Part shown: piece after piece, positions 1 to 64,000 of the stretch
Layout: each line of letters opens with the position of its first letter
Numbering within the stretch: position 1 is the stretch's first letter
NCBI GenBank assembly: GCA_001770725.1
Contig: MERU01000001.1
Coordinates: 1 to 64,000 of the forward strand
Origin: Burkholderiales bacterium RIFCSPHIGHO2_01_FULL_63_240
Lineage (GTDB): Bacteria > Pseudomonadota > Gammaproteobacteria > Burkholderiales > Burkholderiaceae_C
Length of the DNA stretch: 64,000 nt
Direction of reading: 5' to 3'
The notes under the pieces: generated by a model
What the model was told of the DNA's origin: nothing
The model's input: the letters and a program-made list of their open reading frames with translations, nothing else
Database searches by the model: none
Program-made: the position numbers and the translations under genes

Positions 1-144
1 CTGAAGGCGCAGGTGTGCCTGCTGAAACAGGCTCTGGTTGCCCGACAGGATCAGGAATTGCTTGGGGTACAGCGCGCGCGACAGCGGCCACAGGCGGGTG
101 CCGGAGCCACCGGCCATGATCACGGGCAACACAGACAGCGTCAT
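1..144 (-). CDS. manC: Mannose-1-phosphate guanylyltransferase, N-terminal fragment
   Basis: Partial gene: the first 48 codons are present and the rest runs off the left edge. The translation starts [20 protein letters not shown] and continues LSR, the nucleotidyltransferase P-loop signature [12 protein letters not shown] at residues 12-23 that defines the ManC/AlgA/XanB family. The full enzyme makes GDP-mannose from GTP and mannose-1-phosphate in the cytoplasm; many members also carry a C-terminal phosphomannose isomerase domain, which cannot be checked here. The start lies 5 bp after the galE stop, so it is the next gene of the exopolysaccharide operon. The family call is firm; the symbol is by analogy. 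Confidence 0.85.
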
Positions 145-149
145 CGTCC

Positions 150-1181
150 TCAACCTTCAAAACCTTGTGGATTGGTGGACTGCCATCGCCAGGAGTCCAC
201 GCACATTTCTTTCAAGCCCCGGCTGGCCTTCCAGCCCATGAGTCGTTCGGCCAGTGCCGGGTCGGCATAACAGGCGGCGACGTCACCGGGCCGGCGAGGA
301 GCGAACACCACCGGCACGTCTCGGTCAGCGGCTTCGCCATAGGCACGGGCCAGTTCCAGCACGCTGTAGCCTCGCCCGGTGCCCAGGTTGACCGTCAGCG
401 ACTTGCCTTGCTCGGCCAGGTACTTCAAGGCCGACACATGGCCTTCGGCCAGGTCCATCACGTGGATGTAGTCGCGCACACCCGTGCCGTCGGGGGTGTC
501 GTAGTCGTTGCCGAAAACGTTCAGGTGAGGACGCTTGCCCACCGCCACCTGCGCCACATAGGGCATCAGGTTGTTGGGAATGCCACGTGGGTCCTCGCCG
601 ATCAACCCACTGGGGTGAGCCCCAACGGGGTTGAAGTAGCGCAGGTAAGCAATCCGCCAGCTCGGATCACAGGCCTCCAGACCACGCAGCAACTCTTCAC
701 CCACCAGCTTGGTTTGCCCATACGGGTTGGTCGAGCGCAAAGGCGCATCTTCCGTGATGGGCAGGCGATCAGGTTGCCCGTACACCGTGGCCGACGAGCT
801 GAACACCAACTGACCCACGCCGTGGCGCTTCATGGCTTGGCAGACGGACAGCAAGCCCCCCAGGTTGTTCTCGAAATAATCGAGGGGGCGCTCCACCGAC
901 TCCCCCACGGCCTTGAGGGCCGCGAAATGCACCACCGCATCGATGCCGCCGAAGCGTTCTCGGCCGATGTCAAAACAACCATCCAGGACCGCCGCATCAC
1001 GCACATCGCCCTGCACGAACACGGGCTCTTGACCCATCAGGGTCCGCAAGCGGTCCAGCACCCTGGGCGAGCTGTTGACATGGCTGTCAACGCCGACCAC
1101 CTCGTAGCCCGCTTCGCGCGCGATCACCCACATGTGAGAGGCGATGTAGCCGGTGGCTCCGGTCAACAGGATGCAGGGCAT
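150..1181 (-). CDS. galE: UDP-glucose 4-epimerase
   Basis: Cytoplasmic NAD-dependent epimerase interconverting UDP-glucose and UDP-galactose, supplying galactosyl units for surface polysaccharide. An extended SDR fold is visible: nucleotide-binding GATGYI at residues 8-13, SSSATVYG around 128-135 with the active-site Ser/Thr, and the catalytic YGQTK at 154-158. Length 343 aa is normal for GalE. The frame opens earlier at a TTG (1202) that overlaps the preceding stop, but the ATG at 1181 gives the standard GalE N-terminus [12 protein letters not shown], so I prefer it. The glycine-rich loop reads GATGYIASH where GGAGYIGSH is usual, a tolerated variation. Confidence 0.93.
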
Positions 1182-1198
1182 GGCAAAGATTCCAGCGG

Positions 1199-2449
1199 TC
1201 AATCAATGGTGAAACTGGCATTGCAACCCGTGGAGTACCCCTTGTACTCCAGGCGCAGCTGATCCGGCGTCTGCTTGTATCGCTGCCAATTGCAACCCAG
1301 GCCCACCGAGCGAATTGGCTGGTAGCTCACGTCCAACGAGATCGCCTGGGAGTTGCTTTCCGACGAGCGATTGCTGGTGGTGTTCAATGCAGCGTTGGAC
1401 CTAGCCCGCGAAACGTCGAAGCGCACGTAGCGGTAGTTGGCACCCACCGCGACCTTGGCCGAAGCGTTGTACCTGGCGCCGAAGGCCAGCGTGTCGGTGA
1501 TGCGGTCCTCGACGACCGAACCCAGCACCTCGGGGAACCGTCCACCAGAGGAGATTTCTTGCAGCCGATCTGTGTCGGTCGCGCGACTCCAGTTCACGCT
1601 GTAGGTCACTTGACCGCGAGGGGTGTAAACCCAGCCCAGCGCCCCGGTGACGGCATCCGACGTCCCGGGCTCATCGCTGTTGCGGGTCGTCCCCAAAGAG
1701 ACGCGTCCGGTCAGCAGGCTGATCCCCGTCACCCGCCAGTTGGTCGTGAAATCGAGGTTGCGGTCTCGCACGGTGCGATTGCGCACGCGATTCGGGTAAT
1801 CGGTCTCCACCCAACGTGGTCCCAAGCCGAAGCTCAGCAAGTCACTGGGGTTGTACTGCACACGGAACCCGCTCGAGTGCTGCTCGGCGTTCTGCCCCCT
1901 CTGGGCCGAGTAGCTCAGGCTGTTGCGATCCAACGTGCCCACAACGGTAAAGCGACCAGCGAGCCCGTAGCGCAACTCGCCGTTCACGTCTCGGTAGCGG
2001 CGGATGTTTCGAATGACCCGTTGATCCGCTGAGTTGCTGTTGTCCTGGATCGCGTTGAGGTTCTCGTTGAACCTGTAGCCGACAGCAGCCTTCCAGTTCG
2101 ACGCGATCTCCGTGGTGAACATCGCATTCACGCTCTTGCCATCGTTGTCCAGCAAGTCGCCATAGCGGTTGTATTGATTCTTGGTGAGCTGGCCAAACAA
2201 CGTGTAGTTTTGTCGGCCATGCGCCTTGTTCAGCCCGGCGGAAAGACCGGCCGAGCGAACCGTTTCGCTGTTGGCCTTTGGCGTGCGAGAAAAGTTGCTG
2301 TCATGCTCGAGCGACATGCTGGCGGTCAGGAACAGCGGCAATGCTTCATCATCGGCCACAGCACAGTTGGGCCATGCCAGTGCCCCGAGCAATGCCGCGC
2401 CGGACACCATTGCCAAAACAGAGTGGTTCACAAACACTTTCACGTTCAC
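1199..2449 (-). CDS. epsL: EpsL-like outer-membrane beta-barrel, exopolysaccharide export
   Basis: 416-residue exported protein. Residues 1-32 form a signal peptide ending CAVA before DDEALPL. The rest is a series of alternating polar/hydrophobic strands rich in N, S, R and aromatic residues (for example FGLGPRWVETDYPN and VAVGANYRYVRFDV), and the chain ends in a hydrophobic strand, ASFTID. This is the pattern of the putative barrel proteins (EpsL type) found in exopolysaccharide operons of Burkholderiales. It probably sits in the outer membrane and helps export or assemble the polymer. It lies between wcaJ and galE on the same strand. The family is recognised by pattern and context; the precise role is inferred. 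Confidence 0.7.
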   Translation of the reverse strand: MNVKVFVNHSVLAMVSGAALLGALAWPNCAVADDEALPLFLTASMSLEHDSNFSRTPKANSETVRSAGLSAGLNKAHGRQNYTLFGQLTKNQYNRYGDLLDNDGKSVNAMFTTEIASNWKAAVGYRFNENLNAIQDNSNSADQRVIRNIRRYRDVNGELRYGLAGRFTVVGTLDRNSLSYSAQRGQNAEQHSSGFRVQYNPSDLLSFGLGPRWVETDYPNRVRNRTVRDRNLDFTTNWRVTGISLLTGRVSLGTTRNSDEPGTSDAVTGALGWVYTPRGQVTYSVNWSRATDTDRLQEISSGGRFPEVLGSVVEDRITDTLAFGARYNASAKVAVGANYRYVRFDVSRARSNAALNTTSNRSSESNSQAISLDVSYQPIRSVGLGCNWQRYKQTPDQLRLEYKGYSTGCNASFTID

Positions 2450-2513
2450 CTCTTTCGGTGGGCAAATGGAGTCAGATCATCGACCATGCAGTCCAGGACG
2501 GCCATCGGGGATG

Positions 2514-3908
2514 TCAGTAGGCGTTGCGATCGAACAGCATGAGCCTGATCGTGCGAATGATGATCTGCAGATCCAGCCCCAACGACCAGTTGCGCAGGTA
2601 CTCAAGGTCGTATTCGACGCGCGCCTGCATTTTGTCAATGGTTTCGGTTTCGCCGCGGTAACCATTGACCTGGGCCCAACCTGTGATGCCGGGGCGCACC
2701 TTGTGGCGCACCATGTAGGCCTTGATCAGGCGGCGATACTCTTCGTTGTGGGCCACGGCATGCGGACGCGGCCCGACGATGCTCATGCGCCCCTGCAGGA
2801 CATTGATGAACTGAGGCAGCTCATCCAGGGACGTCTTGCGGATGAACGCACCGAAGGGCGTGATGCGCGGATCACCCTTGGTGGCCTGCTTGACGACCGC
2901 ACCGTTGTCCTGTGTGCGCATCGAGCGGAACTTGTAGACCACGATCTCTTCGCCATCCAGCCCGTTGCGGCGCTGCTTGAAGATGATCGGCCCGGGCGAA
3001 GACAGCTTCACCCCGATGGCAAGACCCAGCAGGATCGGTGAAATCAGCAAAAGGATGATGCTGCCCAGCACGATGTCGGACATCCGCTTGACCAGCTCGT
3101 TCGTTCCAGTGAAGGGGGTTTCGCAGATGCCGACAACAGGCACACCGTTCATGTCCTGCAGACGCCCCTGGATGATGCTGATGCCGAAGACGTCTGGCAC
3201 GAAGTACAGCGAAGCCGTGGTGCCTTGCAAGGCCTCCATCAACTCGACCAATCTTGGCTGGGAGCCAAGCGGCAGCGTCAGGTACACCTCGTGGATGCCA
3301 TGGGCATACACGTAGTTCGCCACGTCACGCAAACCGCCCAGGCGCATGCTCTGCGCTTCGGGCAAAACGCGGCTGTCGGTTCGATCGTCAAAATACCCGA
3401 CGAACTCGGCGCTCTGGTCTCGGTTGTTTTGCAAGGCACGGGCCACCTTGCCACCCAGGGGGCCTGCACCGACCACCACCGCGCGGCGACGCGCCCCCGG
3501 CAGCGATGCACGGTGCCGCAGGATGGCTTTGCCCAGCAACACCGCCGCCCATTGCACCCCTGGCGTGACCACCGCCCAGATCAGCATGGCCTGGAAATTG
3601 AAGAACATCAGGCTGTTGGTGGCATAACCACAAAGCCAAAGGATGGCGAGCATCGACACCCAGGATCCGATGATGTCGATGAGCGCACCGAGTTTCGACT
3701 CTTCGAACCGATTGCGCCCCGGGAACGTCAAGGCGAACACGAGGAGACACAGGGCCATGGCGGCCCGCCCCATCGGCTCATCCGCCCAGGCCATGGCAAC
3801 CCCAAGCGTCAGCACCGTGACAAAAGGCTCCAGGAACGCCGCCACGAACGACGTGACCGATTGCGGAGCGTTGAAGAAAGTGCGGTTGTAATTGCGGTTG
3901 TTGAACAT
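2514..3908 (-). CDS. wcaJ: Undecaprenyl-phosphate glucose phosphotransferase (WcaJ family)
   Basis: Initiating glycosyltransferase that transfers a sugar phosphate (usually glucose-1-phosphate) to undecaprenyl phosphate at the inner membrane. The N-terminal half has about four hydrophobic helices followed by a Rossmann-like domain (AVVVGAGPLGGKVARAL). The C-terminal half is the conserved catalytic domain: a membrane hairpin (VLGSIILLLISPILLGLAI), SSPGPIIFKQ, VYKFRSMR, KTSLDELPQ and SIVGPRPH. The start is uncertain. I chose the ATG at 3908 (MFNNRNYNR), which matches usual family N-termini; ATGs at 3962 and 4022 are in frame but add an arginine-rich extension, and none has a strong ribosome binding site. 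Confidence 0.88.
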   Translation of the reverse strand: MFNNRNYNRTFFNAPQSVTSFVAAFLEPFVTVLTLGVAMAWADEPMGRAAMALCLLVFALTFPGRNRFEESKLGALIDIIGSWVSMLAILWLCGYATNSLMFFNFQAMLIWAVVTPGVQWAAVLLGKAILRHRASLPGARRRAVVVGAGPLGGKVARALQNNRDQSAEFVGYFDDRTDSRVLPEAQSMRLGGLRDVANYVYAHGIHEVYLTLPLGSQPRLVELMEALQGTTASLYFVPDVFGISIIQGRLQDMNGVPVVGICETPFTGTNELVKRMSDIVLGSIILLLISPILLGLAIGVKLSSPGPIIFKQRRNGLDGEEIVVYKFRSMRTQDNGAVVKQATKGDPRITPFGAFIRKTSLDELPQFINVLQGRMSIVGPRPHAVAHNEEYRRLIKAYMVRHKVRPGITGWAQVNGYRGETETIDKMQARVEYDLEYLRNWSLGLDLQIIIRTIRLMLFDRNAY

Positions 3909-4067
3909 GGATGACCAGGGCGCTTGGGGAACCAGGGCAAAAGCGCGCCACTCAGATCTCATGACCTGTGCACACCTGAAACCCGACCTCTCTGCATGAG
4001 AGGCCAAGCCTCGCCGAAACATTGTGGATCAAAATGAAGACAGCCTTGTTTCGATTGGCAGCCCCCG

Positions 4068-4088
4068 CACCCCTGGCATGCAGGGGTG
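4068..4088. repeat. 8-bp perfect inverted repeat upstream of ubiJ
   Basis: CACCCCTG at 4068-4075 and CAGGGGTG at 4081-4088 form perfect 8-bp arms around a 5-nt centre. It lies in the divergent gap between wcaJ and ubiJ, about 15 bp upstream of the ubiJ -10 element. There is no T-tract on either side, so an operator is more likely than a terminator. Its function is unknown. Confidence 0.4.
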
Positions 4089-4102
4089 TGTCGGCAGCCC
4101 CC

Positions 4103-4108
4103 TACAAT
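4103..4108 (+). promoter_or_regulatory. Putative -10 element of ubiJ, leaderless arrangement
   Basis: TACAAT, a near-consensus sigma-70 -10 box, ends 6 nt before the ATG at 4115. Transcription would start at or next to the start codon, and no Shine-Dalgarno sequence precedes the ATG. No convincing -35 is seen 17 bp upstream. Confidence 0.5.
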
Positions 4109-4114
4109 CACCCC

Positions 4115-4678
4115 ATGCTCCCCTCCCCGATTCAGTGGCTGGCCCCGGCCGTTCTGGCCCGCCTCGTCCTCCTGCTCAACCACGTGGTCGCCAGCGAGCC
4201 GCAGGCCGCTGCCCGCCTCAAGGTCCACAGCGGCCGCGTGATCGACATCCGCTGGGCCACGGGCACCGCTGGTGTGCTGCCCGCCTTCCTGGGTCGGGTG
4301 TTCCAGGGTGACGCCACCCTGCCACCCATCCGGCTGCTCATCACCCCAGCCGGGCTGTTCGAGGCCGTCGCCGAAAACGCCCCGGCTTCCGCGCTCGCTC
4401 CCGCATCCCCCCAGGGCCTGACCCTCACCGTCCAGCTCGGTGACCCGATCGACCTGCTCAAGCGCGCCGCCCGTGGCGAGCGCCCCGAGGTCAACATCGA
4501 GGGCGACGCCAACCTGGCGGAAGTGGCCTCCTGGATGATGAAAAACCTGCGCTGGGACATCCAGGACGACGTCGCCCGCTTCCTGGGCAACACCCCGGCC
4601 GAGCTGCTGCGCAAGGTCGGCGAAGGCATCCGCGAGGCCCTGCAGCGTTGGCGCCCGGGCAACGGCGCCCCGCGCTGA
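4115..4678 (+). CDS. ubiJ: Ubiquinone biosynthesis accessory factor UbiJ (SCP2 domain)
   Basis: Small cytoplasmic protein of 187 aa with an N-terminal SCP2-like lipid-binding fold and a C-terminal helical region. UbiJ assists ubiquinone biosynthesis, probably by binding hydrophobic intermediates in the Ubi complex. Features include the hydrophobic N-terminal helix [18 protein letters not shown], the phrase [20 protein letters not shown] and the tail [13 protein letters not shown]. It sits immediately upstream of ubiB with a 16-bp gap, the conserved ubiJ-ubiB pairing. An upstream in-frame ATG (4022) exists, but the ATG at 4115 fits both the family length and the -10 element 6 nt before it. Confidence 0.88.
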
Positions 4679-4694
4679 AGTCCGCGCCCGAGCG

Positions 4695-6257
4695 ATGCGC
4701 AGCCTTTTTCGCCCGGCCTACATCGGCCTGATCTCCCTGAGCCACGGGCTGGACATCCTGCTGCTGGGCAGCATCCGCCACCGCGGGCTCAACCGCCTGG
4801 CCAAGCTGCTGAGCTTGGGCCGCCGCCTGGAAGGCACCCGGGGCGAACGCCTGCGCCTGGCACTCGAAAAACTCGGGCCCATCTTCGTCAAGTTCGGCCA
4901 GATGCTGTCGACGCGGCGCGACCTGCTGCCGCCGGACGTGGCCGATGAGCTCGCCAAGCTGCAGGACCGGGTGCCGCCCTTCCCCAGCGCCGAATCGGCC
5001 CGGCTGGTCGAAAAGGCCCTGGGCAAGCCCCTGTCAGCCGTCTTCAAGCAGTTCGACGCCGACCCGATCGCCAGCGCCTCCATTGCCCAGGTTCACTTCG
5101 CCGTGCTGCACGACGGGCGAGAGGTGGCTGTCAAGGTGCTGCGCCCCGGCATGCTCGACGTCATCGACGACGACCTGGCCCTGATGCGCACCCTGGCTGG
5201 CTGGGTCGAGCGCCTGTGGGCCGATGGCAAGCGCCTCAAGCCCCGCGAGGTGGTCGCCGAGTTCGACAAGTACCTGCACGACGAGCTCGACCTGGTGCGC
5301 GAAGCCGCCAACGCCGCCCAGCTGCGGCGCAACATGCAGGGGCTCGACCTGGTGCTCGTGCCCGAGATGATCTGGGACTTCTGCACCCCCACCGTGATGG
5401 TGATGGAGCGCATGAAGGGCGTGCCGATCAGCCAGATGGCCCGCCTGCGCGAAGCCGGCGTCGACATCAGGAAGCTGGCCCGCGACGGCGTGACCATCTT
5501 CTTCACCCAGGTCTTTCGCGACGGTTTCTTCCACGCGGACATGCACCCGGGCAACATCCAGGTCAGCCTGGATGCGCGCAGTTTCGGTCGCTACATCGCG
5601 CTCGACTTCGGCATCATCGGCACGCTGACGGAAGTTGACAAAGATTACCTGGCGCAAAACTTCATCGCGTTTTTCCATCGCGACTACAAGCGGGTGGCCG
5701 AGCTGCACATCGAGAGCGGCTGGGTGCCAGGCAACACCCGGGTGGACGAGCTCGAAGGCGCCATCCGCACCGTGTGCGAGCCCTACTTCGACCGCCCGCT
5801 CAAGGAAATCTCGCTGGGCCAGGTGCTGCTGCGACTGTTCCAGATCTCGCGGCGCTTCAACGTCGAGATCCAGCCTCAACTGGTGCTGCTGCAAAAGACC
5901 CTGCTCAATGTCGAGGGCCTGGGACGCGAACTCGACCCCGACCTGGACCTCTGGAGCACGGCCAAACCCTTCCTGGAGCGCTGGATGCACGAGCAGGTGG
6001 GCTGGCGCGGCCTGGTTTCGCGCGTCAAACGCGAGGCCCCCCGCTACGCCAAGCTCCTGCCCGAGTTGCCGCGCCTGCTGCACCACCAACTGGCGCACGG
6101 CGACGAAGCCCTGCGACACGACCTGCGTGCCATCTTGCAGGAGCAGCGCCGCACCAACCGCATGCTGTCGGCCGTGATCTGGCTGGGCATCGGCTTCGGG
6201 CTGGGCCTGCTGGTGGCACGGCTCGTGCTGGCCTTGCACGAACACGGCATGCTGTGA
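4695..6257 (+). CDS. ubiB: Ubiquinone biosynthesis atypical kinase/ATPase UbiB
   Basis: ABC1/ADCK/UbiB-family protein of 520 aa acting at the inner membrane in ubiquinone biosynthesis; it binds ATP and supports the hydroxylation stages rather than being a classical protein kinase. Family hallmarks are visible: KFGQ at 66-69, the alanine-rich nucleotide loop ASASIAQVH at 126-134, the nucleotide-binding lysine K147 in [13 protein letters not shown] at 280-287 and DFG at 304-306. A C-terminal membrane segment ([20 protein letters not shown]) anchors it. Probably cotranscribed with ubiJ. Confidence 0.95.
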
Positions 6258-6354
6258 AACCCGGCCGGCACCCCGCGTGAACCGAACGCCCCCGGATTCG
6301 AGGGAAGCGACCGGGCAACGCGCTCCCGCCACCGGCCGACACCCCGCCAGCGTC

Positions 6355-6360
6355 TAAACT
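6355..6360 (+). promoter_or_regulatory. Putative -10 element upstream of the symporter gene
   Basis: TAAACT within CGTCTAAACTCC, the same form of -10 seen before padR. A transcript from here would carry a leader of about 85 nt to the ATG at 6454, containing the hairpin 6382-6410. No clear -35 is seen. Confidence 0.35.
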
Positions 6361-6381
6361 CCGCCCCCTGATGCCCCACCC

Positions 6382-6410
6382 GGGCACGCCTGTGCGTCAC
6401 CTGGGTGCCC
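6382..6410 (+). terminator. Hairpin between ubiB and the symporter gene, possible terminator
   Basis: GGGCAC (6382-6387) pairs with GTGCCC (6405-6410), enclosing a small GTG/CAC inner pairing, and CTTTG follows. It could end the ubiJ-ubiB transcript, or be a leader structure if transcription starts at 6355-6360. The T-tract is weak. Confidence 0.35.
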
Positions 6411-6453
6411 CTTTGCGTTCTTCGGCCTGATTGTTGGAAAGGTGCTGCCGAAC

Positions 6454-7902
6454 ATGAACACCACGCTGCTCGTTTTCGTGATCCTGTACCTGGTGGGCAC
6501 CATGGCCCTGGGGATGTACGCGGGCACGCGCATCAAAAGCACCGCCGACTTCGCCATCGCCGGCCGCAGCCTGCCGCTGGCCATGGTCATCACCACCACC
6601 TTCGCCACCTGGTTCGGCGCGGAAACGGTGATGGGCATCCCGGCCAAGTTCGTCGAGGGTGGGCTGAACGCCGTGATCGAAGACCCCTTCGGCGCGTCGA
6701 TGTGCCTGGTGCTGGTGGGCGCCTTCTTCGCCAGCCGGCTCTACAAGATGAGCCTGCTGACCATCGGGGACTTCTATCGCCACCGCTATGGCAAGGGCGT
6801 CGAGGTCTTCTGCTCAATTGCCATCATCCTGAGCTACCTGGGCTGGGTGGCCGCCCAGATCACGGCCCTGGGCCTGGTCTTCGCCGTGCTGTCGGGCGGT
6901 GCCATCAGCCCCGAGTGGGGCATGGTCATCGGCACGGCGCTGGTGCTGGTCTACGTGATGGTCGGCGGCATGCTGGCCGTGGCCTGGACCGACTTCGTGC
7001 AGATGGTGGTGCTCGTCGTCGGCCTGTCCTTCATCGCCTGGCTGGCGGCCGAGCAGGCCGGTGGCGCCGGTCAGGTCATCGCGCTGGCCGAGCAGCAGAA
7101 CTGGTTCAAGATCCTGCCCGAGCACACGGTTGACGGATGGGTCTGGTTCATCGCCGCGGCCATCACCATGATGTTCGGCTCGATCCCCCAGCAGGACGTC
7201 TTCCAGCGCGTGATGTCGGCCAAGGACAGCGACACGGCCCGCAAGGGCGCCATCATCGGCGGCTTCAGCTACCTGGCCTTCGCCTTCGTGCCGATGTTCA
7301 TCGTGGCCTCGGCGCTGATCATCATGCCCGCCGAGACCAAGGAGCTGCTGGCCAACGACCCGCAGAAGGTGCTGCCCACCCTCATCCTCAGCAAAATGCC
7401 CCTGATCGCGCAGATCTTCTTCTTTGGCGCGCTGGTCTCGGCCATCAAGTCCACGTCGTCGGCCACGCTGCTGGCGCCTTCGACCAGTTTCGTCGAGAAC
7501 ATCCTCAAGAACATCCACCCCGGCATGAGCGACCGCCAGGTGCTGCTGTCCATGCGCATCACGCTGCTCGTGTTCACCGCGCTGGTGCTGACCTACGCCA
7601 TCGTCATGCAGGGCACCGCCATCTACGACCTGGTGTCGGCGGCCTACCAGATCCCGCTGGTCGGGGCGTTCGTGCCGCTGCTGTTCGGCCTGTACTGGTC
7701 GCGCGCCACCACGCAGGGCGCCGTCCTGTCGATCCTGCTGGGCATCGGCACGCTGGCGCTGTTCACCTTTGACGCCAGGTTGGGCGAGGCCTTCCCAGGC
7801 CAGCTCGCCGGCCTGGGCATGGCGCTGGGCGGCATGCTGGTGGGATCGCTCATGCCCCAGCTCATCGGCGACCACCGCGCCCGCCAGGCCAGCCTGGCCT
7901 GA
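6454..7902 (+). CDS. Sodium:solute symporter family transporter
   Basis: Polytopic inner-membrane protein of 482 aa with about 13 hydrophobic segments, typical of the SSS family. Recognisable family features are the first helix (VFVILYLVGTMALGMYAG), the following STADFAIAGRSLPL, and the WFGAETVMGIPAKFVEGGL region. The substrate cannot be read from the sequence; proline, pantothenate, acetate or another small carboxylate are all possible. The frame opens at a GTG (6442), but the ATG at 6454 has a GGAAAGG ribosome binding site at 6436-6442, so it is the likely start. It is preceded by its own putative promoter and followed by the separate fmdB-like gene. Confidence 0.85.
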   Translation: MNTTLLVFVILYLVGTMALGMYAGTRIKSTADFAIAGRSLPLAMVITTTFATWFGAETVMGIPAKFVEGGLNAVIEDPFGASMCLVLVGAFFASRLYKMSLLTIGDFYRHRYGKGVEVFCSIAIILSYLGWVAAQITALGLVFAVLSGGAISPEWGMVIGTALVLVYVMVGGMLAVAWTDFVQMVVLVVGLSFIAWLAAEQAGGAGQVIALAEQQNWFKILPEHTVDGWVWFIAAAITMMFGSIPQQDVFQRVMSAKDSDTARKGAIIGGFSYLAFAFVPMFIVASALIIMPAETKELLANDPQKVLPTLILSKMPLIAQIFFFGALVSAIKSTSSATLLAPSTSFVENILKNIHPGMSDRQVLLSMRITLLVFTALVLTYAIVMQGTAIYDLVSAAYQIPLVGAFVPLLFGLYWSRATTQGAVLSILLGIGTLALFTFDARLGEAFPGQLAGLGMALGGMLVGSLMPQLIGDHRARQASLA

Positions 7903-7960
7903 GCGCCGCGCCCTGGCGCAAGGCTTGCTGGCCTTGAAGACAGGCCAGCACCACCCCATT

Positions 7961-7966
7961 TACAAT
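7961..7966 (+). promoter_or_regulatory. Putative -10 element of the FmdB-family gene
   Basis: TACAAT 30 bp upstream of the ATG at 7996. AAGACA at 7938-7943 sits 17 bp upstream as a weak -35. Unlike ubiJ and padR, this promoter leaves room for a leader with a ribosome binding site (CGAGG). Confidence 0.45.
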
Positions 7967-7995
7967 CCCGTCCAGGGATTACCCGAGGTTTCACC

Positions 7996-8334
7996 ATGCC
8001 CATCTACGCTTACCGCTGTGGCGCCTGCGGCCACGCCAAGGACGTTCTGCAAAAGATGTCCGACTCCCCCCTGACCACCTGCCCGGCCTGCGGCGCCGAG
8101 GCCTTCAGCAAGCAGGTGACGGCGGCGGGCTTCCAGCTCAAGGGGTCGGGCTGGTACGCCACCGACTTCCGGGGTGGCTCGGGCGGCGCCGGCGCCGCTG
8201 CTGCGGGCACCGCTGCCAGCGCGGGCACCGGCACGGCTTCGGCCACCGACAGTGGCTCGTCCAGCACGGCCTCCAGCGGCAGCGACAGCAGCGTCGCAGC
8301 GGGTGGCTGCGGCACCTCCTGCGCCTGCCACTGA
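7996..8334 (+). CDS. FmdB-family zinc-ribbon protein
   Basis: 112-aa protein whose first 60 residues are the FmdB/CxxC_CxxC putative regulatory domain: MPIYAYRCGACGH with Cys8/Cys11 and CPAC with Cys29/Cys32 form a zinc ribbon, followed by FQLKGSGWYATDF. The C-terminal half is a low-complexity Gly/Ala/Ser/Thr tail ending GCGTSCACH, which adds three more cysteines and a histidine. The function of the family is unresolved; a regulatory or metal-binding role is assumed. It is the first gene of a plus-strand run with DUF502 and aspS, a common order in Burkholderiales. Confidence 0.85.
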   Translation: MPIYAYRCGACGHAKDVLQKMSDSPLTTCPACGAEAFSKQVTAAGFQLKGSGWYATDFRGGSGGAGAAAAGTAASAGTGTASATDSGSSSTASSGSDSSVAAGGCGTSCACH

Positions 8335-8421
8335 GCCCCCTCCCGAGCCCGCCAACGAGCCCGACTTTGCGCCCAAGGCGCCCACACCGGCCGTGTCACG
8401 GGCTGGTTGGGCGCCTTCCCG

Positions 8422-8427
8422 TATAGT
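8422..8427 (+). promoter_or_regulatory. Putative -10 element of the DUF502 gene
   Basis: TATAGT, close to consensus, lies 62 bp before the GTG start at 8490. No good -35 is seen at the standard spacing. Confidence 0.35.
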
Positions 8428-8489
8428 GATCGATTCCGCTCGGCGCCCGGCCTGGCGCCCCTCCAGCCCCTCCCCGCCCCCTTCACCGC

Positions 8490-9167
8490 GTGAAAAAATA
8501 CATCCTGACCGGCCTGCTCGTGTGGCTGCCCCTGGCCATCACCATCTGGGTGCTGACGAACGTCATCGGCGCCCTCGATGGCGTCTTCAGCTGGTTCATG
8601 ACGGCGGCCCGCACCGTGCTGCCCGTCAGCCTGCACCCCTTCCTGCAGGAGCTGCGCGAAATCCCCGGGCTGAGCGTGATCGTCGTCGTCTCCACGCTGC
8701 TGCTGACGGGCATGGCCGTCTCCAACATGGTGGGTCAGTGGCTGCTGAACCAGTACAACCGGCTGCTCTCGAACACGCCCATCGTCAAAAGCATCTACAC
8801 CTCGGTCAAGCAGGTGTCGGACACCCTGTTCTCCAGCAGCGGCCAGGCCTTCCGCGAGGCGGTGCTGGTGCAGTACCCGCGCGAAGGCGCCTGGACGATC
8901 GCCTTCGTGACCGGCAAGCCTTCGGGCGAGGTGGCCGCCCAACTGCCCGCCGACATGGTCACCCTCTACGTGCCGACCACGCCCAACCCGACCTCCGGCT
9001 TCATGTTGATGGTGCCTCGCGCCGAGGTCCACCCCCTGCGGATGTCGGTCGACGAGGCACTGAAATACGTCATCTCCATGGGCGTGGTGGCCCCGCCGCC
9101 GCCGCCCCCGGTGCCGCCATCCGTGTCGGCCACAGGCACGCCCCCGCCAACGGCACCCCAATCCTGA
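8490..9167 (+). CDS. DUF502 family membrane protein
   Basis: 225-aa inner-membrane protein with two transmembrane segments near the N-terminus ([20 protein letters not shown] and [20 protein letters not shown]), then a conserved soluble region including [21 protein letters not shown] and [14 protein letters not shown], all typical of DUF502. A proline-rich tail ([11 protein letters not shown]) ends the protein. The start codon is GTG, which puts the basic MKKYI directly before the first helix. No biochemical function is known for the family. It is in the usual genomic position between an FmdB-like gene and aspS. Confidence 0.88.
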
Positions 9168-9249
9168 ACGACAATCATGGGTTCGGGGCTCGCCTGACGC
9201 TCGGCGCGCCCGACCCGAATTTTTCCGTCCCCTCTCGGAGCAAACAACA

Positions 9250-11061
9250 ATGCGCACCACTTACTGTGGTCTGGTCAGCGAAGCGCTGATGGGCCAGACC
9301 GTGACGCTGATGGGCTGGGCCCACCGTCGCCGCGACCACGGCGGCGTGATCTTCATCGACCTGCGTGACCGCGAAGGCCTGGTTCAGGTCGTGTTCGACC
9401 CCGACCGCGCCGACTCGTTCAAGATCGCCGAAGATGTGCGTGGCGAGTTCTGCCTGAAGGTCACCGGCGTCGTGCGCGCCCGCCCCGCCGGCACCGAAAA
9501 CGCCGGCCTGACCAGCGGCAAGATCGAGGTCCTGGGCCACACCCTGGAGGTGCTCAACGCCTCGGTCACGCCCCCGTTCCAGATCGACGACGAGAACCTG
9601 TCGGAGACGACGCGCCTGACGCACCGCGTGCTGGACCTGCGCCGCCCGTACATGCAGAAGAACCTGATGCTGCGCTACCGCGTGGCCATGGAAGCGCGCA
9701 AGTTCCTCGACGAGCACGGCTTCGTCGACATCGAGACCCCGATGCTGACCAAGTCCACGCCCGAAGGCGCGCGCGACTACCTGGTGCCTTCGCGTGTCCA
9801 TGACGGCCAGTTCTTTGCGCTGCCGCAGTCGCCCCAGCTCTTCAAGCAGCTCTTGATGGTGGCGGGCTTCGACCGCTACTACCAGATCACCAAGTGCTTC
9901 CGCGACGAAGACCTGCGCGCCGACCGCCAGCCTGAATTCACCCAGATCGACATTGAAACGAGCTTCCTGACCGAGCAGGAAATCCGCGACATGTTCGAAG
10001 GCATGATCCGCCACGTGTTCATGAAGGCGCTGAACGTGGACCTGGGCGCCTACCCGGTCATGAAGTACGCCGATGCCATGCACCGCTTCGGCTCGGACAA
10101 GCCCGACCTGCGCGTCAAGCTCGAGTTCACCGAGCTGACCGACGTGATGGCCGACGTGGACTTCAAGGTCTTCTCGACCCCGGCCACGACCAAGGGCGGC
10201 CGCGTGGTGGCCCTGTGCGTGCCCGGTGGCGGCACCATGTCGCGCGGTGAAATCGACGCCTACACCGAGTTCGTCAAGATCTACGGCGCCAAGGGCCTGG
10301 CCTGGATCAAGGTCAACGAAGTGGCCAAGGGCCGTGACGGCCTGCAATCGCCCATCGTCAAGAACCTACACGACGCCGCGATCGCCAAGATCCTCGAGCG
10401 CACCGGCGCCAAGGACGGCGACCTGATCTTCTTCGGCGCCGACAAGGAAAAGATCGTCAACGACGCCATCGGCGCGCTGCGCCTGAAGGTCGGCCACTCC
10501 GACTTCGGCAAGAAGGCCGGCCTGTTCGAAGACCGCTGGGCCCCGCTGTGGGTGGTCGACTTCCCGATGTTCGAGTACGACGACGAGTCCGAGCGCTGGA
10601 ACGCCGTGCACCACCCCTTCACCGCCCCCAAGGACGGCCACGAGGACTACATGGACACGGACCCGGGCAAGTGCATCGCCAAGGCCTACGACATGGTGCT
10701 CAACGGCTGGGAACTCGGTGGCGGCTCCATCCGCATCCACCGCGCCGAGGTGCAGTCCAAGGTCTTCAAGGCCCTGAACATCACCGACGAGGACGCCAAG
10801 GTCAAGTTCGGCTTCCTGCTCGACGCGCTGCAATACGGCGCGCCCCCGCACGGTGGCCTGGCCTTCGGCCTGGACCGCCTGGTCACGCTGATGACCAAGG
10901 CCGAGTCCATCCGCGACGTGATCGCCTTCCCCAAGACGCAGCGCGCCCAGTGCCTGCTGACAGGCGCCCCGTCGAACGTGGATGAAAAGCAGCTGCGCGA
11001 GCTTCACATCCGCCTGCGCAACGCACAAGCCGCGCAAGCCGGCCAGGCCCCCGCCGCCTGA
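9250..11061 (+). CDS. aspS: Aspartate--tRNA ligase
   Basis: Class II aminoacyl-tRNA synthetase of 603 aa that charges tRNA-Asp, possibly also tRNA-Asn in genomes lacking AsnRS. It has the N-terminal OB-fold anticodon-binding domain ([20 protein letters not shown]), the class II motif 2 region ([20 protein letters not shown]), the bacterial GAD insertion domain in the middle, and motif 3 ([13 protein letters not shown]) near the end. The length fits bacterial AspRS. The gene starts at an ATG preceded by a plain A/C-rich leader, and a strong intrinsic terminator follows the stop. Confidence 0.97.
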
Positions 11062-11084
11062 GCCAGCCGCCGCGTGAACGTTCG

Positions 11085-11118
11085 GGGCCATCCTTCACCA
11101 GGGTGGCCCTTTTTCTTT
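11085..11118 (+). terminator. Intrinsic terminator after aspS
   Basis: A 9-bp stem, GGGCCATCC (11085-11093) with GGGTGGCCC (11101-11109), has one G-U pair and a 7-nt loop and is followed by TTTTTCTTT. It lies 24 bp after the aspS stop, so nudB is probably transcribed from its own promoter. Confidence 0.85.
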
Positions 11119-11183
11119 GCCCTCGGGCCCGGGCCTTGCAAGCCCACCGATTGCCGCTTCCGTCGCCCAGCACCACCGAGCCC

Positions 11184-11651
11184 ATGATCACCGCCCCCGC
11201 CCACAAGATCCCGCAGTCCGTGCTGGTGGTGATCCACTCGCCCGAGCTGGAGGTGCTGCTGATCGAGCGAGCGAAGCAGCCCGGCTTCTGGCAGAGCGTG
11301 ACCGGCTCGAAGGACCACCTGGACGAGGACTGGGCGCTGACCGCCATCCGCGAGGTCGCCGAAGAAACCGGCATCGTCGTCGGCTCGCCCCAGGTGCCAG
11401 CTGCCGCCCTGCGCGACTGGGCGCTGGAGAACGTCTACGAGATCTACCCCGTCTGGCGCCACCGCTACGCACCCGGCGTGACGCACAACACCGAGCGCGT
11501 CTTCAGCCTGCAGGTGCCGCGTGACACACCGATCACGCTGGCGCCGCGCGAGCACACCCAGCACGTGTGGCTGCCCTGGCAGGAAGCGGCCGACCGGTGC
11601 TTTTCGCCCTCGAATGCAGAGGCCATCCTGATGCTGCCCAGGCACCTGTGA
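11184..11651 (+). CDS. nudB: Dihydroneopterin triphosphate diphosphatase (Nudix)
   Basis: 155-aa Nudix hydrolase that removes pyrophosphate from dihydroneopterin triphosphate in folate biosynthesis. The Nudix box begins at VTGSKDHLDED and ends REVAEETGI; the spacing between the glycine and the first conserved glutamate is one residue longer than the textbook box, as I expect for beta-proteobacterial NudB. The KIPQSVLVVIHS N-terminus and the FSLQVP and EHTQHVWLPW segments also fit. The start is the ATG at 11184; an earlier in-frame ATG (11103) lies inside the aspS terminator region and is unlikely. The neighbours aspS and clsB support the assignment. Confidence 0.85.
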   Translation: MITAPAHKIPQSVLVVIHSPELEVLLIERAKQPGFWQSVTGSKDHLDEDWALTAIREVAEETGIVVGSPQVPAAALRDWALENVYEIYPVWRHRYAPGVTHNTERVFSLQVPRDTPITLAPREHTQHVWLPWQEAADRCFSPSNAEAILMLPRHL

Positions 11652-11748
11652 CGCCGAAGCGAAACTGAGGGGAAGTCGCCCCCTTGATGCCAGGCGTCGG
11701 TCACCTCACTTCGGGTAAGGTTGAATCCTCACTCCACCCCTCACGACC

Positions 11749-12558
11749 GTGCTCAACCCGCTTCAGTCTTCGCTGCTGCCGCCGTCGACCCAGGGCACCT
11801 CCTGTCTGCGCGTGGCAACCTACAACATCCACAAGGGCGTGCGCGGCATGGGCCCGTCCAAGCGCCTGGAGATCCACAACCTGGGCCTGGCGGTCGAGGC
11901 GCTCGATGCCGACATCGTATGCCTGCAGGAGGTGCGCCGCTTCAACGAACAGGAAGCGCGCACCTTCTCGCGCACGCAGTTCGGCCCCATGGCGTGGCCC
12001 GCCGAACCCCAGGCCGACTACCTCGCCCCCGAAGGCTACGAAGTGGCCTACCGCACCAACGCCTTCACGCGGGGTGGCGAGCATGGCAACGCGCTGCTGG
12101 CGCGCTGGCCCATCGGCGACATCGGCCACCACGACGTGTCCGACCACCGCTTCGAGCAACGCGGGCTCTTGCACGTGCCGGTGCACTGGCGGGGCATCGA
12201 GGTGCACGTGGTGGTGGTGCACCTGGGGCTGATCCACATCAGCCGCCTGCGTCAGGCCGAGCGCCTGGCCCGCCTCGTCAACGAGGAATTGCCGCCGAAT
12301 GCACCAGTGGTCATCGCCGGTGATTTCAACGACTGGAGCGAGAAGCTCGACCCCGTCTTCACCGGTGCCGGGCTGAGCCGCGCCTGCACGGAGCAGCTGG
12401 CACGGGTGCCCACCTTTCCCTCGATCGTCCCGGTGCTGTCACTGGACCGGGTCTACACGCGCGGCCTGCGCTGCACCTCGGTGATGGTGCCCCGGGGAGG
12501 CACGTGGGCCCGGCTGTCCGACCACCTGCCCCTGGTGGTCGAGCTCGAGCTCGGTTGA
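11749..12558 (+). CDS. Endonuclease/exonuclease/phosphatase family protein
   Basis: 269-aa protein with the DNase I-like fold. Metal-binding and catalytic motifs are in order: LRVATYNIHKG (Asn), IVCLQEVRR (Glu), VVHLGLIHISR (His), VIAGDFNDW (Asp and Asn) and the terminal LSDHLPLVVE (Asp-His). The substrate is unknown; members cleave DNA, RNA or phosphoesters, including phospholipids. It ends one base before clsB, so a joint role in lipid metabolism is plausible but only inferred. Translation begins at a GTG (11749); no ATG lies near enough to replace it without losing the first strand. Confidence 0.85.
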   Translation: MLNPLQSSLLPPSTQGTSCLRVATYNIHKGVRGMGPSKRLEIHNLGLAVEALDADIVCLQEVRRFNEQEARTFSRTQFGPMAWPAEPQADYLAPEGYEVAYRTNAFTRGGEHGNALLARWPIGDIGHHDVSDHRFEQRGLLHVPVHWRGIEVHVVVVHLGLIHISRLRQAERLARLVNEELPPNAPVVIAGDFNDWSEKLDPVFTGAGLSRACTEQLARVPTFPSIVPVLSLDRVYTRGLRCTSVMVPRGGTWARLSDHLPLVVELELG

Positions 12559-12559
12559 G

Positions 12560-13888
12560 ATGCAGACACCCACGCCCGACGCCGACCTCGACGCCCTGGA
12601 AGGACTGGCCTGGTACATCCAGCGCCGTCCGGTCTTCACCGGTGGCAACGAAGTCCGGCTGCTGCACGGCGGGCAGGAGCTGTTCCCCACGCTGCGCGAC
12701 CACATCGATGCCGCCCAGCAGAGCGTGTGGATGGCGTTCTACATCATCTCTCCCTTCGGGCAGAGCGGCTGGGTGCTGCAGGCCCTGATGCGGGCCGCCC
12801 GCCGCGGCGTCTCGGTGCACCTCGTGGTCGACGGACTGGGCTCGCGCGACGCCCCAGCCAGCCTGTGGGAAGACCTGACGCAGGCCGGCGTGAAGCTGAC
12901 CACCTACCGCCCCACGCGGGGCCTGGGCGCACTCCTCTTGGACACCAGCCAGTGGCGGCGCATGCACCTGAAGATCGCGGTCATCGACCAGCGCGAGGCC
13001 TGCATCGGCGGCATCAACCTGATCGACGACCGCTACGACCTGCACCACGGCTGGTCGGACCGCCCGCGGCTGGACTACGCCGTCGCGCTGCGGGGCCCCG
13101 CCATCACGCCGATGCTGCACGCCGTGCGGGCGATCTGGACGCGCGCGCAGTTCGGACGAGACTGGCGTGACGAGTTGCCCGATCTGCCCAAGTCGGCCCG
13201 TGACCCTCAGAAACTGCGCCGCTTCAAACGCCTGCTGGACCAGGCGCGCATGCGCCTGTCTCCGCGCGAACAAGGCCGCATCGAGCAGGCCGCTCAACTG
13301 CCCCATGGCTCGCGCTGCGCCTTCGTCATGCGCGACAACCTGCGCCAGCGTCGCACCATCGAGCTGGCCGCGTTGCAAGCCATCCGGCAGGCGCGCCAGC
13401 GCATCGACATCGTCACGCCCTACTTCTACCCGCACCGCGCCATCCGGCTGGCCTTGCGCCATGCGGCCTCGAAAGGGGTGCAGGTGCGCCTGCTGCTGCA
13501 GGGCAAGCTCGACTACCGCATCGCCGGGGTGGCCGCGCAGGTGCTCTACCACGAGCTGCAGCGCCACGGTGTGCGCATCTTCGAGTACCAGGACGCCTTC
13601 CTGCATGCCAAGGTGCTGTGCGTGGACGACGAATGGGCCACGGTGGGCTCGTCGAACCTCGATCCGCTCTCGCTGGTGCTCAACCTCGAGGGCAACCTGG
13701 TGATCAAGGACCGGGCCTTCGTGCGCACGCTATCGGCGTCGCTGGAAGAAGACTTCGCGCTCAGCCGCGAGGTGCCTGCCCCCGCCACCGACAGCCGCCC
13801 GGATTGGGTGGCCCGCAGCCGGCGCGCGGTGGTGAGCTGGCTGGCGAGAACCTACCTGCGGCTGGCGGGCGCTACGCGGCGGTATTGA
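12560..13888 (+). CDS. clsB: Cardiolipin synthase ClsB (phospholipase D superfamily)
   Basis: 442-aa enzyme that condenses phosphatidyl groups to cardiolipin at the inner membrane. Two HKD motifs mark the two halves of the active site: H136-x-K138-x4-D143 in MHLKIAVID and H349-x-K351-x4-D356 in LHAKVLCVD, followed by GGINL and GSSNLDP. There is no N-terminal transmembrane pair, which fits ClsB rather than ClsA. The gene starts one base after the preceding stop and its last 17 bases overlap the convergent cobC. Confidence 0.92.
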   Translation: MQTPTPDADLDALEGLAWYIQRRPVFTGGNEVRLLHGGQELFPTLRDHIDAAQQSVWMAFYIISPFGQSGWVLQALMRAARRGVSVHLVVDGLGSRDAPASLWEDLTQAGVKLTTYRPTRGLGALLLDTSQWRRMHLKIAVIDQREACIGGINLIDDRYDLHHGWSDRPRLDYAVALRGPAITPMLHAVRAIWTRAQFGRDWRDELPDLPKSARDPQKLRRFKRLLDQARMRLSPREQGRIEQAAQLPHGSRCAFVMRDNLRQRRTIELAALQAIRQARQRIDIVTPYFYPHRAIRLALRHAASKGVQVRLLLQGKLDYRIAGVAAQVLYHELQRHGVRIFEYQDAFLHAKVLCVDDEWATVGSSNLDPLSLVLNLEGNLVIKDRAFVRTLSASLEEDFALSREVPAPATDSRPDWVARSRRAVVSWLARTYLRLAGATRRY

Positions 13889-14450
13889 ACAGCCAGGCCT
13901 CGCCATGTGCAGGAGGCCGAGGCCACTGCGAGGCCTGTGTCGGCGGCTGACCTGGCCCGTGGGTTTGCAGCCAGCGCCTCGCCAGCATCCAGCCGGCGTG
14001 CCCGACCACGCTCGCTCCGGGCTCGGGTGGTTGCCAGAGCGCTGCCCGCCTGAGCACCTGCTGCAGGCTCTCGCCACCACCCGGTCGGTGATGCAGGAAG
14101 TCGGCCACCCAGGCGTCGACCTCCTCGCGCGCGATCCGCGCCCAGGCTTGTCCGTCCCAGCTGCCGAAGTCGGCTTCCAGCAGGGCGTCGTCGGTGACAT
14201 GCCGCCAGCCCAGGCAGCGCAGGTGGCGGGCCACCGCCCGGCAGCGCTCGAGCGACGAGGTGCAGACCAGGCGTGGCAGACCTTGCCGCAGCGCGTGCCG
14301 GTGGATGCGCCGCGCCAGGCGCCTGGCCTTGCGCGGGTCGACGCCCAGGTCGGTGCGGCCAATGCAGCGCCCCGCGTGACCGGTGGGCCGAGGGTGGCGC
14401 CAGGCAATGAAGCCGGGTGGGCACGGCGGCCGGGCTTCGAGGCTCGTCAC
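13872..14450 (-). CDS. cobC: Histidine phosphatase family protein, probable alpha-ribazole phosphatase
   Basis: 192-aa histidine phosphatase, last gene of the cobalamin operon. It probably dephosphorylates alpha-ribazole-5'-phosphate (or the adenosylcobalamin phosphate) in nucleotide loop assembly. The active-site motif reads AWRHPRPTG where LVRHGxT is usual: the catalytic Arg-His pair is kept but the following Gly is Pro. LLEADFGSWDG and SVVGHAGWML supply the other conserved Glu and His. The start is a GTG that overlaps the cobS stop (GTGA). The RHP variant is common in this group but could signal altered substrate preference. The 3' end overlaps clsB by 17 bp, convergent. Confidence 0.8.
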   Translation of the reverse strand: MTSLEARPPCPPGFIAWRHPRPTGHAGRCIGRTDLGVDPRKARRLARRIHRHALRQGLPRLVCTSSLERCRAVARHLRCLGWRHVTDDALLEADFGSWDGQAWARIAREEVDAWVADFLHHRPGGGESLQQVLRRAALWQPPEPGASVVGHAGWMLARRWLQTHGPGQPPTQASQWPRPPAHGEAWLFNTAA

Positions 14451-15349
14451 AGCGGGTGCACGACGTGGAGCCACGCCAGCAGGATGGCCAGCTCGGCGAG
14501 CTGCTGGCTGGCACCGAGGGTGTCGCCCGTGAAGCCGCCCAGGCGGCGCCGGAGCCAGGTCAGGCAAAAGGCCAGCACCAGGCCTGCGCCAAACAGGCCC
14601 CAGCTCAGTGCCAAGCCCAGGGTGCGCAAGGGCCAGCCGTCGAGGAAGAAGAACAAGGCCATCGACGCCGCAACCACCCCGGTGTTGGCCACCGTGGCCC
14701 ACGCGTGCGGCGTGGCCACGGCCAGCGCCAGGGGCTTGGCCTTGGCGTGTTCGGCATCGCCCGCGTACGGCAGCAGGCGGGTCAGCAGCACGGGCACCAG
14801 GCGCGACAGCGCATGCGCCCAGATCAGGCCCATCGAGGTCCACAGCAGGAGCACCAGGTGGATCTGGCTGGTTCGGGCGCTGTCGAGCTCATGCACGCGG
14901 GGCGTGAGCAGCTCGACCAGCACCGTGGCCTTGAGGCCCAGCATCATCACCAGGCCCAGCGCGCCATAGGTGCCCAAGCGCGAGTCCTTCATGATGAGCA
15001 GCGCCTTTTCGCGGCTCACCGCGCCGCCCAGGCCATCGCAGGTGTCGGCCCAACCGTCTTCGTGAAAGCCGCCGGTGAGCCACACGGTGGCGGCCATGCT
15101 CAGGCCCACGGCCACGCTCGGTGGCCACCAGGCCGAGGCCAGCGCCAGCACCGCCGCGCCGAACAGGCCCACCAGGGCACCGACCAACGGGAAGTGGCGC
15201 ATGCTGGCCGGCATCCAGTCAGGCTGCCAGCCCACCCAGGCCGGCACCGGCACGCGCGTGAGGAACTGCAGCGCCAGCCAGAACAGGCGCAGCTCGTGCA
15301 CCAGGGCAGCCGCCAGGGCTGCAAGGGGTCCGGAAGGTGGGCGGCCCAT
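14447..15349 (-). CDS. cobS: Adenosylcobinamide-GDP ribazoletransferase
   Basis: 300-aa polytopic membrane enzyme that joins adenosylcobinamide-GDP with alpha-ribazole (phosphate), the step that closes the lower nucleotide loop. Hallmarks are FLTRVPVP near the start and the catalytic GGFHEDGWADTCDGLGG followed by KDSRLGTYG. Several hydrophobic helices follow, ending GFTGDTLGASQQLAE. This is cobalamin synthase, not the AAA+ chelatase subunit that shares the CobS name in aerobic pathways. Six bases separate it from cobT. Confidence 0.95.
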   Translation of the reverse strand: MGRPPSGPLAALAAALVHELRLFWLALQFLTRVPVPAWVGWQPDWMPASMRHFPLVGALVGLFGAAVLALASAWWPPSVAVGLSMAATVWLTGGFHEDGWADTCDGLGGAVSREKALLIMKDSRLGTYGALGLVMMLGLKATVLVELLTPRVHELDSARTSQIHLVLLLWTSMGLIWAHALSRLVPVLLTRLLPYAGDAEHAKAKPLALAVATPHAWATVANTGVVAASMALFFFLDGWPLRTLGLALSWGLFGAGLVLAFCLTWLRRRLGGFTGDTLGASQQLAELAILLAWLHVVHPL

Positions 15350-15355
15350 GTCGGC

Positions 15356-16417
15356 TCAGGCCTGGTGGGCGTCGGTGCCGGCGCTGCTGACGCCCGCCGA
15401 CTCGAAGCTCGCCATCTCGCGCAGGACGCGGCAGGCGGACTCGAGCAGCGGCCAGGCCAGGGCCGCGCCCGAGCCTTCGCCCAGGCGCAGGTCGAGCTTG
15501 ATCAAGGGCTCGGCGCCCAGGTGGGACAGCATGCGTGCATGGCCGCTTTCGTCGGACTGGTGCGAGAACACGCAACGCTGCAGCACCCGTGGCTGCAGCG
15601 CGTGCGCGACGAGCAAGGCGCTGGTGGCGATGAAGCCATCGACCACGATCACGCGGCCTTGGGTCGCCGCCTCGAGCATGGCGCCGCACATCATCGCCAC
15701 CTCGAAGCCGCCAAAGGCCTGCAGCACCGCCAGGGGCGCGTGGGCCTCGGCGTTGGCGAGCAGGGCCTCTTGCAGGATGGCGAGCTTGCGCTGCACGGCG
15801 GACTCGTCGAGCCCGGTGCCACGGCCCACGCATTGGGCCAGGGGCAGGCCCGTGAGGCGGGCCATGATGAGGGCCGCACTCGAGGTGTTGCCGATGCCCA
15901 TCTCACCGAACAGCACGGCGTTGCCCGGCAGGCCGCGCACGACGTCGGCGCCTTGCCGCAGCGCCTGCTCGCATTGCGCGGCGGTCATCGCCGGACCCCG
16001 GCTGCAATCGGCCGTGCCATGGGCCACCTTGCGCAGCTGAAGCGTCGGGCGCGGTGCGATGTCCTTGGCGACACCGGCGTCCACCACGGTCAGGGCCAGG
16101 CCATGCTGGCGCGCCAGCACGCTGATGGCGGCCCCACCAGCGAGGAAGTTCTCCACCATCTGCCAGGTGACATCGGGAGGGAAAGCCGACACCCCACGAG
16201 CAGCCAGGCCGTGGTCGCCCGCGAACACCACCGCCTGCGGGGCGTTCAGCTCGGGGCGTTCGCTGCGCAGGATCAGGCCGAGCTGAAGGGCCAGTGATTC
16301 GAGGCGGCCGAGGGAGCCCAGTGGCTTGGTCTTGTGGTCGATCACGTGCTGCAGCCGGGCCGTCAGCACGGGGTCGTCGAGGTCGCACAGGGTGGGGATG
16401 AAGTCAGGCAGGGACAT
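15356..16417 (-). CDS. cobT: Nicotinate-nucleotide--dimethylbenzimidazole phosphoribosyltransferase
   Basis: 353-aa cytoplasmic enzyme that activates the lower ligand base (5,6-dimethylbenzimidazole) to alpha-ribazole phosphate using nicotinate mononucleotide. Conserved stretches include [42 protein letters not shown] and [11 protein letters not shown], the last carrying the glutamate expected to act as general base. The length is standard. It sits between cobQ (27-bp gap) and cobS in the nucleotide-loop end of the operon. It is not the metal-chelatase CobT. Confidence 0.95.
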
Positions 16418-16444
16418 GGCGGGAGGTGTTCGGTAAACGTGGAT

Positions 16445-17974
16445 TCAATCAGGATGGGGTGCAGCGTGCAGCAGGGCCATCAGCGCGGGCTGGCCCAGGT
16501 GCTGGCCCACAAAGTCGGCCAGGCCGTCGAGGGTGGCGTCGAGGTCAGGGGCGCACTGCCCGAACAGGGCCCGCATGGCGGCGGTGTCCTCGAACAGGCC
16601 GTGCAGGTAGACGCCCAGCACCGAGCCCTGGCGCCAACCCAGCGCGTGGCCAGATTCGTCGAACAGGATGGCCTGCGCCATGCTGCCCGCTTCGGTCTGG
16701 CCATGGTGGATTTCGTAACCCTGCACGCCGACGCCCGCCAGCGCCGACCAGGGGGATGGTGCGCCTTGGGCGCCAGCAGCGTCGGAGGCGTCTGCGGCGT
16801 CGGCAAAGCGGGCCCGCGTGAGCGACAGGCGCTTGTCGGCTTCGAAGCGGGTGCGCAGGGGCAGCAGGCCCAGGCCTTGATCGGTGCCCGAGGCACCGCC
16901 CTCGACCCCGGTGAGGTCGTCGATGTGGGTGCCCAGCATCTGCAGGCCGCCACACACGCCCAGCACCGCGCCACCGGCTTGCGCATGCCTGGTGATGGCC
17001 CGGTCCAGACTGGTGTCGCGCAGCCAGGCCAGGTCGGCACGGGTGTGCTTGGAGCCGGGCAGGATGACCCAGTCGACGCCGGCCAGGTCTCGCGGGTGGC
17101 GGGCCCAGCTCAGGCGCACGCCCTGCGTGTTGCGCAGGGGCTGGAACTCGTCGAGGTTGCTCAGGCGCGGGTAGGCGATCACGGCCACGCGGGTCAGGTC
17201 GGGCGCCGAAGCCTGGCCAGTGGGCGCATCGTCGAAGACACCGTCCTCTTCGGGCAGGCCATGGCCACGCCACATGGGCAGCACGCCCAGCGTGGGCACC
17301 CCGGTGAGCGCCTGGAGCTGCTCGGGGCCTGGCGAGAGCAGGCGGGCATCGCCTCGGAATCGGTTGAGCACGAAGCCGCGGATGAGCGCGCGCTCATCGG
17401 GGGGCAGCAGCTGGTGCGTGCCGTAGAGGTGAGCGAAAGCGCCACCCCGGTCGATGTCGGTGACCAGCAGGCAGGCGGCCTGCGCGTGCAGCGCCGTGCG
17501 CATGTTGACGTAGTCGCTGGCGTGCAGGTTGATCTCGGCGGGCGAGCCGGCGCCTTCGATGACGACCACGTCGTTCTCGGCCATGAGCTCGTCCAGCGCC
17601 CGACGCGCGTGGGGCCACAAGGCCTCGCTGCGCTGGCGCCAGGGCACGGCGCGCAGGTCCTCGCGCACCTGGCCCCACACCACCACCTGGCTGCCGCAGT
17701 CGTGCTCGGGCTTGAGCAGCACCGGGTTCATGCGCACCTCGGGCAACGTGCGCGCGGCCAGGGCCTGGAAGTACTGGGCGCTGCCGATCTCGCCGGGCGC
17801 GCCTTCCAGGCCGGGCACGACGCGGGCGTTGTTGCTCATGTTCTGCGCCTTGAAGGGCGCGACCTTCAGCCCCTGGCGGGCGTACCAGCGGCACAGGGCG
17901 GTGGTCAGCCAGCTCTTGCCGGCCCCACTGGTGGTGCCCAGCACCATGACGGCGCGTGCTCGTTTTGCCGTCAT
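16445..17974 (-). CDS. cobQ: Cobyric acid synthase
   Basis: 509-aa glutamine-dependent amidotransferase that amidates side chains b, d, e and g of adenosylcobyrinic acid a,c-diamide to give adenosylcobyric acid. The N-terminal dethiobiotin-synthetase-like ATPase has GTTSGAGKS at 13-21 followed by APFKAQNMSNNA; the C-terminal class I glutaminase-like domain contains GVCGGLQMLG with the nucleophilic Cys and a late GVYLHGLFED. The frame is open well upstream, but the start is the ATG that overlaps the cobD stop (ATGA), giving the normal CobQ N-terminus. Confidence 0.95.
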   Translation of the reverse strand: MTAKRARAVMVLGTTSGAGKSWLTTALCRWYARQGLKVAPFKAQNMSNNARVVPGLEGAPGEIGSAQYFQALAARTLPEVRMNPVLLKPEHDCGSQVVVWGQVREDLRAVPWRQRSEALWPHARRALDELMAENDVVVIEGAGSPAEINLHASDYVNMRTALHAQAACLLVTDIDRGGAFAHLYGTHQLLPPDERALIRGFVLNRFRGDARLLSPGPEQLQALTGVPTLGVLPMWRGHGLPEEDGVFDDAPTGQASAPDLTRVAVIAYPRLSNLDEFQPLRNTQGVRLSWARHPRDLAGVDWVILPGSKHTRADLAWLRDTSLDRAITRHAQAGGAVLGVCGGLQMLGTHIDDLTGVEGGASGTDQGLGLLPLRTRFEADKRLSLTRARFADAADASDAAGAQGAPSPWSALAGVGVQGYEIHHGQTEAGSMAQAILFDESGHALGWRQGSVLGVYLHGLFEDTAAMRALFGQCAPDLDATLDGLADFVGQHLGQPALMALLHAAPHPD

Positions 17975-19089
17975 GCCTGCACCACCTGTTGGCCGTTGCG
18001 CAGGCAGGCCAGCAACGCGAGCCGGGCCTGGGGCACGTGGGCGCGCAGGCGCAGCCAGGACGGCAGCCCCAGGCTGCTGGCGTCGCGCAGGCGGATGCCT
18101 GCCGCGCGGCAGCGTTGCAAGACCTGTGCAGAGCCCTCGCCTGCGGGCGGCTTGGCCAGCAGGAAAGGCACCATCGGGCCAGGCCCCTCGTGGTCGGCAT
18201 GCACGTCGGCGGGCAAGTGGCTGTGCAGCGACCAACCCAGAGCCTGCAGGTCGGCGGCCATCTCGTCGCACCAGGTGGCGAGCTGCTGCGCGCAGGCCCC
18301 AAGCCAATCGCGCACCTCGGGCTCGCACCAGGCCTGCAGCAGGGCCACGCCTTCGGCCGACAGCACCCAGCTGGGCGCCAGGTGCAGGAGCCGATCGACG
18401 TCGGCCCGTTCGGCCGAGGGCGGGGCGACCAGCACCCCAGCGCGCACACCCGTCATGCCCAAGGCCTTGTTCGGCGACCACAGCTGCCAGGCGATGCCAC
18501 GCACGCAGGAGGGCAAAGCCCCCTCCCCTGGTGAAGCGTGGCCAGGCCAGCGCAAAGGGGCGTAAGCCAAGTCCGCTGCCAGCATCAGGTCCATGGTGCG
18601 GCACAGCTCGGCCAGTCGCTGCCAGCTGGGCTCGTTCAGGCACCGACCAGTGGGGTTGCAGGGGTCGCACACCCACAGCAGCATGGTGGCGCGCTCACCT
18701 GCGGCGCGACGGGCCGATACGCGGCGGGCGAGTTCTTCAACGCTGCTGTAGCGGCTCACCGTGAGCCCCAGTGCTTCGGCCGCGGCCGCGTATTCACCAA
18801 AACCTGGCCAGGGCGTCCACACGTGCCTGACCCCTTGCAGGTGGGCCAGCAGGGTCAGGCGGCGGATGGCTTCGGCGCTGCCTGCGGTGGGCAGGAGGCG
18901 ATCGGCATCACCCAGGCCAGACCGGGCCAGGCGCTCGCGCAGGTGCAGGTAGCTGGGCTCGGGGTAGCGCCGGCGGTCTGCGCCAGCCAGGGCCATGCTC
19001 AGGCCCTCCGGCGGGGGCAACGGGTTGGCGTTGGTGGAGAAATCCCAGGCCACGGCTGGGCCCAGGTCGGTGCCGCCGTGTTCAACCAT
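17971..19089 (-). CDS. cobD: Threonine-phosphate decarboxylase
   Basis: 372-aa PLP enzyme of the aspartate aminotransferase fold that decarboxylates threonine-O-3-phosphate to (R)-1-amino-2-propanol phosphate, the linker of the lower loop. Visible features are FSTNANPL near the start, N145 in CNPTG, D173, the Schiff-base lysine K208 in WSPNKALGMTG and an arginine in GVRAG for the carboxylate. The start overlaps the cbiB stop by 8 bp. In Pseudomonas nomenclature this gene is called cobC. Confidence 0.9.
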   Translation of the reverse strand: MVEHGGTDLGPAVAWDFSTNANPLPPPEGLSMALAGADRRRYPEPSYLHLRERLARSGLGDADRLLPTAGSAEAIRRLTLLAHLQGVRHVWTPWPGFGEYAAAAEALGLTVSRYSSVEELARRVSARRAAGERATMLLWVCDPCNPTGRCLNEPSWQRLAELCRTMDLMLAADLAYAPLRWPGHASPGEGALPSCVRGIAWQLWSPNKALGMTGVRAGVLVAPPSAERADVDRLLHLAPSWVLSAEGVALLQAWCEPEVRDWLGACAQQLATWCDEMAADLQALGWSLHSHLPADVHADHEGPGPMVPFLLAKPPAGEGSAQVLQRCRAAGIRLRDASSLGLPSWLRLRAHVPQARLALLACLRNGQQVVQA

Positions 19090-20077
19090 GGGTCACTCCG
19101 ATTGCCAGCAACCAGCTCAGGCAGCCCAGGCCGGCCCAGGCCCACCACACGGCGCACTCGCACCACCGCACGGCTTGGGGCAGGTCTTCGGGCCGAACCA
19201 GGCGAGCCTGCGCATTCAAGGCATACGCACCCGGCTTGTTCAATCGCACCCCCAGCAGCAGGGCAGCCGTGCCCATGGGCCAGCCGCCATTGGGCGATGG
19301 GGTCAGGGCCGCTTGCCGGCGCATCGCGCGCCAACCGGGCCAGCGACCCGCCGCCAGGGCCAGCAGCAAAGCGGTCAGGCGGGCAGGCAACCACGACAAC
19401 GCGTCATCGGCCCGGGCGGCCCAAGCGCCCATCCAGCGGCGGTGGTCCTTGTAGCCCCACATGGCGTCGGCCGTGTTGGCGAAGCGGTAGAGCGCCGCAC
19501 CAGGCAGCCCGGCGACGGCGAACCAGAACAGCGGCGCTACCACCGAGTCGTTGAGGTTCTCGGCCAGGGTTTCGATGGCGCTTTCGCGCACCTGGGTGGC
19601 ATCCAGCCTGTCCACCGGGCGGCTCACCAGCCGGGCCAGGCGTTCGCGGCCCTCGGGCAGGGACCGCACCAGGCCCACCTCCACGGCCAGCACCTCGTCG
19701 CGCAGCAGCCGCCACGCCAGCATCGGCTTGAGCAGCAGCCCCGTTGCGATCGCCAGCATCAGCATAGGCGTCGGCGCCAGCTCGCCTGCGCTGCCCAGGG
19801 CCAGCATGCGCAAGCCGATGTCCAGCGCCAGCGCCAGGGCGAGCACCACCAGGGCACCCAGGCACCAGGCCATCGCACCAGCCAGGCGGGCCGCCGCGGG
19901 CGACAGCGCCCACAACCTCGGCCCGAACCAACCCAGGTAGCGCCCCATGGCCACCACAGGGTGCCAACGCACCGGCGGCTCGCCAAAGGCACGGTCCACG
20001 CAAAGGGCCACCAGCATGGCGCCTGCGGGCCATGCCAGCCACCCTGTCCAGACCGAGCTGACGACGACTTCGTCCAT
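19082..20077 (-). CDS. cbiB: Adenosylcobinamide-phosphate synthase
   Basis: 331-aa membrane protein that attaches the aminopropanol linker (or its phosphate) to adenosylcobyric acid. Typical segments are VALCVDRAFGEPPVRWHPVVAMG near the N-terminus, AETLAENLNDSVVAPLFWF in the middle and ALYRFANTADAMWGYKD, followed by SPNGGWPMGTAALLLGV near the end. About four membrane helices are visible. It overlaps cobD by 8 bp and lies 7 bp downstream of cobO. In Pseudomonas nomenclature this gene is called cobD. Confidence 0.94.
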   Translation of the reverse strand: MDEVVVSSVWTGWLAWPAGAMLVALCVDRAFGEPPVRWHPVVAMGRYLGWFGPRLWALSPAAARLAGAMAWCLGALVVLALALALDIGLRMLALGSAGELAPTPMLMLAIATGLLLKPMLAWRLLRDEVLAVEVGLVRSLPEGRERLARLVSRPVDRLDATQVRESAIETLAENLNDSVVAPLFWFAVAGLPGAALYRFANTADAMWGYKDHRRWMGAWAARADDALSWLPARLTALLLALAAGRWPGWRAMRRQAALTPSPNGGWPMGTAALLLGVRLNKPGAYALNAQARLVRPEDLPQAVRWCECAVWWAWAGLGCLSWLLAIGVTHG

Positions 20078-20084
20078 CGAACGC

Positions 20085-20654
20085 TCAGTCCTCGATGCCG
20101 CGCTGCGCGGGCACGCCAGCGTTGTAGTGATGCTTGATGAGCTTCATCTCGGTGACGGTGTCGGCGAGGTCGATGAGCTCCTGCGGTGCGCCACGGCCGG
20201 TGAGCACCACGTTGACGTGGCTGGGACGCTCGCTCAGCACCTTGAGCACCTTGTCGAGCTCAAGCCAGCCGTATCGCAGCGGGTAGGTGATCTCGTCGAG
20301 CACGACCATGAAGTGCTCACCCGCCAGGATGGTGGCGGCGGCACGTTCCCAGCCGTCGCGGGCCAGTTGGGCCGAGTGCTCCAGGTCCTTGCTCTTCCAG
20401 CTGAAGCCATCGCCCAGGCCTTCGATGGGCACGCCCAACTGCTCGAACATGCGGTGCTCGCCGAAGCGGGCCGAAGGCACCTTCATGAACTGGTAGATCC
20501 TGACCTGCTTGCCACGGCCATGGGCGCGCAAGGCCAGGCCGAAGGCCGCGGTGCTCTTGCCCTTGCCATCGCCGGTGTGGATGAGGACGAGGCCGCGACG
20601 CGGGCCATCGGGTTTTTCGACCTGGCGGTCAACGGGTGGTTTTTCAATCTGCAT
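20085..20654 (-). CDS. cobO: Corrinoid adenosyltransferase (CobO/BtuR type)
   Basis: 189-aa ATP:cob(I)alamin adenosyltransferase that adds the 5'-deoxyadenosyl upper ligand to corrinoids in the cytoplasm. The P-loop is GDGKGKST at 28-35; other CobO/BtuR motifs are QFMKVPSARFGE, VVLDEITYPLRYGW and VLTGRGAPQELIDLADTVTE. The start is the ATG sharing one base with the preceding cobN-like stop (TGATG); longer in-frame starts would run deep into that gene. In this operon it can adenosylate both imported and partly assembled corrinoids. Confidence 0.95.
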   Translation of the reverse strand: MQIEKPPVDRQVEKPDGPRRGLVLIHTGDGKGKSTAAFGLALRAHGRGKQVRIYQFMKVPSARFGEHRMFEQLGVPIEGLGDGFSWKSKDLEHSAQLARDGWERAAATILAGEHFMVVLDEITYPLRYGWLELDKVLKVLSERPSHVNVVLTGRGAPQELIDLADTVTEMKLIKHHYNAGVPAQRGIED

Positions 20655-23600
20655 CACGGGGCTCCGTGTCGAGGGGTTGGATGGATGGGAATCAGGGATC
20701 GGGCGCCCACCCGCCTGGGTTGCCGCCATTGCCAGACGGCGCCCGCACAGGCCCACAGGGCGACGGTACACCAGGCCAGGCCGGTTTCGAGCCAGGGCGT
20801 GAGGGCGTCGGGCCTGGGTGGCTGCGCAGGCTGCGGGGCCAGCACCCAGCCTTGTGGCGGGGCTTGGAGAGCTGTGGCCGCGGGAGGCGGTGCAATCGGG
20901 GTGTTCAGCCCCTCACCCACCGACAGGCCGCGTGGGACGGTGCCGCGCGCGCGCGGTGCAGCATCGTCCACGCCATCGGCCGCTTCCTGCCGCGCCCAGT
21001 CTCGCACCACCTCCAGCTCGCTCGGCAAGGGCCCGGCACGGGTCATCTCGCGGTAGCGGCGAGCCAGGGCCTGGCGCGTGTCGGCATCGGGGTGCCAGTG
21101 GCCCATGCGCGCGGCCTGGATGAGGCGCTCCAGCGCCTGCGCGTAGGCCTGCGGGTGGCTGGCCAGCCACTGGGGCACGCCCAGCTTGTGGCGATCGTTC
21201 ACCAGCACGTCGTGGAAGGCCTGCCAATGGTCGTCGCGCACGGTGTCGGGCGCGGTGGCCTGCCAGCCCCAAGCGAACTGCACGGCCTTGAGCACCTGCA
21301 AGGTGCCCGAATAGCCCTCGGCCACCTGGCCTTGCAGCCAGCCCGGGTGCAGGTAGCGGGCCTGCATCTCCAAGGCGATGGCGCGCCGGGCCGATTCGGT
21401 GTGCGCCTCGCTGGTGTCGTGCAACTGGTTCACGTACAGCGCCAGGCCCTCGCTGCGACCGGCCTGGCGCGCGGCAGCAGACAGACCACCGAGGTACTGG
21501 AAAGGGTCATCCGAGGTGACCATGGCATAAAGGTGCGAGCTGCGCGACATCAGCGCGGCCTGTGTCTGACGCAGGTGGGCACCGAACGCTTGGGCCATGG
21601 TGGCCGTGCCCAGACCGCTCACCGGCTCACCATCGATGTAGGGCTGGCTCATGCGCTGCAGGAACAGCGAGCCCAGGCGGGCATCGTCGCGTTGCAGTTC
21701 GTTCGACTGCACCGCTTCCGACAGGCCGGTGCCGTAGTCGCCCGCCACGTTGCCGAACACGCGCGCCTGGGCCAGCGTCTGCGCCAGGGCCGGGGCCACC
21801 CCCGCTTGCAGCAGCGACTGCCTGACCTGCGCCGTGTGGCGCGCCACCGGGTTGTCGAAAGCGACCTCATCGGCCTGGGCCACCAGCCGCACCGCCTGGT
21901 CCACCAGCGCCATCAGGGCGGGGAACTGGTCGCGGTAGGAGCCCGTCACGCTCAGCAGCACGTCCACGCGGGGGCGGCCCAGCTCCGACAGCGGGATGAG
22001 CTGCACCGATGTCGGCCGACCGGAGGCGTCCCACACCGGCCGCACGCCCAGGGCCACCAAAGCCTGGGCTTCCATGATGCCCTGATGGCGCAGGGTCTCG
22101 CCGGCCCACAGCGACAGGGCCAGGCGCTCGGGCACGGCCTGGCCATGCTCGCTGCGCCAGGCCTTGAGCCAGTCGTTGAACAAGCCCTGTGCCACCTCGT
22201 GGGCTTGCTTGGTGGGCAGGCGAGCCGGGTCCAGCCCGGTGAGGTTGCGACCGGTGGGCAGGCTGTCGGGGTTGCGGATCGGGTCGCCCCCATACGCCGC
22301 TTCGACAAAGCCTGCGCCCAATGCGCGCAGCAGGCCAGGCACCTCGCCTTCCGTGGCCATCAGCTTGTCAAGCGCCTGGGCGCGCAGGGCCAGGGCATGC
22401 AAGGCCACGCTGTCGATGGGCTTGCGCGCGGCTCGGTTGGGCACGGGGCCTTCGGGCTCGGGCGGGCGCAGGTCGAGCCGGCTCGCGGCGTCGGCGTCCT
22501 TCAAAGCCACCTGCAGCCAGCGCGCGGGCCTGGCCATGGCCACCGCGGCGTGGTCGATCAGGAAGGCTTCGTCGATGTCTTCGCCCAGGGCCTCGATCAG
22601 CGGCTTGCGCAGCGCCTGCAGGATGGTCTGCTGGCGCAGGGCCGCCTCGGGCACCCGGCCGAACACCGCCAGCCCGCGTGGCTGGGCGCTCTGTGCCAGG
22701 GTGTCGAGGTAGGGGTGCAGCAGCTCGAGGAAGCCTTCGAAGTTCGCTGCGATGGCTTCGGGGGCCCAGCCCAGGTCGCGGTGCAGGCGGTGGGCCACGA
22801 ACTGGTCGAGCAATTGCTTTTCAAGCGCCACCTTGGTGGGACCGGCGTCCACCGTTTCCCACTCGTGCATGAGCTCGTGCATGTGCGCCATGCCCGCTTC
22901 GAAGCCCGCTGGCGCCATCACCGGCGTGCGGTGGCTGACCATCACCGCCCTGCCCCGGCGCTTGGCGGTGAGCGCCTCGCCCAGGTTGTCGACGATGTAG
23001 GGGTAGACGACGGGCACGTCGCCCAGGGGCAGCAGCGCGTCGTCGTTGACGTCCAGGCCGCGCGACTTGCCTGGTGCCCACTCCTGCGTGCCGTGCGTGC
23101 CGAAGTGGATCAGGGCATCGGCCTGGCGGGCCCAGAGGTAGACGGCCAGGTAGTGGTGCGACAGCGGCGTGCGGCTGCGGTGCATGAACGGGTTCTGGCC
23201 CTGGTGCAGCGTCTCTTCGCGCGGGGGCTGGGGCAGCACGGACAGGCGGCCCCTTTGCAGCCGGGGGATGACGAACACCTTCTGCCCTTGCCAGGTGAGC
23301 ACGTAGCGGCTGCGCTCGGGCGGGCCCCACTGGGCCTCGATGCGTTCGCGCACCGCGATGGCTTGCTGACGCCACCAGGCCAGGTAGTCGGCCAGGGGCA
23401 GCGCCGCGGCCTGGTCCTGCTCCAGCAAGGCGCGCAGGTCGGCCTGCGGGTAGTAGGCGGCCAGCAAGGGTTGCAGGCGCGTGATCCACTCGGCCTCTGG
23501 CAGAGGCTGGGTGACGTAGCCGGCCTCCTGCAGGCGCGTGGACACCACCTCCAGGCTGCGTGGCACGTTGAGGAAGGACGCGCCGAAATGGCTGCCGCCC

Positions 23601-24808
23601 GGTGGGTAGTTGTAGACCATGGCCACGAGCTGCTGCTCAGCGCGCGGGCGGGTCTGCAGGCGAACCAGGCGCGAGGCCTTGTCGACCACGGCCTGCGCCT
23701 GGCGCTCGATGAGCTCGACCGTTCGCCCCTGCTCGCCATGGGCCGTCACCACGATGGGGTCGATGCCACCCGCGCCTTCGGGCTGGGCCAGGTAAAAGGG
23801 CACGTCGCTGCTGCCGATGCCCTGGGTGTCGGACGCCCAGCGTGCGGCGTCGCCGGCTCGGAAGGGCTGGGTGATGAGCAAGGGGCGGTCCCAACGCTTG
23901 AGCAAGGCCTGCAAGGCCGCGCCCTGGCTGAGCAGCTGGTGCGACACCAGCACGCGCGGCCAGGCCTGCCCGGGCTGGGCCGGGTCGCTCAGCATGGCCT
24001 CCAGGCCCGTGGCATCGACCTGCTGGCCGAACACCGCATAGGCCACCAGGCCCCGGCTGGCGAACAGGCGCAGCCAGCGGTCCAGCCATTCGGTCTGGCC
24101 GTTGACGAAGTGGTAGCGGTGCACCAGCACCACCACGGCAGGCAGGCCTTTGAAGGCAGTTTGGCGGGACTGCCAGCGCGCGCCCTCGCCCGCATCGCGC
24201 AGGATGCCCGGTGCGTCGGGGTGGTAGAGGCCGCGGGTGGGCCATCGCACCACCGGCGCCAGTTCAGGGCGGGGTTGCCCTGCCAAGCGGGCTCGCTGCC
24301 AGCGCAGGGCCTGGGCCACGTTGGCCACGCCGCCGGACTGCAGGTACTCGGCCAGGCCGCTTGCCGTGTCGTCGGCCTGCGGCAGTTGGCTGCCTTCGGG
24401 GCCGACCCACACCACCGTGCGGGCGGTGCGCACAGACGCCGTGCGGGCCAGGGCCTCGTCCAGCAGGCGGTGCATGCGCGCCTCGACCGAGGCATGGGGG
24501 GCATCGATCCACACCGCATCGGCCTGCGCCAGGGCCTGGTTCAGCGATTGCTGCTGGGCCTCGGTCAGGCTGTTGCCACCGCGCAAGGGAAAGTCGATGT
24601 GCGTCAAGCGCAAGCCTTGTGCCTGGGCTTGCGCTTGCAGCAAGGCCGTGCGGGCACCGGGCGTGATCTCGCCCGTGAGCCACAGCAGGTGGCCGCCCTG
24701 GGTGGGGCTGGTGGCCTGGGCCACACCCGGCCACCACCCGCCCAGGCACACACATGCCAGGCAGGCCAGCAGGGCAGGCCATCGGGCGATCCACCGCCAA
24801 GCTGTCAC
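20654..24808 (-). CDS. CobN-type metallochelatase large subunit, predicted exported and membrane-anchored
   Basis: 1384-aa member of the CobN/BchH family, the large substrate-binding subunit of cobalt and magnesium chelatases. Family hallmarks include LIHFGTHGTQEWAPGKSRGL, PYIVDNLGEALTAKRRG and, near the C-terminus, the MVTSDDPFQYLGGLSAA region. Unlike ordinary cytoplasmic CobN, it begins with a signal-peptide-like segment (basic VTAWRWIAR, hydrophobic LLACLACVCLGG, then AQA) and ends with a proline-rich linker and one hydrophobic helix (LAWCTVALWACAGAVW, about residues 1341-1361), followed by a basic tail. The predicted topology is therefore periplasmic with a C-terminal anchor. The GTG start overlaps the DUF2149 stop (GTGA), which suggests coupled translation with the two PMF-type partners. 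CobS/CobT-type AAA+ subunits are absent from the window. Cobalt insertion, cobalt removal or corrinoid handling are possible; the exact reaction is unknown. Confidence 0.85.
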   Translation of the reverse strand: MTAWRWIARWPALLACLACVCLGGWWPGVAQATSPTQGGHLLWLTGEITPGARTALLQAQAQAQGLRLTHIDFPLRGGNSLTEAQQQSLNQALAQADAVWIDAPHASVEARMHRLLDEALARTASVRTARTVVWVGPEGSQLPQADDTASGLAEYLQSGGVANVAQALRWQRARLAGQPRPELAPVVRWPTRGLYHPDAPGILRDAGEGARWQSRQTAFKGLPAVVVLVHRYHFVNGQTEWLDRWLRLFASRGLVAYAVFGQQVDATGLEAMLSDPAQPGQAWPRVLVSHQLLSQGAALQALLKRWDRPLLITQPFRAGDAARWASDTQGIGSSDVPFYLAQPEGAGGIDPIVVTAHGEQGRTVELIERQAQAVVDKASRLVRLQTRPRAEQQLVAMVYNYPPGGSHFGASFLNVPRSLEVVSTRLQEAGYVTQPLPEAEWITRLQPLLAAYYPQADLRALLEQDQAAALPLADYLAWWRQQAIAVRERIEAQWGPPERSRYVLTWQGQKVFVIPRLQRGRLSVLPQPPREETLHQGQNPFMHRSRTPLSHHYLAVYLWARQADALIHFGTHGTQEWAPGKSRGLDVNDDALLPLGDVPVVYPYIVDNLGEALTAKRRGRAVMVSHRTPVMAPAGFEAGMAHMHELMHEWETVDAGPTKVALEKQLLDQFVAHRLHRDLGWAPEAIAANFEGFLELLHPYLDTLAQSAQPRGLAVFGRVPEAALRQQTILQALRKPLIEALGEDIDEAFLIDHAAVAMARPARWLQVALKDADAASRLDLRPPEPEGPVPNRAARKPIDSVALHALALRAQALDKLMATEGEVPGLLRALGAGFVEAAYGGDPIRNPDSLPTGRNLTGLDPARLPTKQAHEVAQGLFNDWLKAWRSEHGQAVPERLALSLWAGETLRHQGIMEAQALVALGVRPVWDASGRPTSVQLIPLSELGRPRVDVLLSVTGSYRDQFPALMALVDQAVRLVAQADEVAFDNPVARHTAQVRQSLLQAGVAPALAQTLAQARVFGNVAGDYGTGLSEAVQSNELQRDDARLGSLFLQRMSQPYIDGEPVSGLGTATMAQAFGAHLRQTQAALMSRSSHLYAMVTSDDPFQYLGGLSAAARQAGRSEGLALYVNQLHDTSEAHTESARRAIALEMQARYLHPGWLQGQVAEGYSGTLQVLKAVQFAWGWQATAPDTVRDDHWQAFHDVLVNDRHKLGVPQWLASHPQAYAQALERLIQAARMGHWHPDADTRQALARRYREMTRAGPLPSELEVVRDWARQEAADGVDDAAPRARGTVPRGLSVGEGLNTPIAPPPAATALQAPPQGWVLAPQPAQPPRPDALTPWLETGLAWCTVALWACAGAVWQWRQPRRVGARSLIPIHPTPRHGAP

Positions 24809-25176
24809 GGCTGCGGCCCCTTCTCAGGGGCACCTGCCGACGCAGGCGAAGCAGCCGAAGCGGCTTCGGGCACGTACACGATGCGGCCATCCTTCAAGCG
24901 ATACGCCACGCCGGTGCGCTCGCCTTGCGCGGCACCGACCTGACCTTCGCCCTTGAAACGCACCTCGCGGCCGTCCTCGCGCACGATGATCTCCATGTCC
25001 GGTCGACCTTCGTTGCGGATGATCGTCACCTTGTCCTTCGACGACGCACTGCCGTGCGCGGCCACCGCCGTCAGCAGGGCAACGACCAGCACCAGGAAGA
25101 CGTCGACCAGGTTGACGGCCGACAGCATCGGGTCGTCGTCGTCTTCCTGCAGCAAGGGCAAGTGCTTGAGGCTCAT
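24805..25176 (-). CDS. DUF2149 family protein, ExbD-like
   Basis: 123-aa protein with an acidic N-terminus (LLQEDDDDPM) followed by one transmembrane helix (VNLVDVFLVLVVALLTAVAA) with an aspartate, D25, near its cytoplasmic end. ExbD and TolR have the same layout, where that Asp is needed for proton coupling. The remainder is a small periplasmic domain (KVTIIRNEGRPDMEIIVRED) and an Ala/Pro tail. Its start overlaps the ExbB-like stop (ATGA) and its stop overlaps the CobN-like start (GTGA). Family membership is by resemblance; proton coupling is inferred. Confidence 0.8.
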   Translation of the reverse strand: MSLKHLPLLQEDDDDPMLSAVNLVDVFLVLVVALLTAVAAHGSASSKDKVTIIRNEGRPDMEIIVREDGREVRFKGEGQVGAAQGERTGVAYRLKDGRIVYVPEAASAASPASAGAPEKGPQP

Positions 25177-25640
25177 GCAGCCACCCCGCGCGCGCGCCGC
25201 ACCTGCAGCAGCTCGGCCAGCAGCCAGCGGCGGCGCACCGAGTACACCACCAGCCCGACACTGGCCGAGGCCAGCGCCAGCACCACGCCCGCGAAGGCAC
25301 CGCTGAACACCGACAGGGCCTGCTGCCCTTCTCCGGCGGCCACGCTCTGCAAGGCCGGGCCCAGCGGGATCATCGTGGCGATCAGGCCCAGCATGGGGCT
25401 CAGGCGGCTGAGCAGGCGCACGGGCTCGAGCTGACGCACGATGGCCAGCTCGATGTCTTCGAGCGTGTGATCAGCCGATGCGTCGAGGCTGGTGTGGCGC
25501 GGGTTTCGCCAGCGCTGCCAGGCTTCCATGAGGGTGCCGCCGCCCACCCAGACGGCATAGGCAAAGGCCAGCGCCACCAGCGCCAGCACGGGCAGCAGGA
25601 AGGACTGGGCAAGGTGAGCGATGCCGTGTTCAAGCCACAT
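25173..25640 (-). CDS. MotA/TolQ/ExbB-type proton channel family protein
   Basis: 155-aa inner-membrane protein with three helices (about 11-33, 77-97 and 108-130). The second holds the family motif SPMLGLIATMIPLGPAL, corresponding to the LLGLLGTVIGM segment of ExbB/TolQ, and the third is FSGAFAGVVLALASASVGLVV. It is shorter than E. coli ExbB (about 240 aa), as expected for this minimal subgroup. The ATG at 25640 lies inside the end of cobB (11-bp overlap); an earlier start would give an implausible Cys/Pro-rich leader. With the DUF2149 protein it would form a proton-driven stator, here paired with a CobN homologue instead of TonB or Tol proteins. Confidence 0.85.
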   Translation of the reverse strand: MWLEHGIAHLAQSFLLPVLALVALAFAYAVWVGGGTLMEAWQRWRNPRHTSLDASADHTLEDIELAIVRQLEPVRLLSRLSPMLGLIATMIPLGPALQSVAAGEGQQALSVFSGAFAGVVLALASASVGLVVYSVRRRWLLAELLQVRRARGVAA

Positions 25641-27006
25641 GCGCGTCTTTCGGTGCACCGGTCGGTGCGAACAGGGCCGCCACGGCGGCCGGGTTGGAGG
25701 GGAAGTACAGGTGCAGGAAGGACGCGTGCAGGCGACCATCGCGCCACACCGCCTCGGGTCGACCGTTCAGGCGCTGCGCCTCGGTCTGCGTGAACGCAAC
25801 CGCCTGGCTGTGCATGCGGGCGTGGTGGAAGGTGTGGCCCCGCAGCGTGCCTTCGGGCAAGGTCACGCCGTGCAGACCCAGGTTGACAAGGCGCTTTTCC
25901 ATCGAGCCCTCTCCGGGCAGCAGGCCCCACATCGGCGAGCGTTGGCCCGCGTGGTCCGTCAGGCCATCGAGCAGGGCCAGCATGCCGCCGCACTCGGCCA
26001 CGATGGGCCGGCATGCTGCGTGGTGAGCACGAACGGCCTCGCGCATCGGCGCGTTGGCGGCCAGGGCCTGCAGGTGCAACTCGGGGTAGCCACCGGGCAG
26101 GTACAGCGCATCCACGCCGGGCAGGGCCGCGTCGGCCAAGGGCGAGAAAAAGCACAGCTGCGCACCCATGGCTCGCAGCACATCCAGGTTGGCCAGGTAG
26201 AGGAAGGCGAAAGCCGCGTCCCGGGCCACGCCGATGCGCACGCCCTGCAACGCCCGGCCGCCCGATTCGCCAAGCCAGGCCTGTTCGGGCGGCAGCATCG
26301 CCGGCGCGAACACCACGGGATCGGGCATCGCTGGCTGCAGGCGGCCCAGCGCCTCGGCCGCGCGATCGAGCCGGGCTTCGACGTCGGCCACCTCATCGGC
26401 CTGCACCAGCCCCAGGTGGCGCGATGGCAGGCCAAAGCCCTCGTCGCGTGGCAGGCCCCCGAACCACCGCATGCCTTCGGGCAGGCTTTCGCGCAACAGC
26501 GTGGCGTGGCCGTCGCTGCCCACGCGGTTGGCCAGCACGCCCGCCAACGTCAAACCAGGTCGGTAGTTCGCCAGGCCGAAGGCCAGCGCACCGAACGTTT
26601 GTGCCATGGCCGACGCATCGATCACGGCCATCACGGGCAGGCCCAGGCGGATGGCCAGGTCCGCGGTCGACGAAGCGCCATCGTGCAGCCCCATCACGCC
26701 TTCGACCAGGATGACGTCGGCTTCTTGCGCAGCCTCCCACAGCAGCTGTCGGCAGTGGGCCTCGCCGCCCATCCACAGGTCGAGCTGGTAGACAGGCGCG
26801 CCGCTGGCCCGCGCCAGCAGCATGGGGTCGAGGAAATCGGGGCCGGTCTTGAAAACGCGCACGCGGCGCCCCTGCTGCACATGCCAGCGCGCCAGAGCGG
26901 CCGTGGCCGTGGTCTTTCCCTGGCCCGACGCCGGGGCGCTGATGAGCAGGGCTGGGCACTGGACGGCACCAGGGCATTCAGCGAGATGGGGCAAGGCTGC
27001 GGGCAT
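25630..27006 (-). CDS. cobB: Cobyrinate a,c-diamide synthase
   Basis: 458-aa glutamine-dependent amidotransferase (CobB/CbiA) that amidates the a and c side chains of cobyrinic or hydrogenobyrinic acid. The N-terminal ATPase domain has APASGQGKTT at 24-33, KTGPDFLDPM and VEGVMGLHDG; the C-terminal glutaminase domain has YLPGGYPELH and nucleophile C339 in VAECGGMLAL. It lies upstream of the ExbB-like gene and 33 bp downstream of btuD. No corrin-ring methyltransferases are present here, so its substrate must come from elsewhere in the genome or from imported precursors. Confidence 0.94.
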   Translation of the reverse strand: MPAALPHLAECPGAVQCPALLISAPASGQGKTTATAALARWHVQQGRRVRVFKTGPDFLDPMLLARASGAPVYQLDLWMGGEAHCRQLLWEAAQEADVILVEGVMGLHDGASSTADLAIRLGLPVMAVIDASAMAQTFGALAFGLANYRPGLTLAGVLANRVGSDGHATLLRESLPEGMRWFGGLPRDEGFGLPSRHLGLVQADEVADVEARLDRAAEALGRLQPAMPDPVVFAPAMLPPEQAWLGESGGRALQGVRIGVARDAAFAFLYLANLDVLRAMGAQLCFFSPLADAALPGVDALYLPGGYPELHLQALAANAPMREAVRAHHAACRPIVAECGGMLALLDGLTDHAGQRSPMWGLLPGEGSMEKRLVNLGLHGVTLPEGTLRGHTFHHARMHSQAVAFTQTEAQRLNGRPEAVWRDGRLHASFLHLYFPSNPAAVAALFAPTGAPKDAHVA

Positions 27007-27039
27007 GAGGGGTCTTCTGACAGGAGGGACAGGTGGTGA

Positions 27040-27810
27040 TCACAGAACGGGCAAGGCCACCCACTGGCCATCCAGCTGGTGCAGGCGCACGCGCTGCTCG
27101 AACACCTCGCGCACCGCGTCATGGCAGAGGGGGTCGTCGCAGGGGCCGTGGTGCAGCACCCGGCCCTGCTGCATGACGACCAGGCGGTCGGCCATCAGCG
27201 CCACGTTGAGCTCGTGCAGCACGCTGACCACGGTGCGCCCTGCCGCCACCAGTTCGCGCACGATCTGCAGCCAGTCGGCCTGGTGCGGCGGGTCGAGGTG
27301 GGACAAGGGCTCGTCCATCAGCAGCACATCGGCTTCAACGGCCAGGGCCCGCGCCAGCAACACCCGCTGGCGCTCGCCGCCGGAGAGTTGCCCCATCGGG
27401 CGCTCGCGCCAGGCCCACGACTGGGTCGCGAGCATGGCCCGCTCCACGGCGGCGTGATCGGCCGGCGACGGAGGTGCCAGCCACGGTTGGTGTGGCAGGC
27501 GCCCGAGCATCACGACATCGGATGCGCGCAGGTCATCGGCCCCCTGCTCTGCCTGCCCCAGCCAGGCGAGGGTTCGGCCGCGCTCGCGCCCTGGCCATGC
27601 CCCGATGGGACTGCCGCCCAGGCTGACCTCGCCCGCCATGGGCTGCAGACCAGCCAGGCAGCGCAGCAAGGTCGATTTGCCAGCCCCGTTGGGCCCGACG
27701 ATGGCCGTCCAGCAAGCTGGCTCGATGCGCAGGTCGACATCGCTGAGCACGGTCTGCCGTCCGTGGCGGACCCGCTGGATGCGACCGTGCAGGATGGGGG
27801 CGCGGCTCAT
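27040..27810 (-). CDS. btuD: Vitamin B12 ABC transporter ATP-binding protein
   Basis: 256-aa ABC ATPase that powers BtuC-mediated import of corrinoids. Walker A GPNGAGKS is at 39-46, the signature LSGGERQR at 142-149, Walker B with its glutamate in LLMDEP at 163-168, and the switch His in VLHELN. The start overlaps the btuC stop (ATGA). FecE/FhuC-type transporters look similar, but gene context behind a cobalamin riboswitch makes BtuD the best call. Confidence 0.9.
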   Translation of the reverse strand: MSRAPILHGRIQRVRHGRQTVLSDVDLRIEPACWTAIVGPNGAGKSTLLRCLAGLQPMAGEVSLGGSPIGAWPGRERGRTLAWLGQAEQGADDLRASDVVMLGRLPHQPWLAPPSPADHAAVERAMLATQSWAWRERPMGQLSGGERQRVLLARALAVEADVLLMDEPLSHLDPPHQADWLQIVRELVAAGRTVVSVLHELNVALMADRLVVMQQGRVLHHGPCDDPLCHDAVREVFEQRVRLHQLDGQWVALPVL

Positions 27811-28799
27811 GTCAGGCCTCCTGAAGAGCGGTTCATGCGCCACAGCAGGTAGCTGCCGCCGAGCACCGCGGTGAGCACCCCGACGGGCAGCTCCTGCGGC
27901 GCGATCAGCCAGCGCGCGAGCACGTCGGCCAGCAGCAGCAGCAAGCCACCCGCCAGGCACGACAGCACCATCAGCGCACCGTGCGTGACCGACACCACGC
28001 TGCGCACCAGGTGCGGGGCCACCAGGCCCACAAAAGAGATCAGGCCAGCCTGGGCCACCGCCGTGCCCGTGGCCGCCGACAGCACCAGCACCAGCACCCA
28101 GCGCGCCCAGGTCACCGACACGCCCAGGCTGCTCGCCGCGGCATCGCCCAGGCTCATGGCGTCGAGCGCGCGACTGCCACCCAGGGCCAGCAACAGGCAC
28201 ACCACCAGCACCGGCGCCATCGTGCCCACGGCGGGCCAGCCGATGAAACCGGTGGTGCCCAGCATGAAAGCCTGCATGGCCCGGGTGATGTCGGGCACCA
28301 TCAGCATGGTCAGGGCGCTCAAGGCCCCCAGCACCACGCCCACCACCACGCCCGCCAGCAGCAGGCGCAGCGTGTGCTGCACCCCACGCGCCAGCACCAG
28401 CGTCAGCGCCACCGCCATCACCGAGCCCATGAAGGCCGCGCCACTCACGCCCAGGCGCACCCAGACGTCGGCGGAGGCAGGGCCCACGCCCAGCCAGGCC
28501 AGGCAGGCGGCCACGCCCAGCGCCGCGCCCGAAGAGCTGCCCAGCAGGTATGGGTCGGCCAGCGGGTTGCGGAACACGCCCTGAGCGAGGGCGCCCGACA
28601 GCGCCAGCAAGGCCCCAGCCAGCCAGGCCCCCATCGAACGTGGCGCGCGGACCTCCCACGCAATCTGCCAGGCCAGGGGGTCGGCCCCCCAGGCCTGAGG
28701 CCCGCTCCAGCCGGTGCTGCCCACCGCCAGCGCCAGCACCCCGGCCAGAGCTGTCAGCGCGATGAGGACGAGGCCCAGGCCCCAGCCGCGTCGGTTCAT
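27807..28799 (-). CDS. btuC: Vitamin B12 ABC transporter permease
   Basis: 330-aa FecCD-family permease with about ten transmembrane helices. Characteristic segments are RAPRSMGAWLAGALLALSGA, FRNPLADPYLLGSSSGAALG, GFIGWPAVG and ISFVGLVAPHLVR. BtuC forms a homodimer with two BtuD subunits and receives cobalamin from BtuF. The ATG overlaps the btuF stop by 4 bp and the stop overlaps the btuD start, so the three transporter genes are translationally coupled. Confidence 0.9.
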   Translation of the reverse strand: MNRRGWGLGLVLIALTALAGVLALAVGSTGWSGPQAWGADPLAWQIAWEVRAPRSMGAWLAGALLALSGALAQGVFRNPLADPYLLGSSSGAALGVAACLAWLGVGPASADVWVRLGVSGAAFMGSVMAVALTLVLARGVQHTLRLLLAGVVVGVVLGALSALTMLMVPDITRAMQAFMLGTTGFIGWPAVGTMAPVLVVCLLLALGGSRALDAMSLGDAAASSLGVSVTWARWVLVLVLSAATGTAVAQAGLISFVGLVAPHLVRSVVSVTHGALMVLSCLAGGLLLLLADVLARWLIAPQELPVGVLTAVLGGSYLLWRMNRSSGGLT

Positions 28800-29698
28800 G
28801 ACCCTGCCCCGGTTTGCCGCGCCACCTGCTGCTGCAGGCAGGCCAGCATGATGCGAGCGGCTTCACCCATGCGCGGGCCCGGCCGCGAGAGCACGTCCAC
28901 CTGGCTTGGCGTGAAAATGCAGATGCGTCCGTCGCGCACCGCACGGATGCGGTCCCAACCGGGCCGGTGCGGCAGGCCCGGCGCGCTGCGCGCCCCCACC
29001 ATGATCAGGTAAGGATCGGCTCGCACCACGTACTCCGGGTTCAGGCGCGGGAAGGGCCCCAGCGAGGCCGGCACCACGTTGTCCTGGCTCAACCGCTGCA
29101 AGGTGTATCCAATGAAAGACGAGGTGCCAGCGGCGTAAGGTGCGCTGTCGACCTCGTAATACACACGCCAGCCGCGCGCGGCCTTCGGCACCATGGCCGC
29201 GGCCGCATCCACCTCGGCGTCGATGCGGCGGGCCAGGCGCTCGCTCTCGGCCACGCGCCCCAGCACCGCCCCCACCTTCTGCACCACGCGGCGCACGTCG
29301 TCCTGCGTTCGGGGCTCCAGCGCGACCACCTTCAAGCCCAGGGCTTCGAGGCGATCGATCACGCGGGCGGACACGCCCAGCAGCACCACATCGGGCCGCA
29401 GCGACACGATGAGCTCCACGTTCGCATCGTCCAGTCCACCGAGCTTCGTGAGCTTCTGCACCGACGCCGGGTGGTTCGAGTGGCGGTCGACCCCGACGAT
29501 GCGGTCGCAGGCCCCCAGGTCACAGACCGTCTCGGTCAACGAGGGCAACAGGGTCACGATGCGTTGGGGTGGCGTGGCCCAGCGCGAGGTCACGCCACGG
29601 TCGTCGCGCACCTCCAGCGCGTGGGCGCCCCCAGCCACGCTGGCCAGCATGAACGCACCGAGCAGGCAGGCCCAACGGGTGATCCAGCGGCTCTTCAT
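28796..29698 (-). CDS. btuF: Cobalamin-binding periplasmic protein
   Basis: 300-aa solute-binding protein of the BtuF/FecB helical-backbone family. The signal peptide is MKSRWITRWACLLGAFMLAS through AHA. The mature part has RIVTLLPSLTETVCDLGA, VGVDRHSNHPASV, VELIVSLRPDVVLL and RADPYLIMVGA, typical of type III binding proteins. It presents corrinoids to BtuC. The chosen ATG (29698) overlaps the cobU stop and gives a normal signal peptide; an upstream start would add nine extra residues. Confidence 0.9.
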   Translation of the reverse strand: MKSRWITRWACLLGAFMLASVAGGAHALEVRDDRGVTSRWATPPQRIVTLLPSLTETVCDLGACDRIVGVDRHSNHPASVQKLTKLGGLDDANVELIVSLRPDVVLLGVSARVIDRLEALGLKVVALEPRTQDDVRRVVQKVGAVLGRVAESERLARRIDAEVDAAAAMVPKAARGWRVYYEVDSAPYAAGTSSFIGYTLQRLSQDNVVPASLGPFPRLNPEYVVRADPYLIMVGARSAPGLPHRPGWDRIRAVRDGRICIFTPSQVDVLSRPGPRMGEAARIMLACLQQQVARQTGAGS

Positions 29699-30264
29699 GC
29701 CCGAGCCTCCACGGGCCGCGTCCACGCCTGGCCGGCCACCATCAGCGTCAGCTCACCACTGCAGCGGGCCACGGCCTGGTTCAGCCGCCCCAGCTCGTCG
29801 ACGAAGGCGCGCACCTCGTTCGACATGGGGATCACGCCCCACCCCACTTCGTTGGAGATCAGCAGCACCGTTGAAGGCAATCGCCGCAAGGTCTGCAGCA
29901 CGGCATCGCGCTCGGCATGCCATGCAGGCAGGTCCCCCTGGCCGTCGATGGGCATGAGCCAGTTGGTCAGCCACAGCGTCAGGCAATCGACGAGCAACAG
30001 GCGATGCGGCGCGGCCTCTTGCGCCAGCACCTCAGACAGGTGCAGCGGCTCTTCGAGCGTGCGCCAGCCCACCGGCCGGTCTGCCTGGTGGCGGGCGATG
30101 CGCTGGCGCATCTCCTCGTCCCAGGCCTGGGCGGTGGCCACCACCACCACTTCGCGACCCGCCGCTTCGGCCTGCCAGGCCAAAGCCAGCCGCTCGGCGT
30201 GCCCCGACTTGCCACTGCGCTGGCCGCCGACGATGAGGTGATGAGGAGGTTGCATGGCGGGCAT
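29695..30264 (-). CDS. cobU: Bifunctional adenosylcobinamide kinase/guanylyltransferase
   Basis: 189-aa enzyme that phosphorylates adenosylcobinamide and then forms adenosylcobinamide-GDP. The P-loop GGQRSGKS is at 13-20; VVVVATAQAWDEEMRQRIARH contains the histidine region used for GMP transfer; LLVDCLTLWLTNWL and ISNEVGWGVIPMSNE are family signatures. The ATG at 30264 shares one base with the btuB stop (TGATG); an ATG nine bases further in (30255) is an alternative. Its position between btuB and btuF is a familiar salvage arrangement. Confidence 0.93.
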   Translation of the reverse strand: MPAMQPPHHLIVGGQRSGKSGHAERLALAWQAEAAGREVVVVATAQAWDEEMRQRIARHQADRPVGWRTLEEPLHLSEVLAQEAAPHRLLLVDCLTLWLTNWLMPIDGQGDLPAWHAERDAVLQTLRRLPSTVLLISNEVGWGVIPMSNEVRAFVDELGRLNQAVARCSGELTLMVAGQAWTRPVEARA

Positions 30265-32147
30265 CACGGCGTCGGCTTGGCCTGGCTGTAGCTGAGGGTC
30301 AGGAACCACTGCCGGCGAGCCTGGTTGTAGCCCCAGGCCGTCTGGTAGCGGCGGTCGGTCAGGTTGTCGACACGCAAGGCCAGGGCCCAGTCCCGGTCGA
30401 CCTGGTAGCGCAACGAAGCGTGCCACAGGCCCACACCGCCCAGGCGCTTGGCCGCCGTGTTGTCGTCGTCATCGAACATGCCGTCGCGCACGGTCGCGCC
30501 CAGCGACTGCTGCCAGCGTCCCAGGGTGTGGGTGAGGTCACCCTGGAACACGCCGTTGGCACGCCGCCTGAGGTACTTGCCGCTGTCCTGGTCGAAGGCA
30601 TTGAGCCAGTCGGCCGATCCGTGCACCCCCCACAGGCCCCAGGCCGTGTCCCAGTCCTGGTCAGCCGACAGCGTCAGCCCTTCCATGCGCACGTGGGGCG
30701 TCGACAGCACCTGCGTCGTCGTCGACTGGATGTAGCCGCGTACGTCGTTGCGGTAGTAAGCCATGCGCCAGCGGCCTTGTTCAAGCACGCGGGTCAGGCT
30801 GAGCTCCTTGCTCACGCCTTCCTGGGGCGGCATGTTGGGGTTGCTGCTGCGGTCAGGGTAGTACAGGTCGTTGAAGGTCGGTGCAGAGAAGGTCGAGCCG
30901 ATCGAAGCCCCCGCTCGCCAGCCCGGGCTGAACTCGTAGCCATAGGCCGCGGCCGCCGTGGGCTGGTCGCCATACTGCGAGTTGTGGTCGTGGCGCGCAC
31001 TGAGTTGCCACGCATGCGGCCCCTGCTCGCCAGACCAGCCCAGCACCAGGGCGTCCATCGTGCGGTTGCGCACGGGGTACTTCGTGGTGGCCTGCACGCC
31101 CTGCTCGACATGATCCAGCGCCACCAGGGCCGTGCCCAGTGGCATCGCCAGCGTGTTGTCCCAGCTCACCTGGCGTTGCGTGGTCGCGAAGCGCCCCAGC
31201 GAGGACGCCAGTCGCGCCACGTAGGTGTTGCTGCTGTCATGGCTGCGCGCCACGCGCCACTCCGAACGCCAGCTCGGCGTCAAGCGGCCGGTCAGCGCCA
31301 GGCTCTGCACGCTGCTGCGCACGTCGGCACGCCGGTTCAGGCCCGGGTTCTTGGCCAACCGGCCATCGTCGATCTCATTGTCGCCTTGCGCCACCACGCC
31401 TTGCCAGCGCAGGCGCCAGCCGGTGGCGATGTCGTGCGACAGGCTGCCTTGCAGGCTCTGCTGGCGAAAGCCATCGCGGTCCGGGTGGTACGTCGATGCC
31501 AGCGGGTTGGTGGACGAGAAGCCCCGCGTGGCCTGGTCCGACACCGTGACGGCCCCTTGCCAGCGCTCGACGCCACCGGACCAGGCCGCGGTGGCCTGGT
31601 GGAACCCGTCGGAGCCCCCCGTCACGCTGGCCTCCACCTCGGAGCCCACGTGGCCACGGCGCGTGAAGATCTGGATCACGCCGGCCACCGCGTCCGAGCC
31701 ATACAGCGAGGCCATCGGCCCGCGCACCACCTCGATGTGGTCGATGGCTTCGAGCGGGAAGTTTTCCAGCGAAGGCGAGCCGGACGTGGCAGAGCCGAAG
31801 CGCACGCCATCGACCAGCACCAAGGTGTGGCGCTGCTGCCCGCCTCGCATGTACAGGTTGCTGGATTTGCCCAGGCCGCCATTCGATGACATCTGGATGC
31901 CCGCCTGACGGGCCAGCAGCTGCGAAAACGACTGGCCGACGCTGGCGGCGATCTGCTCGCGACCGATGACGGTGACGTCGGCGACCACCGCGTCAATGCG
32001 GCTGCCCGTTCGGGTGGCCGTGACCACCTGTCCGGCTTCATCGGCTTCCCGAATGACGGCCTGTGCGGGCGTCAGCGACACGGCGAGCAGGCCTGCGGTG
32101 CCAAGCTGCAAAAGGGCGCTCTTGTGTCGGATGTGGGTGTTTTGCAT
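30264..32147 (-). CDS. btuB: TonB-dependent vitamin B12 receptor
   Basis: 627-aa outer-membrane receptor for cobalamin and related corrinoids. The signal peptide ends around PAQA; the mature N-terminus has a TonB-box-like segment (AGQVVTATR), then a plug domain (VTVIGREQIAASVGQSFSQL, MRGGQQRHTLVLVDGVR, IEVVRGPMASLYGSDAVAGV) and a 22-stranded barrel ending with an aromatic strand (RQWFLTLSYS). The ATG at 32147 has a good ribosome binding site (GAAAGGA), so it is preferred over the ATG at 32174. The assignment rests on BtuB resemblance and on the riboswitch-led B12 operon. Confidence 0.9.
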   Translation of the reverse strand: MQNTHIRHKSALLQLGTAGLLAVSLTPAQAVIREADEAGQVVTATRTGSRIDAVVADVTVIGREQIAASVGQSFSQLLARQAGIQMSSNGGLGKSSNLYMRGGQQRHTLVLVDGVRFGSATSGSPSLENFPLEAIDHIEVVRGPMASLYGSDAVAGVIQIFTRRGHVGSEVEASVTGGSDGFHQATAAWSGGVERWQGAVTVSDQATRGFSSTNPLASTYHPDRDGFRQQSLQGSLSHDIATGWRLRWQGVVAQGDNEIDDGRLAKNPGLNRRADVRSSVQSLALTGRLTPSWRSEWRVARSHDSSNTYVARLASSLGRFATTQRQVSWDNTLAMPLGTALVALDHVEQGVQATTKYPVRNRTMDALVLGWSGEQGPHAWQLSARHDHNSQYGDQPTAAAAYGYEFSPGWRAGASIGSTFSAPTFNDLYYPDRSSNPNMPPQEGVSKELSLTRVLEQGRWRMAYYRNDVRGYIQSTTTQVLSTPHVRMEGLTLSADQDWDTAWGLWGVHGSADWLNAFDQDSGKYLRRRANGVFQGDLTHTLGRWQQSLGATVRDGMFDDDDNTAAKRLGGVGLWHASLRYQVDRDWALALRVDNLTDRRYQTAWGYNQARRQWFLTLSYSQAKPTP

Positions 32148-32173
32148 GTCCGTTCCTTTCTGGTGTCTTGTCA

Positions 32174-34147
32174 TCAGAAGGAGCGGTTCACGCTCAGTCG
32201 CCAGTTGCGGCCGGCGAACGGGTACACCCTGGGGTTGTCACAGGTGGTGCCGCTCGCATAGCCAAAGTTGGTCCCCCATCGATCAAACAGGTTGTTGACG
32301 GCCAGTGCAACGGTCCAGTCCGATTGCTTCCAGGCGTAGCGTGCGTCGAACAGCGTCGATGAAGGCACACGCACGGCACATGCGTTGGCCGTGTCGCTGG
32401 AATACCGGGCCGAAGCCAGGAACTGGGCCCCCAACTCCAGGCTTTGGCGATCGTCCACCTGCCAGTTGGCGCGCAGCGTGGCCGAGCGCGGCGACACCAG
32501 CACCACGCTCTTGCCAGCGTTGGCGCCCTCGGTGTACTGCGAGGTCAACTGCTGCAGCGTGGCGATGAGGTTCAGGCGAGGCAACAACTGCGCATGGACC
32601 TCGGCCTCGACACCACGGCGACGCGTGGGGTCGATGTTGACGTTGTTGTACGAAACATCATCAAAGAAGATCTCGTCGCGTGTGCGCTGAACGAAATAGC
32701 GCACGGTGGCCGACTCGGCCCCCTGCCCCCACTTCACGCCGATCTCGCGATCGCGGTTGCGCTGGGGCTTGAGCGCCTGCTGACCCGGGGTGTAGCGGTT
32801 TTCGTCCACGTTGGGCAGGCGATAAGAGGTCGAACCACGCAGGTAGACCGACCACTGCTTGGTCAACGCCTGGCTCACTCCCAACTCACCCGCGTGCAAG
32901 GTGTCATCGCGGCTGTACTGCAGCGGACCGCCGCCGACGATATCGCTTTGCTTGTTGACATCTTCACGGCGCCAGCCGACGCTCACCCTTGTGCCGGATG
33001 GCAGGTCCACATCGGCGTGCACGTAGTGCGCCCGGTTGTGCTGACGGCCCCTTTCCACGTTGCCGTAGCCAACGCTGTCATACGTCCACTCCTGCCAATC
33101 CAATCCGCCTGTCAGGCGCAGATCGGCTCCTGCGACCTGGTCATGCCAGCTCGCTCGCGGTGCCACCTGGCTCTGGCGACTGCTTGTGCGCAGCTCGCTC
33201 GTGCCATACAGGGAGAACACGTCACGATCACGCTGGCCGGCATCCACCTGCCAGCTCCACGCTGCCGATCGCCAGCCCAGTTGCGCCTGCTGACGGGTCT
33301 CTCCCACGCTGCCTCGATCGTCGGGGGTGGTGGTCCGGCGCGGATCGCGGCGAGCGACGCCCAGATTCAGCGGCCCAGGCAAACCCGAAGCCTGGTCCTC
33401 GTGCTGCACACGCCAGCTGGCCCGCCACGGCCCTTCCTGCCACTGCAGGCCCAGGCTGCCGATGTCCTGGCGCAGCTGGCTGTTGTCACGGTAACCATCG
33501 GAGCGCACGCGCCGCACGCTGCCATCCACCGTCAAGGGCCCGAAGGCGCGCTGCCCACTGGCCAGCAGCTCATGCCCGTCGTAGGACTCCAACGCGGCCA
33601 TCACGCGGCCCGAGCCCTCGGTGCTGGCGCCCTGCTTGAGGATGACGTTGATCACGCCCGCCGAAGCGCCTTCGCCCCACAGAACACTGGCGCCGCCACG
33701 GATGACCTCGATGCGGTCGATGCGGTCCAGGGGGATGGAGCTCAGGCGCGCCGTGGCCTGCTCGTTCTCGCTGATGCGGATGCCGTCGACCAGCACCACG
33801 AGGTTCTGATCAGCGGTGTCACCGAAGCCGCGCAGGTCAAGACGCGGATCGCGGCCACTTTGCAGGTCGGTGCGCCCGGGCACGCCACCGAGCTTGCGCA
33901 CGGCCTCGTTCGCGTCGATGACCCCTGCACGCTGGATCTGCTCGGCCGTGATGACCGTGGCCCCGATGGGCGCTGAGCGAAGCAGCTCAGGCAGCCGGCT
34001 GGCGGAAACCACCACCGGCTCGAGGGTCGCCCCCGCGTCCGTCGGCGTCGCGGTTTGAGCCGCCACGGAACCGAACCACACACCACACGCCACGGCAACG
34101 GCCGAACGCACCCCGGGTGCCTGGGGCACCGAGATCAGAAAAAACAT
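32174..34147 (-). CDS. TonB-dependent receptor, riboswitch-proximal
   Basis: 657-aa outer-membrane receptor and the first gene behind the cobalamin riboswitch. A signal peptide (SAVAVACGVWFGSVAAQ) is followed by a TonB-box-like segment (LEPVVVSASR), a plug (GATVITAEQIQRAG, DLRGFGDTADQNLVVLVDG, IEVIRGGASVLWGEGASAGV) and a long barrel ending NWRLSVNRSF. It differs clearly from the neighbouring BtuB in sequence, so it may recognise a different ligand: another corrinoid, a corrin precursor, or cobalt in complex. The ligand cannot be told from sequence. The stop lies 26 bp upstream of the btuB start. The initiating ATG lacks a clear ribosome binding site. Confidence 0.85.
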   Translation of the reverse strand: MFFLISVPQAPGVRSAVAVACGVWFGSVAAQTATPTDAGATLEPVVVSASRLPELLRSAPIGATVITAEQIQRAGVIDANEAVRKLGGVPGRTDLQSGRDPRLDLRGFGDTADQNLVVLVDGIRISENEQATARLSSIPLDRIDRIEVIRGGASVLWGEGASAGVINVILKQGASTEGSGRVMAALESYDGHELLASGQRAFGPLTVDGSVRRVRSDGYRDNSQLRQDIGSLGLQWQEGPWRASWRVQHEDQASGLPGPLNLGVARRDPRRTTTPDDRGSVGETRQQAQLGWRSAAWSWQVDAGQRDRDVFSLYGTSELRTSSRQSQVAPRASWHDQVAGADLRLTGGLDWQEWTYDSVGYGNVERGRQHNRAHYVHADVDLPSGTRVSVGWRREDVNKQSDIVGGGPLQYSRDDTLHAGELGVSQALTKQWSVYLRGSTSYRLPNVDENRYTPGQQALKPQRNRDREIGVKWGQGAESATVRYFVQRTRDEIFFDDVSYNNVNIDPTRRRGVEAEVHAQLLPRLNLIATLQQLTSQYTEGANAGKSVVLVSPRSATLRANWQVDDRQSLELGAQFLASARYSSDTANACAVRVPSSTLFDARYAWKQSDWTVALAVNNLFDRWGTNFGYASGTTCDNPRVYPFAGRNWRLSVNRSF

Positions 34148-34224
34148 GATGAAAACAAAGCAAAGGAGCCCTGGTCAGCATCCCCGCAGACCGTGGGCGA
34201 CTGGCGCGCACGCGAACGCACGCA

Positions 34225-34440
34225 CCCCCTGCTGGCCGGTATCCGGGCTAGGCGGTGCAACCTGTGTGGCCTTCCCAGGCCCGAAGGCCCAGTGGCTGGA
34301 GGACACAGGCTGAGCAAGTGCAAACTGGCGTTGCACACACTCGACCGCCGACCGTTGCGGGGGCAGCGCAAGTCAGGCTGGCATCGGCGATGACGCGTGA
34401 CCCTCTTGCTTCCCGTTTGACTGCACCGGGTGAACCCCGG
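34225..34440 (-). promoter_or_regulatory. Cobalamin riboswitch
   Basis: All hallmark elements appear in order on the minus strand: GGTGC (34427-34423), GGGAAGC (34414-34408), CCCCCGCAACGGT (34363-34351), the B12-box core GCCACTG (34296-34290) and CCCGGATACCGG (34247-34236). About 80 nt then lead to the first receptor gene. Binding of adenosylcobalamin should switch off expression of the 17-gene operon below. It is the only such element I find in the window. Confidence 0.96.
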
Positions 34441-34454
34441 CGCGAGCACCAACG

Positions 34455-34486
34455 GCTGGCATTGTAAGCGCGCCTACAATGCCAGC
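34455..34486. promoter_or_regulatory. Perfect 12-bp inverted repeat with opposed -10 elements
   Basis: GCTGGCATTGTA (34455-34466) and TACAATGCCAGC (34475-34486) are exact reverse complements around an 8-nt spacer. Each arm ends in TACAAT read outward: the plus-strand copy at 34475-34480 would serve the ZapB-like/zapA genes (ATG at 34516) and the minus-strand copy at 34466-34461 would start the riboswitch leader. Neither has a recognisable -35, so a dual operator or activator site is likely. Confidence 0.55.
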
Positions 34487-34515
34487 GAGCACCCCTGAAC
34501 CCGCCACGGCCAACC

Positions 34516-34764
34516 ATGTCCCGCATCGACGAACTCACCGATCGCATCGAGCGCCTGCTGTTGCGCCACGAGGAGCTGCGCCGCACCAACGCGCTGCTGG
34601 CCCAGCAGGTGCACGTCGTCACCCAGGAACGCGAGTCCCTCAAGGCCAGGCTGGCCGCCGCGCGCGCGCGCATCGACGCGCTGCTCGACAAGTTGCCCCT
34701 GCCCGCCCACGAAACCGAACACCCCGACGGCGACCAGCCCGCTGTCGGCACCCGATCAGAATGA
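34516..34764 (+). CDS. Small ZapB-like coiled-coil protein
   Basis: 82-aa soluble protein. Residues 1 to about 60 are a continuous charged helix with heptad spacing of Leu/Val/Ile (LTDRIERLLLRHEELRRTNA, then LLAQQVHVVTQERESLKARL), predicted as a coiled coil, and the end is an acidic, disordered tail. This resembles the small ZapB/DUF904-type proteins encoded just before zapA in many beta- and gammaproteobacteria. A division-related role is inferred from the 4-bp overlap (ATGA) with zapA. True homology to ZapB is not certain. Confidence 0.75.
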   Translation: MSRIDELTDRIERLLLRHEELRRTNALLAQQVHVVTQERESLKARLAAARARIDALLDKLPLPAHETEHPDGDQPAVGTRSE

Positions 34765-35105
34765 AGCAAATCGAAGTCTCGATCATGGGGCAGAGCTACC
34801 GCCTGGGTTGCCCGGACGGTGGCGAGGAACGCCTGCGTGAAGCGGTCTCGCAGGTCGACCGCGAGATGTGCGCCATCCGCGACAGCGGCAAGCTCAAGGC
34901 GCGTGAGCGCATCGCCGTGCTGGCGGCGCTGAACCTGGCCTACATCCTGGCCGAACGACCCGCGGCACCCACCGCCGCACCCGCGAGCCCGTCCGATCTG
35001 GCCAGCGAGGCTTCCCCCCTGGGGCCCTTGCCCTCGCCCGCATACGTCGACCAGCTCGTGGCGCGCATCGACCAGGTCCTCGGCCAGGATGGCCACCTGA
35101 TCTGA
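34761..35105 (+). CDS. zapA: Cell division protein ZapA
   Basis: 114-aa FtsZ-associated protein that promotes Z-ring bundling in the cytoplasm. The N-terminal domain is typical (MKQIEVSIMGQSYRLGCPDG, followed by GEERLREAVSQVD), then a helix (KARERIAVLAALNLAYILAE) and an Ala/Pro-rich linker before a terminal helix. The start overlaps the upstream coiled-coil gene. Downstream comes 6S RNA, reproducing the zapA-ssrS order known from other proteobacteria. Confidence 0.92.
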   Translation: MKQIEVSIMGQSYRLGCPDGGEERLREAVSQVDREMCAIRDSGKLKARERIAVLAALNLAYILAERPAAPTAAPASPSDLASEASPLGPLPSPAYVDQLVARIDQVLGQDGHLI

Positions 35106-35173
35106 ACCACGGCCCGCACCTGATCGATCGCGGCATCAGCACCGCTTCAGGCGTGCAAAACAGCAGCAAGTGC

Positions 35174-35204
35174 TTGACCCGATCAGGGCGAGTCCACGTA
35201 GAAT
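35174..35204 (+). promoter_or_regulatory. Promoter of 6S RNA
   Basis: TTGACC (35174-35179) and TAGAAT (35199-35204) are good -35 and -10 hexamers, but their spacing is 19 bp, longer than the optimum of 17. The expected start, about 7 nt after the -10, coincides with the first base of the predicted closing stem at 35211. Confidence 0.65.
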
Positions 35205-35210
35205 GGGCTT

Positions 35211-35392
35211 GTCCGTCGCGTTCGTGGTTGTTTTTATTTCCTTGAACCGATGCTCTTGGAGCCAGGGCTTGGAACATTGCGCACAGGTGTGATCGTCTCG
35301 CGTCAGATGAACCCGAAGTGCTGCTGACCTCGCCCACCTGAATCCCCCTGGGTTCAGGAATGCGGCAACCAGCTCTCGGCGGACCTCGTTTT
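35211..35392 (+). ncRNA. ssrS: 6S RNA
   Basis: About 182 nt, the usual size of 6S RNA, which binds sigma-70 RNA polymerase holoenzyme as a promoter mimic in stationary phase. The ends can pair: GTCCGTCG (35211-35218) with CGGCGGAC (35377-35384). A second pairing joins CTTGAACC (35240-35247) with GGTTCAGG (35351-35358). The alternative 3' hairpin CCTGAATCC / GGGTTCAGG resembles the CCUUGAACC...GGGUUCAAGG hairpin of E. coli 6S RNA. It lies directly downstream of zapA, as in other proteobacteria. Exact ends are estimated. Confidence 0.8.
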
Positions 35393-35393
35393 C

Positions 35394-35431
35394 ATCGGCC
35401 AGACACCGCAAGGGTCTGGCCGATCCTCTTT
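35394..35431 (+). terminator. Intrinsic terminator after 6S RNA
   Basis: A perfect 10-bp stem, ATCGGCCAGA (35394-35403) with TCTGGCCGAT (35415-35424), has an 11-nt loop and is followed by CCTCTTT. It separates 6S RNA from the convergent GGDEF gene and may work in both directions. Confidence 0.75.
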
Positions 35432-35473
35432 GTGAGTCCGCTGAGCACCCCGCTTCAGCGGAGCGCGGGCCGC

Positions 35474-36475
35474 TCAGGCCACTGGCGTGAACTGGATGCT
35501 GGCCAGCACGATGCGGTTGCCACCCTTTTCACGGGCGCTGGCCAGCGCGCGGTCGGCGCTGCGCATGAGCTCATCGACCAGGCCCGCGGTGTGCGGGAAG
35601 CTCGCCACGCCCATGCTGACGGTGAACGGGATCTGCTGACCGTTGTACGCCACGATGTGCTGAGCGCACTGGCGACGCAACTGCTCCATGCGCGAGTGTG
35701 CCGTGGCCAGGCCCACGCCCGACAGCAGCACCACGAAGCGATCACCACCGAGGCGGCACGGGGCGTCCATGGCACGGGTGCCGGCACGCAACAGGCGGCC
35801 CAGGGCTTCGATGACGCGCTCGCAGCCATCGACGCCGTGGTTCTGGCGGATTTCGTCCATGTTGTCGACGGCGATGGCGACCAGGGCGAACTCGCGCTGC
35901 TCGCGGCTGGAGAGGTCCGCCTCGCGGCAGAGCTGCTCTTCGAAGTGGGCACGGTGGTAAAGGCCCGACAGCGCATCGCGCACCTGGCTGCCTTCGACGT
36001 CGCGGCGCAGGGTCTCGTTGGCCTTTTGTTGTTGCTCGAGTTGCGCCATCGCGGTCTGCAACTGGGCTTCGCGGCGGCGGGCATCGGTGACGTCCTGCCA
36101 GATGGCGACCATGCGGGCCTGACCGTCGGCGTGGGACACGACCTGGCGCCAGGCCAGGAAATCACGGCGGGTGCCGGCGATCTCGAGCTTGTGTTCGGCC
36201 ATCACGCCGGACGGGATGGCACGGGCCTGCTGTTCGGCGGCACGCAAGGCGACGGCCAGGGTGGCGTCGAAGAGATCGGCATCTTGCGAGCCGACGACCT
36301 CACGCCCCTCCAGGCCCAACAGGCGGGCGGCGGATGCATTGGCTTGTTCGTAGCGACCGCTGGCCAGGTCCTTGACCGTCACGGCGACGGCGAACTGGTC
36401 AAGCGAATTCAAAACAGCGCCTTGCAGCGCAGCAACGTCAAGCAAGCCTGGAGCGAGGGATTCGGCCATGGTCAT
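35474..36475 (-). CDS. PAS-GGDEF domain protein with altered GGDRF signature
   Basis: 333-aa cytoplasmic protein without membrane segments. Residues about 15-135 form a PAS-like sensor (VTVKDLASGRYEQANASAAR, ending IWQDVTDARRRE), then a short coiled coil, then a GGDEF domain. The signature reads GGDRF at 243-247 where GGDEF/GGEEF is needed for diguanylate cyclase activity, and the upstream region reads VDNMDEIRQNHGVDG instead of the usual DxDHFKxxND...GH. It may be an inactive or divergent cyclase that works as a GTP-binding or regulatory protein. ATG or the third codon (also ATG) could start it. Confidence 0.85.
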   Translation of the reverse strand: MTMAESLAPGLLDVAALQGAVLNSLDQFAVAVTVKDLASGRYEQANASAARLLGLEGREVVGSQDADLFDATLAVALRAAEQQARAIPSGVMAEHKLEIAGTRRDFLAWRQVVSHADGQARMVAIWQDVTDARRREAQLQTAMAQLEQQQKANETLRRDVEGSQVRDALSGLYHRAHFEEQLCREADLSSREQREFALVAIAVDNMDEIRQNHGVDGCERVIEALGRLLRAGTRAMDAPCRLGGDRFVVLLSGVGLATAHSRMEQLRRQCAQHIVAYNGQQIPFTVSMGVASFPHTAGLVDELMRSADRALASAREKGGNRIVLASIQFTPVA

Positions 36476-36712
36476 TGGAATTGTGTCATCGGCTTGAGCG
36501 CCAGGCGCCCCTGACGTGGAGGAACTGCCACGGCAATGTTCGCCGAATTTGCGCAGCGTGACTGTCCTTCAAACGAGGGATCGGCCCGGTATTTCCCTGT
36601 CAGGGCGGGCATAAGTCACACCTTGCGGTCCGGAAAACACGGGTCAGCCATGCGGGACAATACGCGCTTTCCACACCCCGGCTGGCCTCAGGGTTCGCCA
36701 CGATTTGCAAGC

Positions 36713-37600
36713 ATGTCACACATCGCGTTGCTGGGTTGCGGCCTGATGGGGCAGCCCATGGCCCGCCGCCTGCTGGCCGCCGGCCACACCCTGGTCGCCT
36801 GGAACCGCACCCGTGCCAAGGCCGAGGCCCTGTTGCCCGATGGCGCCACGGTGGCCGACTCGCCGGCTCAGGCCGTGTCGCAAGCCGACCTCGTCATCGC
36901 CATGCTGCAAGACGGCGATGCGGTGCGAGAGGTGTTGTTCGACTCAGGCAAGGCCTCGGCCATCCGAGCCATGCGAGAGGGCACCTTGTTCATCGACATG
37001 GGCTCGATCCTGCCCGAGCAGGCGCGCGATCACGCCACCAGGCTGCAAGCTGCGGGTGTCGTGGCGCTGGATGCCCCCGTCTCGGGCGGCACCCTGGGCG
37101 CCGAGGCCGGCACGCTGGCGATCATGGCGGGAGGCCCCCCCGAGGCCTTCGAGCGCGCGCGCGACGTGCTCTGTGTGCTGGGCCGCCCTGTTCACGTGGG
37201 GCCGACAGGCTCGGGCCAGTTGACCAAGCTGGCCAACCAGATGATCGTGGGCATCACCATCGGTGCGGTGGCCGAAGCCCTGCTGCTGGCCGAGCGCGGC
37301 GGGGCCGACCCGGCCAAGGTGCGCGAGGCCTTGCGGGGCGGGTTCGCCGAAAGCCGCATCCTCGAAGTCCATGGCCAGCGCATGGTCGAGGGTGACTTCA
37401 CCAAGCGCGGCTCGCTGGCCATCCAGCTCAAGGACCTGCGCAACGCCATGCACACGGCCGCAGGCATGCAGATGGACACGCCCATCACCGAGGCATTGAC
37501 CGCGCTGTATGCCCAGGCGGCAGAGCACGGATTTGGCGAACTCGACCAGTCGGGCCTGTACCGCGAGCTCGAACGGCGTCAGCCTCGAAAAGCGAGCTGA
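36713..37600 (+). CDS. NAD(P)-dependent 3-hydroxyacid dehydrogenase family oxidoreductase
   Basis: 295-aa member of the beta-hydroxyacid dehydrogenase family (3-hydroxyisobutyrate dehydrogenase, tartronate semialdehyde reductase GlxR, GLYR1-like). The N-terminal Rossmann motif is IALLGCGLMGQPMARRLL, the substrate-binding signature is DAPVSGGTLGAEAG, and the catalytic lysine lies in GQLTKLANQMIVG. The substrate cannot be chosen from sequence. The ATG at 36713 gives the standard N-terminus directly before the Rossmann fold; earlier in-frame ATGs add a non-conserved leader. The upstream 237-bp gap has no gene. Confidence 0.88.
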   Translation: MSHIALLGCGLMGQPMARRLLAAGHTLVAWNRTRAKAEALLPDGATVADSPAQAVSQADLVIAMLQDGDAVREVLFDSGKASAIRAMREGTLFIDMGSILPEQARDHATRLQAAGVVALDAPVSGGTLGAEAGTLAIMAGGPPEAFERARDVLCVLGRPVHVGPTGSGQLTKLANQMIVGITIGAVAEALLLAERGGADPAKVREALRGGFAESRILEVHGQRMVEGDFTKRGSLAIQLKDLRNAMHTAAGMQMDTPITEALTALYAQAAEHGFGELDQSGLYRELERRQPRKAS

Positions 37601-37610
37601 CGGCGCCGCG

Positions 37611-39137
37611 TCAGGCCGGAGCGCGTTCGCGCAGCCTCAGGCTCAGGCCCAGCGGCACCATCGTCAGGGCCATGTGCTCTGGCGGAGGCAGCCCATCGGG
37701 GGTGTCGATGCCCAGGATGTCGAAGTGCCGCAGCAGCATCGCGGCCGCCAGCTTGATCTCCAGCAGCGCCAGGAAACGCCCTGGGCAGATGCGGGGCCCG
37801 CCCCCAAAGGGCATCGACACCCGCTTGGCGTGCGCCGGGGCCAGGGCTGCGCCTTCGGGCAGCCAGCGCTCGGGCAGCCAGCGCTCGGGCAGGAAGGCAT
37901 CGGCCTGCGGGAAGACCGCGTCGCTGACCGTGTCGTGCCGCATGAGCAGCAGCACCGGCGTGCCTTTGCGGATGGCCACGTCACCGACCACGGTGTCCTT
38001 CAAGGCCTCGACCACGTTGAAGGGGCCGACTGGCTTGAGCCGCATGCTCTCGTGGATGCAGGCCTCCAGCCAGTCGAGCCGGCCCAGGTCTTCGGCCGTC
38101 CAGTTGGCCATTGCGCCCAGGGGCCCGAGTTCGCGATCGACCTCCTGGCGGGCCCGCAGCAACGCACTGGGGTTGCGCCAGAGCAGGTCGAGCATCCATG
38201 ACAAGCTGGTGGCGGTGGTGTCTTCGCCGGCCAGCAGCATGGTGAAGACGTTGCCGGCCACGTCGTCGTCCGTCATGCCGCTGCCAGGCTCGTCCGCGGC
38301 CACCAGCATGGCTTCGAGCAGGTTGGGCGGAGCGGCCCGGCGCTCGGGTGCCTGCAGGCGTTCGCGGGCCTCATCGATGAAGCGTCGGATGGCGGCGTTG
38401 ACCACCTTGACGCTGTCGTCGAGTGCCCGGTCGGGGGGCAGCTTGACGAACTGCCAGTACGGGAAGATGGCGTGGGCGCGCCGCCAGATGGCGGGGAAGA
38501 TCTTGTCGAGGTGGCGCTGGATGACGTCGCCGTCCGAACTCAGCGTGTCGACCTCGGTGCCGAAGGCCAGGCCAGCGACGGCATCAACGGTGAACCGCAT
38601 CAGGTCGGCTTGCAGGTCGATGCCGGCCTCGCCTTGGGCCTGTCGCTCGGCCGCGCCTTGCCAGCGTTCGCGCAAGCGGTGCGCCACCTTCAACAGCGAC
38701 GGGAAGTAACCCCGAACCTGTTGCGGTGCGAAGCTGGCCATGACCATGCGGCGCTGGCGGGCCCAGGTCTCGCCCTCGGCCATGAAGACGCCATCGTGGA
38801 TGCCCATCTCGCGCATGATGGCCTGCATGCGCGAGGGGCGGCGGAAGGTCTCGGGGCGCTCCTTCAGCAACTGGCCGATGAGCTCGGCGTCCGAGATCAC
38901 CAGCAGCTTGGAGCCACCCAGTCGCACGCGAAAGAAGGGGCCATGGGCATGCGCCCACTCGGCCAGGTTCTGGTGCACGCTGTGCAGGCTGACCTGCAGG
39001 GTGTTGCCGACCAGGGGCCAGGGGCGCGGGCCGGGCAGGTCGCGAAGGTGACGCAGGTGGCGGACAGCGCCCGGCTGGGCAGCAGCGGGTGGCGCGCTGG
39101 CCGGCGCATCGAAAACGGCATTTTTCATGTGGGCCAT
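37611..39137 (-). CDS. Cytochrome P450
   Basis: 508-aa haem-thiolate monooxygenase without an N-terminal membrane anchor. The start region has the proline-rich LPGPRPWPLVGN; the oxygen-binding I helix is AGEDTT at 303-308; the ExxR salt bridge is ESMR at 363-366; the haem loop FGGGPRICPG starts at about 444 with C451 as the axial ligand. Overall it resembles CYP4/CYP102-like fatty-acid or terpenoid hydroxylases, but the substrate is unknown and no redox partner is adjacent. An unusual direct repeat encodes LPERW twice (about residues 416-425). Start ATG 39137 or 39128. It is divergent from an AraC-type regulator gene. Confidence 0.92.
   Translation of the reverse strand: MAHMKNAVFDAPASAPPAAAQPGAVRHLRHLRDLPGPRPWPLVGNTLQVSLHSVHQNLAEWAHAHGPFFRVRLGGSKLLVISDAELIGQLLKERPETFRRPSRMQAIMREMGIHDGVFMAEGETWARQRRMVMASFAPQQVRGYFPSLLKVAHRLRERWQGAAERQAQGEAGIDLQADLMRFTVDAVAGLAFGTEVDTLSSDGDVIQRHLDKIFPAIWRRAHAIFPYWQFVKLPPDRALDDSVKVVNAAIRRFIDEARERLQAPERRAAPPNLLEAMLVAADEPGSGMTDDDVAGNVFTMLLAGEDTTATSLSWMLDLLWRNPSALLRARQEVDRELGPLGAMANWTAEDLGRLDWLEACIHESMRLKPVGPFNVVEALKDTVVGDVAIRKGTPVLLLMRHDTVSDAVFPQADAFLPERWLPERWLPEGAALAPAHAKRVSMPFGGGPRICPGRFLALLEIKLAAAMLLRHFDILGIDTPDGLPPPEHMALTMVPLGLSLRLRERAPA
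37860..37891. repeat. 15-bp tandem duplication inside the P450 gene
   Basis: CAGCCAGCGCTCGGG occurs twice in direct succession, adding five residues in frame so that LPERWLPERWLPE replaces the single PERW of ordinary P450s. The reading frame is intact. It probably arose by replication slippage. Confidence 0.7.
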
Positions 39138-39229
39138 GTTGCCCGGACACCGTGCGGGTGTCATTGACCGCCGCCGCCACCGGATTGACAGCAGGTGCCG
39201 CGCCTGAGGGGCTGAACTAACATGCGCGG

Positions 39230-40303
39230 GTGTCTCCCGATGCAGCACCCCTGGGCTTTGCCGCCAGCTACGCGCGCCTGGTCGCCGACCACGTGCGCTC
39301 GCTCGACCACGACCACCGCCCCGTGCTGGAGGCACTGGGCCTGCCCGACTCGCCCGAGCAGGACACCGAAGGCCCGATGCGCTGGGTGCCCGCCACCCGG
39401 CTGAGCCTGGCGCTGCGGCGTGCCACCGACATCTGCCAGGACGCGCACACCGCCTTGCGCATCGCGCAGCAGGTGCGGCCGGCCAACATGGGCGCTTTGG
39501 GCTACACCCTGATCAGCTGCAACGAGTTCGAGGATGGCCTGGCCATGTTCGAGCGCCTGCAAGGCCTGGTCTGCACGCAGTTGCGCTGCCTGCACCGCCT
39601 GCAGGGCAACAGCATCGTCAGCCAGTTCGACGTGCTGGGCGAGGTGCCGCGCGACACCGCGCTGTGGACCTTCACCATGGCCTCGCGCCTGGCCTTTGCG
39701 CGCTGGGTATCGGGCCGGCACCTGGTGCCAGGTGGCGTGTGGCTGCCCTGCCCCGCTCCGGCCGATGCCCAACCCCTGCGCGACTGGTATGGCTGCCCGG
39801 TGCACTTCGACGCGGCTCAGGCCCGCGAGCAGGCGCCTGTGGCCTGGCTGGAGCTGCCCAACCCGCATGCCGACCCGCAACTGCATCGCCTGATGAGCGC
39901 GGTGACCGACCAGCAATGGGCGCGCCTGGCGCAAGATGGCCCGAGGCTGGCCACGCTGCTGCGTCAGCACATCGCCGCGCGGCTGCAGGCAGGCGCCCTG
40001 CCCTTGCTGGAACACATCGCACCAGAGGTCGAGGCCGACCTCGGCATTTCGCTGCGCCAGCTGCAGCGCCGCCTGGCCGAGCAGGACCTGAGCTTCAAGG
40101 ACCTGGTCGAGCAGGTGCGGCGCGAACAGGTGCTGCACGAGCTGCGCCACACCGGCCTGCCGCTGGGCGAGGTCGCGCAGCGCGCAGCCTACGCCGAGCC
40201 CAGCTCGATGCACCGCGCGGTGCGACGCTGGACGGGGCTGACGCCACTGACGGTGCGACAGGGGCAAACGCCCGCGGCAGGCACCGCCTCCAGCGAAGAC
40301 TGA
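39230..40303 (+). CDS. AraC family transcriptional regulator
   Basis: 357-aa regulator with an N-terminal arabinose-binding-type (DUF/Pfam Arabinose_bd) domain, as in the OruR/ArgR-like AraC subgroup, and a C-terminal double helix-turn-helix (LGISLRQLQRRLAEQDLSF, then GEVAQRAAYAEPSSMHRAVR and RWTGLTP). The start is a GTG (39230) immediately downstream of the intergenic gap shared with the P450 gene. The divergent arrangement suggests it controls the P450. The 3' end touches the convergent enoyl-CoA hydratase family gene with no spacer. Confidence 0.88.
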   Translation: MSPDAAPLGFAASYARLVADHVRSLDHDHRPVLEALGLPDSPEQDTEGPMRWVPATRLSLALRRATDICQDAHTALRIAQQVRPANMGALGYTLISCNEFEDGLAMFERLQGLVCTQLRCLHRLQGNSIVSQFDVLGEVPRDTALWTFTMASRLAFARWVSGRHLVPGGVWLPCPAPADAQPLRDWYGCPVHFDAAQAREQAPVAWLELPNPHADPQLHRLMSAVTDQQWARLAQDGPRLATLLRQHIAARLQAGALPLLEHIAPEVEADLGISLRQLQRRLAEQDLSFKDLVEQVRREQVLHELRHTGLPLGEVAQRAAYAEPSSMHRAVRRWTGLTPLTVRQGQTPAAGTASSED

Positions 40304-41134
40304 TCAGTCCTTGAACGTCGGCGTCTGCTTGGACATCGAGGCCATCATCGCGGCCATCAGGTCCTGCGACATCAGCATCGCGGCGTTCCAGCTGGCCATG
40401 TACTGCAGGCCATCGGCGACGCTGTGGTCGCGCGTGTGGTTGAGGATTTCCTTGGTGCCACGGATGGACAGCGGCGACTTGGCCGCGATCTGCAGCGCCA
40501 ACTCGTGCACACCGGCGTGCAGCGCCTCGCGCGACTCGAACACGCGGTTGACCAGGCCGATGCGCAGGGCCTCTTCGGCGTCGACCTTGCGGCCGGTGTA
40601 GGCCAGCTCGCGCACCAGGCCCTGGCTGCCGATGATCTTGGGCAGGCGTTGCAGCGTGCCCACGTCGGCCACCATGCCGATGTCGATTTCCTTGATGGTG
40701 AAGTAGGCATCGGCCGAGCAGTAGCGCATGTCGGCGCAGCTGACCAGGTCCACGCCACCGCCGACGCAGCCCGAGTGGATGGCGGCGAGCACAGGCTTGC
40801 GGCAGCGCTCCAGGCTGGTCAAGGTGTCCTGCAGCTCGAGGATGAGCTCGCGCAGTTTTTCGCGCATGCGGCCGTCGCAGTCGTCCTTGATCTGGGCTTG
40901 CAGGCCCATCATCATGGTCAGGTCGATGCCGGACGTGAAGTGCCTGCCTTCGCCTTGCAGCACCACGGCGCGCACCTCGGGCGTGCGGTCGGCCCATTGC
41001 ATGGCCGAGCGGATGTCCTGCCACATCTGCCAGTTCATGGCGTTGGCCTTCTCGGGCCGGTTGAGGGTGACGGTGGCCACCTTGTCGGCCAGCGACAGGC
41101 GGATGGTTTCGAGCGTGGGGGTGGTGTTGGACAT
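40304..41134 (-). CDS. Enoyl-CoA hydratase/isomerase family, probable dienoyl-CoA isomerase
   Basis: 276-aa crotonase-fold enzyme. It keeps the three acidic residues that define delta3,5-delta2,4-dienoyl-CoA isomerase (ECH1): D129 in GGGVDL, E149 in TIKEIDIG and D157 in VADVG. The phrase DIGMVADVGTLQRLPKIIG is very close to the mammalian enzyme. Isomerisation of 3,5-dienoyl-CoA to 2,4-dienoyl-CoA feeds FadH, encoded two genes upstream in the same operon (FadH reduces 2,4-dienoyl-CoA). Other crotonase activities cannot be excluded. It follows the SnoaL-like gene by 23 bp. Confidence 0.85.
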   Translation of the reverse strand: MSNTTPTLETIRLSLADKVATVTLNRPEKANAMNWQMWQDIRSAMQWADRTPEVRAVVLQGEGRHFTSGIDLTMMMGLQAQIKDDCDGRMREKLRELILELQDTLTSLERCRKPVLAAIHSGCVGGGVDLVSCADMRYCSADAYFTIKEIDIGMVADVGTLQRLPKIIGSQGLVRELAYTGRKVDAEEALRIGLVNRVFESREALHAGVHELALQIAAKSPLSIRGTKEILNHTRDHSVADGLQYMASWNAAMLMSQDLMAAMMASMSKQTPTFKD

Positions 41135-41157
41135 GTCTTGTGTCTCCTTGTCGAAAC

Positions 41158-41595
41158 TCAGCCCTTGTAAGCCGGCAGGAAGGCCGCGAGGCGGGCGCCC
41201 ATCTCGGCGCCCAAAGCCTGCAAGCCGTTGAAGGGGCGCACCATCACCTCGAAGTCGATGATGCGGCCTTGCTCGTCGAAGGCGATCATGTCGATGCCCT
41301 TGAGCGACTTGTCGCCCACGCGGGCGCTGAACTCCAGCACGACGTTCAAGCCATCGTCGCTGGCCAGGGTGCGGTGGTAGGCGAAGTCCTGGAAGACCGT
41401 CAGCACGGTGCCCAGGATCAGGTTGACGGCGGCCGCGCTCTTGTAGGGCTTGAAGGCCATCGGCGAGCGAAAGCAGGCGTCGTCGTGCAGGATGCCGGGC
41501 AGGCCCGACAGGTCACGCGCGGCGACCATCTCGTGCCATGTTTGCAGCGAGGCCTGCACGGCCGGTTTCAGCGAACTCGGGATGTGGGCGGTCAT
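41158..41595 (-). CDS. SnoaL-like / NTF2-like domain protein
   Basis: 145-aa protein with a cone-shaped NTF2-like fold pattern: an N-terminal helix (SLQTWHEMVAARDLSGLPGI), then HDDACFRSPM, a helix around AAAVNLILG, and strands VVLEFSARVGDKSLKGIDMI and IIDFEVMVRPFNGLQAL. Such proteins bind or isomerise small hydrophobic molecules; this one is likely an accessory to acyl-CoA metabolism, but I cannot assign a reaction. The ATG at 41595 has a strong ribosome binding site (AAGGAGG). It lies 22 bp after fadH in the PadR-controlled operon. Confidence 0.8.
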   Translation of the reverse strand: MTAHIPSSLKPAVQASLQTWHEMVAARDLSGLPGILHDDACFRSPMAFKPYKSAAAVNLILGTVLTVFQDFAYHRTLASDDGLNVVLEFSARVGDKSLKGIDMIAFDEQGRIIDFEVMVRPFNGLQALGAEMGARLAAFLPAYKG

Positions 41596-41617
41596 CGTGA
41601 GGCCTCCTTGGCTTCGA

Positions 41618-44367
<2,750 letters not shown>

Positions 44368-44385
44368 GCCGTCAGGCCGGCTTCA

Positions 44386-45627
44386 TCAGGCTGGCTTGGG
44401 CGTGCGGTCCATCACCAGGCGGTCACGCCCTTCGTGCTTGGCCTGATAAAGCGCGCGGTCGGCCAGCGCCACCATCGCCGACAGGTCGCGGCCATCCATC
44501 GAGGGCCGGCCCAGCGCCACGCCTGCGCTGATCGTCACCACCTCGCGGGTGGGCGAGGCCTCGTGGCGCAACTGCATCGCCCGCACCGACTGCACCAGCC
44601 GGTCTGCCACCCGGTGCGCCACGACCTCGTCGGTGTGCGGCAGCAGCACGATGAACTCCTCGCCCCCCCAGCGCGCCAGGGTGCCATCGCCATCGGCCAG
44701 CGTGTCCTGCAGGGCTTTGGCCACCAGCTTCAGGCACTGGTCGCCCGCCGGGTGGCCGTGGTGATCGTTGAAGGCCTTGAAGTGATCGACATCGAGCAGC
44801 ATCACGGCCAGTTGCTCGCCGGTCTGCATGTGACGCTGCCAGCATTGCCAGGCCACCTCGTCAAAGCGGCGCCGGTTGGGCACGCCCGTGAGCGCATCCT
44901 GGCGAGACAAGGTCTCCAGGCGCGCCTGCGAGGCTTGCAGCTCACGCCGCAGGGCCGCCGAGCGCTCCTTGCGTTGAAAGCGCAGCCGCTCCTCGGCCTC
45001 GGTGCGGAAATTCATGGCCAGGGTGTAGAACGCCACCACCACCAGCAGCAGGAACATCGGCACCTCGAGCTCGGGAAACGGCGTGGGCGCCCCCTGGGAG
45101 GCGAACACCGTCAGCAGGTGCAGGGCGACCAGGCTGATGCAAAACACCACCGCCAGCTGAAAGCGAAAACGCATCACCAGCGTGCCGAACACCAGGATGG
45201 GCAGCAGCCCGCCGCGGTACATGACGGCATAGGGGCTGTCCGTGACCATCAGCACCGCCACCAGGCACAGGGCCGCAAAGATCCCCCCCAGCATCGCCAC
45301 CCATTCGGTGACGGCCGCCGGCAGCTGCAGCGCGAAATCGCGAAAGCGCCAGGACACCGCCAGGAAGAACACGGCCACCGGCGTGTACACGAGCAGGCGC
45401 AGGCGCAAGGCCAGATCGAACCGGTCGGGCACCATCATCCAGTCGGACAACAGGAACAGGTTGAAGGCCACCAGCGAGAAGACGCCGCTGATCAGGAAGT
45501 GCGTCTGCCTGGCGGCCTTGCCGTCCTGGATGAAACGCGCCTCTTCGGCCGGCTCGAAACGCAGGCGCCCGAATCGGCTCAGGCCCAGCCCGGTCAGCAG
45601 CGACCATCCGCCCACCAGCACCCTCAT
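44386..45627 (-). CDS. Membrane-bound diguanylate cyclase (GGDEF)
   Basis: 413-aa inner-membrane protein: about six transmembrane helices (residues 45-205), a short coiled coil and a GGDEF domain (DALTGVPNRRRF, DVDHFKAFNDHHGHPAGD). The active-site signature GGEEF is at 321-325, so it should make c-di-GMP from two GTP. The residues just before it (GDGTLARW) lack the RxxD inhibitory site, so product feedback is probably absent. The ATG overlaps the stop of the upstream cyclase gene (ATGA). The input signal is unknown. Confidence 0.9.
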   Translation of the reverse strand: MRVLVGGWSLLTGLGLSRFGRLRFEPAEEARFIQDGKAARQTHFLISGVFSLVAFNLFLLSDWMMVPDRFDLALRLRLLVYTPVAVFFLAVSWRFRDFALQLPAAVTEWVAMLGGIFAALCLVAVLMVTDSPYAVMYRGGLLPILVFGTLVMRFRFQLAVVFCISLVALHLLTVFASQGAPTPFPELEVPMFLLLVVVAFYTLAMNFRTEAEERLRFQRKERSAALRRELQASQARLETLSRQDALTGVPNRRRFDEVAWQCWQRHMQTGEQLAVMLLDVDHFKAFNDHHGHPAGDQCLKLVAKALQDTLADGDGTLARWGGEEFIVLLPHTDEVVAHRVADRLVQSVRAMQLRHEASPTREVVTISAGVALGRPSMDGRDLSAMVALADRALYQAKHEGRDRLVMDRTPKPA

Positions 45628-46973
45628 GATCCCGCTCCCTGAGGCAACAGCCCAGTCTCGTCTAGGCAATGCATCTCGCCATCGGCCAGCCGGGTGCACA
45701 CGCGGTTGCGCCCGCCCCCCTTGGCCGCGTAGAGCGCCTCGTCGGCTTGCTTGAGGCTGTCGTTCAGGTGGACCGACTGGCTGGGCCGCGCCGTTGCCAC
45801 GCCCACGCTGACGGTCACCACCGGGCCACAACCCGGGGCGCCATGGGGCACCGCCAGGCCGCGCACCACGTCGCGCACCCGCTGGGCCACCGTCATGGCC
45901 GTGCGCTGGTCGACGTCGACCATGATCAGCAGGAACTCCTCGCCGCCCATGCGCGCCACCAGGTCGCCCGCGCGACGCGAACAACTGGCCAAAGCCCGGG
46001 CGACAGACTGCAGGCAGCGATCGCCCGCCTGGTGTCCGTGGTGATCGTTGTAGCGTTTGAAATGGTCCACATCGATCGCGATCAGCGCCAGCGACAGGTC
46101 CCGTCGCTGTGCGTGCGCCCAGGTCCGGGTCAGGAAGGTTTCGGCCGACCGCCGGTTGGCGACCTCGGTCAGGGCGTCGGTGGTGGCGAGGTGGGCCAGC
46201 TGGGCATGCGAAGTCTCGAGCGCGTCCTGCAGGGCCCGCTCGCGCTGCGCCATCAGGAAGGCATAGCGCTCGTGGCGCTCCAGCGTGTAGTTGCCAAACA
46301 AGGTAAAGGACATCACCACCAGCACCAGCAAGGTGGCGTTGATGTTCACCACCCCCGTGAAGTCCGGCAGCGCATACACCAGGAACGCCTGCACCAGCAC
46401 CACCCAGCCCGCCATGGCCACCGCAGGCCAGAACCGCGCCAACGTGCAGGTGTAGACCACGATGATGTTGATCTCGACCACCCGCGACAGGGCCCAGCGG
46501 CTCTCGGCCTGCAGCAAGATGACGCCGGTCAGCAAGATGGCGAGCATGCCCGCCAGGGCAATGCCCCACTCGGTCAGCAGGGGTGAGCGCAACTGCCGCA
46601 GCAGCCACAGACCAGCCAGCACCACCGGCGCGAACACCCCGAGGCGCAAGGCGGCGGCCAGACCCAGGGTCTCCGGGGTGAGCAGCCAGTCGCTCACCAG
46701 CATGCCGGCGAACAACACCACCGCGGCCAAGCCAGAGGCGGTCACATGCCGCAGGCGGTCGGTTTCGCATTCCTTCTGGAAAAAGGCTTCCAGGGACGGC
46801 GGGAAGATCATCAGCGGGAAACCCCGCTCCAGGGTCTGCTCGACCAAAGCAGCGCGGTCAGGGGCCTGCTGCCCCGTCACCCCATCTGATTGAATGACCC
46901 CTGCTTGCGACAAAAAACGACTCCTGAACCAGCCCCGCCCCAACACGACCGGGCACTGGCTGGACGCGATCAT
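45624..46973 (-). CDS. Membrane-bound diguanylate cyclase (GGDEF)
   Basis: 449-aa paralogue of the next gene: cytoplasmic N-terminus, six transmembrane helices (about 78-230), coiled coil and GGDEF domain (DALTEVANRRSAETF, DVDHFKRYNDHHGHQAGD). The catalytic motif GGEEF is at 343-347 and an RxxD product-inhibition site (RAGD, 334-337) is in place, unlike in its partner. It is the first gene of a two-gene operon, with a 133-bp upstream gap. ATG 46973 is taken as the start, but a shorter form from the ATG at codon 55 (MIFPPSLEAFF) is possible. Confidence 0.88.
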   Translation of the reverse strand: MIASSQCPVVLGRGWFRSRFLSQAGVIQSDGVTGQQAPDRAALVEQTLERGFPLMIFPPSLEAFFQKECETDRLRHVTASGLAAVVLFAGMLVSDWLLTPETLGLAAALRLGVFAPVVLAGLWLLRQLRSPLLTEWGIALAGMLAILLTGVILLQAESRWALSRVVEINIIVVYTCTLARFWPAVAMAGWVVLVQAFLVYALPDFTGVVNINATLLVLVVMSFTLFGNYTLERHERYAFLMAQRERALQDALETSHAQLAHLATTDALTEVANRRSAETFLTRTWAHAQRRDLSLALIAIDVDHFKRYNDHHGHQAGDRCLQSVARALASCSRRAGDLVARMGGEEFLLIMVDVDQRTAMTVAQRVRDVVRGLAVPHGAPGCGPVVTVSVGVATARPSQSVHLNDSLKQADEALYAAKGGGRNRVCTRLADGEMHCLDETGLLPQGAGS

Positions 46974-47106
46974 GCGACAGGCGATGCGAAAACGACCCGG
47001 TGTTTGTGCGGTCCCGCGGGCAAGCCCACCCTGTGATCCTGCACTTTTTCACGGAAGGCGCAACTGACGCAACAAACAAGCGCGTCAACCTGTTGCCGCG
47101 AACACC

Positions 47107-47829
47107 TCAGGGGCGCACGCTTGGGCGGATGCTGGGGAGCTCGAAAGGCGCCAGCAGGCGCGCGTGCTCGATGGTCAAGGCCATGGGCGGCATGGCGTCC
47201 CGCACGACGAAATCCATCTGCCCCTGGATGCGAGCGACCACGGCCCCGCGGATCTGTGGCCGCAAGCGGAACACGGTGTCCAGCGGCACCTCGATCGGCG
47301 CCCTCAGCTCGCCGCTGACCAGCGCGTCCAGGCGCACCGGCACCTGCGTGCGCACCGGCACATCGGCCTTGAACGGCAGGCTCAGGACCACGGGCAAGGT
47401 GACATCAAAAGCCGGCAGCCAGCCCACCAGGGGCACCTGCATGCTCAGCTCGGTCCTGACCGTCACCACCTGGTCCACCTGCACGACGGTGTCCACCGGC
47501 ACGGTGGCATCGAAACTCACGCGCGTCAGCAGGGTGTCGTCGATCTGGGCGCGAAGGCGCTGGCGCACCGGCACATTCACCAGAGGGCGCATGTCGATGC
47601 CCGTGTGCACGGGCTGCTGCACCTGGGCTTGCGCCTGCAGCCCGGCGGGCAGTCGCAAGGTCACGGGCTGCTCGCGCAACACCATGCGGGCATCGAGCTG
47701 CGTGTAAACAAACCAGGCCGCCGACAGCATCAGCCCCAGCCACACCAGCAGCACCAGCCCCCCCACGATGAGCAGGGACTTCAGGCTGACCGGCCGGTGC
47801 CAGCCTCCACGAGCCGGGATCGCCGCCAT
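47107..47829 (-). CDS. Single-pass membrane protein with Pro-Val-rich beta repeats, paralogue of the upstream gene
   Basis: 240-aa protein of unknown function. One transmembrane helix near the N-terminus (SLLIVGGLVLLVWLGLMLSA, about 17-40) is followed by MVLREQPVTLRLPAGLQ and then about 150 residues of short alternating strands built on a V-P-V or L-P rhythm (VNVPVRQRLRAQI, ATVPVDTVVQVDQVVTVRT, DVPVRTQVPVRLDALV). This suggests an elongated periplasmic beta structure. It shares its layout and the xVLREQ segment with the adjacent upstream gene, so the two arose by duplication. I do not recognise a named family. The start is the ATG at 47829, one codon inside a GTG. Confidence 0.75.
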   Translation of the reverse strand: MAAIPARGGWHRPVSLKSLLIVGGLVLLVWLGLMLSAAWFVYTQLDARMVLREQPVTLRLPAGLQAQAQVQQPVHTGIDMRPLVNVPVRQRLRAQIDDTLLTRVSFDATVPVDTVVQVDQVVTVRTELSMQVPLVGWLPAFDVTLPVVLSLPFKADVPVRTQVPVRLDALVSGELRAPIEVPLDTVFRLRPQIRGAVVARIQGQMDFVVRDAMPPMALTIEHARLLAPFELPSIRPSVRP

Positions 47830-47839
47830 CACCCAGCAC

Positions 47840-48613
47840 TCAGGGTTGGGTGCGCTGGCGCAAACCCAGCGACACGGCCTCGAAAGGCACGACCAGCTCC
47901 ATCAGGTCCAGGCCAGCCTCCACCCGTTGCTGCGGGAAGGTCAGGCGCGCGCTCACCGGTTCGTCGATCGGCAGCGCCAGCGACTCGCGGATCGGCACCT
48001 TCGCCTCGATGACCGTGTCGATGCGCGTTCTCAGCGGCTCCGTGATGCGGACCCGGGCCTGGGTCGTCAGGGCCACCGGCAGGTCCTGCTTGAACGGCAC
48101 GACGATGTCGATGGGCACGTCGGCGCGAACGGGCACCTGGCCCTTGACCGGCAGGCTCAAAGGGATGCCCAGCACCCGCGTGCGCACCGTGCTGTCGACG
48201 TCGATGACCTGATCGAGCTTGAAGACATGCTTGACCGGCACCGTCAGGTTCACCGGCACCACGGTGTCGATGCTGACCTGAACCGGGATCGGGTCCTGAA
48301 GCGGGATGCTGATGTCCTGCTGGATGGGCACCCGCACCGGCAACACCTGATCGACATTGACCACCACCTTGCGGGTGAGCGAGGCCTGGACGCTCAGCTC
48401 TTGAGGCAGGCGCACGAGGGCCTGCTGCTCGCGCAGCACCACCCGGGCCGCCAGGTTGTGCCAGGCCCACCAGGCCACGCCAGCCGCCAGGGCGGTCATC
48501 GACAGCAAGAGCAGCACCGCCGTGATGACCAGGTGGCGCCAGGTGACGACGTGGCCGTACACGGCCAGCATGGGCTGGGCAGTTGCGGTGGTGGGTTCGG
48601 GTGCTTGGGTCAC
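47840..48613 (-). CDS. Single-pass membrane protein with Pro-Val-rich beta repeats
   Basis: 257-aa protein of unknown function, first of a two-gene operon with its paralogue 10 bp downstream. An N-terminal cytoplasmic stretch, one transmembrane helix (LVITAVLLLLSMTALAAGVA, about 28-47), VVLREQQALVRLPQELSVQ and then a long periplasmic part of alternating strands (VDQVLPVRVPIQQDISIPLQ, VDSTVRTRVLGIPLSLPV, VRADVPIDIVVPFKQDLPV). The strict alternation of hydrophobic and polar residues would make a sheet with one greasy face, as in lipid-handling or bridging proteins, but this is only a guess. Initiation is at a GTG. Confidence 0.75.
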   Translation of the reverse strand: MTQAPEPTTATAQPMLAVYGHVVTWRHLVITAVLLLLSMTALAAGVAWWAWHNLAARVVLREQQALVRLPQELSVQASLTRKVVVNVDQVLPVRVPIQQDISIPLQDPIPVQVSIDTVVPVNLTVPVKHVFKLDQVIDVDSTVRTRVLGIPLSLPVKGQVPVRADVPIDIVVPFKQDLPVALTTQARVRITEPLRTRIDTVIEAKVPIRESLALPIDEPVSARLTFPQQRVEAGLDLMELVVPFEAVSLGLRQRTQP

Positions 48614-48748
48614 GTTGAGGGGGCCATTGAACTGGACGGCTCCCAGCGACTATGCCATGCCGTCGCGCGCCACCTGTCGCGCGACGTGCCAGGTCGGCGG
48701 CACCCCCCTGAGCAAAGCTGGCGCAGGCGACACGAAGGCTGGCGCCCT

Positions 48749-48754
48749 TAAGAT
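48749..48754 (+). promoter_or_regulatory. Putative -10 element, leaderless arrangement
   Basis: TAAGAT ends 7 nt before the ATG at 48762, the same layout as ubiJ and padR. No Shine-Dalgarno sequence precedes the ATG. Confidence 0.4.
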
Positions 48755-48761
48755 CACGCCC

Positions 48762-48995
48762 ATGCCCGCCCTCGCCCCCCTGTTCACGCAGCCACTGTTC
48801 GAGCTGCACACCGCCCAGGCGGTTTTCGAGGCCCTGCAGGCCGAGGCGGCGATGCAAGGCGTGACGCTGCGCGAGCCCCCGCCGCCGCCCACCACTTGCT
48901 GCGGCCGTGGTTGCAACGGCTGCGTGTGGGAGGGCTTCTACGCGGCGGCCACCTACTGGCGCGACGAGGCCCTGCTCGTTCTGGAGATGGGCTGA
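48762..48995 (+). CDS. Oxidoreductase-like domain protein, small cysteine-rich
   Basis: 77-aa cytoplasmic protein with the compact motif CCGRGCNGCVWEGFYAA preceded by PPPPPTTCC, the signature of the oxidoreductase-like (Oxidored-like, N-terminal region of some cytochrome b5 reductases) family. Four cysteines in a short loop suggest metal or cluster binding. The biochemical role is unknown. It stands alone between the paralogous membrane pair and tssH; a long upstream extension in the same frame is open but lacks family similarity, so the ATG at 48762 is chosen. Confidence 0.75.
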   Translation: MPALAPLFTQPLFELHTAQAVFEALQAEAAMQGVTLREPPPPPTTCCGRGCNGCVWEGFYAAATYWRDEALLVLEMG

Positions 48996-49044
48996 AGCCG
49001 CCAGGTGCCGCCCCCCTCCTGCCCCGGCTTGCGCCTGAGCGAGC

Positions 49045-51735
49045 TCAAGCCACCTCGAACGTGAAATCGCCCTGCGCGTCGGCGCCAACGCGGATGCGCT
49101 CGATGGCGCGCCCTTCGGCCATCGCCGCCAGCACGGCATCGGCCACCTCGGGCAACAGGCTGCCGTTGAGGATGTGGTCGACCGCGCGTGCGCCGGTGTC
49201 GACCTCGGTGCAACGCGCCAGCACGGTGTCGATCAACGATTCGTCGAAGGCCAGCTCGGCCTGGTGGTTCGCCTTCACGCGTGCCGCGATGCGGTCGAGC
49301 TTGAGGCGGATGACTTCGGCCAGCACGTCGTCGTGCAGCGGGTAGTACGGGACGACCTTGGTGCGCCCCACGAAGGCCGGCTTGAAGGTCTTGTAGAGCA
49401 CGGGGCGCAGGCCCTCGGCCAGGTCGTCGGCTGCGGGCATTGCGTCGGGGGCCTTCATCACCACGCCGCCGGCTTCTTCGTCGTGCTGCATGCAGGCCTG
49501 CATGATCTGCTGCGAGCCGGCGTTGGAGGTCAGGATGATGAGCGTCTGGCGGAAGTCGATCTCGCGGCCTTCGGCATCGTCCATGCGGCCCTTGTCGAAG
49601 ACCTGGAAGAACATCTCCAGCACGTCCGGGTGGGCCTTTTCGACCTCGTCGAGCAGCACCACGCTGTAGGGCTTGCGGCGCACGGCCTCGGTCAGCACGC
49701 CGCCCTGGCCGTAGCCCACGTAGCCCGGGGGCGAGCCCTTGAGGCCGCTGACGCTGTGGGCCTCCTGGTACTCGCTCATGTTGATGGTAATGAGGTTGCG
49801 CTCACCGCCGTAGAGGATGTCGGCCAGGGCCAGCGCGGTTTCGGTCTTGCCGACGCCGCTGGGGCCCACGAAGAGGAAGACGCCGCGCGGCTTGTTCGGG
49901 TCTTCCAGGCCGGCGCGAGCGGTGCGCACGCGTTGCGCGATGGCGCCCAAGGCATGGTCCTGGCCGATGACGCGCTCCTGCAGCGTGGTGTGCAGCTGGC
50001 GCACGGTCTCGATTTCGTTGAGCACCATCTTGCCCAGCGGGATGCCTGTCCAGCCGCTGACGATGTCGGCCACCACATGGCCGTCCACCTGCACCGGCAC
50101 CAACGGGGCCTCGCCTTGCAGCGCGCGCAGGTCGGCCTGCAGCCGGCTCAATTCGCAAGCCTCCTCGTCGCTCAGCCCCCCGGCCTGCTGTTCGCCCTTG
50201 TGGCGAAGCGCCAGGATGGCTTGCACGGCTTGCTGCTCCTGCGCCCAGCGGGCCTCGTCGGCTTGCAGCCGATGCTGCAGGTCCAGGCGGGACATGCCCA
50301 GATCGTCGAGGCGCGCCGCGCGCTGCGGTGAGCCCTCGATGCGGGCCGCCACCTCGCGCTGCAGGGCCGCCACCTCGGCATCGATCTGTTCGATGCGCCG
50401 GCGCGCGTCCTCGATGCGGGCGGGCGTGGCGCTTTGCCCCAAGGCCACGCGCGCGCAAGCGGTGTCGAGCACGCTCACGGCCTTGTCGGGCAACTGCCTC
50501 CCGCTGATGTAGCGCGACGACAGGCGAACGGCCTCGGTGATGGCCTCGTCGAGCAGGCGCACCCCGAAGTGCTTCTCCATCAATGGGGCCATGCCACGCA
50601 GCATGGCCGCGGCCACGCCTTCCGTCGGCTCCTCGACCTTGATGACCTGAAAGCGCCGCGCCAGGGCCGCGTCCTTCTCGACGTATTGCTTGTACTCGCT
50701 CCAGGTGGTCGCGGCGATGGTGCGCAACTCGCCCCGGGCCAGCGCAGGCTTGAGCAGGTTGGCCGCGTCGCTGCCGCCGGCCTGGCCACCGGCGCCGATC
50801 AGCGTGTGGGCTTCGTCGATGAACAGGATGATGGGGTGGGGGCTCTTGCGCACCTCGTCGATGACGGTCTTGAGGCGGTTCTCGAACTCGCCCTTGACCG
50901 ATGCGCCGGCCTGCAGCAGGCCCATGTCGAGCACGTGAAGGGCGACGCCTTGCAAGGCTGGTGGCACATCGCCCGAGGCCACGCGCAAGGCCAGGCCTTC
51001 GACCACGGCGGTCTTGCCCACCCCGGCCTCGCCGGTGAGGATGGGGTTGTTCTGCCGGCGGCGCAGCAAGATGTCGATGGCCTGCCGGATTTCGGCATCG
51101 CGCCCGATGACGGGGTCGAGCTGGCCTTGGCGGGCTCGCTCGGTCAGGTTGGTGGTGAACTGGTCCAGCGCCGGCGTGCGGCCAGGGCCTTGCGCGGCAT
51201 CGGCCCCGAGGTCGGACGCAGACTGGGAATCGGCGCCAGCCGATGCGGCGGCTGCGGGTGCTTCGGGCGAATCGGCCGTGAGCTCGGCCAGGCGGTGCTT
51301 GAGTTCGGCCAGGTTGAACTGCGCCAGGCGGCGCGAGCTGCGCATGGCCAACTGAGACAGCGTGGGCTCGGTCAACCAGGCCAGCAGCAGGTGCGCGCTG
51401 CGGATGCGCGCCGACGGCGCCGACAGCGAGGCCACCAGCCAGGCCTGCTCCAGCAGCACCGGCACGTGCACCGAGAACACCGGCGGGCGGTTGCTGCCCG
51501 AGGCAAAACGCGACAGCTCCGCTTCCAGGTCATGCACCAGGCCATCGGTGGACACGTCCGCATGGCGGCACAGCAGCAACAGGTCGTTGTTCGGCTGGGC
51601 CAGCAGCGCCAGCATCAGGTGCTCGACATCCACCTCGTGGTGGCCACGCTGCTTGCACAGCACCACCGCCTGCTCGGCCGCGCGCCGGGTGGCGTCGTTG
51701 AGCTTGGTGATCAGCAGTTCGAGTGGGTGTGACAT
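49045..51735 (-). CDS. tssH: Type VI secretion ATPase TssH (ClpV)
   Basis: 896-aa AAA+ disaggregase that strips contracted TssB/TssC sheaths for reuse. It has the Clp N-domain, two ATPase modules (Walker A GEAGVGKT at 235-242 and GPSGVGKT at 624-631; the first Walker B is LFIDEAH) and a middle coiled-coil region (about 440-515). Its length and ClpV-type N-terminus (LITKLNDATRRAAEQAV) distinguish it from ClpB. It is the last gene of the minus-strand T6SS arm, 108 bp downstream of tssG. An Ala/Ser/Gly linker at about 155-185 is longer than average. Confidence 0.95.
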   Translation of the reverse strand: MSHPLELLITKLNDATRRAAEQAVVLCKQRGHHEVDVEHLMLALLAQPNNDLLLLCRHADVSTDGLVHDLEAELSRFASGSNRPPVFSVHVPVLLEQAWLVASLSAPSARIRSAHLLLAWLTEPTLSQLAMRSSRRLAQFNLAELKHRLAELTADSPEAPAAAASAGADSQSASDLGADAAQGPGRTPALDQFTTNLTERARQGQLDPVIGRDAEIRQAIDILLRRRQNNPILTGEAGVGKTAVVEGLALRVASGDVPPALQGVALHVLDMGLLQAGASVKGEFENRLKTVIDEVRKSPHPIILFIDEAHTLIGAGGQAGGSDAANLLKPALARGELRTIAATTWSEYKQYVEKDAALARRFQVIKVEEPTEGVAAAMLRGMAPLMEKHFGVRLLDEAITEAVRLSSRYISGRQLPDKAVSVLDTACARVALGQSATPARIEDARRRIEQIDAEVAALQREVAARIEGSPQRAARLDDLGMSRLDLQHRLQADEARWAQEQQAVQAILALRHKGEQQAGGLSDEEACELSRLQADLRALQGEAPLVPVQVDGHVVADIVSGWTGIPLGKMVLNEIETVRQLHTTLQERVIGQDHALGAIAQRVRTARAGLEDPNKPRGVFLFVGPSGVGKTETALALADILYGGERNLITINMSEYQEAHSVSGLKGSPPGYVGYGQGGVLTEAVRRKPYSVVLLDEVEKAHPDVLEMFFQVFDKGRMDDAEGREIDFRQTLIILTSNAGSQQIMQACMQHDEEAGGVVMKAPDAMPAADDLAEGLRPVLYKTFKPAFVGRTKVVPYYPLHDDVLAEVIRLKLDRIAARVKANHQAELAFDESLIDTVLARCTEVDTGARAVDHILNGSLLPEVADAVLAAMAEGRAIERIRVGADAQGDFTFEVA

Positions 51736-51843
51736 GGTCTCGCCTTTTTTTGTGGTGTGTTGGTGGTTGCAAGGACCCCGAAATGCATCGAGGCCATGGG
51801 CCGTTCGGGGACCACGATCGGGTCGCGGAACCAGGCCGCGGGA

Positions 51844-52962
51844 TCAGGCTGCGGCCTGGATGTCGTAGCGCACATCGTCGCGATCGGCGTTCGCCGCACG
51901 GGTCATCAGGAAGGTGTCCCAGCCCAGGCGCCCCAGGCTGTCGGCCCGCCCGGTGCCCAGGCCCACGGGTTTCACGTCGTCCTGGCGCAAACGCAGGCGG
52001 ACCTCGAATTCGAGCGAGGGGCCCAGCAGCAGCCCCAGCCAGTGGCGCAAGGCCCGCTCGCCCGGACCGCCCGGCAGGAAGCGCCGGAACCGGGCATGGT
52101 CCAGGGGTCCGAGGGTCAGGCGCATGCGCAGGTTGCGCTGCCAGATGCGTTCACCCACCACGGCGCTGCGCCCCAACACACCGCCGCCCTGCCCCAGCCC
52201 CACGCCCAGGTGGGTTCGGCCCTCGTCCGGGATGCGGTACCAGCGGCCCACGAAGGGCTCGACGGCCACGGGCACGCCCAGGTAGCGCTGCAACAAGCGC
52301 TGCAGTTGCGCGACAGGCAGCGTGCGCTGCTGCAGCGCCCCGGCGAAATACGCCAGGCCTTCGTCGGACACCCCCCCGTGCTGTGGCTCCAGCCGCTGCC
52401 GCAGGCCCTTGAGCCCGATGCCAGCCAGGGCCAGCACCTGCGGCAGGAAGGCGCGCTGGCGGTCGGACTCGTACTGCAGGGCCAGCCGGTGCTTGCGCCA
52501 GGCCTGGTAGAACAAGACCACCGAGCGGTGGCTGAACACGTCCAGGAGGGCCCGGGCAGAGGGGTCTCGCCCCCGCTGCTCGACCTGCCCCAGCCACTCC
52601 GTGTAGAACAGAGGCAGAGCGCCGGTGACACCCAGCAGGCCCATGCAGGCAGGCGTCAGGTCGATCTTGTCGACGTTGGCAGGCAACTGCACGGCTTGCG
52701 GGTCGCGCCAGCTCACGTGCATGGACTCGATCTCGCTGGCAGGAAAGCTCAGTGACACCGAGTTGTGGAATTGCAGCTTCTGCAGCCCCACACCGGGCGC
52801 CTGCCCTTGGCCCAGCCAGCGGTCGAGCAAACGCACAGCCTGAAAAAAACCGAAACCATGCGGCTCACCGATCAGTTGCTCAACAGGCGCCCTGAACGGG
52901 ACAGGTGTCGAAACGGGCGGTGAAGCGCCCAGGTGGAGGCGTTGGTTCATGGTGCCGCTCAC
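51844..52962 (-). CDS. tssG: Type VI secretion baseplate protein TssG
   Basis: 372-aa TssG (VasB/ImpH) family protein, part of the TssKFGE wedge of the baseplate. Characteristic segments are FGFFQAVRLLDRWLG near the start, VSLSFPASEIESM, the GLLGVTGALPLFYTE block, FSHRSVVLFYQAWRKHRL and the late RDDVRYDI. A GTG start overlaps the tssF stop (GTGA); the internal ATG four codons later (52950) is an alternative. Confidence 0.92.
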   Translation of the reverse strand: MSGTMNQRLHLGASPPVSTPVPFRAPVEQLIGEPHGFGFFQAVRLLDRWLGQGQAPGVGLQKLQFHNSVSLSFPASEIESMHVSWRDPQAVQLPANVDKIDLTPACMGLLGVTGALPLFYTEWLGQVEQRGRDPSARALLDVFSHRSVVLFYQAWRKHRLALQYESDRQRAFLPQVLALAGIGLKGLRQRLEPQHGGVSDEGLAYFAGALQQRTLPVAQLQRLLQRYLGVPVAVEPFVGRWYRIPDEGRTHLGVGLGQGGGVLGRSAVVGERIWQRNLRMRLTLGPLDHARFRRFLPGGPGERALRHWLGLLLGPSLEFEVRLRLRQDDVKPVGLGTGRADSLGRLGWDTFLMTRAANADRDDVRYDIQAAA

Positions 52963-54932
52963 AGCAGTTGCCGGTCGCCATGCCGAGGTGGGCAGGTGAT
53001 CAGCACTTCACCCGTTCGCGAGGACAGCACTTGCAACTTTGCGTAGCTGTTGACATGCACATACAGGCCGAAGAACCGGTCCATGACGCTCACGAACAAG
53101 CCGAGCCCGCTGCCAACGAAGCTGCCCTCGTCGACCGTCAGCCGCACCAGCGTGCCGCGCACGAAAGTGGCGAAGGGCTCGCCCGGTATCCAGGCCGTGT
53201 CAGGCAGGAAATCGATGCCAACCAGGCCATCGATCTGCCGGCGGTTGCTGGCGCTGTGCGGCAGGTCATACAAACGCAGCAGCTCGCGCAGGGCATCGAT
53301 GCCGCCGCCCGTCAGGGAAAGGTGGTTGAGCGACAGCTGCGACACCAGCCGCCACAGCATGCCCTTGCCCCGCTCGATGCGGTGGCTGCGGGTGGGCTTG
53401 CGCAACAGGGTGATGCTGCGCGCCGGGCCGCCCCCTTCCATGAACAAATCGCCCCCCACCGTGCCGGGCGCCAACAGGTGCGGCAGGTCGCGGTTGGTGG
53501 CCATGACGTCGAGCGAAAGCGTTTCGACAGCGGGCGTCATCGGGTTGTGGCTGGCGTCGACAAAGCTGATGGACACCTCGTGACCCGGGCTGCGCTCGGC
53601 GAGGTCCTCATCGCGGTGCATCTGCCAGTAAGCGAGGCAACGCGAGGTCGCCGCATCGTCGGAGCGCGCCTCGATCTCGTCGAGCAACTCGTCGTGCTGC
53701 AGCGAAAAGAAGGGGCGCACCTCGTCGATGGCATCGCCATGCGGCGTCTGGCGCACCCGGTGCACACGCAGCAGCGAGTGCACCTCGTGGCCATGCGCAC
53801 GGCGCCCATCGACCACCACCGGGTACGCGGCCTGCCGGTGCGTGACGCGGATCGGGTCGGCTGCGTGCGGGAACAGGTTGATCACCGGCACGGCGCCCAG
53901 CACGATGTTCGCTGCATTGACGGTTTCCAGCAGCCGCGCTTCGTCGGAATCGGCGCGCAGGCCCGCCATCAGCAGGTGGCAGGTGAGCTGGGCGGGTTCT
54001 GCATCAGGAACCGTGCCGACCGCCGAGCTTGCGTCGCTGGCACTGCTCGCACCACCATGGGCAACGCCGTCTGAACGCCACTCGGCGTAGGGCGTCCCCT
54101 GCGGCAAACCGATCGCCGGCAGGTCGACAAAGTTGAACTTGTCTGCAAAGCCGAAATACTCGGCCAGCAGGCGGTACGCCGGGTGGGCACGTTCATCCCA
54201 GTCAATCAGCGCCTCGTCGTCGCCGAAGCCCGCCGGTTGCGGCAAGGCTTCTGGCTGGGCGGGGAGCTGCCAGGGCTGGTGGGGCTGCCAGGCAAAGCGC
54301 ACCGCCCGCGTGCGCCGGCACAAGGCCTCGCGCAAGACACTCACTTGAGAAGACTCGCCGTCCAGGTGGATGCGCCAGGGGCTCGACAGGAGCGCGCTCC
54401 AACTCATCTGGGACGAGCGTTTGCGCAGGGTGATGGACAGCACCGAAGTCACCCCGTCGGGCACGTTGGTGCCACCCGGGGCCTGCACCGCATGGCGGTG
54501 GCTGACTTCGCTGACCTCCAGCGGCAGGAGCTGCACGTCGGCGGTCGTGCGAAAACGGCAGGTCACGCCCTTGACCGGCCGGCTGTTCAGGCTGGTGCCG
54601 CGCGGCACGGTGAGGGCCTTGCTCATCTGCGTCGCCTGCGCCCCGAGGTCAAAGCGGGCGATCGCACACGAAGGGAATGGCCGCAAGTAGTGCGGGTACA
54701 GGACTTCCAGCAGGGCCTCGGTGAACAAGGGGAAGTCGTCATCCAGCCGTTTGTGGATGCGCGCCGACAGGAAGGCAAACGCCTCGATGAGGCGCTCGAC
54801 GTGAGGGTCGTCGCCCACGTCGCCGCTGAGCTGCAGGCGCCCGGCGATCTTGGGGTACTGACGCGCGAAGTCACCGGCACGGGTGCGCAGGAAAGCAAGC
54901 TCGCGCTCGTAATGGGGAAGGAGGTCGTCCAT
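52959..54932 (-). CDS. tssF: Type VI secretion baseplate protein TssF
   Basis: 657-aa TssF (VasA/ImpG) protein, forming baseplate wedges with TssG, TssE and TssK. The N-terminus MDDLLPHYERELAFLRTRAG and the following FARQYPKIAGRLQLSGDVGD, then DPHVERLIEAFAFLSARIHK and LEVLYPHYLRPFPS, are diagnostic. The protein is slightly longer than the usual 580-630 aa because of an insert around residues 280-310 (GGASSASDASSAVGTVPD). It starts 18 bp after tssE. Confidence 0.93.
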   Translation of the reverse strand: MDDLLPHYERELAFLRTRAGDFARQYPKIAGRLQLSGDVGDDPHVERLIEAFAFLSARIHKRLDDDFPLFTEALLEVLYPHYLRPFPSCAIARFDLGAQATQMSKALTVPRGTSLNSRPVKGVTCRFRTTADVQLLPLEVSEVSHRHAVQAPGGTNVPDGVTSVLSITLRKRSSQMSWSALLSSPWRIHLDGESSQVSVLREALCRRTRAVRFAWQPHQPWQLPAQPEALPQPAGFGDDEALIDWDERAHPAYRLLAEYFGFADKFNFVDLPAIGLPQGTPYAEWRSDGVAHGGASSASDASSAVGTVPDAEPAQLTCHLLMAGLRADSDEARLLETVNAANIVLGAVPVINLFPHAADPIRVTHRQAAYPVVVDGRRAHGHEVHSLLRVHRVRQTPHGDAIDEVRPFFSLQHDELLDEIEARSDDAATSRCLAYWQMHRDEDLAERSPGHEVSISFVDASHNPMTPAVETLSLDVMATNRDLPHLLAPGTVGGDLFMEGGGPARSITLLRKPTRSHRIERGKGMLWRLVSQLSLNHLSLTGGGIDALRELLRLYDLPHSASNRRQIDGLVGIDFLPDTAWIPGEPFATFVRGTLVRLTVDEGSFVGSGLGLFVSVMDRFFGLYVHVNSYAKLQVLSSRTGEVLITCPPRHGDRQLL

Positions 54933-54950
54933 GAACTGCCCGGTTGCGAC

Positions 54951-55460
54951 TCAGAGGCGGTGCCCCGCCGACGCGAAACGCGCCTGCGTGACCTGGTAGC
55001 GCGACATCGAGGGCATCAGCACCGCATCGAAGCTGACGCTCTCTCGAGCCGGGCGCACCACCAAAGTGGCCCGGATGGTGAACTGCAGGGCACGCCCAGG
55101 GGCGTCGTCCTGGCTGAATTCGACGGCCACCTGCCTGAGACGCGGCTCGTGGGCCTCGATGGCCTTCGCCAGGCTGACCGCGATGAATCGTTGGTCCTCG
55201 GAGCTGGCCATGACACGGCCCGCAAAATCGGGCACGCCAAAACACATCACGGAGGAGCGGGCCTGCGGGCCCACCGAGGACAGGCATGCCTGGGTGGACA
55301 GCAGCGCCGAGCGGGCGTTCAGCAACCGCTCGAGGTCGCGCGCCACGGTGTCGCGCAACTGCTCGACCGAGCAGGTCTGGATCAGGCCCTCGGGAGCGTT
55401 GGGGTCGGTGGCCAGCAAGCGGTCAAAGAGGCCGCGGCGGATGCGAAGCGCGCTGGACAT
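54951..55460 (-). CDS. tssE: Type VI secretion baseplate protein TssE
   Basis: 169-aa gp25-like baseplate protein. GLFDRLLATDP at the start, SVEQLRDTVARDLERLLNAR, the short GVPDFAG segment and EFSQDDAPGRALQFTIRATL match TssE; gp25-like proteins position the sheath on the baseplate. The start ATG (55460) is 16 bp downstream of the terminator's T-tract, so translation needs transcription that reads through the hcp terminator or starts inside it. Confidence 0.9.
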   Translation of the reverse strand: MSSALRIRRGLFDRLLATDPNAPEGLIQTCSVEQLRDTVARDLERLLNARSALLSTQACLSSVGPQARSSVMCFGVPDFAGRVMASSEDQRFIAVSLAKAIEAHEPRLRQVAVEFSQDDAPGRALQFTIRATLVVRPARESVSFDAVLMPSMSRYQVTQARFASAGHRL

Positions 55461-55476
55461 GGTGCACAGAGGTCTC

Positions 55477-55502
55477 AAAAAAAGCGGGGCACCCGGCCCC
55501 GC
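55477..55502 (-). terminator. Intrinsic terminator between hcp and tssE
   Basis: On the minus strand a perfect 7-bp stem, GCGGGGC (55502-55496) with GCCCCGC (55490-55484), has a 5-nt loop and is followed by seven Ts (55483-55477). It lies 38 bp after the hcp stop and within the run of T6SS genes, so it should lower expression of tssE-F-G-H relative to hcp and the sheath genes. Confidence 0.88.
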
Positions 55503-55540
55503 CTGCGCCAGGCGCCCCGAAGGGCACCGGCCTTCGCTCA

Positions 55541-56077
55541 TCAGTTCGGAGCGTCGAAAGCAGCCTTGTTGGTGGCCAGGCTCCACGCGGCAACCTGACC
55601 CGGCTTGGACTTGCCGTCCATGGTCTGCTGGGTGTAGGTCCATTCGACGGCGGAGTAGCGCAGGCCGAACGACTCGGTCGGCAGGCCTTCGGATTCCACC
55701 TGGGGCAGCACTTGCGAGACCAGCACCTTCTTGAGCTTGATCTTGAGGTACAGCACGCGGTCATTCGTGCCGTTGGCGCGCATGAAGTGGATTTCCACGT
55801 CGTCGTACAGGGTGCCGGCCGAGCAAGCTTCCCACAGCTGGGGGCTGACCAGGTCCAGGTCCTTGGTGAAGATCATTTCGCCGTGTTCGCAGCGCTCGGC
55901 GGTGTGGCCACCGGCGGTCGAAGCCGTCGCCGACTTGGGCTGGCGGATGACGTGGTTCCAGCTGATGGCTTCGAACCAGGGCGCTGCGTGCTGCGTGCCG
56001 GCGCCGGCATCGCGGGACTCGCCCTTGATTTCCTTGCCGTTCAGGGGCTTGCCGAACTTGATGTAGATGTCTTTCAT
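55541..56077 (-). CDS. hcp: Type VI secretion tube protein Hcp
   Basis: 178-aa Hcp (TssD) protein that stacks as hexameric rings to form the inner tube and is exported when the sheath contracts. The pattern MKDIYIKFGKPLNGKEIKGE, GEMIFTKDLDLVSPQLWEAC, VEIHFMR, KKVLVSQVLPQVES and FGLRYSAVEWTYT is typical. It is somewhat longer than the common 160-172 aa. It is followed by its own intrinsic terminator. Confidence 0.95.
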   Translation of the reverse strand: MKDIYIKFGKPLNGKEIKGESRDAGAGTQHAAPWFEAISWNHVIRQPKSATASTAGGHTAERCEHGEMIFTKDLDLVSPQLWEACSAGTLYDDVEIHFMRANGTNDRVLYLKIKLKKVLVSQVLPQVESEGLPTESFGLRYSAVEWTYTQQTMDGKSKPGQVAAWSLATNKAAFDAPN

Positions 56078-56150
56078 TTTTTCTCACTCCTGTGTTGATG
56101 AACCGGCTAGCTGCGTCAGCTTGATGCGCGAGCCGGTGTGGTGAAACCGG

Positions 56151-57638
56151 TCACTTCGAGCCTTCCGGCAGCTCGGCGACCAGCCGCAGCGAAACCGACA
56201 GTTCATCGAGCTGGTAATGCGGCCGCACGAAGGCGACGGCGCGGTACGAACCCGGACGACCAGGGACTTCGCTGACTTCGACACTGGCTTCACGCAGGGG
56301 TTTTTGGGCGCGGATCTCCTGGGAGGCATCCTGCGCATCCACCACGTACTGCATCAGCCAGTTGTGCAGGTAGCGCTCGACGTCCAGGGTGTTGGCGAAG
56401 CTGCCGACCTTGTCACGCATCATGGCCTTCATGTAGTGCGCAATGCGGCAGACCGCGAACATGTACTGGAGCTGAGCAGACAGGGTGGCGTTGGCGTTCG
56501 CGGCATCGCTGTCGTACTTGCGTGCTTTCTGGGCAGACTGCGCACCAAAGAAGGCGGCGTAGTCGGTGTTCTTGCAATGCACCAGGGGGATGAAGCCCAG
56601 GTCGCTGAGTTCCTTCTCGCGGCGATCGGTGATGGCCACCTCGGTGGGGCACTTCAGGGCCAGCTCGCCATCGTCGGTCTTGAAGGTGTGCGTCGGCAGG
56701 TCTTCGACCAGGCCGCCACCTTCCACGCCGCGGATGGCGGCGCACCAGCCGTAGTGCTCGAACGCATCGGTCAGGCGAGCGCCCATGGCGTAGGCGGTGT
56801 TCACCCACAGGTAGCGGCTGTGGTCGCTGCCATCGACTTCTTCGACAAAGTTGAAGCCTTCGGTGCTCGTGCCTTCCTTGGGGTCGTAAGGCAGGCGGCC
56901 CAGGAAGCGCGGCACGGTCAGGCCGACGTAGCGCGAGTCTTCCGATTCGCGGAAGGATTTCCACTTGGCATAGTCGACCGTGTCGAACACCTTGGCGAGG
57001 TCGCGGGGGCGCCCCAGCTCCGTGAACGATTCAAGACCGAAGAGCTCGGACGAAGCCGAAGAGATGAAGGGTGCATGGGCGGCGGCCGCCACATGCGACA
57101 TCTGTTCGACGAAGTACATGTCTTCGGCACCACGGCCGATTTCGTAGTCACCGATGAGGGCGCCAAAGGGCGCGCCACCGAAGGTGCCGAACTCTTCTTC
57201 GTAGACCTTCTTGAACAGCGCCGACTGGTCGAAGTCGATGGCGGTCTTGAAGTCCTTGACCATGTCCCTCTTGGTGGCGTTGAGCAGCTTGATCTTCAGG
57301 CGCTCACCGGTGGAGGTCTGCTTGCACAGGTAATGCAGGCCCGTCCAGGTGGACTCGAGCCTCTGGAACTCGGGGGCGTGCATCACGGCGCTGAGCTGCG
57401 TCGAGATGAGGCGGTCGATCTCGGCGATGCGCGCGTCGATGCTGGCCGAGAGGTTGTCGGAGATGGTGACCGTGCCAGCCATGACCTCGCGCACCAGCTC
57501 GCCGATGATGTCCTTGGCACGGGCGTGCTCGACATCGGTCTTGGCGACCTTGCTGCGCGCGACGATGTCGTCCAGCAGGCCGAGGCCTTCCGTGTTGGCC
57601 GCTTGCGGTTGACCTTGGGGTTGCAGTTGGGCGCTCAT
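56151..57638 (-). CDS. tssC: Type VI secretion sheath large subunit TssC
   Basis: 495-aa TssC (VipB/ImpC) protein, which assembles with TssB into the contractile sheath. Recognisable segments include LDDIVARSKVAKTDVEHARA near the N-terminus, FQRLESTWTGLHYLCKQTS, GDYEIGR, VPRFLGRLPYD and FAVCRIAHYMKAMMRDKVGS. The ATG at 57638 has the ribosome binding site AAGGAG, and only 4 bp separate it from the tssB stop. Confidence 0.96.
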   Translation of the reverse strand: MSAQLQPQGQPQAANTEGLGLLDDIVARSKVAKTDVEHARAKDIIGELVREVMAGTVTISDNLSASIDARIAEIDRLISTQLSAVMHAPEFQRLESTWTGLHYLCKQTSTGERLKIKLLNATKRDMVKDFKTAIDFDQSALFKKVYEEEFGTFGGAPFGALIGDYEIGRGAEDMYFVEQMSHVAAAAHAPFISSASSELFGLESFTELGRPRDLAKVFDTVDYAKWKSFRESEDSRYVGLTVPRFLGRLPYDPKEGTSTEGFNFVEEVDGSDHSRYLWVNTAYAMGARLTDAFEHYGWCAAIRGVEGGGLVEDLPTHTFKTDDGELALKCPTEVAITDRREKELSDLGFIPLVHCKNTDYAAFFGAQSAQKARKYDSDAANANATLSAQLQYMFAVCRIAHYMKAMMRDKVGSFANTLDVERYLHNWLMQYVVDAQDASQEIRAQKPLREASVEVSEVPGRPGSYRAVAFVRPHYQLDELSVSLRLVAELPEGSK

Positions 57639-57642
57639 GGGG

Positions 57643-58161
57643 TCACTCCTTGGCCTGGCCTTCGGCGGCCTCGGCTTCAATGCGCTGACGTTGTTCGGTG
57701 TTGCTCAGCACTTCGGCCAGCGCGTCTTCGAGCTTTTCGTTGCCAGCCAGCTTGTTGCGCAGGTCGGAGAGCTTGGTGCGGGCTTCCAGCAGCTTGCGCA
57801 GCGGATCGACCTGCTGCACCACCGACTCGGGGCGGAAGTCATCCATGCTGTCGAACTGCAGGTTGACGCCGAACTCGCCTTCACCGGCCAGCTTGTTGGG
57901 CACCCGGAAGCTGGCACGGGGCGCCATGCCCGCCATGACTTCGTCGAAGTTGTCCATGTCGACCTGCACGAAGGCGCGGTCCTTGAGCTTGGGCAGGGGC
58001 TTGTCCGGGTCAGGTTGACCGGTGAAGTCGCCCATCACGCCAACGACGAAGGGGATCTCCTTCTGCTCGATGGCATCGCCCACCTCGACGTCGTAAGTGA
58101 GTTGCACACGCGGGGGACGCACGCGACCGAGTCGCTGTTGAACACTGTCTTTCTTGGCCAT
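57643..58161 (-). CDS. tssB: Type VI secretion sheath small subunit TssB
   Basis: 172-aa TssB (VipA/ImpB) protein. The N-terminus SVQQRLGRVRPPRVQLTYDV and the motif IPFVVGVMGDFTGQPDPDKP are diagnostic, followed by FDSMDDFRPESVV and a C-terminal helix. It pairs with TssC to build the sheath. It starts 23 bp after the TPR lipoprotein gene. Confidence 0.96.
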   Translation of the reverse strand: MAKKDSVQQRLGRVRPPRVQLTYDVEVGDAIEQKEIPFVVGVMGDFTGQPDPDKPLPKLKDRAFVQVDMDNFDEVMAGMAPRASFRVPNKLAGEGEFGVNLQFDSMDDFRPESVVQQVDPLRKLLEARTKLSDLRNKLAGNEKLEDALAEVLSNTEQRQRIEAEAAEGQAKE

Positions 58162-58184
58162 GACCGGACTCCTTGAAGGTGGAT

Positions 58185-58949
58185 TTACTGCAATGCCCCA
58201 AAGGGGTTGTTCCGACCGGCGGCAGCCGGCGCGGGACGGGCCGCCGGAGCGGGCTTGGAAACGTTGGGCGGCACGGGGATGACGACCGGAGCCGCCGTGA
58301 CCGGGGGGGCGGCGCTCGTCGGACGAGCAGCGGCCGGGGCAACAGGTGCGGAGGACACGGCGCGAGGCGCGCCACGAGGCGCCGTGCGGACGTTGCCGCG
58401 CCGGGCTGCAGGCTCGGCAGGGGCAGGCCCTGCTGCGGTGGGGGCGACGAGGATGGGCTCGCCCAGCGCGTCGTGAATGATGCGGGCCACGCTTTCCGCT
58501 TCACTGCGGGTGGAGCCGGAGACCTCGTTGGCCTTGCGCAGTTGCTCCAGGGCCGAAGCACTCACACGCAGGCCGCTGACGGCCAGGATGCTTTGAGCGG
58601 TGAGGTCGTTGACATCGCGCTGCAACGCCTCTTGCGCCTGGGTGATGGCCGGCCCGTATTGACGGGCTTCGAAGTGGATCTGGGCCTTGCGCAACCAGGG
58701 CTGCTTGGCTGCGGGGTCGATGCGCGAGGCCTCGTCCAGCAACTGCAAGGCCTGATCGGTCTGCCCTTGCTTTTGGGCCTTGTCCGCCGCGCTCAGGCTT
58801 TCGTCCAGCCTCTCTTGAGCGAGGCGTTTCGCTGCCTGCGGGTCTTTCGACCCCATGTTCGCGCAACCCTGCAAGGTGGCCATGAAAGCCACGCAAACAC
58901 CTGTGAAAACCGCGGCGCGAAGCCGACGGCCTTGGCCCGTCCTGCTCAA
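58185..58949 (-). CDS. TPR-type lipoprotein associated with the T6SS
   Basis: 254-aa predicted lipoprotein and first gene of the minus-strand T6SS arm. A lipobox LQGC places the lipidated cysteine at about residue 29; residues 45-130 hold tetratricopeptide-like helices (ADKAQKQGQTDQALQLLDEA, QYGPAITQAQEALQRDV), and the last 90 residues are an Ala/Pro/Val-rich tail. Similar TPR lipoproteins precede tssB in Burkholderia-type clusters, where they seem to assist assembly. The start is uncertain: TTG 58949 is preferred because AGGGAGC lies upstream and it gives a normal signal peptide; the frame opens as far as 59081. Confidence 0.7.
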   Translation of the reverse strand: MSRTGQGRRLRAAVFTGVCVAFMATLQGCANMGSKDPQAAKRLAQERLDESLSAADKAQKQGQTDQALQLLDEASRIDPAAKQPWLRKAQIHFEARQYGPAITQAQEALQRDVNDLTAQSILAVSGLRVSASALEQLRKANEVSGSTRSEAESVARIIHDALGEPILVAPTAAGPAPAEPAARRGNVRTAPRGAPRAVSSAPVAPAAARPTSAAPPVTAAPVVIPVPPNVSKPAPAARPAPAAAGRNNPFGALQ

Positions 58950-59047
58950 TCTGATGCTCCCTGATTGGATGTGTGTTGCGACGCCGAACCATCGGGGGAT
59001 CGACTGCCGTTGCGGCGGATTAGAGCCGAATTCGCCAAGCCACCTGG

Positions 59048-59061
59048 CCCCCTTTCGGGGG
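59048..59061. repeat. CCCCC-TTTC-GGGGG hairpin between the T6SS arms
   Basis: A 5-bp GC stem with a 4-nt loop in the 265-bp divergent gap. There is no long T-tract on either strand, so it may be a regulatory structure in one of the leaders rather than a terminator. Confidence 0.35.
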
Positions 59062-59121
59062 TGATTTACAGACTCTTTCAACTGGTTTCATGTCGCCCTC
59101 CCCTCTGCTGGGGGGATGACC

Positions 59122-59150
59122 TTCAGAACCCCATTTCACGTCCGTACACT
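59122..59150 (+). promoter_or_regulatory. Putative promoter of tssJ-tssK-tssL
   Basis: TTCAGA (59122-59127) and TACACT (59145-59150) are separated by 17 bp and lie about 65 bp before the tssJ ATG. The -35 matches poorly. I found no clear sigma-54 GG/GC promoter in the gap. Confidence 0.35.
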
Positions 59151-59214
59151 GCACGCCGAAAAGCGGCGCAACCAGCGCACGCTCACGCAACAAAGATCAA
59201 CAGGGAAGGACCGC

Positions 59215-59925
59215 ATGCGCCATCTGCAGCGCACGCGTCGCCAATGTCCATCGTGGTTTCGCCGCGATGACAAGCGATCGCACATCACCCCGCCCATCGG
59301 CGCCTGCATCGGTTCTCTGGTGTTGGCACTGAGCGGGTGCGGCAGCACACCTTCTGCTGTCGAGGTCCCCGCCAACGCCAGCAGCGGCCTTGGTGGCTGG
59401 CTCGGAAAGGCGGGAGACAAGGCGCTCGAGCTGACAGGTTTGAAGAAGCCCGAACTGCCCGACAGCGCCCTGCCCGATCGCCGCATCACCTGGCGCCTGC
59501 ATGCCAGCCCGTCGCTCAACACGCTGCCCGATGGCCAGTCGCTGGCCTTGCTCGTTCGCATCTACCGGCTGCGCTCGCCCGACAGCTTCCTGCAGGCCCC
59601 GGCCGACACCTTTGGCGATGCCAACCGCGAAAAAGAGCTGCTGGGTGACGACCTGATCTCCGTGCGCGAGGTGCAGCTGGTGCCAGGTCAGCGTCACGAA
59701 GCCACCGACAAGCTGCCGCGGGACATCGGTCACGTGGGCATCGTGGCCCTCTTTCACCACCCCGCGGTCGGCCGCTGGCGTTACGCCTTCCCCACGGCCC
59801 CATCCGAGCTCACCGGCATCGACATCGGTGTGCACGCCTGTGCCATGACCGTGCACGGCGGCCAGCCCGTCGGTGTGTCGGGCGAACGCGTCCGCTCGGC
59901 GGCGGTCGCGTGTCCGGGCGCATGA
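59215..59925 (+). CDS. tssJ: Type VI secretion outer-membrane lipoprotein TssJ
   Basis: 236-aa lipoprotein that anchors the T6SS membrane complex in the outer membrane. The lipobox LSGC places the lipidated cysteine at C42 after a basic leader longer than usual. The mature domain has the TssJ transthyretin-like pattern: RITWRLHASPSLNTLPDGQS, LLVRIYRLRSPDSFLQA and, later, a long strand HVGIVALFHHPAVGRWRY. The ATG at 59215 has the ribosome binding site GGAAGGA; ATG 59116 is in frame but would move the signal peptide far from the N-terminus. First gene of the plus-strand arm. Confidence 0.88.
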   Translation: MRHLQRTRRQCPSWFRRDDKRSHITPPIGACIGSLVLALSGCGSTPSAVEVPANASSGLGGWLGKAGDKALELTGLKKPELPDSALPDRRITWRLHASPSLNTLPDGQSLALLVRIYRLRSPDSFLQAPADTFGDANREKELLGDDLISVREVQLVPGQRHEATDKLPRDIGHVGIVALFHHPAVGRWRYAFPTAPSELTGIDIGVHACAMTVHGGQPVGVSGERVRSAAVACPGA

Positions 59926-59958
59926 CATGACTCGCACCCCATCTCAAAAGGTACCCGC

Positions 59959-61314
59959 TTGATCCAGTCACCCAAAGTCCTGTGGGGCGAAGGCCTCTTC
60001 CTGCGGCCCCAGCACTTTCAGCAACAAGACGCTTACCACGAGTGGCGCCTGACGCAAGCCAGTCGCGCCCTGCACCCTCATGCCTGGGGCGTGCGCCACC
60101 TCAAGCTCGACGTGGACGCTTTGCAGACCGGCGTGCTGCGCGTGCTGGAATTGCAGGTCGTGATGCCCGACGGAGAGATGGTTCACGCGCCAGCAGAAGA
60201 CGAGCTGCCGCCGCCCGTGGTGCTGTCGTCGCTGCCGTCCGCACAGGAAGGCAGCACCGTGACCTTTCACCTGGCCACCGCTGCCCTGCGCAGCCAGGGC
60301 AGCAACATGGCCGCCACGCAGCAGGAAGCCGACACGGCGGTGCGTTACCACCGCGCACCGATGCAGGTGGCAGATCGCTACACCGACGCCGTCAGCGCCG
60401 AGCTGATGACGCTGCGCCGCTCGACGCGCCTGCTGCCCGACACCAGCGCCCGCGACCACCTCGTGAGCCTGCCTTTGTTGCGACTGCGTCGCGCGTCCAC
60501 GGGCGCCTTCGAGCTCGACGGCCGTTTCATGCCCCCCTCGCTGCACATCCACGCCTCGCCCATGCTGACCCTGCACCTGCGCCGACTGATGGACGCGCTG
60601 CAGGCCAAGGTTGACGCGCTGTATGGCATGCACCGAGAGCCCAGCAAACACGTCATCGAATTTCGCTCGGGCGACATCGCCTCGTTCTGGCTGCTGCACA
60701 CGGCCAGCACCGCACTGGCGGGCCTGACCCACCTCGCCCGCAACCCTGGCTTCCACCCCGAGCGCCTGTTCGAGCGCTTGCTGGAGCTGGCAGGATCGCT
60801 GATGACGTTCTCGCGCAGCTTCACGCTCGCCGACCTGCCCACCTACGACCACGCCCAACCCGGCCAGGCCTTCGTCAAGCTCGACCAGCTGATCCGCGAA
60901 CTGCTGGAGACGGTGATCTCGACGCGCAGCTTCGCCATCGCCCTGAACGAGGTCATCCCCTCCTTCCACCGGGGCCGCCTGGACTCCGAGCAGATCACCC
61001 CCGGCACTCAGTTCTACCTGGGCGTCAGCGCCTCCATGCCGCCAGCCGAGCTGGTGGACATCGTGCCTCAGCGCTTCAAGGTGGGTGCGCCGGACGACGT
61101 GGACAAGCTGGTGCTCTCGGCCATGCCAGGCGTGCGACTGACCCATGTGCCGCAGGTGCCTGCGGCGGTCCCGGTTCGACCCGGCAACTACTACTTCTCA
61201 CTGGAGCCTCGCGGCGCGCTGTACGAACGCATGCTGCAGGCCCAGTCGCTGACCCTCTACACCCCCTCCGGCATCCAGGACCTGAGCCTGGAGCTGGTGG
61301 CGATCAACGCCTGA
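59959..61314 (+). CDS. tssK: Type VI secretion baseplate protein TssK
   Basis: 451-aa TssK (VasE/ImpJ) protein, linking the baseplate to the membrane complex. The N-terminus VLWGEGLFLRPQHFQQQDAY is highly diagnostic, as are the SPMLTLHLRRLMDALQAKVD region and the end block YYFSLEPRG. It starts at a TTG (59959) preceded by AAAGG, with no nearby ATG that would keep the conserved N-terminus. Its stop lies 10 bp before tssL. Confidence 0.95.
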   Translation: MIQSPKVLWGEGLFLRPQHFQQQDAYHEWRLTQASRALHPHAWGVRHLKLDVDALQTGVLRVLELQVVMPDGEMVHAPAEDELPPPVVLSSLPSAQEGSTVTFHLATAALRSQGSNMAATQQEADTAVRYHRAPMQVADRYTDAVSAELMTLRRSTRLLPDTSARDHLVSLPLLRLRRASTGAFELDGRFMPPSLHIHASPMLTLHLRRLMDALQAKVDALYGMHREPSKHVIEFRSGDIASFWLLHTASTALAGLTHLARNPGFHPERLFERLLELAGSLMTFSRSFTLADLPTYDHAQPGQAFVKLDQLIRELLETVISTRSFAIALNEVIPSFHRGRLDSEQITPGTQFYLGVSASMPPAELVDIVPQRFKVGAPDDVDKLVLSAMPGVRLTHVPQVPAAVPVRPGNYYFSLEPRGALYERMLQAQSLTLYTPSGIQDLSLELVAINA

Positions 61315-61324
61315 GCCCCTTGCC

Positions 61325-62134
61325 ATGAGCGCCTCATCTCCGCCCCCCAGCCTGTTCGGCAGCAGCCAGCCTCCTCACGGCGAGTCGAAAGCGCAGGCCA
61401 TTGGCTCGAGCCAAGCTTTGCCAGCCGCAGCCTCCACGCGCCTGCTGGACCTGATGTACGACGGCTTCTACCTGCTCTTTCTGCTCAAGGGCAAGCACGC
61501 GCCGATGGACGCCGAGGTGTTTCGCGATCGCCTCAAGCAGTTCCTCACCCAGTTCGAGCGGGGCGCGGGCAAGCTGGGCGCTTCGGCCGACGACATCTAC
61601 GCCTGCAAGTACGCCTTCTGCGCGACCGTCGACGAGGCCGTGCTGATGTCGTCGTTCAAGGTGCGTGAAAGCTGGCAGCGGCTGCCGCTGCAGGTGCAGT
61701 TCTTCGGTGACCAGCTGGCGGGCGAGCAGTTCTTCCTCAAACTCGACGAATTCCGCCAGCAAGGTGCTTCGCGCCTGCAGGTGCTGGAGGTCTACCAGAT
61801 GTGCCTGCTGCTGGGTTTCCAGGGCAAGTACCTGATCGAGGGCAGCGAGAAACTGGGTTACCTCACGGCCCGCCTGGGCGACGAGATCGCCCGCATGCGG
61901 GGCAACGCGGCGGGCTTCGCGCCTCATTGGGCCGCCCCGGATCGCATCCGCCATCAACTCAGGCACCAGGTGCCGCTGTGGGCGATCGCATCCCTGTTCG
62001 GCTTGATGGCCACCCTGGCCTTCATCGGCTTGCGCTGGCAACTCTCCGAGCACACCCAAGCCACCCTGGGCGCGCATCACCACATCGTGCAACTGGCGCC
62101 GCAGTCGGCCCACATCACCATCACCCTGCCCTGA
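61325..62134 (+). CDS. tssL: Type VI secretion inner-membrane protein TssL (DotU/IcmH)
   Basis: 269-aa cytoplasmic-domain protein anchored by one C-terminal helix (WAIASLFGLMATLAFIGLRW, about 219-238). The DotU domain shows YACKYAFCATVDEAVL, WQRLPLQVQFFGDQLAGEQF and LGFQGKYL. It is a short TssL without a peptidoglycan-binding OmpA domain. tssM, its usual partner, is not next to it: the gene touches the convergent rarA with no spacer. Confidence 0.93.
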   Translation: MSASSPPPSLFGSSQPPHGESKAQAIGSSQALPAAASTRLLDLMYDGFYLLFLLKGKHAPMDAEVFRDRLKQFLTQFERGAGKLGASADDIYACKYAFCATVDEAVLMSSFKVRESWQRLPLQVQFFGDQLAGEQFFLKLDEFRQQGASRLQVLEVYQMCLLLGFQGKYLIEGSEKLGYLTARLGDEIARMRGNAAGFAPHWAAPDRIRHQLRHQVPLWAIASLFGLMATLAFIGLRWQLSEHTQATLGAHHHIVQLAPQSAHITITLP

Positions 62135-63553
62135 TCAGTCGGCGTCCGCCAGGCCTGAGGCATCGGCGCCTCCCTGGGGCTCCGCCGACGCGTCACGCGG
62201 TGCACGCGCATCACCGGCGAGTCGGCGCAACTGATTGACCCGCTCGCCGATCTTGATCTCCAGCCCGCGCGGCACAGGCTGATAGAAGGCCTGCTCTGCC
62301 ATGCCATCCGGGAAGTAGCGCTCGCCTGCCGCGATACCATCCGGTTCGTCGTGGGCATAGCGGTAGCCATCGCCATGACCGAGCTGCTTCATGAGCTTGG
62401 TCGGTGCGTTGCGCAGGTGCATGGGCACGGGGCGGGTGGTGTCCTGCTTGACCCAGGCACGAACCGCCTTGTAGGCCACGTAAGCCGCGTTGCTCTTGGG
62501 TGCGATGGCCAGGTAGATCACGCACTGCGCCAACGTCAGCTCGCCCTCCGGAGAACCCAGCCGCTCGTAGGTCTCGCTCGCATCGAGCGCCATGCGCAAG
62601 GCACGTGGGTCGGCCAGGCCGATGTCCTCGCTGGCCATGCGCACCAGGCGGCGGGCGATGTAGCGGGGGTCCACACCGCCATCGACCATGCGAACGAACC
62701 AATACAACGCAGCATCGGGATCAGAGCCCCGCACCGATTTGTGCAGGGCCGAGATGGTGTCGTAGAACTGGTCGCCACCCTTGTCGTAGCGACGCAGCTG
62801 TTCGCCCAGGGCGCGCTCCAGCTCGGGCTCGTCGAGCACCTCGCGCCCCTTGAGCATGCCGCACAGGGCCTCGTAGGTGTTGAGCAGGCGGCGCGCATCG
62901 CCATCGGCGTAGGCAATGAGGCGATCGCGCGCGGCCGGGGTCAGCGAAGGGCCGGACAAGGCCTCGCGCCCTTTGTCGAGCAGTCGCACCATGGCCTCGT
63001 GGTCCATGGCGCGAAGCACGTGCACGGTGGCGCGCGACAGCAGCGCGGCATTGACCTCGAAGGACGGGTTCTCGGTCGTGGCGCCGATGAAGGTGAACAG
63101 GCCCGACTCCACATGCGGCAGGAAAGCGTCCTGCTGGGCCTTGTTGAAACGGTGCACCTCGTCGACGAAGACGATGGTGCGGCGGCCGGTCCGCAAGGCA
63201 GCTTGCGCCTGCTCGACCGCCTCGCGGATGTCCTTGACCCCACCCAGCACGGCCGAGATCGCCAGGAACTGGGCATCGACCGTGCCCGCCATCAGCCGCG
63301 CCAGCGTGGTCTTGCCCACGCCGGGGGGGCCCCACAGGATCATGGAGTGCGGCTGCCCCGACTCGAATGCCACGCGCAGGGGCTGGCCTTCTCCGAGGAG
63401 GTGGTCCTGCCCGATCACATCGGCGAGCGAGCGGGGGCGCAGGCGCTCGGCCAGCGGGGCGTGGGGCGAAGGCTGGCCGCGCCCGTCCGACGCGTTTGCC
63501 AGCCCCGAAGGCGGCATGGGATCGGGAAAATCCAGGGACAGGGAATCTTGCAT
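62135..63553 (-). CDS. rarA: Replication-associated recombination protein A (MgsA/RarA)
   Basis: 472-aa AAA+ ATPase of the clamp-loader family that acts at stalled replication forks. The Walker A motif GPPGVGKT is at 75-82, Walker B with VDEVH at 129-133, sensor 1 is in FIGATTENPSFE, and the SSB/tetramerisation region is at the C-terminus (YRYAHDEPDG, ERYFPDGM, QAFYQPVPRGLE). The ATG at 63553 gives the usual length; the frame extends upstream to 63625 without similarity. A disordered N-terminal stretch of about 35 residues precedes PLAERLRPRSLADVIGQDHL. Confidence 0.94.
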   Translation of the reverse strand: MQDSLSLDFPDPMPPSGLANASDGRGQPSPHAPLAERLRPRSLADVIGQDHLLGEGQPLRVAFESGQPHSMILWGPPGVGKTTLARLMAGTVDAQFLAISAVLGGVKDIREAVEQAQAALRTGRRTIVFVDEVHRFNKAQQDAFLPHVESGLFTFIGATTENPSFEVNAALLSRATVHVLRAMDHEAMVRLLDKGREALSGPSLTPAARDRLIAYADGDARRLLNTYEALCGMLKGREVLDEPELERALGEQLRRYDKGGDQFYDTISALHKSVRGSDPDAALYWFVRMVDGGVDPRYIARRLVRMASEDIGLADPRALRMALDASETYERLGSPEGELTLAQCVIYLAIAPKSNAAYVAYKAVRAWVKQDTTRPVPMHLRNAPTKLMKQLGHGDGYRYAHDEPDGIAAGERYFPDGMAEQAFYQPVPRGLEIKIGERVNQLRRLAGDARAPRDASAEPQGGADASGLADAD

Positions 63554-63725
63554 GGAGAGATTGTCGCGCGTGCCCGGCCGCCCCGCCAAAAGCCAGAAAT
63601 GTGACGGTTTGATGAAGGTAAACACCGATTTGGCCCCGCCTCGTCAGGCGCATGCTTGATCCTCCCGGCGCTCGTTCAGGTCGGCTCCATCCGCCCCCGA
63701 AGAACGAACAAAGCTGAGGTGCCCC

Positions 63726-63860
63726 ATGCTGACCTTGACCCTGCTGGCCCTGGTGGCCGTTCCCGTCGCCATCGACCTGGCCCTGCGCGGCCGTCATCAG
63801 ACCATCGAGCTTTCCATGGCCCGCACGGCCGCGACGCTTGACAAATCGGCCTTGATGTAA
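63726..63860 (+). CDS. Possible small membrane or exported peptide, 44 aa
   Basis: A 44-codon open frame from ATG to TAA, preceded by GAGGTG 5 nt upstream, a plausible ribosome binding site. Its product starts with a hydrophobic segment (MLTLTLLALVAVPVAIDLAL) and continues RGRHQTIELSMARTAATLDK before SALM. It matches nothing I recognise. Third-position G/C is high, as in real genes here, but so is the background. Treat it as a candidate only. Confidence 0.35.
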   Translation: MLTLTLLALVAVPVAIDLALRGRHQTIELSMARTAATLDKSALM

Positions 63861-64000
63861 GAGACTCTGCGACTTGCCAATACCGGGGAAACCCCAGGAG
63901 CCCAACAGGGCACCACCGGTTCCCCGCTTGGCATTTCGTTCATCCCCTCTGACCTCTTTCAAGCCAGTTGGCTTGCGCTGCCCGCGCAACACAGCCAACT
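63861..64000. other. Structured non-coding stretch at the right edge
   Basis: No gene is seen. An imperfect long inverted repeat pairs TGCCAA (63875-63880) with TTGGCA (63928-63933) and CGGGGAA (63884-63890) with TTCCCCG (63920-63926). A second perfect hairpin, CAAGCCA/TGGCTTG, occupies 63960-63975. TTGACA at 63838-63843 is a good -35, but GAGACT 17 bp later is a poor -10. It could be the leader of a gene beyond the window or a small RNA. Confidence 0.35.

Follow-up and report, generated by a model that had tools for sequence, protein, structure and literature searches.

This locus raises the question of what an apparently exported homologue of the chelatase CobN does in a vitamin B12 operon, where it is encoded together with two proteins resembling the subunits of a proton-driven motor. 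Three overlapping minus-strand genes in the window (the whole 64,000-nucleotide stretch that was analysed) encode a protein with a predicted ExbB/TolQ fold, a DUF2149 protein and the CobN homologue. This triad lies in an operon headed by a cobalamin riboswitch, together with BtuB, BtuFCD and enzymes for steps that follow corrin ring formation (Table 1), and no HmuY or HmuT-like gene is seen among the operon ORFs. The initial annotation had pointed to gene junctions of the ATGA and GTGA type, to the peptide SPMLGLIATMIPLGPAL in the ExbB-like protein, to residue D25 in the DUF2149 protein and to control by a B12 riboswitch. Both junctions have the stated ATGA and GTGA sequences, the peptide and D25 are present, and a match to RF00174 heads the operon.

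Table 1. Features of the riboswitch-led operon, in order of transcription
Feature	Positions	Strand	Evidence and remarks
Cobalamin riboswitch, operon head	34217..34468	-	RF00174 66.4 bits, gathering 31.5
TonB-dependent receptor, first gene after riboswitch	32174..34147	-	PF00593 and PF07715; no NCBIfam match above its cut-off among the best 25
BtuB-like TonB-dependent receptor	30264..32174	-	Best NCBIfam TIGR01779 (TonB-B12) 404.6 bits, below 599.7 cut-off
CobU/CobP adenosylcobinamide kinase/guanylyltransferase	29695..30426	-	PF02283; NF004469 above cut-off
BtuF-like periplasmic binding protein	28796..29725	-	PF01497
BtuC-like FecCD permease	27807..28799	-	PF01032
BtuD-like ABC ATPase, start unsettled	27040..27855	-	PF00005
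CobB, a,c-diamide synthase	25630..27006	-	NF002204 433.7 bits, cut-off 254
ExbB/TolQ-like three-helix channel subunit (predicted)	25173..25640	-	155 aa; ATG at 25640 is the likeliest start
DUF2149 protein, ExbD-like	24805..25176	-	123 aa; PF09919 79.3 bits, above cut-off
CobN-like, exported, doubly anchored (BtuS/HmuS-type, predicted)	20654..24808	-	1384 aa, GTG start; His105/His290 pair, superfamily His572
CobO corrinoid adenosyltransferase	20085..20771	-	TIGR00708 above cut-off
CobD/CbiB	19082..20077	-	TIGR00380 above cut-off
CobC-like aminotransferase	17971..19089	-	PF00155; name inferred from operon position
CobQ-like cobyric acid synthase	16445..17974	-	PF07685 153 bits and PF01656
DMB phosphoribosyltransferase (lower-ligand attachment; not chelatase subunit CobT)	15356..16417	-	PF02277 421 bits

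The CobN-like protein is a member of the PF02514/CobN family (866 bits) and scores 1435.5 bits against NF004644 (cut-off 1248). It carries hydrophobic segments at both ends and is not predicted to be a soluble cytoplasmic protein. The N-terminal signal peptide or anchor and the C-terminal anchor that had been proposed are predicted by hydropathy alone, and the proposal of export stands. Of 85 exported-group proteins, 80 have such a segment at the N-terminus and 79 at the C-terminus, compared with 0 of 35 cytoplasmic CobN/BchH proteins in each case, using thresholds that were picked after a first look at the data. Two glycines of the C-terminal linker and helix, G1320 and G1356, are near-invariant. 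In two quick trees without bootstrap, a single branch (SH-aLRT 99 in both) separates every sampled exported homologue, HmuS included, from every sampled cytoplasmic CobN/BchH, and the B12 class (class A) forms a single clade with a support of 100. The first tree has 66 rows, comprising 65 of 121 CobN frames and the HmuS core, and the second omits 16 of these; frames below 1100 amino acids, L057 excepted, had been discarded beforehand, the long rows (the HmuS core in the first tree, L155, L111 and L157) are unsure, and L155 is wrongly labelled class B in both, because neither ExbB nor DUF2149 was found in its stretch. Profile scores identify HmuS as the closest characterised relative (786 bits, with CobN at 707 and ChlH at 674), and single-sequence scores are nearly equal (311, 290 and 303 bits, respectively).

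There are two histidines that distinguish class A. His105 is present in 37 of 39 class A proteins and absent from 86 others, where the two remaining class A rows hold no data (L041 reads X and L093 lacks its N-terminus); its column is a gap in 29 of the 81 non-class-A proteins of the main alignment (22 cytoplasmic, 7 class B), and therefore the class comparison is firm only for His290, which occurs in 38 of 39 class A proteins and in none of the 86 others. This residue comparison covered 120 of the 121 frames, with L155 omitted and then added later. Both histidines are located at or beside the columns of Met79 and His254 of HmuS, which are published haem ligands, and the alignment gives P104 and L292 in the window protein instead. 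Likewise, His1209 and Glu1212 of the HmuS sequence LSLDHxxEFMGG are replaced by D1101 and Q1104, and the profile of exported relatives contains nothing equivalent to the methionine-rich insertion of HmuS (about 720-900). His254, His1209 and Glu1212 are retained in L163 and L166, which are hmu proteins of Bacteroidota; L166, from Aureibacter, carries Arg in the Met79 column. The chelatase histidine His572, corresponding to HmuS His538 of HFGTHG, is invariant in all 125 proteins compared.

At E<=0.001 the ExbB-like protein of the window has no match in Pfam or NCBIfam, and its match to PF01618 is weak (E=0.0041, 17.3 bits, below the 22.9 cut-off). This family is matched at E<=0.01 by 37 of 38 aligned members, the window protein counted. 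The first 36 rows of a Foldseek search with the predicted model (pLDDT 91.3) are ExbB/TolQ chains, with probability up to 1.00 and a best E-value of just 0.045, which points to an ExbB/TolQ fold. The DUF2149 protein has a single transmembrane helix (16-42) with the acidic D25 near its start, and this residue is invariant in 37 of 37 aligned proteins. A Runella DUF2149 protein outside this set has Glu at the same position. Alignment by hhalign pairs D25 with the transmembrane Asp of ExbD at 14% probability, and the ExbD family PF02472 is matched by just one of the 37 (E 0.061). Its small periplasmic part gives a low-confidence all-beta model, too weak to carry weight, for which the fold search returned no match with E < 0.001. 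A PDB sequence search with the DUF2149 and ExbB-like proteins alone gave nothing significant.

Among 80 DUF2149 relatives kept from 192, an ExbB relative is found directly upstream in every case and a CobN relative is located nearby on the same strand in 74. Similarly, a sample of 300 genomes from the order gave 21 above-cut-off DUF2149 matches, of which 20 have a CobN match within about 5 kb. These counts indicate that the triad association is not due to chance. Together with the predicted ExbB fold and the conserved D25, they back the earlier designation of ExbB/ExbD-like partners, and anatomy and co-location favour, with exceptions, an ExbB/ExbD-like motor formed by ExbB and DUF2149 to serve this chelatase. 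In Marinobacter L114, a signal-bearing CobN lacking the C-terminal helix is encoded in a riboswitch-led B12 operon, and no ExbB or DUF2149 is found within its 21-kb stretch.

Riboswitches are present at all nine B12-operon loci scanned (the window, L137 and all seven additional class A loci) and at none of the seven class B or seven class C loci scanned. In two other exported lineages, too, some members are led by B12 riboswitches (L114, L139 and L141; L142). Scans for Fur and Zur boxes with consensus motifs were not informative in classes A, B, D and E, and in class C a Fur-like site with 3-4 mismatches occurs in 6 of 14 loci versus 2 of 14 after shuffling, which is too weak to use. L147 has one Zur-like palindrome. 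The triad lies inside a hyp cluster in Runella and near nikR in Azospirillum, contexts that are suggestive of nickel. However, a B12 riboswitch is located behind the Azospirillum triad, and the CobN encoded there shows His, His and Glu in the columns of HmuS His254, His1209 and Glu1212; the nickel reading was set aside on these grounds.

The source genome is 99.99% complete. It has no match for CobS (TIGR01650) or the chelatase subunit CobT (PF06213), and its best ChlI/ChlD-like match (TIGR02442) reaches 28.4 bits, the level of MoxR-type proteins. Thus, AAA+ chelatase subunits, whose presence the initial annotation had named as evidence against its proposal, were looked for in this genome and none was found. 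CobH/CbiC (PF02570) is likewise not found there and is missing from 15 of the 17 class A genomes tested, this one counted, and only three TP_methylases are present. Corrin-ring synthesis for B12 seems beyond the ability of the host, and the operon seems to serve B12 salvage. The genome has six other MotA_ExbB matches, five of which read as ExbB/TolQ-type, and six other ExbD matches, and therefore the ExbB/DUF2149 pair of the triad is an extra one.

The best explanation, to which we give about even weight, is that the triad forms an inner-membrane machine in which a class I chelatase of the BtuS/HmuS type faces the periplasm, sits on an ExbB/DUF2149 motor and acts on salvaged corrinoids. Anatomy, family, gene order, riboswitch context and class-specific histidines are observations, as is the outcome that no AAA+ or ring-synthesis genes were found; the complex, its corrinoid substrate, its proton coupling and the direction of the reaction are inferred. 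The CobN-like body would be held facing the periplasm by its N-terminal signal or anchor and its conserved C-terminal helix, and would dock on the ExbB-like channel with its ExbD-like DUF2149 subunit. It may then handle corrinoids that have passed the outer-membrane receptors and not yet reached BtuFCD, such that metal is inserted, exchanged or removed, and the scavenged compounds would feed into the CobB-CobO-CobQ-CobDC-CobU-CobT path as cobalt corrinoids that it can use. Cobalt insertion into metal-free late intermediates would best fit the operon, and metal removal would best fit the family. The motor probably opens and closes a head/neck clamp or drives substrate exchange, a task that CobS/CobT or ChlI/ChlD carry out with ATP in the cytoplasm. 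Proton flow might energise chelation. Lysed cells and membrane fractions given NADH but no ATP still show conversion of haem by HmuS (PMC12583661); proton flow is therefore not strictly required for HmuS, and these assays speak against strict dependence. More tentatively, we envisage a periplasmic corrinoid (de)metallase of a B12 auxotroph, driven by proton motive force, in which DUF2149 and ExbB mechanically gate the CobN clamp, the corrinoid lies between His105 and His290, and cobalt is inserted or exchanged in scavenged corrinoids before they reach the cytoplasm. The same platform might be tuned elsewhere to haem iron, zinc or perhaps nickel, as a proton-powered counterpart of CobNST and ChlHID.

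Other explanations draw on the same observations. The ExbB-like and DUF2149 proteins could power outer-membrane import as a TonB-type system dedicated to the B12 receptors, with the CobN-like protein binding or handing over corrinoids, perhaps as a TonB/TolA-like third member, without chelatase turnover. Motors of the ExbB type usually act by pulling a third protein with one TM helix, which would accord with the near-invariant glycines of the C-terminal linker and helix, and TonB-dependent receptors adjoin the triad here and in many other loci; the hmu papers also have HmuU and HmuV energise receptors or transport haem across the inner membrane. We nevertheless find this somewhat unlikely, given that DUF2149 mostly tracks CobN, that several other ExbB/ExbD-type matches exist in the genome, that His572 is invariant, and that the relative HmuS is catalytic (PMC12583661). 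The motor might alternatively just reset the clamp or expel product and metal from a chelatase that runs without it. The activity of HmuS in lysates and the Marinobacter protein would suit such an arrangement, but retention of the ExbB/DUF2149 pair in nearly all surveyed loci makes it quite unlikely.

Two further possibilities concern the identity of the CobN-like protein. It is unlikely to be an HmuS-type haem or porphyrin de-chelatase that merely sits in a B12 operon and does not act on corrinoids: HmuS leads by profile, though nearly tied by single sequence, and receptors at two of three class B/C loci scanned pass the cut-off of the haem-receptor family TIGR01786 (L104 and L075, not L071), but the window protein lacks all four HmuS residues and belongs to a riboswitch-linked clade with its own histidine pair. 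True HmuS identity was rejected on the basis of the ligand residues and operon context. The NCBIfam equivalog name implies the standard CobN, a cytoplasmic cobaltochelatase of aerobic B12 synthesis, in keeping with the NF004644 score and with the adjoining CobB and CobO, which are neighbours in the aerobic route. This is extremely improbable for a protein that lies outside the cytoplasmic clade, has two terminal membrane segments missing in 35 of 35 cytoplasmic relatives, and is encoded in a genome where CobS, CobT and CobH were not found; canonical CobN was rejected on the basis of its topology, its tree position and the partners not found.

If the corrinoid chelatase reading is true, proton motive force rather than ATP would be an added energy source for class I chelatases, and DUF2149 could be understood as the ExbD-like partner in a chelatase motor. 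It would account for CobN annotations in genomes without a corrin-ring pathway, predict that B12 auxotrophs use metal-free or wrongly metalated corrinoids, and join haem (hmu), zinc (PA1922-1925) and B12 loci in one module. 'CobN' family calls may overstate aerobic B12 synthesis. Motor-driven metal handling in a B12-linked relative of the HmuS system, which strips haem, is testable.

The arrangement had been thought mechanistically new, and this claim is not supported as it stood: Bacteroidota have exported CobN with ExbB and DUF2149 in their hmuS/hmuU/hmuV module, whose HmuS acts as a haem de-chelatase (PMC12583661, PMC13227078, PMC10434189), the CobN-like type had been put forward before as BtuS, and the module is also Zur-regulated in Pseudomonas aeruginosa (PA1923-1925), where the unit comprises the same four genes. 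What is new here, as judged from sequence, is a monophyletic riboswitch-led branch with two class-specific histidines in the loops where HmuS ligates haem. Like the window, HmuS-HmuU-HmuV combines an exported CobN with N- and C-terminal helices, a MotA/TolQ/ExbB protein, DUF2149 and a TonB receptor in one operon (PMC10434189, PMC12583661, PMC13227078; L163, L166), and HmuS lies on the same side of the CobN tree. The window differs in its B12 riboswitch, its corrinoid genes and its own His105/His290, and in lacking Met79, His254, His1209, Glu1212 and the methionine-rich insertion. BtuS was proposed as a third, CobN-like type for metalloporphyrin salvage (Rodionov 2003, as cited in PMC6460266); the work on BtuS1/BtuS2 in Bacteroides fragilis concerns haem iron, and that paper makes no mention of ExbB (PMC6460266). 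In Pseudomonas aeruginosa, the PA1922-PA1925 unit of the Zur regulon likewise unites a TonB receptor, a CobN-like protein, a protein named ExbB/ExbD and DUF2149 (PMC4542158, PMC9431628), but it is zinc-regulated and includes no corrinoid gene as tabulated in these papers; the class B loci L071 and L083 are probably its kin. CobNST and ChlHID share the PF02514 family and the invariant His572 with the window protein, whereas they are cytoplasmic, soluble and driven by ATP with AAA+ subunits. Finally, ExbB-ExbD-TonB and TolQ-TolR-TolA resemble the triad in the ExbB/TolQ fold, the single-helix acidic partner and an effector reaching the periplasm, but the effector of the triad would be a 150-kDa chelatase attached via its C-terminus, and the periplasmic part of its DUF2149 subunit is not recognisably ExbD.

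The CobN-like protein of the window (1384 amino acids), predicted to be exported, is encoded in an operon that is headed by a cobalamin riboswitch and extends as far as about position 15.4 kb of the window. Minus-strand genes for a TonB-dependent receptor, a BtuB-like receptor, CobU, BtuF, BtuC, BtuD and CobB are followed by the triad of ExbB-like, DUF2149 and CobN-like genes, and then by those for CobO, CobD/CbiB, a CobC-like aminotransferase, CobQ and a DMB phosphoribosyltransferase. These enzymes serve the late part of the pathway, which starts at (hydrogeno)byrinic acid, and ring synthesis is absent from the operon. The triad genes meet at ATGA and GTGA overlaps and the ExbB-like start lies within the 3' end of cobB, which suggests that they are probably translationally coupled. 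A probable 6S RNA (39.4 bits, E 6.9e-6, below the gathering score of 46.4) is also found in the window, 3' of an ORF that is presumably ZapA-like. In three relatives (L034, L044 and L089) a 6S RNA over the cut-off lies on the far side of the riboswitch.

In the source genome (4.12 Mb in 13 contigs; completeness 99.99%), PF02514 and DUF2149 are each matched once, in both cases inside the window. A profile search confined to this genome found no CobS, and neither the CobT chelatase subunit nor CbiC/CobH was found in it. Its matches to TIGR02442 (ChlI/ChlD-like) are weak, the best at 28.4 bits; nine other genomes of the same search score 298-791 bits, and some match occurs in 13 of 14 control genomes. 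There are three TP_methylase matches. Elsewhere in the genome the MotA_ExbB and ExbD families are matched six times each; five of these MotA_ExbB loci look ExbB/TolQ-type, and the sixth yielded a frame that looks MotB-like. Among the 17 genomes tested from class A, the B12-operon branch that includes the window, CbiC is absent from 15 (own genome included) and present in those of L034 and L035. No TIGR02442 match above 46 bits occurs in 14 of the 17, again with our own included, and the remaining three (L084, L101 and L108) have strong matches plus another CobN/BchH-type protein. For two other exported-CobN groups, CbiC was detected in 6/9 class B genomes versus 0/9 class C genomes.

The ExbB-like gene adjoins the DUF2149 gene in all 80 loci among the best 80 of 192 DUF2149 relatives, and CobN is nearby in 74 of these, with four of the six misses at contig ends. 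The two others (L066 and L110) have no CobN remnant detectable by tblastn. In the order survey of 300 genomes, DUF2149 matches were found in 22 (20 over the cut-off) and CobN matches in 68; of the 21 DUF2149 places that score over the cut-off, 20 have CobN within about 5 kb, the exception being genome G058, which has ExbB and DUF2149 without CobN. The structure predicted for the ExbB-like protein (pLDDT 91) adopts the ExbB/TolQ fold, and hhalign places its invariant Thr89 on the conserved TM2 Thr of ExbB, whereas the TM3 Thr of ExbB is not conserved in it. Asp25 of DUF2149 pairs with the ExbD Asp at an hhalign probability of only 14%. This co-location, together with the fold and the two alignments, indicates that the pair is likely an ExbB/ExbD-like motor serving the CobN-like chelatase. 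ExbB and DUF2149 are also neighbours without visible CobN in L138 and L110, where CobN may have been lost or another partner may be used.

In two quick trees, one branch (SH-aLRT 99) splits all sampled exported proteins, including the Bacteroidota haem de-chelatase HmuS, from all sampled cytoplasmic CobN/BchH proteins, and class A forms a single clade (SH-aLRT 100). When a profile of exported relatives was compared with solved structures, HmuS scored best (786 bits), followed by CobN (707) and ChlH (674); the window sequence by itself gives a near tie (311, 290 and 303 bits, respectively). The same ExbB and DUF2149 genes are found in the hmu operons of Bacteroides finegoldii and an Aureibacter plasmid (L163 and L166), and the annotation of Porphyromonas and Prevotella hmu operons in the available text of PMC10434189 agrees with this gene content. 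Thus, the system that the initial annotation had tentatively regarded as mechanistically new belongs to the BtuS/HmuS kind as one of its branches and is no lone invention. In the titles and abstract openings of the open-access papers searched, we found neither DUF2149/ExbB energising a chelatase nor a description of this corrinoid-linked branch. The closest passage found, in PMC13227078, is that HmuT, HmuU (ExbB-type) and HmuV (DUF2149) may influence HmuS activity. The BtuS type goes back to Rodionov 2003, as cited in PMC6460266.

Judged from its sequence, the window CobN-like protein starts with what looks like a signal peptide or membrane anchor bearing an A-x-A type site, and its C-terminus looks like a helix with a basic tail behind it. 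By hydropathy in 120 proteins, with fixed thresholds set after a first look at the data, an N-terminal segment is present in 80/85 and a C-terminal segment in 79/85 exported-group proteins, and each is present in 0/35 cytoplasmic CobN/BchH proteins. The eleven misses include broken or cut frames (L057 twice, L093, L039 and L090) and values within 0.15 of the threshold (L074 at the N-terminus, L102 and L147); two more, L074 (C-terminus, 1.04) and L111 (N-terminus, 0.34), have no such explanation. The eleventh, the signal-bearing CobN of L114, a plasmid of Marinobacter sp. M3C, genuinely ends without the C-terminal helix, and no ExbB/DUF2149 is found within its 21-kb stretch. This may be a natural motor-less variant, or its motor may be encoded elsewhere, and it hints that the helix is a motor-docking element. 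However, the CobN of Cupriavidus L155 has the helix, yet there is no ExbB/DUF2149 pair in its 19-kb stretch. Because L066, from another strain of the same species (Cupriavidus campinensis), carries the pair without an adjoining CobN, the two parts may be encoded apart in Cupriavidus. The Cupriavidus plasmids L155 and L168 each carry two adjacent CobN genes without ExbB/DUF2149, and in L155 one is exported-type and the other cytoplasmic-type.

Coordinates of features in the window and in DNA stretches of relatives
Stretch	Feature	Positions	Strand	Remark
Window	Cobalamin riboswitch	34217-34468	minus	Operon head
Window	CobN-like gene	20654-24808	minus	
Window	Probable 6S RNA	35207-35389	plus	
L057	Two cobalamin riboswitches	2379-2910	opposite strands	Back to back, 5' of class A operon; CobN frame broken
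L114	B12 operon	1755-12201		Headed by riboswitch
L147	Triad operon and riboswitch-led TonB receptor	9624-12605	divergent	
L147	Zur-like palindrome	12095-12109		Between the two
L164 (Runella slithyformis plasmid)	TonB receptor, ExbB, DUF2149, exported CobN	3170-11204		Within hyp nickel-maturation cluster
L165 (Azospirillum brasilense plasmid)	CobN-ExbB-DUF2149, then B12 riboswitch, ABC importer, TonB receptor	4470-16428		nikR on other strand, near triad

At least three B12 genes accompany 36 of the 74 CobN-bearing loci among the best 80 of 192 DUF2149 relatives. In the window, L137 and 7/7 further class A loci scanned, all of them B12-operon loci, the operon is led by a cobalamin riboswitch, against 0/7 class B and 0/7 class C loci scanned; the class A rows L033 and L113 have no B12 genes in their stretches. 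Two extra loci labelled class C were scanned: L154 has no riboswitch, and in L147 a riboswitch leads the receptor that diverges from the adjoining triad.

B12 genes or a B12 riboswitch likewise accompany a second lineage of exported proteins (L139, L140, L141, L153 and L114). A riboswitch was detected in L139, in L141 (whose DUF2149 scores 37.5 bits) and in L114; none was detected in L140 and L153, where receptor matches reach the stretch end or close to it. In a third lineage, of which three members were examined, L142 carries a receptor-ExbB-DUF2149-CobN unit behind a riboswitch, and L144 and L145 have no such riboswitch-led unit. The haem-receptor TIGR01786 cut-off is passed by the receptors of L104 and L075 and not by that of L071. 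In P. aeruginosa, PA1922-PA1925 form a unit of receptor, CobN-like, ExbB-type and DUF2149 genes under Zur, according to PMC4542158 and PMC9431628. Because these contexts range over B12 riboswitches, haem-type receptors, Zur, hyp and nikR, the module seems to track the acquisition of metals or metallo-tetrapyrroles and not the synthesis of B12. In L164, possibly a nickel version of the module, Glu replaces the TM Asp of DUF2149; the CobN of L165 retains the HmuS-like His/His/Glu columns.

We give an even chance to the proposal that the motor pair gates a periplasmic chelatase acting on salvaged corrinoids. Such an enzyme might insert cobalt, as would befit an operon that begins where metal-free late corrins would enter, but CobB acts in the cytoplasm, usually ahead of CobN. 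It might instead remove metal, for which HmuS is the precedent, although a cobalt-free corrin is without obvious use to the cell. The proposal that the chemistry itself is driven by proton flow is weakened, because HmuS is active in lysates without a gradient (PMC12583661). In the cell, proton flow might still power loading, release or turnover.

The B12 branch also differs from HmuS by a predicted change in the haem-holding cleft. His105 is found in 37/39 class A proteins, with the other two lacking data, and His290 in 38/39, with Ala in L113. Neither is present in 81 other aligned proteins or in five added later, the His105 column being a gap in 29 of the 81 and in L155. In the portion of PMC12583661 available, Met79 and His254 of HmuS ligate the haem observed at the head/neck interface. 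When the window protein is aligned to HmuS, His105 falls beside the column of Met79, and His290 two columns ahead of the one for His254; at column 104 the Bacteroidota proteins added later carry Met or Arg, and at column 292 they carry His. Thus, the cleft would hold a different histidine pair in the window protein, one that may be fit for cobalt or a corrinoid. His538 of HmuS, the superfamily His found in 125/125 proteins, is retained as His572, whereas His1209 and Glu1212 of HmuS are replaced by Asp and Gln.
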